64,000 nucleotides of DNA, taken from the NCBI GenBank assembly GCA_026874595.1, contig CM049315.1, positions 67,093,916-67,157,915 on the forward strand, read 5' to 3'. The DNA comes from Sipunculus nudus. Lineage: Eukaryota; Annelida; Sipuncula; Golfingiida; Sipunculidae. Below the pieces are notes generated by a model. It saw nothing but the letters and a program-made list of their open reading frames with translations, had not been told where the DNA came from and made no database searches. The position numbers and the translations under genes were made by a program. Below, piece by piece: positions 1 to 64,000 of this stretch. How positions within the stretch are numbered: position 1 is the first letter of the stretch; each line of letters opens with the position of its first letter.

Positions 1-571
1 AGCTCAGCTGACTTTCAGTAATGCTGAGCTATAGTGATGGGTCATTGTCCTTCAACCGTCTTGCCGGCCGGCTGTCCGTTAGCAGGGCACAAATTGTAAC
101 TCTAAGGGCTAGGATCATGAACCCTGTGCAGTGTTAGAGGTCCATGAAAAATCTCCTTGGAAACCTGACATTAGATCTCTGTTACATATATTTTTCGAGC
201 TATATGGGCTCAGAATTACCCCCCAGAATAATTTAAAATTTGACACCAAAGCAGGGCACAAATCATAACCACTGGATCTAAAATGTACTTTTTAGCTCAG
301 CTGAAAAAAATTCTTTGTGAACCTTAAATAAGGTCATGGTGATCTATATTCTGCAAGCTGTGTTCTGGAAAGATCAATTTCACTGGTTGAACCAGCAGCA
401 AAGTTCAGTCATGCCTAGTATCACTTTTTTGCCCTGAACCATCAAGTAGTGTGCTTTATGCGTATAAATCTTCCAGCCCCTCCCCAAAATTTTAATCAAT
501 TTTCTTCTAAATAAAACAAGCCATTATCTCATGCTTATCAGCTGAGCGCTGTGACCCATGGGTCCTTTGTT
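1..571 (+). mobile_element. Helentron-like non-autonomous element (HLE)
   Basis: It begins with AGCTCAGCTGAC, the 5' subterminal inverted repeat seen in all copies, and ends at 538-571 with TCAGCTGAGC (its inverse), a hairpin-forming TGACCCATGGGTCC and TTTGTT. The interior shares the GGGCACAAAT and CCCCCCAGAATA blocks with the arrays at 39-42 kb. The AGCTCAG motif recurs at about 294, suggesting an internal rearrangement. Preceding bases lie off the window. Confidence 0.65.
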
Positions 572-1096
572 TATGTTAATCCTTGACAGGTTTTCATGGT
601 TTCAAATTTGTCATATGTTACACATCTGTTAAAAAATGCAAAACTTGGCCTTTATGGATCACACCAAATCAGAGCCTTACATTCTATAAAATCAGGCAGA
701 TTATCTACAGTTGAAGGGCTGAATGTCATACAGTAATAGACAAAGGCAGCCAGTCCTGACAGGAATGCTCCAAGACATTTCATGTCTAATGAATTCTACT
801 GTGTGGTAATTAATCCTTAGATGCAAGTATTGACCAGGAAAAACTAATAACATCAAGGAACAGACAGGTGGTGCTACCACTATACTTCATATCAGACAGT
901 AGTTGAGGCCTTACTGAAGGCATTTTAGATGTTGCTGCCTTCTAGTGATAAGTTCCCTGATAACTTAGTGAGACATAAAATTATTGATGACATAAGCAGC
1001 CAAATTTGCAGCTAGACTATTTTAATTCAAATGTAATTTGGAAATAATCTTGCATATACTTTTCTACATGGTATGAAAAATTTGAAATATTTTTAG
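572..1096 (+). other. RAD50 intron sequence upstream of exon a
   Basis: AT-rich; I see no exon matching the RAD50 residues expected before exon a, and no recognisable repeat. Confidence 0.6.
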
Positions 1097-1187
1097 ATGG
1101 ACAAGAATCCATCTTCTCCATTTGTGATAGCCAGAACTTTGATGAGGGACTTCAGAGATTGCAGAAGAAGAAAGATAATCTGATGGA
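1097..1187 (+). CDS. RAD50: RAD50 exon a (coiled coil before hook)
   Basis: Acceptor TTTTAG at 1091-1096 and donor GTGAGT at 1188. The exon enters with 2 nt of a split codon and leaves with 2 nt. It reads GQESIFSICDSQNFDEGL and on to KKKDNLM, matching the RAD50 segment with the DxCxSQxF pattern before the hook. Its 3' end and donor are copied once more 63 bp downstream. Confidence 0.9.
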
Positions 1188-4100
1188 GTGAGTTCTCATA
1201 CTTCATTCACAGCACTTCTCTGTTGATAGGCTCAGTATTATGCTGATGGAGTGAGTTCTCATACTTCAATCACAGCACTTCTCTATTGATAGGCTCAGTG
1301 TTATTGTGATGGTGTTATTTGGTTATTGCAAGGTTCCCATATGCCTGAAATACCTTAATGTATTTTCAAGTCATTTAAAGCTCATGAATTTAGCTGATTT
1401 GAAAATTCCCTGGAAAAAGACCTTGAATTCCATTTTCATGGTGTAACTGCTCTCTAATGGCTGGTTATTTAAGACTTGATCTCATTATTTTTTTAAACTA
1501 GACTTATAAAAATGGGGAATAAGAAAATAGAAAATGAGCATGATAGGACAACTAAGGGAGGGAGGGCTAGTGAAGGAGGATGTGCCAAAAAATGGACTTT
1601 AAGATCTGAATTAATATCCTGGAAAAACATTTTAAAGACATTAAAAATGATAAAATTTTTGAGAACCCTATATGGTATTCATGAGAAATCATTGGTATAG
1701 ACAAATTTGTGTGAGACAGCAGGTTGGTGTGCGTCTCTGGTTCTGCTTGAATTCAATTACTCTAACCATATTTTTTCTTCCAGTTTGCATGTTTGATGAA
1801 TAAGTTAAATTTTTTAACTTGGTAGTTCAGGAAAAGAGGATAAACTTGTAAAAATAGTTGTTTTGTATACAGGTTCTATTATTTAAAAAAATGTACTTTA
1901 ATGAGTAGTAAAAAAATGTTGGCCGGATGAAATTATTTTTGAAGGTTTGTCATGAAAAAGACAGAATCTAAGAAATTTTATTTATGTATTTGTAAACAGT
2001 CAAAAGGGGGCTTTACTGGCATCTGAGCGCATGTTTACCAAGTACGTGAATAAGTTGCAGCGAGAGGACCCACCGTGCCCATTGTGTAATCGCTGCTTTG
2101 ATGACCAGAAGGAGGTCCAGGACCTGATATATGACGTAGGTGATGGGGAGGTCATTGTATTACGGTGGAATCCCACACTTGCGACCACCTATGAGACTGA
2201 CCAGAGTGGTCATAAATTAGGGGTGGTCTTAAATTAGGGGTGGCCCTAAGTTACCAGGATAGTATCTTTTGGACCAAAAGAAGTCACCATACACGGGTCC
2301 CCAGATCCATGCTCTCTTGTAAAGGAGGTCAGATTAGCCATGGGCTTTTGACCAGTTCTACTTTTAAAAGAGTTTACCATAAGTTATGGAAAAAGTTCTT
2401 TGACAGACACCCATATTGTGGGGTGGTGGCAAGAAGGGGTTCCACTGCCTTGAAAACAAGAGAAAACCCTGAAACTGAATTGGGACTTTTCAAAGAAAAA
2501 AGTCAAGTAATTTAATAAGTCAAATAATTCAAGTAAGGAATTTGATAGGTCCAAAGAGAATCTGGTCTATTTATGTTTTGTTTCAGGAGCAAACTGTATA
2601 CCCACTGGACGATTTGCTATTTAGCGTTGATATAGCTTAAATTAATTAATATCAGGGTAAACTCCACAGGAGTTTAGGTAAGGGGTTTATTTGGGACAGG
2701 GAGTTTCATTTTAATGAATTGCTTGAAACCTTTATAGTGGAAAAGTACACCCATAAATTATATTTTTAAATAGTGCGTCTTTGCAGATTTCAAGAACAAT
2801 AAAAGATTATCTGTAGAGCACTTAACCATTATTCTGAGTAAGTCTTTCAGTGACATTACAAGCATGACAAGAGGAGATGTGAAAAAACCCTCTGTAGCTG
2901 CAGGAACCTAAATGGTACTCAGCAAATGATCCTTGTAAAAGCCATAAAAAAATGCAGAAAAAACAATTGAAGCCTCAAAGTAAGATTATAGATTTTAAGA
3001 AACTGCAATGTACTATAAGCTCATCAAAAAAAAAACACTCTTAGTGTAACTGTCGCTATTTTAATTCATTTTACCTTTTGGTGTTAATTTAATGGCTAAT
3101 AAGAGCTGTTGATTGTATGTTATTCAGATCAAATCATTGCACTTCTGGTCAGTGTACTCTCTGCTGACAGTAGCACGTAGCAGTTTTATATATATATATA
3201 TATTCTTTGCTACAGCTAACACAAAAGTTGTCAATGGTCCCAGAAAAAGTGGCAACAGCAGAAAAAGAATACACAGAAACAGAAACCAAGTATGTTTCCA
3301 TGATTCAGTTAAAGCCTACTCGTGAGAAGGTAAGTCCAACAGCCAGCAGGTCATACACATGGCTAATTGTTACACACATTAACTAGAGAGAACTCTGTGT
3401 GTGTGTCATTCTTTGGAGAAAAATAAAAAAAATGTATAATTTATTAAAATGTATAATTTATTAAATATATATATGGATGAACATAGAAATAGTGAAACTG
3501 GTCACCTGTGACACACAAGTCAGATGTTCTACCGGCTTCGCTGTTAAAGCAAGCTTCACTACCAAGTCCAGAAGGTACACTTTTCTGTGCATGGTTACAT
3601 TTACCCCCCTCTCCAGGAATGTTCTGTCTCTAGAATGTGGGACTTTACCCCGGGGGTCACTCAAGTGATCTGGGTGGGGCATTATTCCACACCACCAACT
3701 CATCCCAAAGCTGCCACAGATGTAACAGGTGAACATAGAAATAGGGCCAAATGTTCATTCAAACCCGTTGCCTGTGACACACAGTCATATGTTCTACCGG
3801 CTTCACTAATAAAGGAAGCTTTACTAGCAACACCAATAGGAATGCTTCTTTGGACATGATTACATATAGCTTATACAAGGATTACCTCTAAAGTGTAGCC
3901 ATCAGTTTCTCTTGGTGTTTAATAACATTGAATTCTGCCACAAGATGCTTTGATTCCAAACAAAACAGATGGAGCACAAGCTGACAGAAATTAAAATCCT
4001 GCATGCTCAAATAGATCAGGCCCCATATATGACCAGCACTAACTTGCCTTAAGATGTGTTTCCATAAGTTTTTATGAGGATCAATAAATACGCAATATTT

Positions 4101-7100
4101 TGTAAACCAACAGAAAAAAAAGACTAGAGGGATGCAGGACCTCACTCTACAAAAATTGCCCCCCCCCCCCCCCCAAAAAATAATAAATTAGATAAAAAAA
4201 AAATGCTAGAGGCAAAGAATCAGTTTACTCTGTGTGATAATTCTTTTGAGATGACTAGTTTCTGATTTTGTGTTTAACATTTCTGAAAATCTTTTTATGC
4301 AGTAAAAGTCTGTTATTTCAAACATATTTGATTACTGGTATATTGAATTTAATTTGAGACAGTTGATGTATGGTGGCTTGTGTGCCCATTTGTATGTTTA
4401 ATGTTCATACTCTGTGAGTGAGACTCAGTTCTCTGATTCACAGTACAAGATGACTTTGAGTCAACGTGACCTCTTGTGCAAGGGGACAGTTCAAACACTT
4501 GTTGTGGGGCATTTAACATGTAAACACTTGTGGCAGTTATCTGTCTGCATTGTTGTATTTCTATTAGATGTGCATATTTGAATATGTGTTTTCATATTCG
4601 TAGACCTGAATCCATTTGTTGCTACAGTTGCTGGCCACTGATGTTGGTCTATTTTCCTGACAATACTTTAAAATTATTCACATTTATTCCCATGTTTGAT
4701 CTGTAATAGTAGCAGTGTAACCTAATTAATGAATCAAACCACAATTAAACTTATATAAACTAAAATATATTCTTTACTATCTCTCTGCTTTCCTAAATGG
4801 ACTAATATCTGATACTTTGCCTTTTTTGACAAAGAAAATTTGGATAATGACAGACTGAGCAAATTTTTATCACCTGATGAATAGTAAAAGATAAAAGAGA
4901 TTATTGCAGTGCAGAAGGATATATCTCAAGTATTGTTGTGTAGAATGATGTGAGGCTGCTTAAAAACTGTTTGAAAGCCAGGTGAGGAGTACAGTGAACC
5001 TGTAGACTTAGAACAGTACAATGATGGAAGTAGAGAGAAGCTGTAGAGTTAGTACAGTACAACTTTTACTTTCATCAAGCAATGTGATGCCAGGTATTCT
5101 GACTTATGAGTACCCAAGGGATGGCTGTTTAATACTATATTTTATGGGAAGTTTGTATGATATAGTAATTGCTCCAATATACTGTTACATGTATATATAT
5201 AAATATGGGCTTTATTCTTTTGTACATTTAAAGATCAAATAAATGGATGTTATGAAAATATTGTTAATTTATGTCAAAATATGAAAAGAGAGAATTAAAG
5301 ATGCTGATAGAGTTCAGATCTGCTGTGTCAGTAGTGTAAATGACAGTCACAGTATTTAAAAGGTATATATAATTATATATATAGGTAGTCTAGTAGATAA
5401 AACAAGTGCTTGTGATATGAGTCTATAGTCTATACAGGTATGAATTTATGGCATGGGCTGTGCAAGGTCTAGAATATCAAGTCTAGGCAGCTGACATTGT
5501 CGGTGAGACCAGTTGCCGAGACATTTCATATATAAAACCTGATCCACAGGCATCTTTTTCTATATAAAAAAAGGTTAATTTAAGAGCATGGAAGGAGAAA
5601 GGATGGTTAAAAATTTGGTTAATGATTTATTTATTTTCTTGTTTATAACAGATTCAAATAGTGTACAGTCTGCTATCTCTGCAAAATTTAGTAGTACTGT
5701 GCACTGTTAAAATTCATTGTTTACCATTTAAATGGATGACTGGTTTGATGACAGGTAATTAACTATACACCATCTCAACACTATCATACATGAAAAATGG
5801 GGAAACTAACACTACGAAAAAGGGGGATATATAACTCAGGGTTTTACAACCTTAATAATCCTTAGAAGGGCATCAAATTTCAAATGCAAGATTAAAGTAT
5901 TTAAAAGACAAGGAATCTTAGGAAAAGTGAAAAGGAAATAGAAAAAAAGCTGACTATGTATTTATCAGCGTTTTCATGATTAATACTTAAGAAAACATCC
6001 TGGTGACTGAAACAATTAAATACTTTATAGCTATATCCAGCAAAAACAAACATACTTAACATATCCCAGAAGTATGTTATGTTTTATCATTCCCTGGAAT
6101 TAATAAAAGACTGCCTTCAAGTATTATACAGACCAAGCAGAACTGTGTCAAAAATTATAAATCTAGTCCCTTCAGGTTTAATATGTAAAAAATCTTCTGA
6201 AGTGTATGATTAACTTAATTCTTCTGTTTTAATAATTCCCAAACACACAGTTTTAGACACAGGAGGGAAGTATAGGCAAATTTATGTTCAGCTGTGGATG
6301 AGGTACAACCCTGAGCCTTCACATGTCATTAATATTACAGTAACACATCTATGTTATAATTGATGGTGGGCACTCTGGACGTATGTCATGAAACTCCTCA
6401 GTAATCATGCCCCGGACATGCACATTAATCTTGATCTGTGATGAATTATTGCCAAGTGTTCTCTAATGAAGGTCATTTTCTTTATTTCTCCTTAAATCCA
6501 GAGATATCTCACATGTTTGAAGTGCAACCTGTCAGCAACTGCGATTGAGTATCAAAGGCAGAAAGCAGTTTGTAACTCTGATCAGCGCCTAAGGCCCTCC
6601 GTATCTTAACATTTTCTGAGACTCAAATATGTAATTACAAATGTTCAGTTGTTCTTGGAGCAACAAACAATTTGATTCTATCAATAAAGTAAGTAGTAAG
6701 TAGGGTTTGAAATAGACCTTTGTTTTATCTATTGCTTATCAATTCACAAATTATTTTTAGGCATGTTATGTTTAGCCAATCTTCACTATATTAATTGAAA
6801 GCACCATCTGTCATATTTGGAATAAAACTGGTTTTCAAGTCCAAAATAATGAATGGGTAGGAGAAACTAGTAACCATTAATGTTTAATTTGTGTTAAACT
6901 TTCTAGCCAAAAAGGCAAAGTCCGAAAAACTTCACAGAGTACTAAATATGAAGAGCAAAATTTCAAGCCTTTGAATTTAAATTTTTTCAATTTAAATATT
7001 TTATACTCCATTTTACCATCCTGTGTCAACTTCTTTTTTTCTTAAAAGTTTATATATTGCAGTAATTACTTAGAATTCTACATATGGAAGTGACAGCCTT

Positions 7101-10100
7101 ATATGGGTTGGTTGTTTAGCTGGCAGGGAGTGGGGGGTTGGAATAGTACATTTAGTTCAAGCTGCAGTCAGGTTCAACATTTCTCACAGATTTATCAAGC
7201 TCACACAAACATAACACTTTACAAAGCTTCATAGCAACTTTAATACCTACAACATCCGATTGAACATCGTCCAAGTGTTATTGACACGAGAAGACCTCAA
7301 CTACCCAATTATCTAATATAAATTACACTAAGGTTGCTGTACATAAACAGTGCAGAAAAGATCGAGGAAGCAATCTGTATCATATCTAACAAACATTAAC
7401 AGTTTCTGTGTTTTATGACAGTTTCAACATGAGATAGACTGTTGATGTTATCAGTGTATGTTGAAGTGTATATAAACATAGTGGCTATTGGTTCACCTTG
7501 TTTAGATACCATTGTATAGTGTTAAGTAGGTCTTTTGTATAAGTAAGTACCTTAACTACCTGTTAATTGACTTAGGGTAATGAACATATGCCAGAGTTTA
7601 AGATCACAGCTACAAAAATAGGTTGTCAACACAAGGATTAAAGCAGATTTGCATAATCCCTTGCCCTTAAACACACTCAAGTATGGCTTACTCACAAAAC
7701 TTCACTTGCAGTTAAATACCAGATTACCAGCTGTATAGTATTTAACAAGAACTTAAGTGTTTTAGACAATATTGAAGTTTCTGTTACAGTTAAATTCTAG
7801 ATTACTTTCTTTACTCTAATGAAGTAACATTCAGACTTATATACATTCCAGTGGCATATAACAAATGAGCCTTTAAGAGCTTATATAGTATGTTTATTAA
7901 GTCAACAGAATAATATGAACAAATGTTGGTGAGTAAACATGACCATATGTTTGCTTGTACAACAGTTGCATCAACAGATTATTAAAGTTTTGTAAATGCT
8001 GCTGTGTGCGAGGTATATATTAATAGTGTTGTTAAAAAATAATCATTCAACAGATTACCAGACTTTTGTTGCTTCAGTTCTAAATTATGTGATAAGCCAT
8101 GCCTGACAAGGCCTGTTCATATATAAAAACCCAGTGTCTGCTACCCCATGAGGGTATGAATGATTTTAACATGTCAGGCCTTATTAAACATTCAGCATTT
8201 GGAAGTGCAATCAGTGTACAAAGTATAAAATCAACAAATCTTGTTTGAGAATAATGTGTAACCATGTTGTTCTTTATCAGTATGCTATGTTTAATATTGT
8301 AAGGGTTTGTTAAAAGTACAGGCTTTACAAGTGTTAAATCATTCAAATTTCATTTGATCCTTCCAGGTCATACATATACATGTCATACTGTCAGGCTTTG
8401 TTTTTTTTATATCTCATGTAATATGTGATGTTATTAACTTGTTTGTGTCTGTAACTGCTTGTTAATATATTTTAGTGCATCATCATGATTATCATTAAAC
8501 ATTAACATTTACAAGTTTCCCATGGAATACAAATCAGAATACTTGGAAGACAGGTGCTTGCTGTAGCTTTCTCGGAAACGTTTCATCTGTCTGACCAGTT
8601 GCCGTCTTCGTTTTGGTTGCTGGAACCTCTCTGTGGAATCTGTGTCACCAAAAATGTCCAGGATACATGGGGTTGATGGTGACTCTAAATCAGACGTGTT
8701 ACTTGGTGATGTTTCTATGGGGTTTAGTCCAGTATCTGGTTTCATGAAGGTGACACCCTGCTGACGTTTCAGGACTCGCTTTTTCGGCCGCACTGGAGTC
8801 TGTTCAGGCGACTTTGTGGTTCTCCAGCTTTCCATACCAGTGGCAAGGCTGCTAACACTGCACGTTTCAGAAGAGAATTCAGATTCTTGTTTTGTAGTTG
8901 GAGCAATTGTATCATCTGAGCGAAGAACAAACGCTTCAACATCAGGTATCACAAAGGTCTTGTTGAGGTAGGCTACCTCATCTTTGGTTGATTTTATATT
9001 TTTCTTTAGACTAGATTCTGTTCGCTTACCTTTGCAAGACATATCATCAGTGTCTGTTGTACCAGATGGTGGTCTGTTCATGTCTATGTCATAAGTGTCA
9101 CTCATGCAGCAAGTACAGCAGCTAATATCACTGAGGTAGTGAGATGCCTTAACACCTATATTGCCCGAAACAGATTTGTGGTTGGAGCTGTCTGATGAGT
9201 AGTTGACTGTGCTGGAGAGAGGCAGACAAATGTCAGAACCAGAGTACTGCTGACGGAGGTTACCCTCAGACACTTTTATGATACTGCTGATGTCTTGGGT
9301 GGTTTTCTTCTGTGGTGTGTCCAGTTTTACAATGAAACTGAAGTTAACGGTCTGGTCGGGTGGATGCTGTTCACTGAAGCTGTAATTGCTGTCTGAGAGT
9401 TCGGCGCTGGGAGCGTAATCCAGGGTTACTGTGTCCCAAACAGATGATACTGCAGTCGTATTATCAGTAATCTTTCTCATGTGACCCTTCCAGGCCAGCT
9501 GATTGGCTGCCACAGAGCGTACATTTTGTCGTACCAATGGGCGTGACTGGAAATCGGCATCACTGCCCTGGTACTTCATGCAAGTTTTTTTTGTTGATTC
9601 TCTAAAAGCCTTCGATACAGCTAATGACCTCATAGACTGCTTATTGATTCTCTTCCTTTGGGGAAAGGGCAAACACATGAAATTGCAGTTCCTCTTGCCA
9701 GTGGCATGGATGCTGTGCTGTGTCTCATGCTGCATCTGGCTGATTGTCTGGGGCTGATTCCTTGGCAACTCCATCTTTATCACTTCATTTAAGGTCAGCA
9801 CCTCCTGTACCAAAAGATAGAAATTAAACTACATGTATTTACTTTTGACAAGACTTCAATTGATAGAAAAATAAATATTTGATTTTTACCAGGTGCTTTT
9901 TGCTGTTTTCAGTTGAATATCACCAAAGACTAGTGGTACTGTTAAAATTATTCAGGTGACTTTATACATTTAAATTTTACCATGACATTTTGTTCATTGT
10001 ATACAATGAAAATTTGAATTAAGAACCCTGTATAAATTAATCCTGGATGAGGAAACTGAGGTGATATTAACAAGTCATAAAACACATCAGACCAAACATG

Positions 10101-12827
10101 CAACTGTAATTTGGTTACAGTTACCCTATCTTTCTTAATTTGAACTTGGAACCAGTAACTTATTTAGTTGACTCTAATAGGCTTCTTGGCCATGTCCTAC
10201 CCCTTTTCAAAAAGTTCCAGGGTTAACAAAAGTAAACATGAAACATAACATGGTCATGGTCCATGGGAAAAAAAATATCCCAAACATGACCGTCTTTTGA
10301 CCAGTATCACAAATCAGCAATTCACACCACCAGCATACAGTGGACCGTTGATCAGTTAGCAGGTCAGTAATGTGTAAGAAGTTCTCAAATAATTTAGACA
10401 ATTTTTTTCTCTGTTTTAATAAAATAAATTTGATTAATCCTATTTTGCAGAACTCTTTCACATTGATAACCCCCCCCCCCCCCCCCCCAAAAAAAAAGAA
10501 AAGAAAATATGAATGATATTGAGGAATATTTTGAGTAATATATTGACTCTGTTTTTCCCTAATTAAAATATATAATAATATTAGAAATATGTGATTTATC
10601 AAATTAATATATTTTGAAAGATAGTTTGTGTATGTGGTATGTGGTTCCAGTTTAAGTTTCAGTTATTAATAAAAAATTGTCTTTAGAAAGTGGTACACTT
10701 GGTTAATGTTATGTAAGTGTGCTGTAATACCTAAACATTCTAATACTGACTCTGGATCAAGATCTCTTTTACCTTATGATAATGTAATAGAGAACTGCCA
10801 CCTAATTAAGTGTTAAAATGACTTTTTGTCTCTTACTATGCTGAATAAAGAAACCTCTGTGTGTGTTTTTCGATATATATATATTACCCTCAATGAAATA
10901 GTGCATCCTGAAGTAAATTGATCACTGCTCTTTTTTTTTGCTTTTGTTAAGTTATACTGTTTTACAAGTTAAAAAGAACCTACTGCAATAAAACCACTAA
11001 AATGATGCTAATGATAACGGTGAGAACTGAGACATAAACTGTCTGCAGCATTAGGTGAATGTTCTTACTTATTCTGGGATGGAATCCTCTTGTCAAATGC
11101 GGTATAGTTGTGAATTTCACACACTGTCACATGTAATGGCTCCCTACAGCAAGTGAGATGGTCACATACTCAAGGATTATAAAGTAAAGAGCTAGCTGTC
11201 TCTCCAGGACCTCCAGCTACCGGTCAACTACCAATAAGATGCCAGTACCCTGAGGGTGCCAAGTACAAACCCTATTACAAAGTGAGGTGCATGTCATGCT
11301 TGACTTATGGATATCATGGAGATCTTGTGATGCTCAGCAAAGTGTTAACAAGGGATTTACCAGGGTAACTGTATATCCTTTAATGCTGGGTTACCTGGCC
11401 AAGGTGTTTCTTATGCTTAAGCCACTCCTGGGACCCTCTTGTGTACATACCCATGGGTATGACAGAACTGTGATAGATCAACATTGTTTTACTAAATAGC
11501 CTACATCTGTGTACTGAGCTCTTGGTTATTCTGAGCAGTGATCAGGTGTAAAGAAGGTGATACCCCTCAGCATCCCGGCCTCATCCTTACATCAATAGTT
11601 TATGTATTGGCTCTTAGTGAACACAGAGTATGACCTGTGCCTTGTCTAACTTTCCTTTCATCTCTTTAACTTCTGTACGGTGCAGTTATTTGAGACGTTT
11701 CTATAGGTGTGTATCCGTGGTGTTACCACCGGTCTCCGGTTAATTGATTGTAATTGATACTGTGTGATCTTGTGAGTATTTGTTACCAAAACATGACCTG
11801 TTACACTGTACCTCATTTTGTGTCTAGGAGTATCAAATTTGCTCCCAGGATTACAGGAAACGATGACTAGTTTCCTTCTAATGTTATGAAGTTTTAGATG
11901 GTTATGCTATATGATTTCAAAGTTAGCTAGGTTTTATATGAAAGTGTATCAGAAAAAAACTGGGAGCATTATTTATTTCAAATGTTAAGAGTCAGTAATA
12001 GCTGAATTCATATTACTTTTAAGAAATTGAGTGATTTAAGGAAATTAAGAAATTTTGATTTTTTTTATTTCAGAGACTCACTTTTGCACACATATAACTT
12101 AAATCTGGTCATCTGGCTCAATCTTGTCTTTATTTATATAAATTTATAAGAAATTTGATAACACAAAACTAATTTTTACCAAAATATTTTACCTGTGGCA
12201 CATACCTATTTTCAAACATTATAAATGACTGATGCAAACTGTTTAATTCCTAACCACATAGACTTTAGCCAAATATCCATAAGCTGTACCAATTCTTCTG
12301 CTCTCTAGGCATTTCTTAAGCTTTGTACAGATTTCTGAATATCCTGAACTGCTCTATACAAATATTACTTTACATTTTCCAACTTTACTAGTACTATTCT
12401 AGAATGGCTACATCTTTTCTTGAACAGTGAGATAATTCTGAAATGAAAGGTTCAGTATGGTTTCTTTGTTTCTCTAGCTCTGTTTAATAAGTTTTACTTA
12501 GAAGTATATAACTCTGTGTAAGGTAAATCAGAGTACTTCCATAAGCAGTACGTGCCTTATTAACTCTAAATCAGACTATTGCCAGATTTATCCCTGTTGA
12601 TGGTCAGATATGGTTATTTGGGTGAATGGTTTGGAATGCAAGTTCAAACCAGGGGGAAGGGGGATTTTTGGTCCGCTGTAGACTCATGTAAAATCATGAT
12701 CCACATTCTGTCAAGATTTAAATCAAATTATAATATTATTTCATTTGTAGTACGCATATTCTCAGAATCAGTCGACCTTGCTTAAATTTAGCTTTGAAAA
12801 TATATATTCAGAAAACTATTAGCCCAA

Positions 12828-12884
<57 letters not shown>

Positions 12885-14785
12885 TAGATATGTCACAGTG
12901 GAGGTTACAATCCAGTTGGATTGGAATTTCCCCTAGGAGAGATCGCAACTGGGATAAATTTTACCCGCAGGTAAATATTGGGCCATAGCTATGAGATAAA
13001 TAAAACTTACCAATACCAGTTACTCATATTTCGTGTTTCTAAAATATTTTAATGTAATTTGTAATATAAAAATAATATAATATATAGCTAAGTAATTACT
13101 ATGTACATTAATATATTTATTATTGAAAACTAGATTTATATAAATATATACAGAACTATATACTAGTAAAAATGTATATATGGGCAACATAACTGCCATT
13201 TCATGAAATAGGCAATGTCACATTTTGGGCGTAACATATTAACAGATTCTTTAAACACAGTTTATTGTAAGAAATCTTTTGATGTGTATTTTTGAATGCA
13301 TTAACATTATACTTGTGTAAATCTTATCATTATTAAATCACTTTTCATTCAGACGTTTCCATGAATTTACATAATCATAAATTGTGACATGATATTCAGT
13401 AGGATTTAGATTTCTCCTAGTAGAGATTATGATTTCTACTAGACTCAAGCCAGTTGAGATCCCAATTGTGAGAGGATATTCAGTGGGATTTTAATTTCTC
13501 CTAGAAGAGATTATGTTAGTGATTTCCACTAGACAAGCCAGTGGAGATTCCAATTGTGATCTCTCCTAGGAGAGATCCCAATTGTGATCTCACCTAATGG
13601 AATTTCCAATCCCACTGGATTGTCATCTCCACTGTGACATATATATATATATATAATTGATGTTTAGAATAAACTCTGTTAGATCTGCTAAATATACTGT
13701 AATTGACTTTTTTGTTTACAAGGAACACAAAAATTTACTATATTTGTGAAATTGAAAAATCAGTTTTACTAAAGCCTTCTACTATTGGTATATCATGTAG
13801 GTTATCTGTTCATGTCTGTTACATCAAAAGGCAAGTGATTGATAATATAAAAATAACATATCTTTTATTTTATGTGTCAAGAATAAATAAGAAATACCAA
13901 TGACATAATAATTGTTATATATAATCTATAAAAATTTCATGTAAGTCCTTGAAAATTATACACCACTAATGTGAAGCCAACCACAGTAATGATAAAGTTT
14001 TAGTTACTAGTTTGAAGATTTTAAAATTTAAGGAAAATTTTCAGTTTTTAAGGAATACTATATATATATATTACATATCTCTACAAGTAAATTGTTAATA
14101 ATAATATCATACAAAATGCATACAAACATCAAGTATTTTTATATACTGTGCAATTATCATCTTATTTTTTTTAATTTTAAAGGTTTTTGATGATTTACAA
14201 ATGATTGTTTATGACCAAAAATGTAGCTGCTTTATGAAATAAGAGAAAAGAAAAACATATTTTACTGATCTATAAGAAAGTACAAATTAGGAAACACTGT
14301 CCATTGTACAAGATTCAACAGGTGTTGTATATTATATATATAGATTTGTAATTAACACCTCAGCCTTACCTTCAGATGATATTTCTGTGTTATTGGGGTG
14401 GGTGATTCCTTTAATGTATGATCATTTACACAGCTAGTCCTGTGTCTCAGACACCAGAGAGAATGCTAGTCCTGTTTACCAAGCTTGCCACACGCACTGT
14501 TGTAATGATACAATGGGGTGCACTGTGAGAGTCAGAATGGCCCTTTGGGTAAAGTCAACAATATTTGTATCATTGGTTTTGTGATTTCAGCAATTAGAGT
14601 GTTAAACTGACAAAATTATAATAAAATGAGCCCCATCATGCGAGCAGCTCCTGGCTGATGGTTTGTTTTTGTTAATTACATCACTACCCTGCCCCTGTAC
14701 AATTAACGCCCTGACATGCCCCCAGGGGTATCATTCAGTTAACTGTCAACCACAGATTATACAAAGTATAATTAATTTTTAAAAT

Positions 14786-14827
<42 letters not shown>

Positions 14828-17800
14828 AGAATTTTTTTATATATATAAACATAGAAAAACTGTATTTTTATTATTATCTCATAAAACAGTATGTTAATTT
14901 GTAGCATCAAGTTTTCTAAGAAATATAAGTTTAATTTAAAAAAAAAATAATGAAAAGATATTAAGATTTTGTCTCCATCCTCTGTTTTATTTTCCCACTG
15001 CTAACAGTATAATAATTTGATTATATGATCATAACTAACCAGTATTACTTTGTTTTCTAAAAGCTGCTCAGATGAATGAAGAAGGTTTGATTTTCACCAC
15101 TAATCGGTATTATTGAAATAGTTTTTCCCACCTTTGTCTCATTGTACTCAGTTTCATACATTATCCTTTTTCACTAATAGTTTACATCTTTCAAGATAAT
15201 CTTCGATAAAACTAAAGATTATTTATTTATCAGTGATTTAAAGACAATGGACCACAATTTATAATGACAAAAGTACTAATGCTCTAACATGTTGTATGTC
15301 ATCCCAAGGTTTATAGGTAAAATAATATGTATGCTTTTGTTGATAGGAAATAATAATAATAATATATTGAATCATATACACAAATAAGCCGAAAATCAAA
15401 GTCTTAATGCAAAACAAATCAATGCATTTATAACATGAAATTAGTAATAACTCAGCCTAATTCATTTTATGAAAAAATCATAAGTTTAAATATTAAAAAG
15501 AACACTTTATATCTGTAAGATAGAACAAAATTAAATTCCTACATTATCAAACTTTTGTGTTGATTATTTTAAATGTTTTTGTTAAATCCTTATGAATAAT
15601 ACTAACATTAAATAAGGCCAGTCAGTCAAGGTCCAAGTATGTGCACTCCTTAAATGCAAGTATATGTGAACAGTTTTTGAGCCTTACAGAAGCAGATGTT
15701 CAATTCCAAATTATAAAAATTAATGATATCATGAAATTAATATGTATTGATTAATGATATCCTGAGATGATGCTTGTATCATATATAAATGCATGGGCAG
15801 TCTTTAGAACAGACTGAAATGCCTTATATGATTACTGTGTTTGTCTATCAATTACATCCAATGTATTCAGTTGAACAGAACCATCCATCAAGAGTGGCAA
15901 TGCACAGAGATTAGGTTCATGTGAAATTTATATTACTGGCTTTCATGACAAGAGTAAGTAATTACACATATTTTGACAATAATATATTTAGTTTTATACA
16001 AACAAAAATAATCTCCAGTTAATATTATTTTCATGTTAAATTTCAGACATCCAACTTTTTATTTTTTTTTTCAATTAAATTTTCACAATTTAATTTACAA
16101 CATCAGACTTATCATCTTAACCAACCATTTGGGGGGGGGGGGGGGGGGAGAATGTTGTTGACAAATTTTTAGTGGGCTCCCACTTTCATAAATTATCATA
16201 TTGTGCCTTTAACTCTTTCTCATAAGGCAGCATATTGTTGTATATATGAAATTTATATAAATTAATTGTACATTTTGAACTTTGTTCATAATAAAATTAC
16301 AGTTAAGAAATCATTGGTGTAACAACATGCATGTCAGAATGACTGTTCAATAAGTCAAAGGCAATAATAAAAACACAAAATATGAATAACACAGATGGAA
16401 GATATATATAAATATTTCACATGGCAAGCTTACCTTCAGATGATATTTCTGTGTTATTGGGGTGGGTGATTCCTTTAATGTATGATCATTTACACAGCTA
16501 GTCCTGTGTCTCAGACACCAGAGAGAATGCTAGTCCTGTTTACCAAGCTTGCCACACGCACTGTTGTAATGATACAATGGGGTGCACAGTGAGAGTCAGA
16601 ATGGTCCTTGGGGTAAAGTCAACCATATTTGTATCATTGCTTTTGTGATTTCAGCAATTAGAGTGTTAAACTGACAAAATTATAGTAAAATGAGCCCCAT
16701 CATGCGAGCAGCTCCTGGCTGATGGTTTGTTTTTGTTAATTACATCACTACCCTGCCCCTGTACAATTAACGCCCTGACATGCCCCCAGGGGTATCATTC
16801 AGTTAACTGTCAACCAACGATCACAAGATGATCACAGTGGCAGGTGAACCCAAAACAAACTTGAAATTTAATTTTAAATGAATTGGATTGCTGACCCAGA
16901 ATTATCTTATCTAAAACTGTATCCCTGCAAGGGAATCAGTGAAGAAACAGATCCTCTATAAGTGGTGTTGATTCAGTTATAACAACAGAGAAACTGAACA
17001 CAGTACCCTTGCCAGGCTTATACTTTCATTTTGTGCAATTTCTATCTGGTGTGTTGGATATATATATCAGCTGTAAAACTGAAAAGCATATTTATTTTGC
17101 ATAATACCCCCATCTTATTTTGTACTATTTTGAATGCAGTTTTATTTTAAATCCTTTACATAATGATATCTGTTCATTATATTATGTTTTAAATGTATAT
17201 TTGATACAAATTATATCCTTCTGATTTCCACATTTGTGTGTTTGATAAATATTTTCTCATTACTGTTATATTTTCAGGTATTAATATCATAGGAGAGACC
17301 TAAAAACTAAATTTCTTCCCTCCTTTCATCTTATTTTTTTTCTTTACTTCCCTCCTTCTCTCCTTTTTCTTTCCTGAACTCTCTTCCTTCCATCCCTTTT
17401 CTTCTATCTTTCTTCCTTTCTTTCATCTTCTTTTTCCTTTACTTCCCTCCTTTTTAGCTCAGCTGACTGAAAGTCATCGAGATATAGCGATCACTCTTTG
17501 TCCGTCGTCCGCCTGTCTGTCCGTTAACCAGGCATAAATCGTAATTGCAGGACCTAGAATCTTGTAACTTGGGATTCTGAGAGGTCCATGAAAAGTCTCC
17601 ATGGAAACCTGAAATTAGGTCTCTGTTACTTAAATCCTGCGAGCTATGGGGCCCCAAAGTACCCCCCAGAATAGTAAAAAATTTCATACAAAAACTTCAA
17701 TATCTCATTAACTACATCACTGATGGTCATGATTTTTGGCATACATATTGATCATGGAGTGTTCCATCAGTTTCTGCAGACTGGGGGCACCACCTGTATT

Positions 17801-20800
17801 TGTTCAGGTTTATTTTACGAATTTTCCTCTATTTTTGAGACCTTTGAAGATATGAACATCTGTTAACAGGGCACAAATTGTAACAACTGGACCTAGAATC
17901 TTCATTCTTGACACACAGGGAGAGACCCATGAAAAGTCTCCATAGAAACCTGAAATTAGGTCTCTGTTACCAATATCCTTTAAGCTGTATGGCTAAAAAA
18001 TACTCCCCAGAATAATGAAAAATTTGATACAAAAACTGCAGTATCTCAATAACTACAACACTGATGGTCATGATTTTTAGCTCAGCTGACTATAAGTCAT
18101 CTGAGCTATAGTCGTGGTCCATTGTCCGTCGTCCGTCCGTCTGTCCGTCCGTCCGTCCGTCCGTCCGTCCGTCCGTCCGTAGATGTGGCACGTTTTGAAA
18201 CCGTAAGACCTAGGAATCCAAAATTCAGCATAATGTTAGATGTCCCCAAGATCTCCTACCAAGCCAAAAACTGGGTCTTTGCGACTTCATTCCTTTGAAA
18301 AATTAAGGAAAAACCTCAATTTTTTATTAAAAACCTATTTTCACACTTTAGGACTGCCTAATATCAAAACCACTCATCTGTTTTTCCTCATATTTCCTAT
18401 AAATAATCCTCTATATAATTCCTATGTACATGCCAGAAATTAGGTCTGTATTATTTAATTTAAAAAAGTTATGGGCCCAAACATAATGCATTTTTTAAAT
18501 AATCAGGAAAGAAATTTTATCACTTAACACAAAACTTGTTAAAGCTAAGCACTTTTTTTCCAGTAATATTACTTTTATTAATCAAAATTAAATTGTATAC
18601 CCAAAATTAGATCAAAATCTTTTAAATTTTTTAAAATATTAGCAAAAATAAAAAATTGGTACCTTAAATTTTGCCCAACTTTGACCATGGCACGTTTTTT
18701 TGCTGTAACTGCTGTGGATTTAATTTTCACAGCATGTTTTTGTTAGCATTTCAACTGTTAACACCAAAAATTTGAAACCAGTTGATCAAAAACTGTAGAT
18801 TTTATTCAAGTTTTCAAGCACCATGTCACATATTGCTAGTGTTATGCAGTTTGCTAGAGCTCAGCTCCCGAGCTTCAGCTCTAAGTTCCTTAAATTTGGC
18901 ATACAGTTAGATTTCTCCAAAATCCCCTACCATGCCAAGAATTTGGTCACTAGGACTTAATTCCTTCAAGATATCAATGAAAAACTTAATTTTTCCATTA
19001 AAAACCCAATGTTACACTTTAAGACTGCCTAATATCAAAACCACTGATCTGACTTTGATCATATATAATATACATATTTTTCTATACATTCACTATGCAC
19101 ATGCCAGAAATGATGTCAGTATTGTGTATTTTTTTTAAGTTATGGGCCCAAACATAATGCACTTTGTAAAAAATCAAGAAATATATTTACTCCCTTAACA
19201 AGGGCATTGCTGAAGCTAGAGATTTTTTTTGTCAGGGATGTAACATTATTTAATCAAGATTCAATTGTATACCCAAAATTAGTTCTGAATTTTTCAAATT
19301 TTATAAGTTATTAGTATAAATATAAAATTAGTACCTTAAATTTTGCCCAACTGTGACCATGGCACGTTTGTTTCCCGTGAGCACTGTTGATATAATTTTC
19401 ATATCTTGCACACATAAGGATTTCAGCTTTTTAGTTTAGAAAGCTGAAAGAAATTTGCCAAATATTGTAGCTTTTATTAATGTTTTTTATGAGACCCTGT
19501 CAGACTTTGGCTCTCTCAAGCCCCTCTTGAGTCGCCTGTATGTTGACCTTGTTGACCTTTCATCAAATTATGCACGCTTGAGGGGAGAATCCAGGCAGCT
19601 GATGGCCAGCCACAGTTGATCCAGGTGTTCAACCAAACTCATCTAGTAGTTTTAACCAACAACATAACAATAAACAATAAATTAATAAATTTTTATTGGT
19701 TTTTAATAACAAATTAAAGAAAAATAGAAAAGGAATTTGTTAGTTTATAATAACAGGAAATTAACTTGCAGTTACTGATGATATAAGAATCTTGTATCGA
19801 TGGGTAGAATGTCACATATTCCAAATAACACCATGCAGTCACCTATGGCATTTTTCAGTTCATTTTTAATGATAAAGAAGTAAATCATATTATTCATTAC
19901 TAATCATTAAGGATTATATGAAGGAAATTAATGATAGACAAAGATGCAGTTGATAATATTAATCTAGATTCCTACTGTGTCTAGTGTGTACATTGATGTG
20001 AAATTAGTCCAAAATGAATTTTTTACAGTTATATTTTAATATAAATAAAAGCCATAAAACCAGGTACTTATGATCATTATTTAAATGTGTGAATTTTGTA
20101 TATTCTGGATTCTCAACATCATTGTTTGGTGAAAACTGAATAAATACCAGACGTGGTGCGAATACTTTGTAATTGTATTTAAATACGAATATGATTATGT
20201 ACTCCATTATAAAATTTCTTGCATAAAGAATGGGAATTCAGGTAAAAATGAAAGTATATGAATACTCGTGCAAATACTTTCAAAATGTATTCATGAATGC
20301 ATTCATGAATATATTCTTTAATATTATTTTAATAATCATATCAGTTATATTTCATTTTAAAAAATCATATGATTCTCTTATTATTTTTAATAAAAATTAT
20401 ATTTGGGACAATATTTGTAATTTTTTTAATAAATAGTTAAACTCTTATATTATATGTTCTGCTTATAAGTTATATGGCCAAGTCAAAATCTGTGTGACAG
20501 TAGTACTCCATTTGTTAATAAAATAAATGAAATCAATCCTCTTCCCTGTCTCCAAAGGTACTATCAAAATCATACATAAGCTAAACAACAACAACTCATA
20601 ATACAGCTTATATTTTTTACCACACAAAACCAGCATGTGCCTCATTTCTAAATAATATTTTTTTATTATATATAACAGCTGAGCGTCGTGACCCATAGGT
20701 CCCTTGTTGGTATACATATTGATCATGAGGTGTTCCATCAGGTTCTGCAGACTGGGTGCGCCACCTGTATTTTTTCCAAAGTTTTACCAATTTTTTTCTC

Positions 20801-23800
20801 TATTTTTGAGACCTTTAAAGATGTGGTTATCTGTCAACAGGGTACAAATCGTAACAACTGGACCTAGAATCTTCATTCTTGTCATGCAAGGAGGCCCATG
20901 AAAAGTGTCTGGGGAAACCTGAAATTAGGTCTCTGTTTCCCATATCCTTCAAGCTTTAGGACTCCGAAGTATCCCTCCGAATAATGGAAAATTTGATACA
21001 AAAGCTGAAGTATCTGAACAACTAATGCAGAGATCACCATGATTCTTTGCATGGATATTGATTTATGAAGTGTTTCATCTGTTTCTACAGACTGGTGGTG
21101 CCACCTATATTTTATTCAATTTATCCAATTTTTTTCTCTATTTTTGAGACCTTTAAAGATGTGGTTATCTGTCAACAGGGTACAAATCGTAACAACTGGA
21201 CCTAGAATCTTCATTCTTGTCATGCAAGGAGGCCCATGAAAAGTGTCTGGGGAAACCTGAAATTAGGTCTCTGTTACCCATATCCTTCAAGCTATAGTAT
21301 CTGAACAACTTATGCAGAGACCAGCATGATTCTTTGCATAGATATTGATCATTAAGTGTTTTTATTGTATCGCCAAACATAGTCTGGAGATACTATGGTT
21401 TAGGCACGGTTGCGCGGCCGCCGCCGCCGCCGAGATTTCTTTTGGACACAATAACTCAAAAAATATTTCAAGGATCTTTTTCAAACTTGACACATTTATA
21501 GATATAGGTGAGAGGACGAAGCCTATTTAAAATGGGGTCATGACCTCAACTAGGAGAGTGACCTTGACCTTGAATAGATTCATTTTTGGGGAAAATCACA
21601 CAAATTCTTAAATATCTCAAGAAATCTTTCATGGATTTATCCAAAAATCAAGTTGGACAAAGATCTTGGATAGTGATGTCATGTACCGGAAACTGGTGGT
21701 GCCACCTAGTATCCTTTTCTTGTTTTTGTGCCGTTTAATACCCCCATCATTGCTACTTGACAGTACTTTTAGCATCACAAGTCAAAAACTGATTGACAGA
21801 TTCTTTAATATTATGCATGTACATAGGTATGGGTTATGGGATGATGTATATTAAAATTGGGGTCATGACCTTTCCTTTGAGAGTGGCTTTGACCTTGAAT
21901 ATTACCATATATGGTGAAAATCATAAAATCATGAATATCTTAAAAAGGGATGCATGGATTGGTCCAAAAATCAAGTTGACGGAAGATCTTGGATAGTTTT
22001 GTCTTTTGCAGAAGATAGGTGGCGCCACCTGTTGTCCTTTTTTTGTTTTTTGCGCCTTTGAATACCCCATCATTGCCACTTGACAGTATATACTGTGAGC
22101 ATTATAAGTCAAACAGTAATGGACAGATTTCTTTCATGTTATGCATGTATATAGATATGGTTTATGGAATGAGGTATATTTAATTTTAAATTTAATTTAA
22201 AAATTTAATTTAATTAAAATTTTTTTTTTTTAATTTAATTTTTTTTTTTCAAATGTTGGATATTTTGGAATGCAGTTTTGGGGTCATGACCGTGACTATG
22301 AGAGTTACTCTATATTATTCTCAAACAAGTTACTCCAAACATACATATACAACTCAATACATCATTAAATATATACTTCTATTTATACATAACCTTTTAC
22401 ATAACAATTGCCTTCACTTTAAATATTCCTATATTTTGTACAAATGTTTCTCACATTCATTGCTAAAATACAAATACATCACATTATATCAACAAAATAC
22501 CACAAAACCTCATTTGTCTGGCGATACTATGGCACCAGCGGTGCCAAGAAATGTCTAGTTAGTTTCTGCAGACTGGTGGAGACACCTGTATTTTTCGATT
22601 TTTTACAAATTTTTTTCTACTATACTTTTGACCGGGTTCCACCTCTGCCGCCGTGGCCGCGTTCATTAAAATCCTATTTTCACACTTCAGGACTGCCTTA
22701 TATCAAAACCACTCATCTGTTTTTCCTCATATTTACCATAAATATTCTTCTATATAGTTCCTATGTACATGCCAGAAATTAAGTCTGTTAAGTATAAATT
22801 CTTTAAGTTATGGGCCCAAACATAATGGACTTTGTAAAAAATCAGGAAAAATATTTACTCACTTAACATGAAAAATTTTGAAACTAGAGTCTATTTTCCC
22901 AAGTATATAACTATGCTTAATTAAGATTCAATTGTTTACCCAAAATTAGATCTGAATTTTGTAAATTTTTTAAGTAATTAGCATAAAAATAAAATCAGTA
23001 CCTTAAATTTTGCCCAACTTTGACCATGGCACGTTTTTTTTCTGAAAGTACCATTGATTTAATTTTCACAGCATGTAAACATAAATATTTAATTTGTTTA
23101 AATCTGAAATTTGGAAGTAAAAGCTTGAAAATTAAGCTAGTTATTGATTTTTTTCTTGAGGCTCTATTGTAGTCATTTGCTTTGATTACAGATTACAGAT
23201 GCAGGGTCCCACTCCAGGTCACTGGAACTCAGCAATGCCAGGGTTTCTGATTTGTTACAGTCACTGGGGGAGATCCCCTGCTGTGACAGGTGTACAGTTA
23301 TTCTCATATCACCACCCCAATCACCCCCCCCCCACCCCCTCCCCCCCCCCCCCTCAACCCAACCCACCAAGTGTTCACTGTATCTCCTTAATTGTAATGC
23401 TGTTTCCACTCTGATATGCAAAAACTTTCCTTGAAAAAGTAATTCAAGGTGTCATCCAGAAGATGCAATGTTGTGTAATGTACCATTTTTAAAGAATCAT
23501 TTTTCTTTTAAATGATTTTACCAATCATAATGGAACCCATCAGTGTGCTTAAATTATGATAAAATATGAAGCACATTATGGATAAATAAAGACACAATTA
23601 AAAATTGAGAAGTCTAAATCAAGTATTTTTTTAGATATTTATTGTTTTGCAGATTTAAAAGATATTTTTGTGGTAAAAAATAAATAAACATTTGTATGCA
23701 TGATATGGTGTTATCTGACAAGATTGGATTTATGATGATGCAATTGAGAATTGTGAATCAACTTTTATATTCAGATATATATGTTATATTGAAAATGTAT

Positions 23801-26800
23801 AGAAATATAAACTTAAATTAAAAAAAAAATTAATGTGATAAAAAAATGAGGATTTATTACAAACATTTGTTCATTATTTTCCTGCATCAGCAGAATTTGA
23901 GATAGGCTTTGTTTGCCATGTTTTATGTTGTTAATTAGTTATATTTCAACTGTATACATTTCATAAAAAAAACATATATTTAATAATATATATTATACAA
24001 AAAAAAAGATTCGATTGAACAAATGTGTAAACTACTGAAAAGTCAACAGTTAATCGAAAAGCCAACTAATGATCATGGTAATTGTACAGATCATTTGTTC
24101 ACAAACTGCTCACATGCTTCAGTTTCAACATTAGGAAACACATGGTCAGGTCACAAAATATTATTTGCAACAATTTCTTGCTCATCAATACAAACCAATC
24201 ATATAAACCAACCATGGCCTTTATTACCTCTTCCTCTTACACTTTCCATTTGATATTATTTTAGATTTTTACCTTCAAGGTTAACGTCAGCTGAGCACAG
24301 TGACTCAAGCACCATGTAACATATTGTTTACATCAAGCTAGTGTTATGCAGTTTGCAAGAGCTCAGCTCCCCAGCTTCAGCTCTAAGTTCCTTAAATTCG
24401 GCATACAGTTAGATGTCTCAAAAATCCCCTACCATGCCAAGAATTTGGTCACTAGGACTTAATACCTTCGAGATATTAATGAAAAACTTCATTTTTCCAT
24501 TAAAAACCCATTGTTACACTTCAAGACTGCCAAATATCAAAACCACTGATCTGACTTTAATCATAAATAATATACATATTTTTCAATCTCTATGCACATG
24601 CCAGAATGATGTCAGTATTGCGTAATTGTTTTAAGTTATGGGCCCAAACATAATGCACTTTGTAAAAAATCAAGAAATATATTTACTCCCTTAACAAGGG
24701 CATTGCTGAAGCTAGAGATTTTTTTGTCAGGGATGTAACATTATTTAATCAAGATTCAATTGAATACCCAAAATTAGTTCTTAATTTTTCAAATTTTATA
24801 AGTTATTAGTATAAATATTAAATTAGTACCTTAAATTTTGCCCAACTGTGACCATTGCACGTTTGTTTCACGTGAGCACTGTTGATATAATTTTCATATC
24901 ATGCACACATAAGGATTTCAGCTTAGAAAGCTGAAAGAAATTGGCCAAAAATTGTAGCTTTTATTAATGTTTTTTATGAGACCCTGTCAGACTTTGGCTC
25001 TCTCCAGCCCCTCTTGAATCACCTGTATTATGCATGCTTGAGGCGAGGCATACATGGAATCCAGGCAGCTTATGGCCAGCCACAGTTGATCCAGGTGTCC
25101 AACCCAACTCATCTAGTAGTTTTAACAAACAACATAACAATAAACAATAAATTAATAAATTTTTATTGGTTTTTAATAACAAATTAAAGAAAAATAGAAA
25201 AGGAATTTGTTAGTTTATAATAACAGGAAATTAACTTGCAGTTACTGATGATACAAGAATCTTGTATGGATGGGTAGAATGTCACGTATTCCAAATAACA
25301 CCATGCAGTCACCTATGGCATTTTTCAGTTCAATTTTAATGATAAAGAAGTAAATCATATTATTCATTACTAATCATTAGGGATCATATGAAGGAAATTT
25401 ATGATAGACAAAGATGCAGTTGATAATATTAATCTAGATTCCTACTGTGTCTAGTGTGTACATTGATGTGAAATAAGTCCAAAATGAATTTTTTACAGTT
25501 ATTTTTAATATAAATAAAAGCCATAAAACCAGGTACTTATGATCATTATTTAAATGTGTGAATTTTGTATATTCTGGATTCTCAACATCATTGTTTGGTG
25601 AAAACTGAATAAATACCAGACATGGTGCGAATATTTGTAATTGTATTTAAATACGAATATGATTATGTACTCCATTATAAAATTTCTTGCATAAAGAATG
25701 GGAATTCAGGTAAAAATGAAAGTATATGAATACTCGTGCAAATACTTTCAAAATGTATTCATGAATGCATTCATGAATATATTCTTTAATATTATTTTAA
25801 TAATCATTTCAGTTATATTTCATTTTACAAAATCATATGATTCTCTTATTATTTTTAATGAAAATTATATTTGGGACAATATTTGTATTTTTTTTTAATA
25901 AATAGTTAAACTCATATTATATGTTCTGCTTATAAGTTATTTGGCCAAGTCAAATCTGTGTGACAATAGTACTCCATTTGTTAATAAAATAAATGAAATC
26001 AATGCTCTTCCCTGTCTCCAAAGGAACTATCAAAATCATACATAAGCTAAACAACAACAACTCATAATACAGCTTATATTTATTACCACACAAAACCAGC
26101 ATGTACCTCATTTCTAAATAATATTTTTTTATCATATATAACAGCTGAGCGTCGTGACCCATAGGTCCCTTGTTTCAAACTTACACCAATTATCGGGTCA
26201 CATGTGATCTGGTGCCTAACCAATTTGCATTGACCTCTGACCTTTCCTCTCTGCCCAGCGTCCTTTTGTGCGCCTGTTCCCACACATAAACCCTCCTATC
26301 TTGGGAACCGTTTGACCGATCAGGAAAAATGTTTTATACAAATGTAGCCCTTGGATAGCTTTATAACATACACAAAAATGCAACCATGTTTGCCCAGTGT
26401 CCATCTGTTCATCTGCCTTGGGTTAAAATCACTTATCTCTGCAGTGAATTGACTAATTCACATGAAATTCGTCATGCCTATACAATATCTGCCTAAAATT
26501 TTGCAGTTTTATACATCCTGGACAGCTTTCTTGATTTTATGACAGGTGGCGCCACCTACATTCTAGTTTACACTGCAGACATCCAAGCTCATATGCAACA
26601 CACCTCACTATTTCCCCTTGCCACTCAATCCATGCCTCACTTCACCCATTCCACTCTGATTTTGGCGGATACATGTAGTCGCTTGTCGACTACCTGTATT
26701 CTAGTTTTTAAAGTTTACGCACTTTTTAGCTCAGCTGACAATAAGTCATCTGAGCTATAGTCGTGGTCCATTGTCCATCGTCTGTCTGTCTGTCCGGATG

Positions 26801-29800
26801 TCCATCCGTAAGACTGGCACGTTTCGACACCATTGGCCCCAAGAATCTGAAATTTGCCATACAGTTACATGTCCCAAAAATCTCCGACCATGCCGAAAAT
26901 TGGGTCAATAGGACTTTGTTCCTTCGAGATATTAAGGAAAAACCTCAATTTTTTATTAGAAATCTATTTTCACACTTCAGGACTGCCTAATATCAAAACT
27001 ACTCATAATGGACTTTGTAAAAATATCAGGAAAGATATTTGGTCACTTAAGACCAAAATTGTTAAAGGTAGGGACTTTTTTTCAGTAATACAACTTTAAT
27101 TGATCAAAATTTAATTGTATACCAAAAATTAGATCAAAATCTGTTAATTTTTTTTTAAATATTGGCAAAAATATAAAATTGGTACCTTAAATTTTGCCCA
27201 AGTTTGACCATGGCACGTTTTTTTCCTTTAAGTACTGTGGATTTAATTTTTCACAGCATGTTTTTGTTATCATTTTGTCTGTTAACACCAAACATTTGAA
27301 ACCAGTTGATCAGAAACTGTGGATTTTATTCAAGTTTTCAAGCACCATGTCAGATCAAGTTTACATCAAGCTAGTGTTGTGCAGTTTGCTAGAGCTCAGC
27401 TCCCCAGCTTCAGCTCTAAGATCCTTAAATTTAGCATACAGTTAGATGTCTCCAAAATCCCCTACCATGCCAAGAATTTTATCACTAGGACTTAATTCCT
27501 TCGAATTATTAATGAAAAAACTTTATTTTTTTATAGTTACACTGAAAGACTGCCTAATATCAAAACCAATGATCTGACTTTGATCATATATAATATACAT
27601 ATTTACTATACATTCGCTATGCACATGCCAGAAATGATGTCAGTATTGCGTAATTGTTTTAACTTATTGGCCCAAACAAAATGCACTTTTTAAAAAAATC
27701 AAGAAATATATTTACTCCCTTAACAAGAGGATTGCTGAAGCTAGAGATTTTTTGTCAGGGATGTAACATTATTTAATTAAGATTCAATTGAATTCCAAAA
27801 ATTAGATCTGAATTTTTCAAATTTTATAAGTTATTAGTATAAATATAAAATTAGTACCTTAAATTTTGCTCAATTTGACCATGGCATGTTTGTTTCCTGA
27901 GAGCACTGTTGATATAATTTTCATATCATGCACACATAAGGATTCATCTTTGTAGTTTAGAAAGCTGAAAGAAATTGGCCAAATATTGTAGCTTTTATTA
28001 ATGTTTATATGAGACAATGTCAGACCCAGGCTTAATCCAGCCCCTCTTCAGTCACCTGTATGTTGACCTAGTTGACCTTTCATCAGATTATGCATGCTTG
28101 AGCGAAGCATACACTGGGGCAGCTAGGCAGCTAATGCCCAGCCACAGTTGTTCCAGGTGTCCAACCCAACTCATCTAGTAGTTTTATTGAAGAACAACAT
28201 AACAATTAACAATATATTAATAATTTTGTATTGTTATTTTATAACAAATTATAGAAAAAATTAATAGAAAAGGAATTTGTTAGTTGATGAGTAACAGAAA
28301 ATTAACTTGCAGTTACTTATGATTAAAGAATCTTGTATGGATGGATAGAATGTCAATGTCAATGTTATTCGTAATAACACCATGCAGTCACCTATGGTAT
28401 TTTTCAGTGAAATTTTAATGATAAAAAAAAAATCATATTATTCATTTCTAATCATTAGGGATCATATGAAGGAAATTAATGATAGACAAAGATGCAGTTG
28501 ATAATATTAATCTAGATTCCTACTGTGTCTAGTGTGTAGATTGATGTGAAAGTAGTCCAAAGAGAATATATTATTCATTTTTTTTAAATATAAATAAAAG
28601 CCATAAAACTAGGTACTTATGATCATTATTTAAATTTGTGAATTTTGTATATTCTGGATTCTCAACATCTTTGTTTGGCTAAAACTGAATAAATACCAGA
28701 CATGGTGCGAATGCTTTGCAAATGTATTTGAATACGAATATAAATATGTATTGCATTAAAAAATTTTATTGCATAAGAATGGGAATTCAGGTAAAAATGA
28801 AAGTATTTGAATACCAGTGCAGATACTTTCCAAATGTATTCATGAATGCATTCATGAATATATTCTAAAATATTATTTCAATAATCATTTCAGTTATATT
28901 TTATTTTAAATAATCATATGATTTTCTTATTATTTTTTTTAATAAAAATTATATTGGCACAATATTTGTTATTAAATTTTAATAAATAGTTAAACTCTTT
29001 TATAATATGTGCTGCTTATAAGTTACCGTAATGTCTACATCAGTTTGTATCCTTCATTAGTTCGCACACTATAAATTTCCTGAATCATATTTTTCTATAT
29101 TACATATATGAATTCGTACACCAACATACTGTGCCGATATTAGCTATTGCCGATGACTACCGGCGGTCCGTATGAACAGTAATTGTAGCTATGATTAAAA
29201 CGGCTTTGCATGCGGAGATGAATCAAATGTCTACGATGTTCACCTGATAACAACACATCTTTTTGTCTTAGTGCATGGCAGTAACATGATAATTTATCGG
29301 AACAATTTTATCAGATTTGCGACTTCATGTATGTAAACAGGAAAAACTGTCGCTTAACTGATACCGATGGGCCATCTTTGCTTCAGACTTGTTACAACAT
29401 GAATGTGATTTGAACAGTAGAATTTGAGGTAAAAAATGCGTTTTAATTGATAATATTTTGTTGACTTAATAATAGAATAAGGAGGATTTGTAAGTGGGAC
29501 AAAAATCACATTAGCTGATGATCATATACTAGTAATCCACTTGGTACAAACCTTGCACGGACCACTGATCACAGGCATGACCTGGTGCTACAAGACATCA
29601 AAGGTTAAATAGAGATCGTCAGAGTGCTTTGAACCGCAGCTACAAAGGATATACCGCTGTCTTTAAGAGTTTTTATTTGATAAATCCCGGTAATGTCCGT
29701 GAAATAATTTATTTTTCTTTCCCGCTGTATAAAACCTATTAGAATCTCCCAAATAAAAACTTCCTCGTGATTCATTGGATACTGTGGCCATTTGGTTAGA

Positions 29801-32800
29801 GGCGCATGAACAGTTTTAAGTGTGAACTATGTGACCCTAGTTCAAACCTATCAATTTTTCCCCCTTTAATGTTATTCCCCCATCCCAGTTTAAAAATATG
29901 ATAAACATATATTTTTTTCATTTATTTCTTTTCACTTAAATTACCAAACGGGTAAAATAAACATTTAATTTATTGAAATATATAAATAAATCTGGTGAGA
30001 TTACATATTCATGGCTGTACGCCGTGAGAGACCCCTGGCTAATGATGTTTTCCTAATGATGTCCAAACTGAAACACTTCAATGCTTGTTTGTTTACCAAT
30101 AATTTATTTGATGTGTAATATTAAGGTGATCAGTGACTCTTGTCAATTTTTTTTGCACCACAGCCGTGATCAAATAAATTTGTTAACATACTAATGAGGT
30201 ACAAATTTAACAGTTTGGGGTAATTAATTACTGAAGTTCTATTGCCGGTAGCAGGATTTTTAGCGATCTTTATGATCTTTTGTGCCGGTCTGTGGGTTAC
30301 GAATGTTAAGTTTGTTCCGGCCGTCAGTACAGGCCGTGCCGGTAACCCCCGACCGGCGCGGCTAAAACCCTGTATATTATATATATATATATAACGGTTT
30401 ATAAAATGCCAGTTACGGGATATATGGGATATCTTTTTCGTCACCAGCAGCGCTCACATATATTCCCGAACAAGTGTTAAATAATAATTAACATGAGAGT
30501 TGTCGTACATCCTCTTTTATCACCCATCGCGCCGGTTCTCAGGTGTCAAACGATCTTCTCTCCTGCAATATTCTAATTCTTCATATTTCACATATAATAA
30601 TTCACACACTGAGAAAAAAAATTATTTTGTCCTGTACAAATTCAAGTAGATATTACGGTATATGGCCAAGTCAAAATCTGTGTGACCATAGCACTCCATT
30701 TGTTAATAAAATAAATGAAATCAATCCTCTTCCTTGTCTCCAAAGATACTATCAAAATCATACATAAGCTAAACACCAACAACTCATAATAAAGCATATA
30801 TTTATTACCACACAAAACAAGCATGTGCCTCTTTCCCAATCATATTTTTTATCATATACCATATTTATTCTAATTTGGCGACCACTTAAAAATAATTAAT
30901 TTTCTCAGAGGTCGAGATAATGGAGGATATTTGAAAATTATCTTCCTGCAGAATTTGCGGTGGTCGAGATTTTAGAGGCATTCGGTTTGATAACCTTCCT
31001 TAGAGACGCAGAGCCGCTCTGACACTCGAGCGGTCATATGAATTGAGTGATAATTTGGTCGTTTATAAGTTTGTTTTGTTAGCTTAACAGTATTTCCAAC
31101 AAACGGGCTTCCAACCGTCACATGAATTATACGGAGTCCGCAAATGATTAATCAAACTGAGCTCAATCACTTCACAAAATGATCACTACTTCGCGTATAG
31201 GTACGATCACTTGACATAGACGGCAACTCATGTAACTACCAGTTGTTTCAAGTTAACCCACCAGGCGGCGATATCGGCGGGCCGAAAAGGGACATGCGGC
31301 TGCACAGAAGTTGGAAGAAGATTTTATAAAAAATAACTGCCTAATATCAGATAACTTTTATTTGCATAATACCTAATAAATATAGGAAAGTAAAGGCGCG
31401 TTAAAATACATATGACCGGAAATGGTCCTAGCTCACGTGCCCTCGATCGGGCCCTGTATGGGACGCACTGTCACCCATCCAAAAACTAACCGGGGTCGTT
31501 TTAACTTAACTAAGATGACAGTTCCATCTGTGTCACAGTTGTTCCACCACGCGTGCTTTCGCGCATGTTGTAAATATTATTGCTAAATATCCCACGTGAC
31601 TTGCACAAGAGGCACGTGCGTACCAGGAATGGTACACAGTTTGCTTCGTCATGGACACCCATTTGGATCTTGAACGCATTATCAAGTTTATATATTATGA
31701 AAAACGCATCTTTGTATCTTCAAAAATTTTATCGGAAACAAGTTTGATGTGGATGCTCAGTGTAATAAGAATCTAGTCAGATACAAACTGCAGTGCCCGT
31801 GAGAGACGGAGGCATTTCACCTTAACATTGTCACCAGAAAACATCGTCGGCAGTCGCAAAATTAGAGTCATTTTAGAAATTATGCTTTCAAAATATTTTT
31901 TGGGGTCGAGAAATAAGAGGGATCGCCAAATTGGAATAAATACGGTATAACAGCTGAGTGCTGTGACCAATGGGTCCCTTGTTCTCTATTTTTGAGATAT
32001 ATAAATACAGACACAATCTTGGCCTGTTGGTTAATCTGTTTGATGCTTCAGTTGAATGGGTATGTACTACCATTCTGATGATAAAATTTCCTTTTGCGAA
32101 TCTCTTCCCAGTCAGCTGAGCGTCATGACCCATGGGTCACTTGTTCATTCCTAAACTTTCTTTCTTCCATCCCTCCTCTCTGATCTTTCTTCCCTCCATT
32201 CGTCTTTTTCATTTCTTCCTTCCGTCCTTTTCTTTCCGTAACTTTCTTCCTTCCATCCCTTTTCTCTTCTTTCTTCCTTTCTTTCATCTTCTTTTTCCTT
32301 TACTTCCCTCATTTTCCTTTCCTAAACTTTCTTCCTTCCATCTCTTTTCTCTCTTATCTTTCTTCCCTCCATTCATCTTTTTCCTTTACTTCCCTCATTC
32401 CATCCTTTTCTTTCCTTAACATTCTTCCATCCATCTTTTTCTATCTTTCTTTCCTCCTTACATCCTTTTCTTTCCTCAAATTTCTTGTTTACATCCTGTT
32501 TTTTTTTTTCTAACTTTCTTCCCTCCTTTAATCTTCATTTTCCTTTACTGCCCTCCTTCCCTCGTTTTACTTAACTTTCTTCCTTCCATCCATTTCCTCC
32601 CTATTGTTTTCCCCCTCCATCTTTCCTTATTTTCTTTCTATATCTTTTCTCTCCTGTCCTTTATTCTGATCTTCCACCATCCATCCTTTCAAACCATTCT
32701 TTCTTCCATCTCTTTTCTTTGAAATATTCCTTTTTTTCTTTCAAACTTTTTCCTTTCTTTTCTTTATTTAGCTGATCCTCTTTCTTTACTTTGTTCTCTC

Positions 32801-35800
32801 TCTCCCTCTTTCCTCAATTTTCGTGCATTCTTTCCTCATTTCTCTCCATCATTTGACCTTTATGTACTTTCTTTTCTCTCTCTCTCTCTCTCAATTCCTT
32901 CATCTTTCAATCTTTATTATACGGCTGCTGTGACCGGACGTATTATGGTAAACCCACAGTCTGTCCATCTGTCTTTCCATTAATTGTAGCCCCTGACAAA
33001 GTCGGGGCATACTATGTTTTCATACCGGTCCCGCCGCTGCCGCATATAAATCTTGTTGGCGCGATAACTCAAAAAATATTTCACGGATCTTTACCAAACT
33101 TGGTATATGTATAGATATGGGTGAGAGGACGAAGCCTATATAAAATGAGGTCATGACCTTGACTAGGAGAGTGTCCTTGGCCTTGAATAGGTCCAATGTT
33201 GGGGAAAATCACACAAATTCTTGAATATCTCAAGAAATCTTGCATGGATTGATCCCAAAATAAAATTGATGGAAGATCAGGGATGTCATATTCCAGAAAC
33301 TGGTGGCGCCACCTATTATTCTTTACTTGTTTTTGTGCCGTTTAATTCCCCCAAAATTGCTACTTGACAGTACTGTGAGCATTATAAGTCAAAAACTAAT
33401 GGACAGATTTTTTATATATTATGCATGTACATAGATATGGGTTATGGGATGATGTTTATTTAAATTGGGGTCATGACCTCTCCTATGAGAGTGGCCTTGA
33501 CCTTAAATATTGCCATATATGGTGAAAATCACACAAAATCATTAATATCTCAATAAGGGATGCAGTTATTGGTCCAAAAATCAACTTGACCAAAGATCTT
33601 GGTTAGTAATGTCATGTACCGGAAGCAGGTGGCCCCACCTGTTATTCTTTTACTTGTTTTTGTGCCGTTAAATACCCCCATCATTGTTTCATGACAGTAC
33701 TGTCAGCATTATAAGTCAAAAACTAATGGACAGATTTCTTTTAAATTATGCATATACATAGACATGGGTTATGGGATGATGTATATATAAATTGGGGTCA
33801 TGACCTTTCCTATAAGAGTGGCCTTGACCTTGAATATTGCCATATATGGTGAAAATCACACAAAATCATTAATTTAATATCTCAATAAGGGATGCATTGA
33901 TTGGTCCAAAAATCAACTTGACCGAAGATCTTGGATAGTGTTGTCATGTACCAGAAACTGGTAGCACCACCTGTTATTCTTTTACTTGTTTTTCTTGCCG
34001 TTTAAAAAACCCATCATTGCCACTTAACAGTACTGTGAGCATTATAAGTCAAAAACTAATGGACAGATTTCTTTTATATTATGCATATACATAGACATGG
34101 GTTAGGGGATGATGTATATTGAAATTGGGGTAGTGACCTTTTCTATGACAGTGACCTTTTCTATAAGCCTAGTCTCATATTAATTGTTGCTGAAGATTGC
34201 GGGGCCTATTCTTAAAGGGGGGGGGGGATTAATTGTCTGGGGATACTATGGCACCTGCGGTGCCAAGAAATATCTAGTTTTTAGTGTCCCCACGATAACT
34301 TCCCAGGGCTTGGATGGATTTTCACAGAACTCAACATACCTACTTTCCAATTGGTTATCTAGCCTGAGATTGATTATTGGCAAAATCTGTGCATATTTAA
34401 TGAGGTCAGAGGACATGAGGCTACTTTGTGGTGTCACTACAATAACTTCTCAGAAATATTATGGCTTTTGATCAAACTCAAAAGAAATATTAACCAATAT
34501 AATATCTCATGTAAGTTCAATTTCAGACAAAATCCATACATATTTAATATGGTCTGAGGCCACTAGACTTCAATGGTGCCCTGATGACTTACCAAAAATC
34601 TGATGGATTCATTAATCTCATTATAAATATTAACCAGTATGTTTCTCACCTCAATTTAAATCTTGGCAAAATTCATGCATATTGGTGTCAGAGGTCATAA
34701 GACAAGGTGGGCATATTGTGCACGTTTGTGGTGCTCTTGCTCTAACTTTCTCCATTCCTCCATTTCCATCCCATCTTTTCCTTCCATTCTTCCTTTCCTC
34801 ACGGACTTCTTCACTCCCATCTATCTATCTTTCAGAATTGTCGTCCTTCCATCCCTCCCCTTCTCTCTTTCTTTCCTTTTGTGCCCTTCATTCATTCATT
34901 CTTTACTTTCTTTGCTGCCCTTACTTTTTTTGGGACCCGACTTGAATAAATGGGTGCCCTATAGTAATCTCCCTGTCTATCCGTCTGTCCCTCCACAATT
35001 TTGTCGTCAGATGATAACTCCAAATTGGATTGACCAGTTGGTTTCAAACTTCACTTATATATACGGCCCATTACTAAAGTAAGATCCCTATTGATTTTGG
35101 GGTCACAAGGTCATTGTCACACAGCCCACACCTTTAAAAAGATAGTGGATGAATTAAAAGCCAAAGTTTTCATCCCTAATTTTCCACCTGTCACATATGG
35201 CTCACCTGCCAATAGAGGAAGAAATGTTTGACTTGAGGGTCAAATGTCAAGGGCACAAGGCCCACTGTTTTAAAAGATCTTGATTTCATTGCTTGGAGAA
35301 CATTTAAAGCTAAACTATTTGACCAAAACCTTCCATCTTTTATATATGGCTAACCTACTATATATAATAAAGAATAAAGAATACTTTAAATTTGAAGTCA
35401 CTGCACCAACTTGTGAAAAGTGTATGGATATATGTCAAGCAATGTTTCCACCAAAACCTTCAATCTTTCACATATGGCTCACCTACAAGTAGGGCAAGTA
35501 CCCTGTTCATTTTTACATCACAATGTCAAAGGTCGAGGTCGCAGTAAATGATCGCATTTTCGAGGTGGTTATCTAAGGGAGGTCTGGTATAAAGAGCAAA
35601 AAAAAGTATTGGGACAGTGAAAAAGTGGTCATTATTTTTTAGGTGGTCACTAAACGGAGGTAGCCATTAGGAGAGGTTTGACTGTTCGTGTATTACAAAT
35701 GATCTGGATATGAATCCTGCGTTGGTGGTGTATGCTCTCTGGGGTTATGTTAAAAAGACAATTTGCCCAGGGGAAAACACTGGGCCGATCCGGGTTCAAA

Positions 35801-38800
35801 ACCATGTTGGTGGCAAACTAGTCGGGCGTACCAACCGCTTTGCTAGCAAAGCAAGCTTCCCTAGCGAGACAGTTTGGTCTGTTTTGTGTTTTTGGTTTGT
35901 GTCACCCTGTGGTCTGTTTTGTGTTTTTGGTTTGTGTCACCCTGTAACACACTTCCTCTTAAAGAACGTTCTGCTATCAGAACAAGACTATCCAAGAGGT
36001 CACACCTTCAGGGTGATCTTGATTCTGGGGCCACAAAGTTTGCCGTCACATCGGAAGAGCCCCCATTTTGTTACGAAGGTAAATTGCTCAGGGGAAAACA
36101 CTGGGCCGATCTAGGTTCGAACCCATGTTGGTGGCTCACAAGTCCGGCATACCAACTGCTTTGCTAGCAAAGCAAGCTTCCTAGTGAGACAGTTCGGTCT
36201 GCTTTTATGTCACCCCGTAACAGGTTAACTCCTCTTTATTTTCCTATTTCAGATTTACAAGACCCATGATTAATGCAGATTGTGAGGCTGCCAGAACTGT
36301 ACTAAGTAATAATATTCATGATACTGGTTATATTTTAGATATCTGAGTTGGAGCAGCATGACATCCCCCGTCTGAGGACTAGTATGAAGGAGGCGGAGCG
36401 TATGATTGAGAAGCTGAGGTCAGACATATCTGGGGTAAGACATGAGCAAATGATTGAGAAGCTGAGGTCAGACATATCAGGGGTAAGACATGAGCGTATG
36501 ATTGAGAAGCTGGTCAGGGGTAAGATGTGAGCATATGATTGAGAAGCTGAGGTCAGACATATCAGGGGTAAGACATGAGCGTATGATTGAGAAGCTGAGG
36601 TCAGACATATCAGGGGTAAGATGTGAGCATATGATTGAGAAGCTGAGGTCAGACATATCAGGGGTAAGATGTGAGCGCATGATTGAGAAGCTGAGGTCAG
36701 GCATATCAGTAGTAAGACGTGACTAAACATATAACTGTTACCAGAGTTCTTGGTCTTTGGCTTATATTTATGTTACCAAGTGAATACTTGGTTGAAGTTT
36801 CAATGCAAATCAGTGGCATGAGTGGATTTATGCCTTTTAGCTCAACCAGATATGCATCCAGTGAGCTCATTTCCTGGCACAGCAGCACTGCCCTTCTATT
36901 GTCTGTCCTTAATTAGACTCCAGCCTTAGGAGGGAATGCTACAAAAAAGAAGAATGGTCTACATCTGTCCATCTATTCTTCAGTCCTCCCCCCCCCCCCC
37001 CTCTTTTATAAAATACCTCTATATCCCTTGCTTTTTTTACCGAATTTTGCATACATACTCATCAGATGAGGGACGTGCTGGTGGTCCCACCTCTGCACTA
37101 ATTTCTGCAATTCAAAATGGTATTTTCCACTTTCTTCTGGTAAGTCAATAAATAAGAAGACTTCAGCCTGCAACTCATATACAAAGATTCCTTGCAGCAA
37201 GGGTAATTGAATGAATACTATCAGTGTTGTAGTCGAGTTCATGCCTGCCTAGTCAAAGTTTGAGTCCTTTAGGTTCAAGTCCCAAGTCCACTGTCCAAGT
37301 CCTTTAGAGCTCTAGTCCAATCAAAATCTTTATTCAAAACACTTTTGAATTGGATAGTCAAGATTACCATGAATATTTCTGGTTTTGTTTACACATACTT
37401 TTGCTTTGATGTTTAAATACATTTAGCTCTTCATTCAGGGATAAAACTGTGTATATACAGTCCTGAATGTTTTCGTAATCTGTGAATAGTTCACATATAC
37501 AAGTCTCTATATATGAGTTTGCTTCCCATCTGAAGGTCCTGGTTTATGTGACAGTCTTGTTCCCTGGGACTCCAGATTGACAGGGCTGACATCATGAGTC
37601 CTGACCTCCAAGTCCGAATACAAGTTGGAGTCCAGGATCTCCAAGTCCAAGTCCCTGAAAGTGAAAAAAGTGGACTCAAGCCCTGATTGGAGTCCAAGTC
37701 TGGACTCAAGTCCGGACTCTAGTCCAAGTCTGGACTCAGGTCGTACATCACTGAATACTATATTCAACTGAATTATTTTCAAAATGATGTTTCCACAGGA
37801 CGTTGAATAAATTTGACTGCTTTTGAAAATATCTGATTTTGCATTGTTGCTTATTTGGAGCAAAATCTTTTATATCTTTTTATCTCGTTACCACTGCAGT
37901 AATCATTATCAGATTTTCCAGGCACATTGAAATTTGGCAAATTAAAGTAAATTTCTCTTAGTAAAGGGGGGGGCTTAAACCCTACTCTGGATTATCCTCT
38001 GATCATATAAAGCAGCTGTTGTTATAGAACTCTCTAAGGTTTGTGTTGATAAACATTCTGTAAATTTGACTTGACAGAAAGAAGAGGATCTGACTGTTAC
38101 ACAGAGTGATCTAGAGACGGCCAAGGCCCTTCAGCCTGACATGGTTATGATTGACCGCGATCAGTATGAGCTGCGAAACTGTGAAAGAAGAATCATATCC
38201 CAGGCTGCAAAGATAACAGGCGGAGGTATTGGACAGAATTGTTAAATGGTCGGGGGTTTGTTGGATCTAAAATATTTATATTCAAAATATAGATATGGTT
38301 TTTTAGCGAACCTGTGAGCTTATGTTTGGCGCAGCTTGGTCCGTCCGCCATCCGCCGTCCAGGGCTGGCTTTCCGCCTCCCATGGCTGTAAGTCAGAATC
38401 TGTCGGAGCTAGCAGCTCCAAATTACATGTAAGAATTCGTCACATGTGAAACTTGGTGCCCTGGAGCTTATTATTGGGTATCTGCATTAATTAAGATTTT
38501 TTAGAGAAAAAGCTTAAAAACCTTTAAAAATCTTCTTCTCTGAAACTGTCCAGCCAAATTGTCCAATATTTCACAGAAATGATCCCTGGAACAATCTCTC
38601 TCAAGTTTGTTCGAATGGTTCCAGTTCAGAGATTTTTGGCCAAGTTACAGGAGGTTGAACTTAGTCATCTGTCCAAAAAAGCACACTAAAATTAAAATCT
38701 CAAAAACGGCTGGAGCTATAATGACCAAATTTTATACCAATGTTTGTCACATATGTCATATCTGATTTTGAGGTATTGGTGGCGCCACCTACATTGATGT

Positions 38801-41800
38801 TTTTTACAAGCGAAAACGTAATTTTAAACTCTTCTAGCTTATACACTGATTTATGATGAAACTGTTCAGCTGATTGGTTTAAACTTTACAAGATTTATTC
38901 TATTGTAGGGTTCTGCCAGTTTTATAAGAATAGATTGGGTAAATACAGTTTTAAAAAAGCATTGTAGCCAATTGAAAAAGGCTTTCTGTATTTGAAAACA
39001 GATTTGACTTCATACTGAGTTTCAGCAGCCAAGTCAAGAGGTCACTCAGTACAAACAGATGGGGTCCAGACATCACCATGGCAACTGACCTGGCTCGGGG
39101 GGGGGGGGGGGGGGGGGGGGGTGTCTAGACAATGTAACCGCTGGACCTAGAACCTTGTAACTTGGGATTCTGAGAGGTCCATAGAAAATCTCCTTGGAAA
39201 CCAGAAATTAGGTCTCTGTTACCCATATCCTTCCAGCTATGGGGCCCCAAACTACCCCCCAGAAAAGTAAAAAATTTCAAACAAAAACTTCAATATCTCA
39301 TTAAATACTTGACTGATGGTCATGATTTTTGTCATACATATTGATCATGAGATGTTCCATCACTTCCTGCAGACTGGTGGCGCCACCTGTATCGTTCAAT
39401 TTTTTACGAATTATTTTCTCTATTTTTGAGACCTTTCAAAATGTAAACATCTGTTAACAAGGCACAAATTGTAACGACTGGACCTAGAATCTTCATTCTC
39501 GACACACTGAGAGACCTATGAAAAGTCTCCATGGAAACCAGAAATTAGGTCTCTGTTAACCATATCCTTCGAGCTATGGAGCCCCAAAGTACCCCCAAGA
39601 AAAGTAAAAAATTCATACAAAAACTTCAATATCTCATTAACTACTTGACTGATGGTCATGATTTGTGGCATAACTATTGATCATGAGATGTGTCATCTGT
39701 TCCTGCAGACTGGTGGCGCCACCTGTATCGTTCGATTTTTTACGATTTTTTTCCTCTATTTTTGAGACCTTTAAGGATGCTGTCATCTGTTAGCATGGCA
39801 CAAATCGTAACGACTGGACCTAGAATCTTCATTCTTGACACACTGAGAGGTCCATGAAAAATATCCTTGGAAACCAGAAATTAGGTCTCTGTTAACCATA
39901 TCCTTCGAGCTATGGGGCCCCAAAGTACACCCCCCCCCCCCCCCCCCCCGAGTAGTCAAAAATTTCATACAAAAACTTCAATATCTCAATAACTACATCA
40001 CTGATGGTCATGATTTTTGGCATACATATTGATTATGAAATGTTCCATCAGTTCCTGCAGACTTGTGGCGCCACCTGTATTGTTTGATTTTTTACGTTTT
40101 TTTCCTCTATTTTTGAGACCTTTAAGGATGTGTCATCTGTTAACGTGGCACAAATCATAACGACTGGACCTAGAATCTTCATTCTCGACACACTGAGAGA
40201 CCTATGAAAAGTCTCCATGGAAACCAAAATTAGGTCTCTGTTACCCATATTCTTCGAGCTATGGAGCCCTAAAGTACCCCCAAGAAAAGTAAAAAATTTC
40301 ATACAAAAACTTCAATATCTCATTAACTACTTGAATGATGGTCATGATTTGTGGCATAACTATTGATCATGAGATGTGTCATCTGTTCCTGCAGACTGGT
40401 GGCGCCACCTGTATCGTTCGCTTTTTTACGATATTTTCCTCTATTTTTGAGACCTTTAAGGATGCTGTCATCTGTTAGCATGGCACAAATAGTAACGACT
40501 GGACCTAGAATCTTCATTCTCAACACACTAGAAGACCTATGAAAAGTCTCCATGGAAACAGAAATTATGTCTCTGTTACCCATATCCTTCGAGCTATGGG
40601 GCCCATAAGTACCCCCCCAGAGTAGTCAAAAATTTCATACAAAAACTTCAATATCTCAATAACTACATAACTGATGGTCATGATTTTTGGCATACATATT
40701 GATTATGAGATGTTCCATCAGTCCCTGCAGACTGGTGGCGCCACCTATGTTATCTATCAAGAGGGTACAAATTGCAACAACTGGACCTAGAAACTTCATT
40801 CTTGTCATGCAAGGAGGCCCATGAAGAGTGCCTGTGGAAACTTGAAATTAGGTCTCTGTTACCCATATCCTTCAAGCTATAGGTCTCTGAAGTATCCCTC
40901 AGAATAGTGGACAATTTGATACAAAAGCTGAAGTATCTGAACAACTAATACGGAGATCATCATGATTCTTTGCATGGATATTGACCATTAAGTGTTTTTA
41001 GCTCAGCTGACTGTAAGTCATCTGAAGTATCCCTCAGAATAATGGACAATTTGATACAAAAGCTCAAGTATCTAAACAACTATTGCAGTGATCACCATGA
41101 TTCTTTGCATGGATATTGATCATGGAATGTGTCATCAGTTTCTGCAGTATGGTGGCACCACCTGTATTTTTTTTATTTTTACGAATTTTTTTCTCTATTT
41201 TTGAGACCTCATAAGATGCGGTCATCTGTTAACATGGCACAAATCGTACCAACTGGACCTAGAATCTTCTCTCTTGACATGCTGAGAGGCCCATGAAAAG
41301 TTTCCTTAAAAACTTGAAATTAGGTCTCTGTTACCCATAACCTCTGAGCTATGGGGCTCCGAAGTACCCCCCAGAATAATGGAAAATTTGATACAAAAGC
41401 TCAAGTATCTGAACAATTATTATATTGATCACCATGATTCTTTGCATGGATATTGAACATGAAATTTTTCATCAGTTTCTGCATTCTGGTGGCGCCACCT
41501 GTATTTTTTCAATTTTTAGCTCAGCTGACTGAAAGTCATCTGAGCTGTAGGGATCACCTTTTGTCCGTCGTCCGTCCGGCCATCCAGGCCTCTGTCTGTT
41601 AACAGGGCACAAATCGTAACCGCTAGACTGGGAATCTTCTTACTTGAAATCCTGGGAGGTCTATGGAAATTCTCCTTTTAAACCTGAAATTAGGTCACTG
41701 TGACCTATATTCTTCGACTTATGGGGTTCTGAAGTACCCCCCAGAATAATGCAAAATTTAATACAAAAGCTCAAGTATCTGAACAACTAATGCATTAATC

Positions 41801-44800
41801 ACCATGATTCTTTGCATGGATATTGATCATGGAGTGTTTCATCAATTTCTGGAGATTGGTGGCGCCACCTATATTTTTTTTATTTTTTACGATTTTTTTT
41901 CTCTACTTTTGTGATCTTTAAACATTTGGTCATCTGTAAACAGGGCACAAATCATAATGACTGGACCTAGAATCTTCTGTCCTTACCTCCAGGGAAGCCC
42001 ATAAAAGGTCTACATGGAAACCCGAAATAAGGTCCCTGTTACCCATATTCTGTGAGCCATGGGGCTCTGAAGTACCCCCCAGAATAAAGATTTGGTCATA
42101 TATTAACAGGGCACAAATCATAATGACTGGACCTAGAATCTTCTGTCCTCACCTCCAGGGAAGCCCATAAAAGGTCTACATGGAAACCCTAAATAAGGTC
42201 CCTGTTACCCATATCCTTCATGCTCTGGGGCTCCGAAGTACTCCCCAGAATAAAGACTTGGTCATCTGTTAACAGAGCACAAATTATAATGACTTGACCT
42301 AGATTCTCCTTTCTTGATATGCTGGGAGGCCCCTGAAATGTCTCCTTGTGCACCTGAAATTACATCTCTGTTACCCATATCCTTCATCCTATGCGGCTTT
42401 GAAATACCCCCCAGAATAAACATTTGGATTTGTTAACAGGGCACAAATCATAATAACTGGACCTAGAATTTTATTTTTTGACATGCTGGGAGACCCCTGA
42501 AAAGTCATCTTGTAAACCTTGAAAATAGGTGTCTGTTACCCATATCCTTCATGCTACAGAGCTCCATAGTACCCCAATGAATATTGGATGATTTTATACA
42601 AAAGGTCAAGTTTGGAAAAAGTATTTCATTCAAATTTGACATTCAGATGATAAAATTACTTTTGTCAATGTCTTCCTGGTCAGCTGAGCGTCATGACCCC
42701 TGGGTCACTTGTTTGTGTCTGTTTCCACACATAAACCCACATATCTTGGGAACCGTTTGACCAATCAGGCTAAAAATTTTGCACAAATGTAGCCCTTTGA
42801 TAGCTTTAAAACATACACTAAAAATGGTGGCGCCACCTGCAACCATTTATGCACTTATCCACCTGAAATCCAAGCTCATATCTCGGGAACCGTTTGACCG
42901 ATAAGGCCAAAATTTTGCATGTGTATAGATCTCACATAGCTCTTCATCATAGGCAAAACTGGTGGTGCCACCTGCAACCATTTATGCACAGCATCCATCT
43001 GTTGAATTGCCTTGGGATAAAATCACTCATATCTCAGCAGTGGTTTGACTTTTCCACCTGAAATTTTGCAGGTATTTTACATCCTGGACAGCTTTCTCGA
43101 TTTAATGACAGGTGGCACCACCTACACTCACATTTACTCTGCAGACATCCAAGCTCATATCTCGGGAACCGTTTGACCGATTAGGCCAAAATTTTGCATG
43201 TGTATAGATCTCACATAGCTCTTCATCATAGGCAAAACTGGTGGTGCCACCTGCAACCATTTATGCACAGCGTCCATCTGTTCATCTGCCTTGGGATAAA
43301 ATCACTTATATCTCAGCAGTGGTTTGACTTATCCACCTGAAATTTTGCAGGTTTATACATCCTGGACAGCTTTCTCAATTTTATGACAGGTGGCGCCACC
43401 TACATTCACATTTACTCTGCAGACATCCAAGCTCATATCTCTGGAACAGTTTGACTGATTGGGCAAAAATTTTGCTTGTGTATAGATCTCACATAGCTCT
43501 TCATCATAGGCAAAACTGGTGGTGCCACCTGCAACCACTTATGCACAGCATCCATCTGTTGAACTGCCTTGGGATAAAACCACTCATATCTCAGCAGTGG
43601 TTTGACTTTTCCACCTGAAATTTTGCAGGTATTTTACATCCTGGACAGCTTTCTCGATTTAATGACAGGTGGCACCACCTACACTCACATTTACTCTGCA
43701 GACATCCAAGCTCATATCTCGGGAACCGTTTGACCGATTAGGCCAAAATTTTGCATGTGTATAGATCTCACATAGCTCTTCATCATAGGCAAAACTGGTG
43801 GTGCCACCTGCAACCATTTATGCACAGCGTCCATCTGTTCATCTGCCTTGGGATAAAATCACTTATATCTCAGCAGTGGTTTGACTTATCCACCTGAAAT
43901 TTTGCAGGTTTATACATCCTGGACAGCTTTCTCAATTTTATGACAGGTGGCGCCACCTACATTCACATTTACTCTGCAGACATCCAAGCTCATATCTCTG
44001 GAACAGTTTGACTGATTGGGCAAAAATTTTGCTTGTGTATAGATCTCACATAGCTCTTCATCATAGGCAAAACTGGTGGTGCCACCTGCAACCACTTATG
44101 CACAGCATCCATCTGTTGAACTGCCTTGGGATAAAACCACTCATATCTCAGCAGTGGTTTGACTTTTCCACCTGAAATTTTGCAGGTATTTTACATCCTT
44201 GACAGCTTTCTCAATTTTATGACAGGTGGCGCCACCTACATTCACATTTACTCTGCAGACATCCAAGCTCATATCTCGGGAACCGTTTGACCGATAAGGC
44301 CAAAATTTTGCATGTGTATAGATCTCACATAGCTCTTCATCATAGGCAAAACTGGTGGTGCCACCTGCAACCATTTATGCACAGCATCCATCTGTTGAAC
44401 TGCCTTGGGATAAAATCACTCATATCTCAGCAGTGGTTTGACTTTTCCACCTGAAATTTTGCAGGTATTTTACATCCTTGACAGCTTTCTCGATTTTATG
44501 ACAGGTGGCGCCACCTACTTTCACATTTACTCTGCAGACATCCAAGCTCATATCTCGGGAACCGTTTGACCGATTAGGCCAAAATTTTGCATGTGTATAT
44601 ATCTCACAGAGCTCTTCATCATAGGCAAAACTGGTGGTGCCACCTGCAACCATTTATGCACAGCGTCCATCTGTTCATCTGCCTTGGGATAAAATCACTC
44701 ATATCTCCGCAGTGGTTTGACTTATCCACCTGAAATTTTGCAGGTTTATACATCCTGGACAGCTTTCTCAATTTTATGACAGGTGGCGCCACCTACTTTC

Positions 44801-47800
44801 ACATTTACTCTGCAGACATCCAAGCTCATATCTCGGGAACAGTTTGACCGATTGGGCAAAAATTTTGCTTGTGTATAGATCTCACATAGCTCTTCATCAC
44901 AGGCAAATCTGGTGGTGCCACCTGCAACCATTTATGCACAGCGTCCATCTGTTCATCTGCCTTGGGATAAAATCACTCATATCTCAGCAGTGGTTTGACT
45001 TATCCACCTGAAATTTTGCAGGTTTATACATCCTGGACAGCTTTCTCGATTTTATGATAGGTGGCGCCACCTACATTCATGTTTACTCTGTAGACATCCA
45101 AGCTCATATCTCGGGAACCGTTTGACCGATTGAGCCAAAATTTTGCTTGTGTATAGATCTCAGATAGCTCTTCATCATAGGCAAAACTGGTGGTGCCACC
45201 TGCAACCACTTATGCACAGCATCAATCTGTTGAACTGCCTTGGGATAAAACCACTCATATCTCAGTAGTGGTTTGACTTATCCACCTGAATTTTGCAGGT
45301 TTATACATCCTGGACAATTTTCTTGATTTTATGACAGGTGGCACCACCTACATTCACGTTTAAGCTGCAGACATCCATGCTAATATGCAACACATCACGC
45401 TCTATTCCCCTTGCCACTTAATCCATGCCTCACTTCACCCGTCCCACTCTGATTTCTGCGGATACACATAGTGGCTTGTTGACTACCCATATTCTGGTTT
45501 TAAAATGTCCTAGTCTGAAACTTGCAGGTCAGAAACATCCATTTTGCTGAAATCATAATGACTAAGGTAGATATGCAGGACTTAGGAGGATCAATATTAA
45601 ATTTTAAAAATAAACCTCCATTCATACTCCCAAACTTTGCACAGGTTCGCGTTAGGCCTGTAGGCCTTGTTTGGTAACTCAAGGAAGTCTAAAATCTTCC
45701 AGTGACATCTAAAGCCTTAGTTAGAGCATTTAATATAAACTTTTTAGATAATTTCATGATTTTACATTGTTTGTAGTGAAACATTTTAGACAAATCTGAC
45801 ATCAGATATGGCCACAGGGCTGCCATTTTTTGAGAAACTGGCAATTTAGGAGCCCTAATTGAGGACCTTAAGGGTCTCAAACTCTAGTTTATCTTGTTTA
45901 TAGAAAATATTGTCATTAAATTGGACCCAGCTTTGGTATAATTATTTAACACATCATACTTCAAATTGAGTCAGATGAGAATTGAGATATATATCTGATC
46001 AGTTATCATAAGTGATGTTTCCTCTTACACAGTTGTGGGAGCCTTAAATAGTTAATTTGTGTGCCTGTTTCAGACTCTGATAGAACAATACAACAAGTGA
46101 CTGATGAAAAAGAAGACATCCAAGGACAGCTGTAAGTTATAAGATATAAGTACACACAAAAGCAGCTCCCTGGTGATAATATTGGCCAAGGCTATTGGCA
46201 CTACCGACGTGCAGATAAGAAGTACAATCCACGTGACAGCCTCTCCTATGATAATATAAAACCTAACAATATGGCTGGTAAATACCACCTTAGCATACTA
46301 CCTGAAAGTTGTAGGTGTTGGGTGATTTATGTAAACTTATTACTTACAGTTAAGACACATTCAGTGTATAAAACTGGAAAAGACATGGCCGGGCCAAACA
46401 CACGAATGTTCCTTGGCCAGCTGTCATGGCAGGTTTGTTTACCAATCTGGTGGAATGTTTATTTCTGTTCATATTTAAGTATTAAACTTTGCCAAGTAGT
46501 ATTAACTTTCACTAGTTAGGCTAAAGAAGAGGCTTAAAAATAGACTCAAAAATAGGCTAAAAAAGTTGGCATTAAAAAATTCTTTTAAAAATAGTCTTAA
46601 ATATCCCTAAAATCCTGTGTAACTTCAAGGCCTTGAAAAAGCTTGAATTAAGCTCTTTTTTTCAAATTTCTTTGAAATGAACTATAATGGCAGACCAAGA
46701 GGAAGGAGAGATACTTTAACCCGTTAGCAAAGATCTTACCTACACATAAAATAGTGAGTAAAAATATTAAATTGTGGGGAAATGAATCACTAAAAGGATT
46801 TAGGTAAGAGGCAATGAAAAAAAACCCTCAAAATATGAATTAATGTTTGTTTGGGGTAAAAACTTGATATTGAAGTTTTACAAAAAAAGAAGCATGAAAA
46901 CATTGTTCAGACAGGTCTTGCATTCTCCTGTCCAAGTTTGATAAGTTTTCCACTTTACTGTAAATACAAATTGATGTCTTGCATAAATGTAAAAATTCAT
47001 AAATGTAAAAGTTGCATAATTGTAAAAGTTTTATAACCCAATCTCTGAAAAGGTAAGCACTGCAAAATATCGGGTCAAACTAGGTTCAGTCAAAAGTCCT
47101 GTCATGCTCATATATAGTTATCACCTGTTGAAAGCTGTTATGTCAACCCCAGGTATGTTTAAGTCTCTTCACAGATCAAGATTTTACCATAATTTCAATT
47201 TAAAATTTGAAACTTTTACCTTTTAAACTTATAACATTTAAATCATATATTATTATAGAGATTCCATCAGTCGAAACTTAGAAAACAAAAGACAGAAGCT
47301 CAGCGATCACACAGATCGTATACAACGCCTCAAGACATCTGTGAACGCACTGACGGGAGACAAACTACAGATAGAGGGGGATCTACAGCAACAGTCCACC
47401 CTGAAAGATCGAAAAAATGAACTACATGCTCAAGTTACAACATTTCAGAGGGAAATCATGGTATAGTAGTCTTTTGTAGAGAGTCCTCAGAGGTCAAATA
47501 AGCTTACTTATGATGGTCCATAGCCCAGAGCTTTCTGGCAGAATACTACAATGGTGAACATGTTCAGCTGTTTTGAAAATCAGAATCTGAAGGTAATTTA
47601 GTACTTTGGCCAAAAATACCTCCTTGAGAGTAGGGATGATATCTGGGTGATGTTTTAGATTTATTACAGTAGTTTTCTAATTCACCTTTATGAGACCACC
47701 CATGGGACTAGCCAAAAGTGGTCTTAATTCGCATGTGGACTTATTAGGCAGCTCAGTTAGAACCAGTGTGAATGGTTTCAGTTCACTTAAGAGTGGTCTA

Positions 47801-50800
47801 AATAGACAGGTGGCCTTAATAGACAAGTGGTCTTAAAGACAGGTTCCACTGTATTTGGTTTCATTTGGGATGAGGTCGGTCAGTGCATATCAAGTGGGCT
47901 GGAGAATACAGATTGCATCATTGGATTTGTCTCTCCATTTAGAACGATTTGTAAGCCAGTTTGTCTGAAGATGGGTTTGCTGGTGTAGGGGGTCATACAG
48001 AATATTTTGAAAACTGGTACCCCTGACAAGGATGCCCAAGTTATGCTGGTTTGCAAAACCTCTGGAGAAAATTTCTCAAAAAGATGATGATTGGACTAAC
48101 CATGAATTCTATGTGACCTTAATCTCATATTCATTCAGTAAATAATCCAAAGCAGTTGCGAGCAACCAATCAAGTTACCCTTGGCAATGTGAACAGTCAG
48201 CCCCCTGACATGCACAATTTGCAGAACACTTAGTGTGCACAGTAACCCTGTCTGTACATTTTTCTAGGATATTTTTTATACAAAGGAGATCATATAAAAA
48301 GTTGCAGGAGCTATTCTGCCGACTGCTGAGTGAATAATATCTTAACTTGCACTGAATCCGCTTGAGACAAATAATCTAAAATATGGCAAAACAATTTGCT
48401 ATATTGTGATATATTCATCACTGGAGAACAAAGATATAGAACAAAGATTCAAGCTGATAACATCGTCAATTCAACGTCTTATGTGACCGACCATTGTGAT
48501 ATCACTGTTGTCCTATAAGTCGCGAGCAGACATGAAAACCTTCTGTGTAGGAGCTTTTGGGGTTCATTAGCATAATTAGGTCAAAGAGGTGGAGCATAAG
48601 TGCTGTGGTGGTTAGGTCAGTTGTCTTTGAAAATTTACTGTTAGTTCTTTTGCCATTAAAAGGAAGCCAGAGAGCAGCTGAAGCCTCTACAAGCCCGCAT
48701 GCATAAACTTCGAGCAGAAAGAGAGAAAATATCAGAAGAAAAGGATGAGCGCTTTGAACAGGACAGAAAAAAGGTGAGTGTGAAATTAGTCCTGTTGTTA
48801 ATGATTCTCCCGAGATAGCAGTTCACTGGATGCAGAGGTTGTCCTTATATTGGAGTGTTGATATGTTTAAGTCAAAATTCATGTCACTGACATAAAGGTA
48901 TTGGTTTAAAATATATATGAAATGGCTTGGTACTACGAGAAATAACTGTTTAATTGACAAGAGTATGGAGAGTTTGAATACCACTTACCAGGTTGTAGCA
49001 GGAAGAATAATTTATTGATCAGTTACATTTCCTGAAACTTGCATCTTTTGACCTTTTATAAATCTTGCAGTCTTGATTCCAAATATGACATAGAGCACCT
49101 GCCTGTACTTTCAGGGATTATGGTTTTATCCATCATGCAATCATTATTTGTTTATGTTGGTTTTGATAGTGCAGTTGAGATCCCTTGAAACAAAAATTTA
49201 CATTTTGTCTTTATAGAGCAGTGAAGTCAAAGAGCTGGCTAAGAATATAAGCAGGATCCAGGAAGAGGTGGAAAGGTGAGTAAACCATTTGTCCTGTGAA
49301 ATTATTTATGCACAAACATTAGATAGACAGTAAAACCTGAAAAATAGTTTAATATATTTTTAAGTATAGGTCCATTGCCAGTTTGTGACTGCTTATTGAA
49401 TGGGAGTGAAGGTAACCTTATGATAATAATGATATGTCATTTGAAGCCTTCTAGATTTTAGGTTTTTCACAGTGCTACGAATAATCAAGCAGTCATAACC
49501 TGTTGTTAAGACATTAAACCAAATGTCTCAAGTCATATCAAGGTTTCACCAATTTGCCTTAAGGCTCTGGTACAATCAGACCATGGACCTAGTACTCTGT
49601 AGACCACAATAACCACCAGGCTGCTTCGTACCAAGCATAAAAAAATTTACAACTGTTTTTTTCCCTGTTAGAAAATAGTTTGTATACATTATTATCTTAT
49701 AAGGTATACGGCTTGAAGATCAAGTCTCTAGTTTAAGGCAATAATTCAAGTTTTTACTGCAAAGGTCTTGACTTGTCTTTGAATTACAGGTACATAAATG
49801 ATGGCAAGGATGAAGAAATTGTAGAAACTAAAACACGTATGAAACGAGCAAAAGTCAAACTACAGGAGGTACAAGACAGTTTGAAACAGGTCCAAGAAAG
49901 TATCGACAAAATCAAGGAGGATCTAGCCACACAACAGGTAAGCCCTAAAGCAATACTGTTTTCCCCATAGATAATCCGCACCCGTAGATAATCCGCACCC
50001 CTATTCAGAGCTACAATTTCTGGGGAAAAACCTGTATACCTGTGTATAATACGCAGCTAGATTCTGACAAAATCCTGAATGCTGCAAATTGTTTTTGTGG
50101 TGGTCATTGAATATCCGCTCTCTTCGTGGGTGTGACTTTGTCAGTCAACACAAGTCTCTAAGCAGAAGATCATATTACTTGAATTAGCAAATTGTCTATT
50201 CTCCTCCAATTGTTAAGTGTAAAAAGGGGGATTGTGCCTGGACCGCCATTAACCAGGTATTGCAACACTTGTATTAAGCGTCACCAATGCAAGGCCGTTC
50301 GTGTCCAAGAAAAGGGGTCGTACAAATGTGTTTTAATAAAATATCATCCCCATTCTAACAAAAAAAACAGCAATGATAATTCTTAGTTACAGAATGTATA
50401 CAAAAACACAGGTCTCCTTTGATGTTAATCAAAGGGAAGCTTTCCATCATGTCTGGTAACAAACTGTGACGAGCGTGTCATAAGGAGAACTACTCGCACG
50501 GCACCCTAGTTAGCCAATTAATGCTAATCATAGAACAAACAGTCTTCATTAACTCAACACTGGCTCAAGTTGTTTAAATAGTCATTAGTGTATCACGGAA
50601 CATTTCCCACGGACAAGGACTGACAGGTGCAGGTATATCAGGTAGAAACGATCCCCTTTTGTGATTTAACACCACATGTAAAAATATGCCGCAGCGCCAT
50701 CAGCCGACATACATTGACATCAAAGGAGGTCAGCCAAGCAATATACCATCATGCATATTTCACAACGGCGATCTTCTGTTGTAAGCCATACTTAAGATGT

Positions 50801-53800
50801 ATTTTAATTATCTGAAATGAAAAAAAGTGAATCAAATCAATAATTATGTTGTTTTAATGCAAAATTTGTACAAGTAAAGTAAGTATACACTTTGTTTACA
50901 TAAAATCCTTTATTATGGCTCATCATCGGCTCACCGTATGAAGTTCAACCTGACTGAAAAAAAGTTTGGAAATTATGTCTCCATGTATAATACGCACCAG
51001 GGTTTTTTATTTTGATTCTAAGATGAAAAAAATGCGGATTATCTATGGGGAAAACGGTATACAGCAACATTTGGTGTAGTACAGGAAGCAATACACAGAT
51101 ACAGATGGTGTAGTACATGAAGCAGTACACAGCTACAGATGGTGAAGTACAGGGAGCAATACACAGCTACATATAGTGTAGTACAGGAACCAATACACAG
51201 CTACAGATGGTGTAGTACAGGGAGCAATACACAGCTACAAATGGTATAGTACAGGGAGCAATACACAGCTACAGATGGTGTAGTACAGGGAACAATACAC
51301 AGCTACAGATAGTGTAGTACAGGGAACAATACAAAGCTACAGATGGTGTAGTACAGGAAGCAATACACAGTTACAGATGGTGTAGTACAGGAAGCAATAC
51401 ACAACTACAGATGGTGTAGTACAGGAAACAAAACAAAGCTACAGATGGTGTAGTACAGGAAGCAATACACAGTTACAGATGGTGTAGTACAGGGAGCAAT
51501 ACACAGCTACAGATGGTGTGTTACAGGAAGTAGTACACAGGTACAGATGGTGTAGTACAGGGAGCAATACACAGCTACAGATGGTGTGTTACAGGAAGCA
51601 GTACACAGCTACAGATGGTATAGTACAGGAAGCAATGCACAGCTACAGATGGTGTAGTACAGGGAGCAATACACAGCTACAGATGGTGTAGTACAGGGAG
51701 CAATACACAGCTACAGATGGTGTGTTACAGGAAGTAGTACACAGGTACAGATGGTGTAGTACAGGAAGCAGTACACAGCTACAGATGGTATAGTACAGGA
51801 AGCAATACACAGTTACAGATGGTGTAGTACAGGAAGCAATACACAGTTACAGATGGTGTAGTACAGGAAGCAATACACAGCTACAGATGGTGTAGTACAG
51901 GGAGCAATACACAGCTACAGATGGTGTGTTACAGGAAGCAGTACACAGCTACAGATGGTATAGTACAGGAAGCAATGCACAGCTACAGATGGTGTAGTAC
52001 AGGGAGCAATACACAGCTACAGATGGTGTAGTACAGGGAGCAATACACAGCTACAGATGGTGTGTTACAGGAAGTAGTACACAGGTACAGATGGTGTAGT
52101 ACAGGAAGCAATACACAGCTGCAGATGGTGTAGTACAGGGAGCAATACACAGCTACAGATGGTGTGTTACAGGAAGTAGTACCCAGGTACAGATGGTGTA
52201 GTACAGGAAGAAATACACAGCTACAGATGGTGTAGTACAGGAAGCAATACACAGCTACAGATGGTGTAGTACAGGGAGCAATACACAGCTACAGATGGTG
52301 TGTTACAGGAAGCAGTACACAGCTACAGATGGTATAGTACAGGAAGCAATACACAGCTACAGATGGTGTAGTACAGGGAGCAATACACAGCTACAGATGG
52401 TGTGTTACAGGAAGCAGTACACAGCTACAGATGGTGTGTTACAGGAAGCAGTACACAGCTACAGATGATGTAGTACAGGAAGCAATACACAGCTGTAGAT
52501 GGTGTAGTATAGGAAGCAATGCACAGCTTGAGATGGTGTAGTACAGGGAGCAGTACACAGCTACAGATGGTGTAGTACAGGGAACAATACACAGCTGCAG
52601 ATAGTGTAGTACAGGGAACAATACAAAGCTACAGATGGTGTAGTACAGGGAACAATACACAGCTGCAGAAAGTGTAGTACAGGGAGCAATACACAGCTAC
52701 AGATGGTGTAGTACAGGGAGCAATACACAGCTACAGATGGTGTAGTACAGGGAACAATACACAGCTGCAGATAGTGTAGTACAGGGAACAATACACAGCT
52801 ACAGATGGTGTGTTACAGGAAGCAATACACAGCTGTAGATGATGTAGTACAGGAAGCAATGCACAGCTACAGATGGTGTGTTACAGGAAGCAGTACACAG
52901 CTACAGATGGTGTGTTACAGGAAGCAGTACACAGCTACAGATGGTGTAGTACAGGGAGCAATACACAGCTACAGATGGTGTAGTACAGGAAGCAATACAC
53001 AGCTGCAGATAGTGTAGTACAGGGAGCAATACACAGCTACAGATGGTGTAGTACAGGAAGCAATACACAGCTGCAGATAGTGTAGTACAGGGAGCAATAC
53101 ACAGCTACAGATAGTGTAGTACAGGAAGCAATACACAGCTGGAGATGATGTAGTACAGGAAGCAATACACAGCTACAGATGGTGTGTTACAGGAAGCAGT
53201 ACACAGCTACAGATGGTGTGTTACAGGAAGCAGTACACAGCTACAGATGGTGTAGTACAGGGAGCAATACACAGCTACAGATGGTGTAGTACAGGAAGCA
53301 ATACACAGCTGCAGATAGTGTAGTACAGGGAGCAATACACAGCTACAGATGGTGTAGTACAGCAAGCAATACACAGCTGCAGATAGTGTAGTACAGGGAG
53401 CAATACACAGCTACAGATGGTGTAGTACAGGAAGCAATACACAGCTGCAGATAGTGTAGTACAGGAAGCAATACACAGCTGTAGATGATGTAGTACAGGG
53501 AGCAATACACAGCTACAGATGGTGTAGTACAGGAAGCAATACACAGCTGCAGATAGTGTAGTACAGGAAGCAATACACAGCTGTAGATGATGTAGTACAG
53601 GAAGCAATGCACAGCTACAGATGCCGTAGTACAGGGAGCAATACACAGCTACAGATGGTGTAGTACAGGGAGCAAAACACAGCTACAGATGGTGTGTTAC
53701 AGGAAGTAGTACACAGGTACAGATGGTGTAGTACAGGAAGCAATACACAGCTGCAGATGGTGTAGTACAGGGAGCAATACACAGCTACAGATGGTGTAGT

Positions 53801-56800
53801 ACAGGGAGCAATACACAGCTACAAATGGTATAGTACAGGGAGCATTACACAGCTACAGATGGTGTAGTACAGGGAACAATACACAGCTACAGATAGTGTA
53901 GTACAGGGAACAATACAAAGCTACAGATGGTGTAGTACAGGAAGCAATACACAGTTACAGATGGTGTAGTACAGGAAGCAATACACAACTACAGATGGTG
54001 TAGTACAGGAAACAATACAAAGCTACAGATGGTGTAGTACAGGAAGCAATACACAGTTACAGATGGTGTAGTACAGGGAGCAATACACAGCTACAGATGG
54101 TGTGTTACAGGAAGTAGTACACAGGTACAGATGATGTAGTACAGGAAGCAATACACAGCTACAGATGGTGTAGTACAGGAAGCAATACACAGCTGTAGAT
54201 GGTGTAGTATAGGAAATCCTGCATAGGTTTTCTTTCAAGACAACATCAGCCCTTCTCTTAGTGGTAGTTATTGCTTGTAAAATCATGTTTAATGTTTAGA
54301 AGAAAAAAATGATCGGTGGTTGATTATAAATCAGTTAATATACATACCTACATATAAATGTGAAATCCACTGTATAGAATTAAACCTAAAATATTGACCA
54401 AGTATATTGAGTCTAACTTTTCACCATGTTGAAAGGTCGAGGTAGTGGCTGTGTTCTTGACACTTGTTTGGCTTTACTAGGTTAGGTTTTTATGCTGTTT
54501 GCTAATTTGTGTCTTGCTTTTCTTGTATCTTTTACAGGATTAGAATATTTTTTTATTGATAATATGACATCCTTGCATGTGCATGCATAATTGTTTGTGA
54601 TCAATTATGCAAATATGCCAACAAATTAACAGTTATGAAAGAATATGACTATTCATCAATATAATCAATTGGCACACCACTACATTGTCCGTAAGGGCAC
54701 AAATTTAACAGGTATTGCTCGAAGCTGCTACCTTGATACCCATATAAATGTGTATAAGATCTCCTTTGAGATATAAAATTAGATGATGTTGACCTATTTC
54801 TGCTAGCTGTAGGGTTAAAAAACATTGTTTGTTCCTTTGCATTAAAGCACAACATTGAATTAAGTGACTCATTCCAGTATATATCCCTGTCCTCATTAAA
54901 CAAGCCCAACCAGTTCAATGAAACTGTGTGTGACAGTTGCAAAATATCCTCACTGGCCTAGAGTTTCTTTATATAATCACTTGTTGGCACAGACAGGTGG
55001 AATAGAAATTATAACTTGACTGCACTCAGCACTCAAGCTTGATATATCTCCATAACTGCTACTTAAATATATTATTTAAGTCTTCATAAAATACTCGCCT
55101 CACCCAGAGGTTATACACTTCCAGGGTAGGCACAGAGCAAAGAACTGGAATCAGATCAATGAGAGTGTGGTATTGCATTGTGTATCCAGCTCCAAATTTG
55201 AAACATGCAACTCCCACTCTTGTGGGTCCAATTCTTGGCCCTGTGGTAGAACTGGTTAGACAGATGAGAGTGTGTCGCATATTTAAAAATTTAGAGCTGG
55301 ATGCACAGTGCAATACCACGCTCACATTGGTTTGATCACAATTCTTTGCTCTGTGCACACCCTGGTGTTCTTACCCAGAAAGTCTTACTATACAAAGCAG
55401 GGTTTACAAGGAGAGGGATCTGGGACAACTGCAGTTTATAACCACTGCATGATAAGCATAACCTGAATTATCACATGGTATTTTGTCTGAAAATATTCCC
55501 TTTTTAACAGGTCAAAGAGAGAGATCTTCAGGATAATTTGACTTTGAGAACAAAAGAAGCAGAGATTGAGAAAAAGGATGAACAGATCGTGACAGAACAG
55601 GAGAAACTAGGTGGGCTGGACCCGTCACGACTGGAGAGGGATCGTATGAAGCTGAGAGACGAGCAGGATAAACTACAGAAAGAGGTATCATGGTCAGGTC
55701 ACATGATCATATATTTTTATCACATGACTTTACACTTCTGACTTTCCTGGAATGTTTTCAGGCCTGTGCTTTCTTTTAGCTTTTATCTGCTTTCTGCTTA
55801 TAACCAAGGGAGCTATGATGAATGCTGGGGACCCTTGTGATTAAGACCTGAGGCAGGGGTCTTTGAGTTGCGAATCAATCAAACAGAATGCAAATACACA
55901 GTGTCAGGATTGTTCAAATGGAATGCAAAAACACAGTGACAGGATAAAAGTCAATTTCCCTAACCATTACAGCCAACTGTCCCATTATTGTCCCTCGCTT
56001 CCATGGAATGGGGAACGTATGATTTGGGTTTGTCTGTCTGTCCCTCTGTCTGTCTAGCTGTCCCTCTGTCTGTCTGTCAGGTTCGTTTCTGTGAGATAAC
56101 TTTCTTAAATATTATCTGATTTCATTCAGATTTGGGTCAGTGATTGCTCTCATGCATACCTTTGGTTGGGATTGGTTTTGGAGTGTCTATCTGAAAAATA
56201 ATTCTCTCCAGCTAAAACACAAAATTATAAAATTTTGGTCAAATTTCTCAGTGTTTTAGTTTTTATGTCAGCCTGCAGATGTCTCCACATGTCATAGTGG
56301 ATTTTGGTACTTTAAAAACTCTCAAAGTTTTTATGTTTGCCTACAGATGTCTCTACATGTCATAGTTATCCACTTATCATAATTTTAGTTGCTTATCAAG
56401 CACTAGCTGATAGACCCGTAATACTGGGCTTGTTACCAGGGTTGGGGAGATTTATTAACTGAGATGAGCAATGTTGGCTCATTTTTTTATTCTAAAAGTT
56501 AACAGAAAATATAGGTTTTCAATGGGAAACTATCTCCATAAGATATGTATAAACATTATGGCACGACTGCAGAATAACTCACGCACTGCTCTGAAGGAAC
56601 TCTCTGAGGCACAACACTTCTGTGAACAGAAAAAGTTTCTATGTACAGCTGCTTGTATCTTAATTTTGCCACTTACTTTCAAATTACATGAATCCTGAAC
56701 GTCATACCGTCCATTCGTATAAACTCATAACCTGGTGGGGACAGTGTGTGAGTGATCCTGCAGTCGCTCCAATATTTTTAACATTTATTTTGTCGGGCTG

Positions 56801-59800
56801 TCCTCCTGGCAAGAAATTTATACCCCGAAATGTTTACCTTGATGACCTGGTCAGTGATGGTGTTGACATTGCGAATCGGAATGAGACGGGGGGGCATTCA
56901 GGTTTTCGATGATATTTGATTGGATTCTATTGGTGGACGTATAAAGATTAGGTTGATGTGAGAAACACATGAAAAATTTATTAAATGTACGTTGCAAGGA
57001 AACTGCTCCTGAAGAAAGAAACAGAATTATTCATACCTCATAAGTAGCAGTAGCAGACCCAACGGGACTCCATGCAGAGGGTCCGTATTCATTTTCAACC
57101 GCCGCAATTTTTAGCTCAGCTGACTATAAGTCATCTGAGCTATAGTCGTGGTCCATGGTCCGTCGTCCGTCCGTCTGTCTTGCCGTCCGTCCGTCCGCCC
57201 ATCCGTAGATGTGGCACCTTTTGAAACCGTAAGACCTAGGAATCCAAAATTCTGCATAATGTTAGATGTCCCATAGATCTCCTACCAAGCCGAAAACTGG
57301 GTCTTTGCAACTTCGTTCCTTTGAGAAATTAAGGAAAAACCTCAATTTTTGATTAAAAACCTATTTTCACACTTCAGGACTGCCTAATATCAAAACCAGT
57401 CATCTGTTTTTCCTCATATTTACCATAAATATTCTTCTATATAGTTCCTATTTACATGCCAGAAATTATGTCTGTATTATTTAATTTAAAAAAGTTATGG
57501 GCCCAAACATAATGCATTTTGTAAAAATTCAGGAAAGATATTTGCTCACTTAACACAAAAAATGTTAAAGCTGTGGACCTTTTTTCCAGTAATATTACTT
57601 TAATTAATCAAAATTAAATTGTATACCCAAAAAATTAGATAATAATCTTTTAATTTTTTTAAAATATTAATAAAAATAAAAAATTGGTACCTTAAATTTT
57701 GCCCAAATTTGACCATGGCACGTTTTTTCCTGTAAGTACTGTGGATTTAATTTTCACAGCATGTTTTTGTTAGCATTTCAACTGTTAACACCAAAAATTT
57801 GAAACCAGTTGATCAAAAACTGTAGGTTTTATTCCAGTTTTCAAGCACCATGTAACATATTGTTTACATCAAGCTAGATTTATGCAGTTTGCAAGAGCTC
57901 AGCTCCCCAGCTTCAGCTCTAAGTTCCTTAAATTTGGCATACAGTTAGATGACTCCAAAATCCCCTACCATGCCAAGAATTTGGTCACTAGGACTTAATA
58001 CCTTTGAGATATTAATGAAAAACTCCATTTTTCCATTAAAAACCCATTGTTACACTTCAAGACTGTCAAATATCAAAACCACTGATCTGACTTTAATCAT
58101 AAATAATATACATATTTTTCAATCTCTATGCACATGCCAGAATGATGTCAGTATTGCGTAATTGTTTTAAGTTATGGGCCCAAACATAATGCACTTTGTA
58201 AAAAATCAAGAAATATATTTACTCCCTTAACAAGGGCATTGCTGAAGCTAGAGATTTTTTTGTCAGGGATGTAACATTATTTAATCAAGATTCAATTGAA
58301 TACCCAAAATTAGTTCTGAATTTTTCAAATTTTATAAGTTATTAGTATAAAAATAAAATTAGTACCTTAAATTTTGCCCAACTGTGACCATGGCACGTTT
58401 GTTTCCCGTGAGCACTGTTGATATAATTTTCATATCATGCACACATAAGGATTTCAGCTTTTTAGTTTAGAAAGCTGAAAGAAATTGGCCAAAATTTGTA
58501 GCTTTTATTAATGTTTTTTATGAGACCCTGTCAGACTTTGGCTCTCTCCAGCCCCTCTTAAGTCTACTGTATTATGCATGCTTGAGGCAAGCATACACAG
58601 AATCCAGGCAGCTTATGGCCAGCCACAGTTGATCCAGGTGTCCAACCCAACTCATCTAGTAGTTTTAACCAACAACATAACAATAAACAATAAATTAATA
58701 AATTTTTATTGGATTTAATAACAAATTAAAGAAAAATTGAAAAGGAATTTGTTAGTTTATAATAACAGGAAATTAACTTGCAGTTACTGATGATATAAGA
58801 ATCTTGTATCAATGGGTAGAATGTCACGTATTCCAAATAACACCATGCAGTCACCTATGGCATTTTTCAGTTCAATTTTAATGATAAAGAAGGAAATCAT
58901 ATTATTCATTACTAATCATTAGGGATCTTATGAAGGAAATTAATGATAGACAAAGATGCAGTTGATAATATTAATCTAGATTCCTACTGTGTCTAGTGTG
59001 TACATTGATGTGAAATTAGTCCAAAATGAATTTTTTACAGTTATTTTTTAATATAAATAAAAGCCATAAAACCAAGTACTTATGATCATTATTTAAATGT
59101 GTGAATTTTGTATATTCTGGATTCTCAAAATCATTGTTTGGAGGAAACTGAATAAATACCAGACATGGTGCGAATACTTTGTAATTGTATTTAAATACGA
59201 ATATGATTATGTACTCCATTATAAAATTTCTTGCATAAAGAATGGGAATTCAGGTAAAAATGAAAGTATATGAATACTCGTGCAAATACTTTAAAAATGT
59301 ATTCATGAATGCATTCATGAATATATTCTTTCATATTATTTTAATAATCATTTCAGTTATAGTTCATTTTAAAAAATCATATGATTCTCTTAATATTTTT
59401 AATAAAAATTATATTTGGGACAATATTTGTAATTTTTTTTTAATAAATAGTTAAACTCTTATATTATATGTTCTGCTTATAAGTTATATGGCCAAGTCAA
59501 AATCTGTGTGACAATAGTACTCCATTTGTTAATAAAATAAATGAAATCAATCCTCTTCCCTGTCTCCAAAGGAACTATCAAAATCATACATAAGCTAAAC
59601 AACAACAACTCATAATACAGCTTATATTTATTACCACACAAAACCAGCATGTACCTCATTTCTAAATAATATTTTTTTATCGTATATAACAGCTGAGCGT
59701 CGTGACCCATAGGTCCCTTGTTTTTTCCTCATATCAGACAAATTTTGAGGCCTGACACCCAAGACACCACTCCACCCCATCCCACTCCACGCAGTTTGTG

Positions 59801-62059
59801 AAATTGGAACCTTGAATTAGGTTTTGTCATTATTCCACCTGGGTTGAACTCTCCATTTCATAAAGCGGGAAACATGTTTTTCTCTTTTACTGATCACGCA
59901 CGTGGGTGAAAGCCTCCTTTAAATGAAAAGACCCCACAGGCTCAAATCCCTCATTGAAAGCAAGCGTTATTCATATGAACAATAGTAGTGTTTGAGGTTG
60001 AAAGACCACAATGCATGCGTTCCGGTCATTGCCGAAGGCAGTTCAGCTGTGCTCGGTCTTACCTCTGTGCAAGTAAGTAAAACCAGAAAAATCACTCAAA
60101 ATTATATGTACATTAAAAATTATTTATTCTCATATCACCTATGTCACTGCGTGCATATTAACCTTTAAAATGATGTAAGGCACACTATTGTACACAACGC
60201 GGTTTTAGAAAACATTGCGAACAGACATGAACCGAATTCCTTTTATAAGTTTTAGATGAAAAACAACAAGAGCCCAAAGCAGGGGCACATTAATTCCATG
60301 AATTTGCTTGTTTATATTGTTTTAGGAAATATTTGAAATTAAGGTAGCCTGGAAACACTTTTCTCAGAGTGCCAGTTATATTGTGTACTTTGGAGTTGAG
60401 GAGTTCTGGTAGGTACAACTACTACAAGTGAAATAAGTGTACCGTAAAGCCTAATCATAGATAATCATACTGCACTATGAATCCTTCAATCTTCCTTTTT
60501 ATCACCAGCATACAACTACCGGAGTTATAATTATGGTTTACTTCCAGAAACATACTGCTGATGGGCGCAAGACAACTCTTCAAGAACAGATTGCTAGCAA
60601 GCGAAGAGAACTACGAGACCCAATGTATGCCACAGCAGAAAAAGATTACAGAGACAAATTGATTGCTCTAAGGGTTAGTGCATTGTTTATTTGTTTGACA
60701 TTACCTCTTTATAGTATTTGTTAAAAATAGAACAATAGTTGACATGTTATGATAAGCCATCTTTGTTACCAGGTTATCTCAGCTATGGGAATTGATATCT
60801 TCTTAGAGTTGTGATGGTGGATAAAATATTTTTAGTCATTAATGTATTCAGGTAACAGTAGTGTCCATTCGTACATGTCTGTCTGTGAACCTTTGGTGTC
60901 GCCCCAATAACTTGCCAGGAATTCTAAGGATTTTCACTGTGAATATTTGTCCATGAATTGTCTCGCCTGGTTCTTTTCTCATAAAAATCTCTGCGTATTC
61001 TTTGATATCAGAGGTCTTCAGACTCCTTTGTCTTGTCACTGCTATAACTTGCTGAGGAATAAGATGGATTTTCATGGTGAATATTAACCAATGAGGTATC
61101 TGACCTAAGTTTGATTTGCAACAAAAGCTGCACATGTTAAATAAAGTCAGCTGTCAGAGAGACTGGCAGCAAGTGTATTGCAGTACTCTTGTTATTATTT
61201 GTTTAGTGTTTACATTGTTTTACTATAATTTAAAACTTTAACTTTGAATCAAATTAAAGTGCTTGTAATCTAACTTGCATCTTATATCTTATTATCCCTT
61301 CACAACTAACTATTGATTTGAGGTCATGTTTTGCAAGCTCAAGGTCACAGAACGGCCCTCCTGATTTTCAAACTGTAATACACCCAGTCTTATTATGCTC
61401 CATTGTGAGGGAATGCTCTGTTTTGTGGTCCTCGTGTTTTATGTTTCATCTTGTAATATTCATAATGTTCCTTCTGTGTGTCTTTTCAGACCACAGAAAT
61501 AGCCAGCAGTGACTTAGAAAAGTACTACAAGGCACTTGACAGGTAAAGGATATATTTTAGAAATTATTCTGTTGATGGCGCCATGTACAAGTTTACGACA
61601 GTTAAAAAATAGGAAGGTGGTTCTTTGTATTATACAGTGGTAACATTTTAACTGACAACATGTCATACCTGAACGGCTGGAGTTTATAGTTTACAGATAA
61701 ATTTGTCAAAAAAGGATCATCATGAATGCAGTGATTTGGATCATAACATTTTCTAAACAGAACCAAACCAATTATTCTCATTGTCATGCAGATGAGTTAA
61801 AACAACTTTAGTTGTCATGTTGACATTTACCATAGTTTCAACAGTGAATTTGGTTGTAATGGTAACCTTTATTGTTTTTATGACTTTTATTGAAATAGAG
61901 ATCTATGTATAATAAGAGGGCACATCTAGTTAAGTTGTCATGGTGATTTTGGTTGTCACGGTGTCATCCACAGTGCCATCATGAGGTACCACAGATGTAA
62001 GATGGAGGAACTGAATAAGATCATCAGGGAGCGCTGGAGAAACACGTACAAGGGGAATG
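1097..62059 (+). CDS. RAD50: RAD50 DNA repair protein, central to C-terminal part (14 exons, partial at both ends)
   Basis: RAD50 is the SMC-like ATPase of the MRE11-RAD50-NBS1 complex; it tethers and processes DNA double-strand breaks in the nucleus and signals to ATM. Fourteen exons joined by GT-AG introns give 534 codons' worth of sequence with no phase conflict. In order they encode the end of the first coiled coil, the zinc hook CPLC in exon 2000-2135 (the two Cys coordinate Zn with a partner RAD50), the returning coiled coil, and the conserved stretch EELNKIIRERW just before the C-terminal ATPase lobe. Spacing around the hook and between LTLR and GRK matches the animal protein as I remember it, residue for residue. 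Walker A lies upstream of the window; the signature motif and Walker B lie downstream. Introns run from about 0.4 to 33 kb. Odd features: tandemly repeated splice junctions and an antisense gene in the 33-kb intron. Family assignment is very secure; exact splice sites are predictions. Confidence 0.95.
1180..1305 (+). repeat. 63-bp tandem duplication carrying the exon a donor
   Basis: Two copies (1180-1242, 1243-1305) each start CTGATGGA-GTGAGT, so the last 8 exon bases and the 5' splice site are duplicated, with a few mismatches. Only the first donor gives an open frame: reading through it hits TGA at once. Confidence 0.9.
1306..1999 (+). other. RAD50 intron, no feature seen
   Basis: AT-rich intronic sequence between exons a and b. 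A 62-codon ATG frame at 1512-1700 resembles nothing and is not supported. Confidence 0.6.
2000..2135 (+). CDS. RAD50: RAD50 exon b (zinc hook)
   Basis: Acceptor AACAG ends at 1999; donor GTAGGT starts at 2136. Forty-five whole codons follow one split-codon base. The exon contains DPPCPLCNRCF, the CxxC zinc hook at the apex of the coiled coil. An alternative donor GTGATG at 2140 would break the join to the next exon; ending at 2135 gives IYD-LTQKLS, which matches the family. Confidence 0.95.
2136..3215 (+). other. RAD50 intron, no feature seen
   Basis: Unremarkable AT-rich intron between exons b and c. A short (TA)n lies just before the exon c acceptor at about 3188-3203. Confidence 0.6.
3216..3329 (+). 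CDS. RAD50: RAD50 exon c (start of returning coiled coil)
   Basis: Acceptor CTACAG ends at 3215; donor GTAAGT at 3330. Thirty-eight codons, phase 0 at both ends: LTQKLSMVPEKV through LKPTREK, which matches the sequence just after the hook. The following intron is about 33 kb. Confidence 0.93.
3475..3860 (+). repeat. Pair of direct repeats related to a SINE-like module
   Basis: About 100 bp starting GAACATAGAAATAG and running through GTTCTACCGGCTTC...AAGCAAGCTT occurs twice (about 3478-3580 and 3731-3835). The same 3' body is found at 35.8 and 36.2 kb, where it follows a tRNA-like box B. The second copy carries ATTCAAACCC upstream. Confidence 0.5.
3861..8508 (+). other. RAD50 intron, mostly without recognisable features
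   Basis: AT-rich sequence with a 17-base C run near 4160. I found no RAD50-like exon and no long repeat. The 3' UTR of the nested minus-strand gene must lie toward the right edge. Confidence 0.5.
8509..9774 (-). CDS. Uncharacterised Ser/Thr-rich basic protein, antisense gene nested in the RAD50 33-kb intron
   Basis: A 421-codon open frame from ATG at 9774 to TAA at 8509, by far the longest in the window and in sequence without visible repeats. I do not recognise the family. The protein is Ser/Thr-rich and looks mostly disordered, with many SP/TP sites in its last third, a Cys cluster (CCTCCM) near the middle, a basic PKKRVLKRQQ stretch about 75 residues before the end and a second basic helix-like stretch (PKRRRQLVRQMKR) near the C-terminus. 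This suggests a phosphorylated nuclear protein; that is inference. The frame stays open upstream of the ATG to 9804, where a strong minus-strand 3' splice site (pyrimidine tract, then GTACAG) lies. So this is probably the terminal coding exon, with at least one upstream exon, perhaps only 5' UTR. Minus-strand ATTAAA signals occur downstream, for example near 8289; none can be assigned as the poly(A) signal. Confidence 0.75.
   Translation of the reverse strand: MELPRNQPQTISQMQHETQHSIHATGKRNCNFMCLPFPQRKRINKQSMRSLAVSKAFRESTKKTCMKYQGSDADFQSRPLVRQNVRSVAANQLAWKGHMRKITDNTTAVSSVWDTVTLDYAPSAELSDSNYSFSEQHPPDQTVNFSFIVKLDTPQKKTTQDISSIIKVSEGNLRQQYSGSDICLPLSSTVNYSSDSSNHKSVSGNIGVKASHYLSDISCCTCCMSDTYDIDMNRPPSGTTDTDDMSCKGKRTESSLKKNIKSTKDEVAYLNKTFVIPDVEAFVLRSDDTIAPTTKQESEFSSETCSVSSLATGMESWRTTKSPEQTPVRPKKRVLKRQQGVTFMKPDTGLNPIETSPSNTSDLESPSTPCILDIFGDTDSTERFQQPKRRRQLVRQMKRFRESYSKHLSSKYSDLYSMGNL
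9805..12829 (+). other. RAD50 intron, upstream side of the nested gene
   Basis: It holds the minus-strand acceptor (pyrimidine tract and CAG, plus-strand 9805-9820), a C run at about 10470-10488, and otherwise nothing I recognise. Further exons of the nested gene could be here but none is evident. Confidence 0.5.
12830..12875. repeat. (TA)n microsatellite
   Basis: Uninterrupted TA dinucleotides. Further TA runs lie at 13640-13655 and 14785-14824; the first of these brackets the TIR element at 12891-13639. Confidence 0.95.
12891..13639. mobile_element. 749-bp TIR element (MITE-like) inserted in TA repeats
   Basis: The left end TGTCACAGTGGAG and right end CTCCACTGTGACA are inverse. The match continues about 40 bp (CAATCCAGT-GGATTGGAA with few mismatches). 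TA flanks both sides. Inner subterminal repeats of the type TTTCTCCTAG-AGAGAT recur at 13410-13600. There is no coding capacity. The superfamily is not clear from the ends. Confidence 0.8.
13642..14364 (+). other. AT-rich intron, no feature seen
   Basis: Nothing recognised except short TA runs. Confidence 0.5.
14365..14752 (-). repeat. 388-bp direct repeat, copy 1 (candidate promoter/first exon of the nested gene)
   Basis: This block and 16429-16816 align over 388 bp without net indels; I saw only about six mismatches. It is GC-richer than its AT-rich surroundings. On the minus strand it ends with CTGAAG then GTAAGG, a good splice donor at 14370, facing the acceptor at 9804 of the nested gene. 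Read that way, the last 60 or so bases join in frame to the big ORF but hold no ATG. Function as alternative promoter plus first exon is inference; simple segmental duplication is the alternative. Confidence 0.6.
14753..16428 (+). other. AT-rich spacer between the two 388-bp repeats
   Basis: Contains a (TA)n at 14785-14824 and a G run at about 16131-16148; no coding signal. Confidence 0.5.
16429..16816 (-). repeat. 388-bp direct repeat, copy 2
   Basis: Near-identical partner of 14365-14752, offset 2064 bp in the same orientation, with the same minus-strand donor (exon side ends at 16434). The termini are not TG...CA and show no target duplication, so it does not look like an LTR pair. Confidence 0.6.
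16817..17280 (+). other. AT-rich intron, no feature seen
   Basis: Intronic sequence upstream (on the minus strand) of 388-bp repeat copy 2; nothing recognised. Confidence 0.5.
17281..17454 (+). repeat. Polypyrimidine tract adjoining an HLE
   Basis: CTTCC/CTTTT-rich strand, similar in wording to the much longer tract at 32146-32920, ending exactly at the TTTTTAGCTCAG start of an HLE. Confidence 0.7.
17455..18077 (+). mobile_element. 5' part of an outer HLE, interrupted at 18078
   Basis: It starts TAGCTCAGCTGACTGAAAG and carries two core units (TGTTAACAGGGCACAAAT ... GATGGTCATGATTTTT). The unit breaks inside GATTTTT and resumes as GGTATACATATTGATCATG at 20708, so the 2.6-kb HLE between is an insertion at a T-T step. 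Confidence 0.75.
18078..20707 (+). mobile_element. Complete 2.6-kb HLE (copy C1)
   Basis: The 5' end TAGCTCAGCTGACTATAAG is followed by a (TCCG)n run at about 18128-18180. Two diverged modules of about 660 bp follow (each with CTGCCTAATATCAAAACC and ACCATGGCACGTTT), then a long AT-rich 3' half. The end is CAGCTGAGCGTCGTGACCCA-TAGGTCCCTTGTT with a subterminal inverse of the 5' end and an imperfect palindrome. No long ORF, so non-autonomous. These are known features of Helentron-associated elements: T-T insertion, subterminal inverted repeats, 3' palindrome. Sister copies: C2, C3 and 57112-59721. Confidence 0.8.
20708..21370 (+). repeat. Continuation of outer HLE core units (about 330-bp period)
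   Basis: Two units containing GGTGCGCCACC or GGTGGTGCCACC, GAGACCTTTAAAGATGTGG and AACTGGACCTAGAATCTTC. The two are nearly identical over about 200 bp, so recently duplicated. Confidence 0.7.
21371..22558 (+). mobile_element. Non-autonomous Helitron, 3' end with hairpin and CTAG (family B, copy 1)
   Basis: GC-rich start with a CCG run at 21418-21430, then about 310-bp units (GTCATGACC..., GGTGGYGCCACCT, TTTTTGTGCC). The 3' end is the hairpin GGCACC-AGC-GGTGCC at 22531-22545, nine bases, then CTAG at 22555-22558 followed by T: the canonical Helitron terminus. Family B copy 2 ends the same way at 34277. The 5' boundary is approximate. Confidence 0.7.
22664..26174 (+). mobile_element. 2.6-kb HLE copy C2, head missing, with a 1.1-kb interruption
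   Basis: 22664-23165 matches the first module of C1. 23166-24305 is foreign to the other copies (C-rich run at about 23320-23353, otherwise AT-rich, no ORF). 24306-26174 resumes the second module and 3' half and ends CAGCTGAGCGTCGTGACCC...CTTGTT. The 5' sequence before the first module is absent. Identity with C1 and 57112-59721 is very high by eye in the 3' half. Confidence 0.7.
26175..26704 (+). mobile_element. Helitron family A fragment with canonical 3' end
   Basis: It contains AACCGTTTGACCGAT, AGGTGGCGCCACCT (26544-26557), then hairpin GTAGTCG-CTTGT-CGACTAC at 26675-26693, seven bases and CTAG at 26701-26704 followed by T. The same units form the array at 42.7-45.5 kb. The 5' end is not defined. 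Confidence 0.7.
29026..30658. mobile_element. 1.63-kb TIR transposon with TA target duplication
   Basis: The left end CCGTAATGTCTAC is the inverse of the right end GTAGATATTACGG with one mismatch. TA flanks both sides. Sister HLEs show the empty site AAGTTATATGG, which fixes the duplication as TA. The interior holds a tRNA-like segment and a CG-rich stretch near 30300-30360; no transposase was recognised, so probably non-autonomous. Confidence 0.85.
29776..29851 (+). ncRNA. tRNA-like sequence (SINE head or tRNA pseudogene)
   Basis: The box A-like TGGCCATTTGGTTAGAGGCG at 29785 and box B AGTTCAAACCT at 29839 are spaced as in a tRNA. A paired acceptor stem is not evident, so it is not called as a working tRNA. 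It lies inside the TIR element 29026-30658. Confidence 0.35.
30859..31945. mobile_element. 1.09-kb TIR transposon with TA target duplication
   Basis: The left end CCATATTTATTCTAATTTGG and the inverse of the right end, CCGTATTTATTCCAATTTGG, match over about 25 bp. Flanks are TA/TA, and sister copies give the empty site CATATATAACAGCTG. The interior has GC-richer stretches (31250-31480) but no transposase frame. Confidence 0.85.
31984..32145 (+). mobile_element. 3' tail of an outer HLE
   Basis: It resumes HLE sequence (CATTCTGATGATAAAATT, as before 42681) and ends CAGCTGAGCGTCATGACCC with the perfect palindrome TGACCCATGGGTCA at 32126-32139, then CTTGTT. It is probably the tail of the element into which C3 jumped, perhaps the one opened at 17455. 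Confidence 0.6.
32146..32920 (+). repeat. 775-bp polypyrimidine tract
   Basis: Almost pure C/T with few interruptions, a mix of CTTCC, TTTTC and a (TC)n at about 32875-32892. The apparent Phe/Ser/Pro-rich frames are composition artefacts. Confidence 0.9.
32985..34277 (+). mobile_element. Non-autonomous Helitron (family B, copy 2)
   Basis: About three and a half tandem units of about 320 bp, each with GTCATGACC, ATTGCCATATATGG, a palindrome of the GGTGGCGCCACC type (33302, about 33630, about 33960) and TTTTTGTGCC. A G run lies at 34216-34227. The end is hairpin GGCACC-TGC-GGTGCC at 34250-34264, then CTAG at 34274-34277 plus T. The 5' edge is uncertain. Confidence 0.7.
34278..35744 (+). repeat. 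Mosaic of dispersed tandem-unit repeats
   Basis: 34280-34640 has units of about 150 bp with AATAACTTC/CCAGG and TTGGCAAAAT, of a type also seen at 60860-61130. 34740-34930 is pyrimidine-rich. 35000-35550 has units with AACCTTC-ATCTTT-ATATGGCT. 35560-35690 has GGTGGTCAC-like ends typical of small TIR elements. No coding sequence. Confidence 0.5.
35745..36225 (+). repeat. Two copies of a tRNA-derived SINE-like module
   Basis: Each copy has box A-like TTGCCCAGGGG or TTGCTCAGGGG, then CACTGGGCCGAT, box B GGTTCAAAACC or GGTTCGAACCC (36113-36123), GTTGGTGGC and GCTTTGCTAGCAAAGCAAGC. A 33-bp piece (TTTGGTTTGTGTCACCCTGT) is tandemly doubled in copy 1. The body is shared with 3475-3860. Confidence 0.55.
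36339..36434 (+). CDS. RAD50: RAD50 exon d (coiled coil)
   Basis: Acceptor TATTTTAG ends at 36338; donor GTAAGA at 36435. Thirty-two codons, phase 0: ISELEQHDIPRLR through EKLRSDISG, aligned to the RAD50 segment with EIPELR. Its last 33 nt plus donor form the first unit of a 48-bp tandem array, so seven closely similar donor regions lie in a row. The first is chosen because it joins cleanly to the exon at 38078 at family length. Confidence 0.92.
36402..36726 (+). repeat. 48-bp tandem array carrying the exon d splice donor
   Basis: Seven units start at 36402, 36450, 36498, 36535, 36583, 36631 and 36679. Unit 3 is 11 bp short. Each holds ATGATTGAGAAGCTG and, except the last, GGGGTAAGA, the 5' splice site. 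The first unit is partly real exon. The unit is 16 codons long and the frame stays open through unit 2, then stops in unit 3. Confidence 0.92.
36727..37239 (+). other. RAD50 intron, little recognised
   Basis: Contains a TTTTAGCTCAACCAG stretch at about 36836 that may be a diverged HLE head, and a C run at about 36990. Confidence 0.45.
37240..37750 (+). repeat. Degenerate AAGTCC / GGACTC short-period repeat
   Basis: Repeated AAGTCC, CAAGTCTGGACTC and TCCAAGTC words at 37250-37320 and 37600-37745, with ordinary intron between. GGACT and AGTCC are inverse, so the strand can fold. Confidence 0.7.
38078..38225 (+). CDS. RAD50: RAD50 exon e (coiled coil)
   Basis: Acceptor TTGACAG ends at 38077; donor GTATTG (weak) at 38226. 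Forty-nine codons plus one base: KEEDLTVTQSDLETAKALQP, then MIDRDQYELRNCERRI, then AAKITGG. This matches the segment with AAKLQG in the vertebrate protein. Confidence 0.92.
38296..39098 (+). mobile_element. HLE-related element, second subfamily
   Basis: It begins TTTTTTAGCGAACCTGTGAG with CCGTCC-rich sequence, as other HLE heads do, but with a different 5' word. It contains GGTGGCGCCACC at 38778-38789 and repeated AAACT-TTCAGC-AATTG phrases. It ends in a 23-base G run (about 39099-39121), beyond which the 330-bp array begins. The 3' end was not found. Confidence 0.5.
39122..41516 (+). repeat. Tandem array of about 330-bp HLE core units
   Basis: Seven or so units, each with TGGACCTAGAATCTTC, GGAAACC-GAAATTAGG, TACCCCCCAG, GATGGTCATGATTT and GGTGGCGCCACCTGTAT (for example 39376-39387). 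Two consecutive pairs look like a duplicated dimer (39440-40020 versus 40120-40700). An HLE head fragment lies at 41000. A C run is at about 39929-39949. Confidence 0.8.
41517..42713 (+). mobile_element. Complete 1.2-kb HLE
   Basis: Head TAGCTCAGCTGACTGAAAG, CCGTCCG-rich stretch, four to five core units shortening toward the 3' end, then tail CAGCTGAGCGTCATGACCCC-TGGGTCACTTGTT. It sits in CAATTTTT of the array unit on its left, again a T-T site. Confidence 0.75.
42714..45497 (+). mobile_element. Helitron family A with a 279-bp tandem core
   Basis: About nine units of about 279 bp, each with CTCGGGAACCGTTTGACCGAT, AGGTGGCGCCACCT and a second GGTGGTGCCACC. A two-unit block around 43350 is repeated 557 bp later with apparently no change, so it is a recent dimer duplication. 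The array ends with a decayed hairpin (TAGTGG...TGACTA), then ATT and CTGG at 45494-45497, agreeing with the CTRR Helitron terminus and with the better-kept copy ending at 26704. Repeated short minus-strand frames here are by-products. Confidence 0.75.
45498..46073 (+). other. RAD50 intron, no feature seen
   Basis: AT-rich sequence before exon f; short frames here show no resemblance to known proteins. Confidence 0.55.
46074..46131 (+). CDS. RAD50: RAD50 exon f (coiled coil)
   Basis: Acceptor TGTTTCAG ends at 46073; donor GTAAGT at 46132. A 58-nt exon reading D-SDRTIQQVTDEKEDIQGQ; DRTIQQV is a near match to the family's DRTVQQV. It comes after an intron of about 7.8 kb that is mostly Helitron arrays. 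Confidence 0.92.
46132..47258 (+). other. RAD50 intron f-g, no feature seen
   Basis: AT-rich, with a short doubled phrase CATAAATGTAAAA near 46981-47020. Confidence 0.55.
47259..47460 (+). CDS. RAD50: RAD50 exon g (coiled coil)
   Basis: Acceptor ATTATAG ends at 47258; donor GTATAG (weak) at 47461. One split base plus 67 codons: DSISRNLENKRQKLSDHTDR through ELHAQVTTFQREIM. Join and length agree with the family. Confidence 0.92.
47667..47851. mobile_element. 185-bp TA-flanked MITE
   Basis: It starts CAGTAG after TA and ends CCACTG before TA. The ends and inner phrases (GAGACCACC, AAGTGGTCTTAA, GACAGGT) are roughly inverse, typical of small mariner-type MITEs. The inversion is imperfect. The rest of the 47461-48662 intron shows nothing else. 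Confidence 0.5.
48663..48773 (+). CDS. RAD50: RAD50 exon h (coiled coil)
   Basis: Acceptor AAAAG ends at 48662 after a short pyrimidine tract; donor GTGAGT at 48774. Thirty-seven codons, phase 0: EAREQLKPLQARMHKLRAER through FEQDRKK. REIM-EAREQLKPL mirrors the family's REIKDAKEQVSPL. Confidence 0.92.
48774..49216 (+). other. RAD50 intron h-i, no feature seen
   Basis: Ordinary AT-rich intron; the intron at 49276-49789 is likewise featureless. Confidence 0.55.
49217..49275 (+). CDS. RAD50: RAD50 exon i (coiled coil)
   Basis: Acceptor TTATAG ends at 49216; donor GTGAGT at 49276. A 59-nt exon: SSEVKELAKNISRIQEEVE plus 2 nt. Confidence 0.9.
49790..49937 (+). CDS. RAD50: RAD50 exon j (coiled coil)
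   Basis: Acceptor TTACAG ends at 49789; donor GTAAGC at 49938. It reads YINDGKDEEIVETKTRMK through EDLATQQ; YINDGKDE matches the family's YIQDGKDD. A TIR transposon and a 3-kb minisatellite begin within about 20 nt of this exon. Confidence 0.93.
49956..51057. mobile_element. 1.10-kb TIR transposon with TA target duplication
   Basis: The left end CTGTTTTCCCCATAGATAAT and the inverse of the right end, CCGTTTTCCCCATAGATAAT, agree over 25 bp but for one base. TA flanks both sides. Inner ATAATACGCA words repeat near both ends. No transposase frame. It starts only 18 nt past the exon j donor and splits the first unit of the adjoining minisatellite. Confidence 0.88.
51058..54213 (+). repeat. 34-bp minisatellite, roughly 90 copies
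   Basis: The unit is CTACAGATGGTGTAGTACAG followed by GGAGCAATACACAG, with variants GGAAGC, GTGTTACAGGAAGTAG and CTGCAGATAG. Variant order repeats in blocks of several units, for example 51500-51740 versus 51860-52100, giving higher-order structure. Because 34 is not a multiple of 3 and the unit lacks minus-strand stops, long Tyr/Cys/Leu-rich frames appear; they are not genes. Confidence 0.95.
54214..55120 (+). other. RAD50 intron, no firm feature
   Basis: AT-rich. A 97-codon minus-strand frame at 54649-54942 and an overlapping shifted frame are of moderate complexity but resemble nothing I know; not called. Confidence 0.45.
55121..55365. mobile_element. 245-bp fold-back element
   Basis: Arms of about 85 bp are inverse: CCAGGGTAGGCACAGAGCAA at the left, and the right arm ends with GCACACCCTGG. 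Arms share GCAAAGAA, GTGGTATTGCA and ATCCAGCTC. No clear target duplication. The CCAGGG end and length suit a hAT-type MITE, but that is a guess. Confidence 0.7.
55511..55684 (+). CDS. RAD50: RAD50 exon k (coiled coil)
   Basis: Acceptor TTTTTAACAG ends at 55510; donor GTATCA at 55685. Fifty-eight codons, phase 0: VKERDLQDNLTLRTKEAEIE through EQDKLQKE; LQDNLTLR is identical to the family motif. Confidence 0.94.
55685..57111 (+). other. RAD50 intron k-l, left part
   Basis: A (TGTC)n run at about 56031-56080 follows the phrase ATGATTTGGGTT and looks like a decayed dispersed repeat with related phrases to about 56360. Nothing else recognised. Confidence 0.5.
57112..59721 (+). mobile_element. Complete 2.6-kb HLE (copy C4)
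   Basis: It has the same head, CCGTCCG run, two modules, AT-rich 3' half and CAGCTGAGCGTCGTGACCC...CTTGTT tail as 18078-20707, uninterrupted. Flanks are AATTT/TTTTCC, again a T-rich target. Close identity to C1 suggests recent spread. Confidence 0.82.
59722..60547 (+). other. RAD50 intron k-l, right part, no feature seen
   Basis: Mixed-composition intron with somewhat more CG around 59980-60070; no gene or repeat recognised. Confidence 0.5.
60548..60673 (+). CDS. RAD50: RAD50 exon l (end of coiled coil)
   Basis: Acceptor CTTCCAG ends at 60547; donor GTTAGT at 60674. Forty-two codons: KHTADGRKTTLQEQIASKRR, then RDPMYATAEKDYRDK, then IALR. Counting from LTLR to GRK gives the same length as in vertebrate RAD50, so no exon is missing between this and the previous one. 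Confidence 0.94.
60674..61489 (+). repeat. RAD50 intron l-m with a dispersed repeat fragment
   Basis: 60860-61130 has two units of about 130 bp with CCCCAATAACTTGC or GCTATAACTTGC, GATTTTCA-GGTGAATATT, similar to 34280-34640. The remainder is plain intron. Confidence 0.45.
61490..61542 (+). CDS. RAD50: RAD50 exon m
   Basis: Acceptor TCTTTTCAG ends at 61489; donor GTAAAG at 61543. It reads TTEIASSDLEKYYKALD plus 2 nt, matching the family's TTELVNKDLDIYYKTLD. Confidence 0.94.
61974..62059 (+). CDS. RAD50: RAD50 exon n (edge of C-terminal ATPase lobe)
   Basis: Acceptor ATCCACAG ends at 61973; donor GTGGGT at 62060. It reads AIMRYHRCKMEELNKIIRER, then WRNTYKGN, plus 1 nt. It matches the conserved start of the C-terminal globular half. 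The next exon, expected to begin with a D-x-x-x-IEI motif, is not seen intact before 64000. Confidence 0.95.
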
Positions 62060-62139
62060 GTGGGTGTAACAGTAATACTTATATTTATAAAAGGGTGCCA
62101 CATATATCTGTGGAATTATTTAATAATAATAATAATATT

Positions 62140-62600
62140 TTATTTTATATAGCGTAAAAATCCACAGAGTGCTCTAAAACTGTGTACAAATGATACGAAT
62201 AAACATAAAATACACAACTATTAATCTAAAAAGTATCCCTGAACACAATAAAAGTCTCTTTTTGTACTAAAAGAATGTATGAATAAGATTGGTTTTAATT
62301 TACTCCTAAACTGAGAGTAACTGGACATGGCTGTCAAGAATGCTGGAAGACCATTCCACATTTTTGGCCTGCCATTCTGCACAATAGTTGATTTAGTGAA
62401 AGGAACATTCCATGATATTGATAATTTCACTCATTGTTCAACTGGCAGCCAGTGAAGAGAGTACAGAACTGGTTTTATGTGTTCAGATCTTGATTTCCCT
62501 GTGAGAATTCCAGCTGCCACATTCTGAATACACTGCAGGTGATTCAGTGGAATAGATGTTGCACAGCATAAAAGCAAGTTGCAGTACTCTAACTAAGTCA
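62140..62600 (-). pseudogene. Truncated LINE (non-LTR retrotransposon) reverse-transcriptase 3' fragment
   Basis: Minus-strand translation gives QNVAAGILTG, then HIKPVLYSLHWLPV, then PKMWNGLPAF and SQFRSKLKPILF: the QNAAARL / LHWLPV / LWNSLP / FKSLKTYLF pattern at the C-terminus of CR1/L2/Jockey-type RT proteins. A stop and a deletion follow LPVEQ, so it is broken. The ATT-type repeat at 62119-62135 fits a 3' tail. 5'-truncated, as usual for LINE insertions. Confidence 0.8.
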
Positions 62601-62868
62601 TTATAAATGGTTGAATGACAGATTTGTCTATTTACTTAAATCTGAACTGTTTGATGAGTATATATTTTGAGTGTACATTTTGACCAGGCTGTTATAAATC
62701 TTCTCCTTGTAGATAGGAACTCCTATAAAGTGAAGTAAAATACTTTGTATATATACAGTTATAAATTGGAACCTTTTGTTAATCATATATACACTTAACA
62801 ACCAGAATGACAAATAACAACACCAGTTATCACACAGATATACACACAAATTTATTCCATAAAAATGA

Positions 62869-62869
62869 A

Positions 62870-62924
<55 letters not shown>

Positions 62925-62928
62925 GCAC
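62869..62928. repeat. (TG)n(TA)n compound microsatellite
   Basis: TG repeats pass into TA repeats with a short CA end; shadow frames of Tyr/Ile/Cys-Val arise from it. Confidence 0.95.
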
Positions 62929-63120
62929 ACACCATTGGTGCTCATCCCATTTCTTGTTATATATCGACTTTAAAGGAAATCTTGAAAATTTAATATTTTG
63001 CTAAAGGACCAGTTCCATCTAAGATTTTGTAACAGCTACATTCAATCTTTGGTCAGGTAGATTCAGGCAAAATCGGCACATGTTATCAGATTGTTTTAAT
63101 CAATGTACAAAATGTTAATG

Positions 63121-63273
63121 TGTATTTTAGACAAAGATACCATTGAGATCATTTTGTGTGTTTTAGACAAAGATACCATAGAGATCATTTTGTATATTTT
63201 AGACAAAGATACCATAGAGATCATTTTGTGTGTTATAGATATAGATACCATAGAGATCATTTTGTGTTTATAG
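63121..63273 (+). repeat. 36-bp tandem array resembling an intron-exon acceptor of RAD50
   Basis: Four units start at 63131, 63167, 63203 and 63239, each preceded by TTTTAG or TTATAG and reading ACAAAGATACCATAGAGATC, then ATTTTGTGTG. With the G left by exon n, each gives D-K/I-DTIEI, close to the DIEYIEI that should open the next RAD50 exon. None continues into the expected RSD, and the frame stops at 63271. Confidence 0.8.
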
Positions 63274-63437
63274 ACATACCATAAAATCTCCACTTAAAAC
63301 CGCGGTTTAATCAAGAAATTAAAAATCTTGAAATCAGGTTGTTTTCCTGAAAGCACTGTGCGGTTTTTACTAGTAGGGTTTCCTGAATAACTTCCCGGCA
63401 GACATCATTTTTGGGCCGGCGAGGGGGCGATAATATG

Positions 63438-63820
63438 GCGATTTTCGAAGGCCGCACATAGCAGCAGTCTCGCATGCATGGGAGCCGTGTGTAAATTTAT
63501 TATTTATGATTATTTGTTATTTTTAAATTAAATGTTGCTGATTATCTATCGTGCGATGTATAAATTGTTATAAAAATCTTGGTAATCATCACCAAATAAT
63601 ACGTTTATAACACCCCTACTGTGAGACAGCGATTTTCGAAGGCCGCACATAGCAGCAGTCTCGCATGCATGGGAGCCGTGTGTAAATTTATTATTTATGA
63701 TTATTTGTTATTTTTAAATTAAATGTTGCTGATTATCTATCGTGCGATGTATAAATTGTTATAAAAATCTTGGTAATCGTCACCAAAATAATACGTTTAT
63801 AACACCCCTACTGTAAGAAA
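63438..63820 (+). repeat. Tandem duplication of about 191 bp
   Basis: 63438-63628 and 63629-63820 are nearly identical, both starting GCGATTTTCGAAGGCCGCAC and ending ACACCCCTACTGT. The CpG-rich start contrasts with the AT-rich rest. Confidence 0.92.
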
Positions 63821-63957
63821 GCGGCCCACTTCGTTGGGCATTGTCAAGCAAAATTGAAATAAATGCCTACTTTAAACCCATTTGCGGCATTATTTAGCAA
63901 AGATTATTTGTTTGAAACATAAAATGAATAAAAAACTGAGTCATAAAGGGTCGCACA

Positions 63958-64000
63958 ATGGCGGACGTTCGTTTTAAAATTAAGATTGAGTGCCGCCATG
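63958..64000 (+). CDS. Possible start of a Mos1-HTH (mariner/GVQW-type) protein, cut by the window edge
   Basis: ATG at 63958 opens a frame reading MADVRFKIKIECRH to the last base. The wording resembles the start of Mos1_HTH-domain proteins derived from mariner transposases, which open with a short charged segment before an IKFL-type helix. Only 14 residues are visible, so this is a weak call. CpG-rich sequence and a repeat-bearing upstream region are consistent with a transposon. Confidence 0.25.
   Translation, partial: MADVRFKIKIECRH

Follow-up and report, generated by a model that had tools for sequence, protein, structure and literature searches.

In the RAD50 gene of Sipunculus nudus, the exon designated d ends within a tandem array whose repeat unit carries the splice donor itself, which raises the question of which of seven consecutive donors ends the exon and what the use of the remaining ones would mean for the protein. 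RAD50 is a conserved repair protein with two coiled-coil arms that pair with each other. The window, i.e. the whole stretch of DNA that was analysed, comprises 64,000 nucleotides of contig CM049315.1 (assembly GCA_026874595.1), and 14 exons of RAD50 were assembled on its plus strand between positions 1097 and 62059. Joined at the first donor of exon d, these exons contain no stop codon and specify 533 residues, with the N- and C-terminal ATPase halves of RAD50 falling outside of the assembled part. The following exons constitute the gene model (a slash marks the splice junction):

1097 to 1187, plus strand, RAD50 exon a, located before the zinc hook; donor GGA/GTGAGT with its GT at 1188
2000 to 2135, plus strand, RAD50 exon b, carrying the zinc-hook motif CPLC
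3216 to 3329, plus strand, RAD50 exon c, placed by local alignment and splice sites
36339 to 36434, plus strand, RAD50 exon d, 32 codons, phase 0/0; acceptor TATTTTAG/ATAT, donor GGG/GTAAGA
38078 to 38225, plus strand, RAD50 exon e, following exon d and entered in phase 0
46074 to 46131, plus strand, RAD50 exon f
47259 to 47460, plus strand, RAD50 exon g
48663 to 48773, plus strand, RAD50 exon h
49217 to 49275, plus strand, RAD50 exon i
49790 to 49937, plus strand, RAD50 exon j
55511 to 55684, plus strand, RAD50 exon k
60548 to 60673, plus strand, RAD50 exon l
61490 to 61542, plus strand, RAD50 exon m
61974 to 62059, plus strand, RAD50 exon n

The assignment to RAD50 is based on two features of the deduced protein, namely a CxxC zinc hook between coiled-coil arms (CPLC in exon b) and a collinear match along the arm that follows the hook, extending over the 14 exons and 533 amino acids. 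The Pfam profile Rad50_zn_hook matched exon b with 19.6 bits (E 8e-4), which is under the curated cut-off of 24.3, and the local alignment of exon c scored 60 versus 30 for the runner-up among the frames scanned from 2136 to 36338. Exon d encodes coiled coil starting about 55 residues past the CPLC motif. An alignment with the human RAD50 sequence, which was checked separately, yielded 185 identities in 532 positions and one single-residue gap, none being located at the junction of exons d and e. Among the protein structures, chains named RAD50 were matched in 9q9h_A, 5gox_A and 9bi4_C. Residues 3-532 of the deduced protein aligned to residues 627-1157 of 9q9h_A (530 versus 531 residues), the displayed part of this alignment showing a single inserted residue, which belongs to the chain and lies at the zinc hook, and exons d and e matched residues 739 to about 819 without a gap. 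The more distant chains 9bi4_C and 7zr1_C gave weaker matches, and the displayed part of the 9bi4_C alignment contained several small gaps (one residue opposite exon d and three residues opposite exon e), so that a gap-free conservation of length does not extend beyond the human comparison. Exon d alone was uninformative as a query against the PDB. The 33-kb intron between exons c and d additionally contains an open frame of 439 codons on the minus strand (8512-9828), which is possibly a nested gene; its best Pfam match was CCDC47 with an E value of 0.044, under the cut-off.

The array at the end of exon d consists of seven tandem units at positions 36396-36720, each composed of the final 39 nt of exon d and the initial 9 nt of the following intron:

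36396 to 36443, plus strand, array unit 1; donor 1 with GT at 36435
36444 to 36491, plus strand, array unit 2; donor 2 with GT at 36483, adding 16 codons in frame if used
36492 to 36528, plus strand, array unit 3, shorter by 11 bp; donor 3 with GT at 36520, shifting the frame
36529 to 36576, plus strand, array unit 4; donor 4 with GT at 36568, past the in-frame TGA at 36528-36530
36577 to 36624, plus strand, array unit 5; donor 5 with GT at 36616
36625 to 36672, plus strand, array unit 6; donor 6 with GT at 36664
36673 to 36720, plus strand, array unit 7, the most diverged; donor 7 weakened to GTA/GTAAGA, with GT at 36712

A sequence-only reading of this region had described a seven-copy 48-bp array starting at 36402. 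The number of copies was confirmed, as was position 36434 as the last exon base, but unit 3 comprises 37 bp instead of 48 bp and the former start lies 6 nt inside unit 1, which begins at 36396. The same reading had noted near-identical donors in six of the seven units, and the donors of units 1-6 are in fact identical base for base (GGG/GTAAGA). The sequence GGGGTAAGA is likewise present in six of the seven units and replaced by GTAGTAAGA in unit 7. A search for the 39-bp core with at most three mismatches detected six occurrences in the window, all of them within the array, but not a single one in any of 100 shuffled sequences, so that the array cannot be attributed to chance. The shortened unit 3, with its deletion, is missed by this pattern. 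The 11-bp deficit of unit 3 (36492-36528) can be explained by one deletion along with one substitution; visual inspection alternatively suggests a loss occurring between two copies of TCAG, together with a missing AG. An open frame of 145 codons on the minus strand (36335-36772) spans the entire array, perhaps only because the unit length is mostly a multiple of three.

The consequences of the individual donors follow from their positions. Use of donor 2 would add exactly 48 nt without a stop codon, i.e. 16 residues in frame, whereas donor 3 would add 85 nt, shift the frame and lead to a stop codon early in exon e, and donors 4-7 would include the in-frame TGA at 36528-36530. Accordingly, five of the seven donors (3-7) bring a premature stop, the frame being broken because unit 3 is 11 bp short. 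The earlier arithmetic, according to which the 16-codon unit remains open through unit 2 and later donors add a stop or shift the frame, was thus correct.

Comparison of the two in-frame versions of the protein points to the original end of the exon. With donor 1, the hydrophobic a and d positions hold one heptad register across the junction of exons d and e. Donor 2 moves the best-fitting register by +2 at the join of units 1 and 2, and this new register holds as far as the beginning of exon e; whichever of the two donors is used, another register change occurs deeper in exon e. An insertion had been expected to shift the coiled-coil register, and such a shift (+2) would indeed result, but the insert has heptads of its own, with which the beginning of exon e is in phase, and the break would lie at the join of units 1 and 2. 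In alignments with the human protein, the donor-2 version has slightly more identities than the donor-1 version (189 versus 185) but scores lower (371 versus 381 bits) and requires 17 gap positions instead of one. Since the donor-1 join is gap-free against human RAD50, keeps the register and gives the better score, unit 1 was most likely the end of the exon before the array expanded, and donor 1 is most likely the ancestral, protein-making site. Moreover, donor 1 is expected to be the main site because RAD50 is conserved and its length is kept, and an allele mostly using later donors would lose the protein.

The local sequence offers no reason for such a preference. The predicted base pairing of the donors with the U1 5' end amounted to -9.2 kcal/mol for each of donors 1-6 and to -4.5 kcal/mol for donor 7, in comparison with -5.4 to -12.6 kcal/mol for the other 13 assembled donors of the gene. 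The predicted RNA accessibility was lowest at donor 1 (0.009) and ranged from 0.02 to 0.11 at donors 2-7, with the highest value at donor 2 and a median of 0.016 for the region. RNA accessibility was consequently rejected as a reason for a preference of donor 1, which is the least accessible of the seven.

The divergence of the units provides information on the age of the array. Pairwise identities range from 86% to 98% outside of the deletion, and of 16 changes counted from an inferred ancestral unit, 9 are located at the 28 CpG positions, out of 325 positions in all (p 5e-7 in a hypergeometric test, a value that is too small because the units share descent and are not independent). This is the pattern of methylated CpG decay, as it would be expected in little-constrained sequence, and the array is probably young and restricted to the species or its near kin.

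With respect to these data, we consider it quite probable that the locus represents a young donor-bearing minisatellite generated by tandem duplication, with donor 1 making the normal mRNA and the other donors being used at a low level. We infer that a 48-bp segment straddling the boundary of exon d and the following intron underwent tandem duplication and expanded to seven copies, the first of which would be the original exon end, whereas the remaining copies would be exon-like sequence that is now intronic. The downstream donors are probably used at a low rate since five of them match donor 1 base for base; use of donor 2 would then yield the 16-residue insertion, and the stop-bearing mRNAs resulting from donors 3-7 would probably be removed by nonsense-mediated decay. 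Most likely, the downstream donors add only splicing noise and are minor or unused. The location of the array needs no selection, because tandem arrays occupy 18.5% of the window.

Among the alternative explanations, a regular and functional RAD50 isoform with 16 additional coiled-coil residues, made via donor 2, appears unlikely. Unit 2 is in frame and open, donor 2 is identical to donor 1 and the most accessible by prediction, the a and d positions of the insert match the phase of the beginning of exon e, and the use of two downstream repeat units as donors has been reported for human IFI6 (PMC4526556). On the other hand, the insert would lengthen only one of the two paired arms and move the register by +2, and the length of RAD50 in this species is within one residue of human RAD50 over about 530 residues. 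As the donor-1 protein matches human RAD50 over this distance with a single one-residue gap, an insertion of 16 residues would be exceptional, and a functional insertion isoform made via the second donor is not supported.

It is less likely still that the array tunes the dose of RAD50, with downstream donors giving stop-bearing mRNA that is decayed and the number of units setting the fraction. Five of the seven donors would indeed give a premature stop, and donors 3-6 equal donor 1 in predicted U1 pairing, but the way in which the units have decayed looks neutral, and as a general expectation a stop codon would be encountered in the majority of intron extensions. We regard it as highly improbable that the array is an assembly artefact or sits in a broken copy of RAD50, since the concentration of substitutions on CpG positions and the short deletion between units are not readily made by assembly errors, and the 14 assembled exons are open and joined in frame. 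Hardly more credence can be given to a length-variable splicing switch, in which the number of units would set the shares of normal, 16-residue-insert and destroyed RAD50 mRNA; if true, a repeat that itself relies on repair for its stability could in turn act back on the machinery of repair. With six identical donors of 9 bases in a single natural intron, and five of the six unit lengths being equal, the locus represents a clean natural experiment on spliceosomal choice between equal 5' splice sites. Among the literature matches listed, none was on point with regard to competing identical donors. If only donor 1 is used, the array is an ordinary minisatellite.

The human IFI6 minisatellite is said to provide multiple splice donor sites, as reportedly described by Turri et al. 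in 1995. The RAD50 array is similar in that a splice donor lies inside the tandem unit at an exon end, and differs in the gene affected and in the unit length, which is 48 bp in RAD50 and 12 bp in IFI6. The kind of array is already known from IFI6, and RAD50 adds another gene and a longer unit. According to PMC4526556, two downstream repeat units of IFI6 act as donors, giving three mRNA species; the IFI6 minisatellite is also cited in PMC3618361 for minisatellites interfering with splicing. Several mRNAs have been reported for IFI6, whereas most of the extra donors of the RAD50 array would bring a stop.

Tandem duplication across an exon boundary has furthermore been proposed as a route to new introns (the Rogers model), with the potato RdRp gene as a case (PMC4974935). 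As in the potato gene, the duplication in RAD50 extends across the border of an exon and an intron and increases the number of splice signals; the potato gene acquired a new intron with donor and acceptor, whereas the RAD50 array multiplies donors only. Within positions 36397-36726, no AG was found with at least 10 pyrimidines in the preceding 20 nt, and by this pyrimidine test the array supplies donors without a usable acceptor. A new intron inside the array was accordingly rejected, and none is expected, because no AG of the array has enough upstream pyrimidines.

The RAD50 donor array shares its tandem organization with the other minisatellites of the window and differs from them in that it includes 39 coding bases and a donor, only the following array also covering a RAD50 donor:

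1180 to 1312, plus strand, tandem duplication covering a further RAD50 donor, 2.1 copies of a 63-bp unit (TRF); extra donor with GT at 1251

The repeat unit of this array, which is unrelated to that at exon d, comprises the last bases of exon a together with the donor GGA/GTGAGT. Use of the extra donor (GT at 1251) would place an in-frame TGA directly after the exon, which suggests that duplications of this type appear at this gene without being beneficial. Tandem copies just downstream were thus found for two of the 14 RAD50 donors, and none of the remaining 12 has a near copy on the plus strand of the window (at most three mismatches in 20). Two donors of one gene duplicated in this manner would offer an inexpensive way into the question of how frequently splice sites are multiplied by tandem duplication. 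TRF yielded 54 rows, which together cover the above-mentioned 18.5% of the window; 42 intervals were copied by hand for the coverage test, the remaining 12 rows being nested within them. Two of 14 donors and none of 14 acceptors lie inside arrays, with 2.6 donors expected by coverage (p 0.76 for two or more). When the test was restricted to arrays with a period of at least 10 and a span of at most 500 bases (4.1% of the window), 0.6 donors were expected versus two of 14 (p 0.11), so that neither array set shows a significant excess among the 14 RAD50 donors. Larger arrays are located in other introns of the gene, namely a 34-bp unit with about 93 copies and 89% matches between exons j and k (51061-54215) and a 278-bp unit with 9.1 copies and 94% matches between exons e and f (42868-45386), the latter being preceded by 336-bp and 166-bp arrays.
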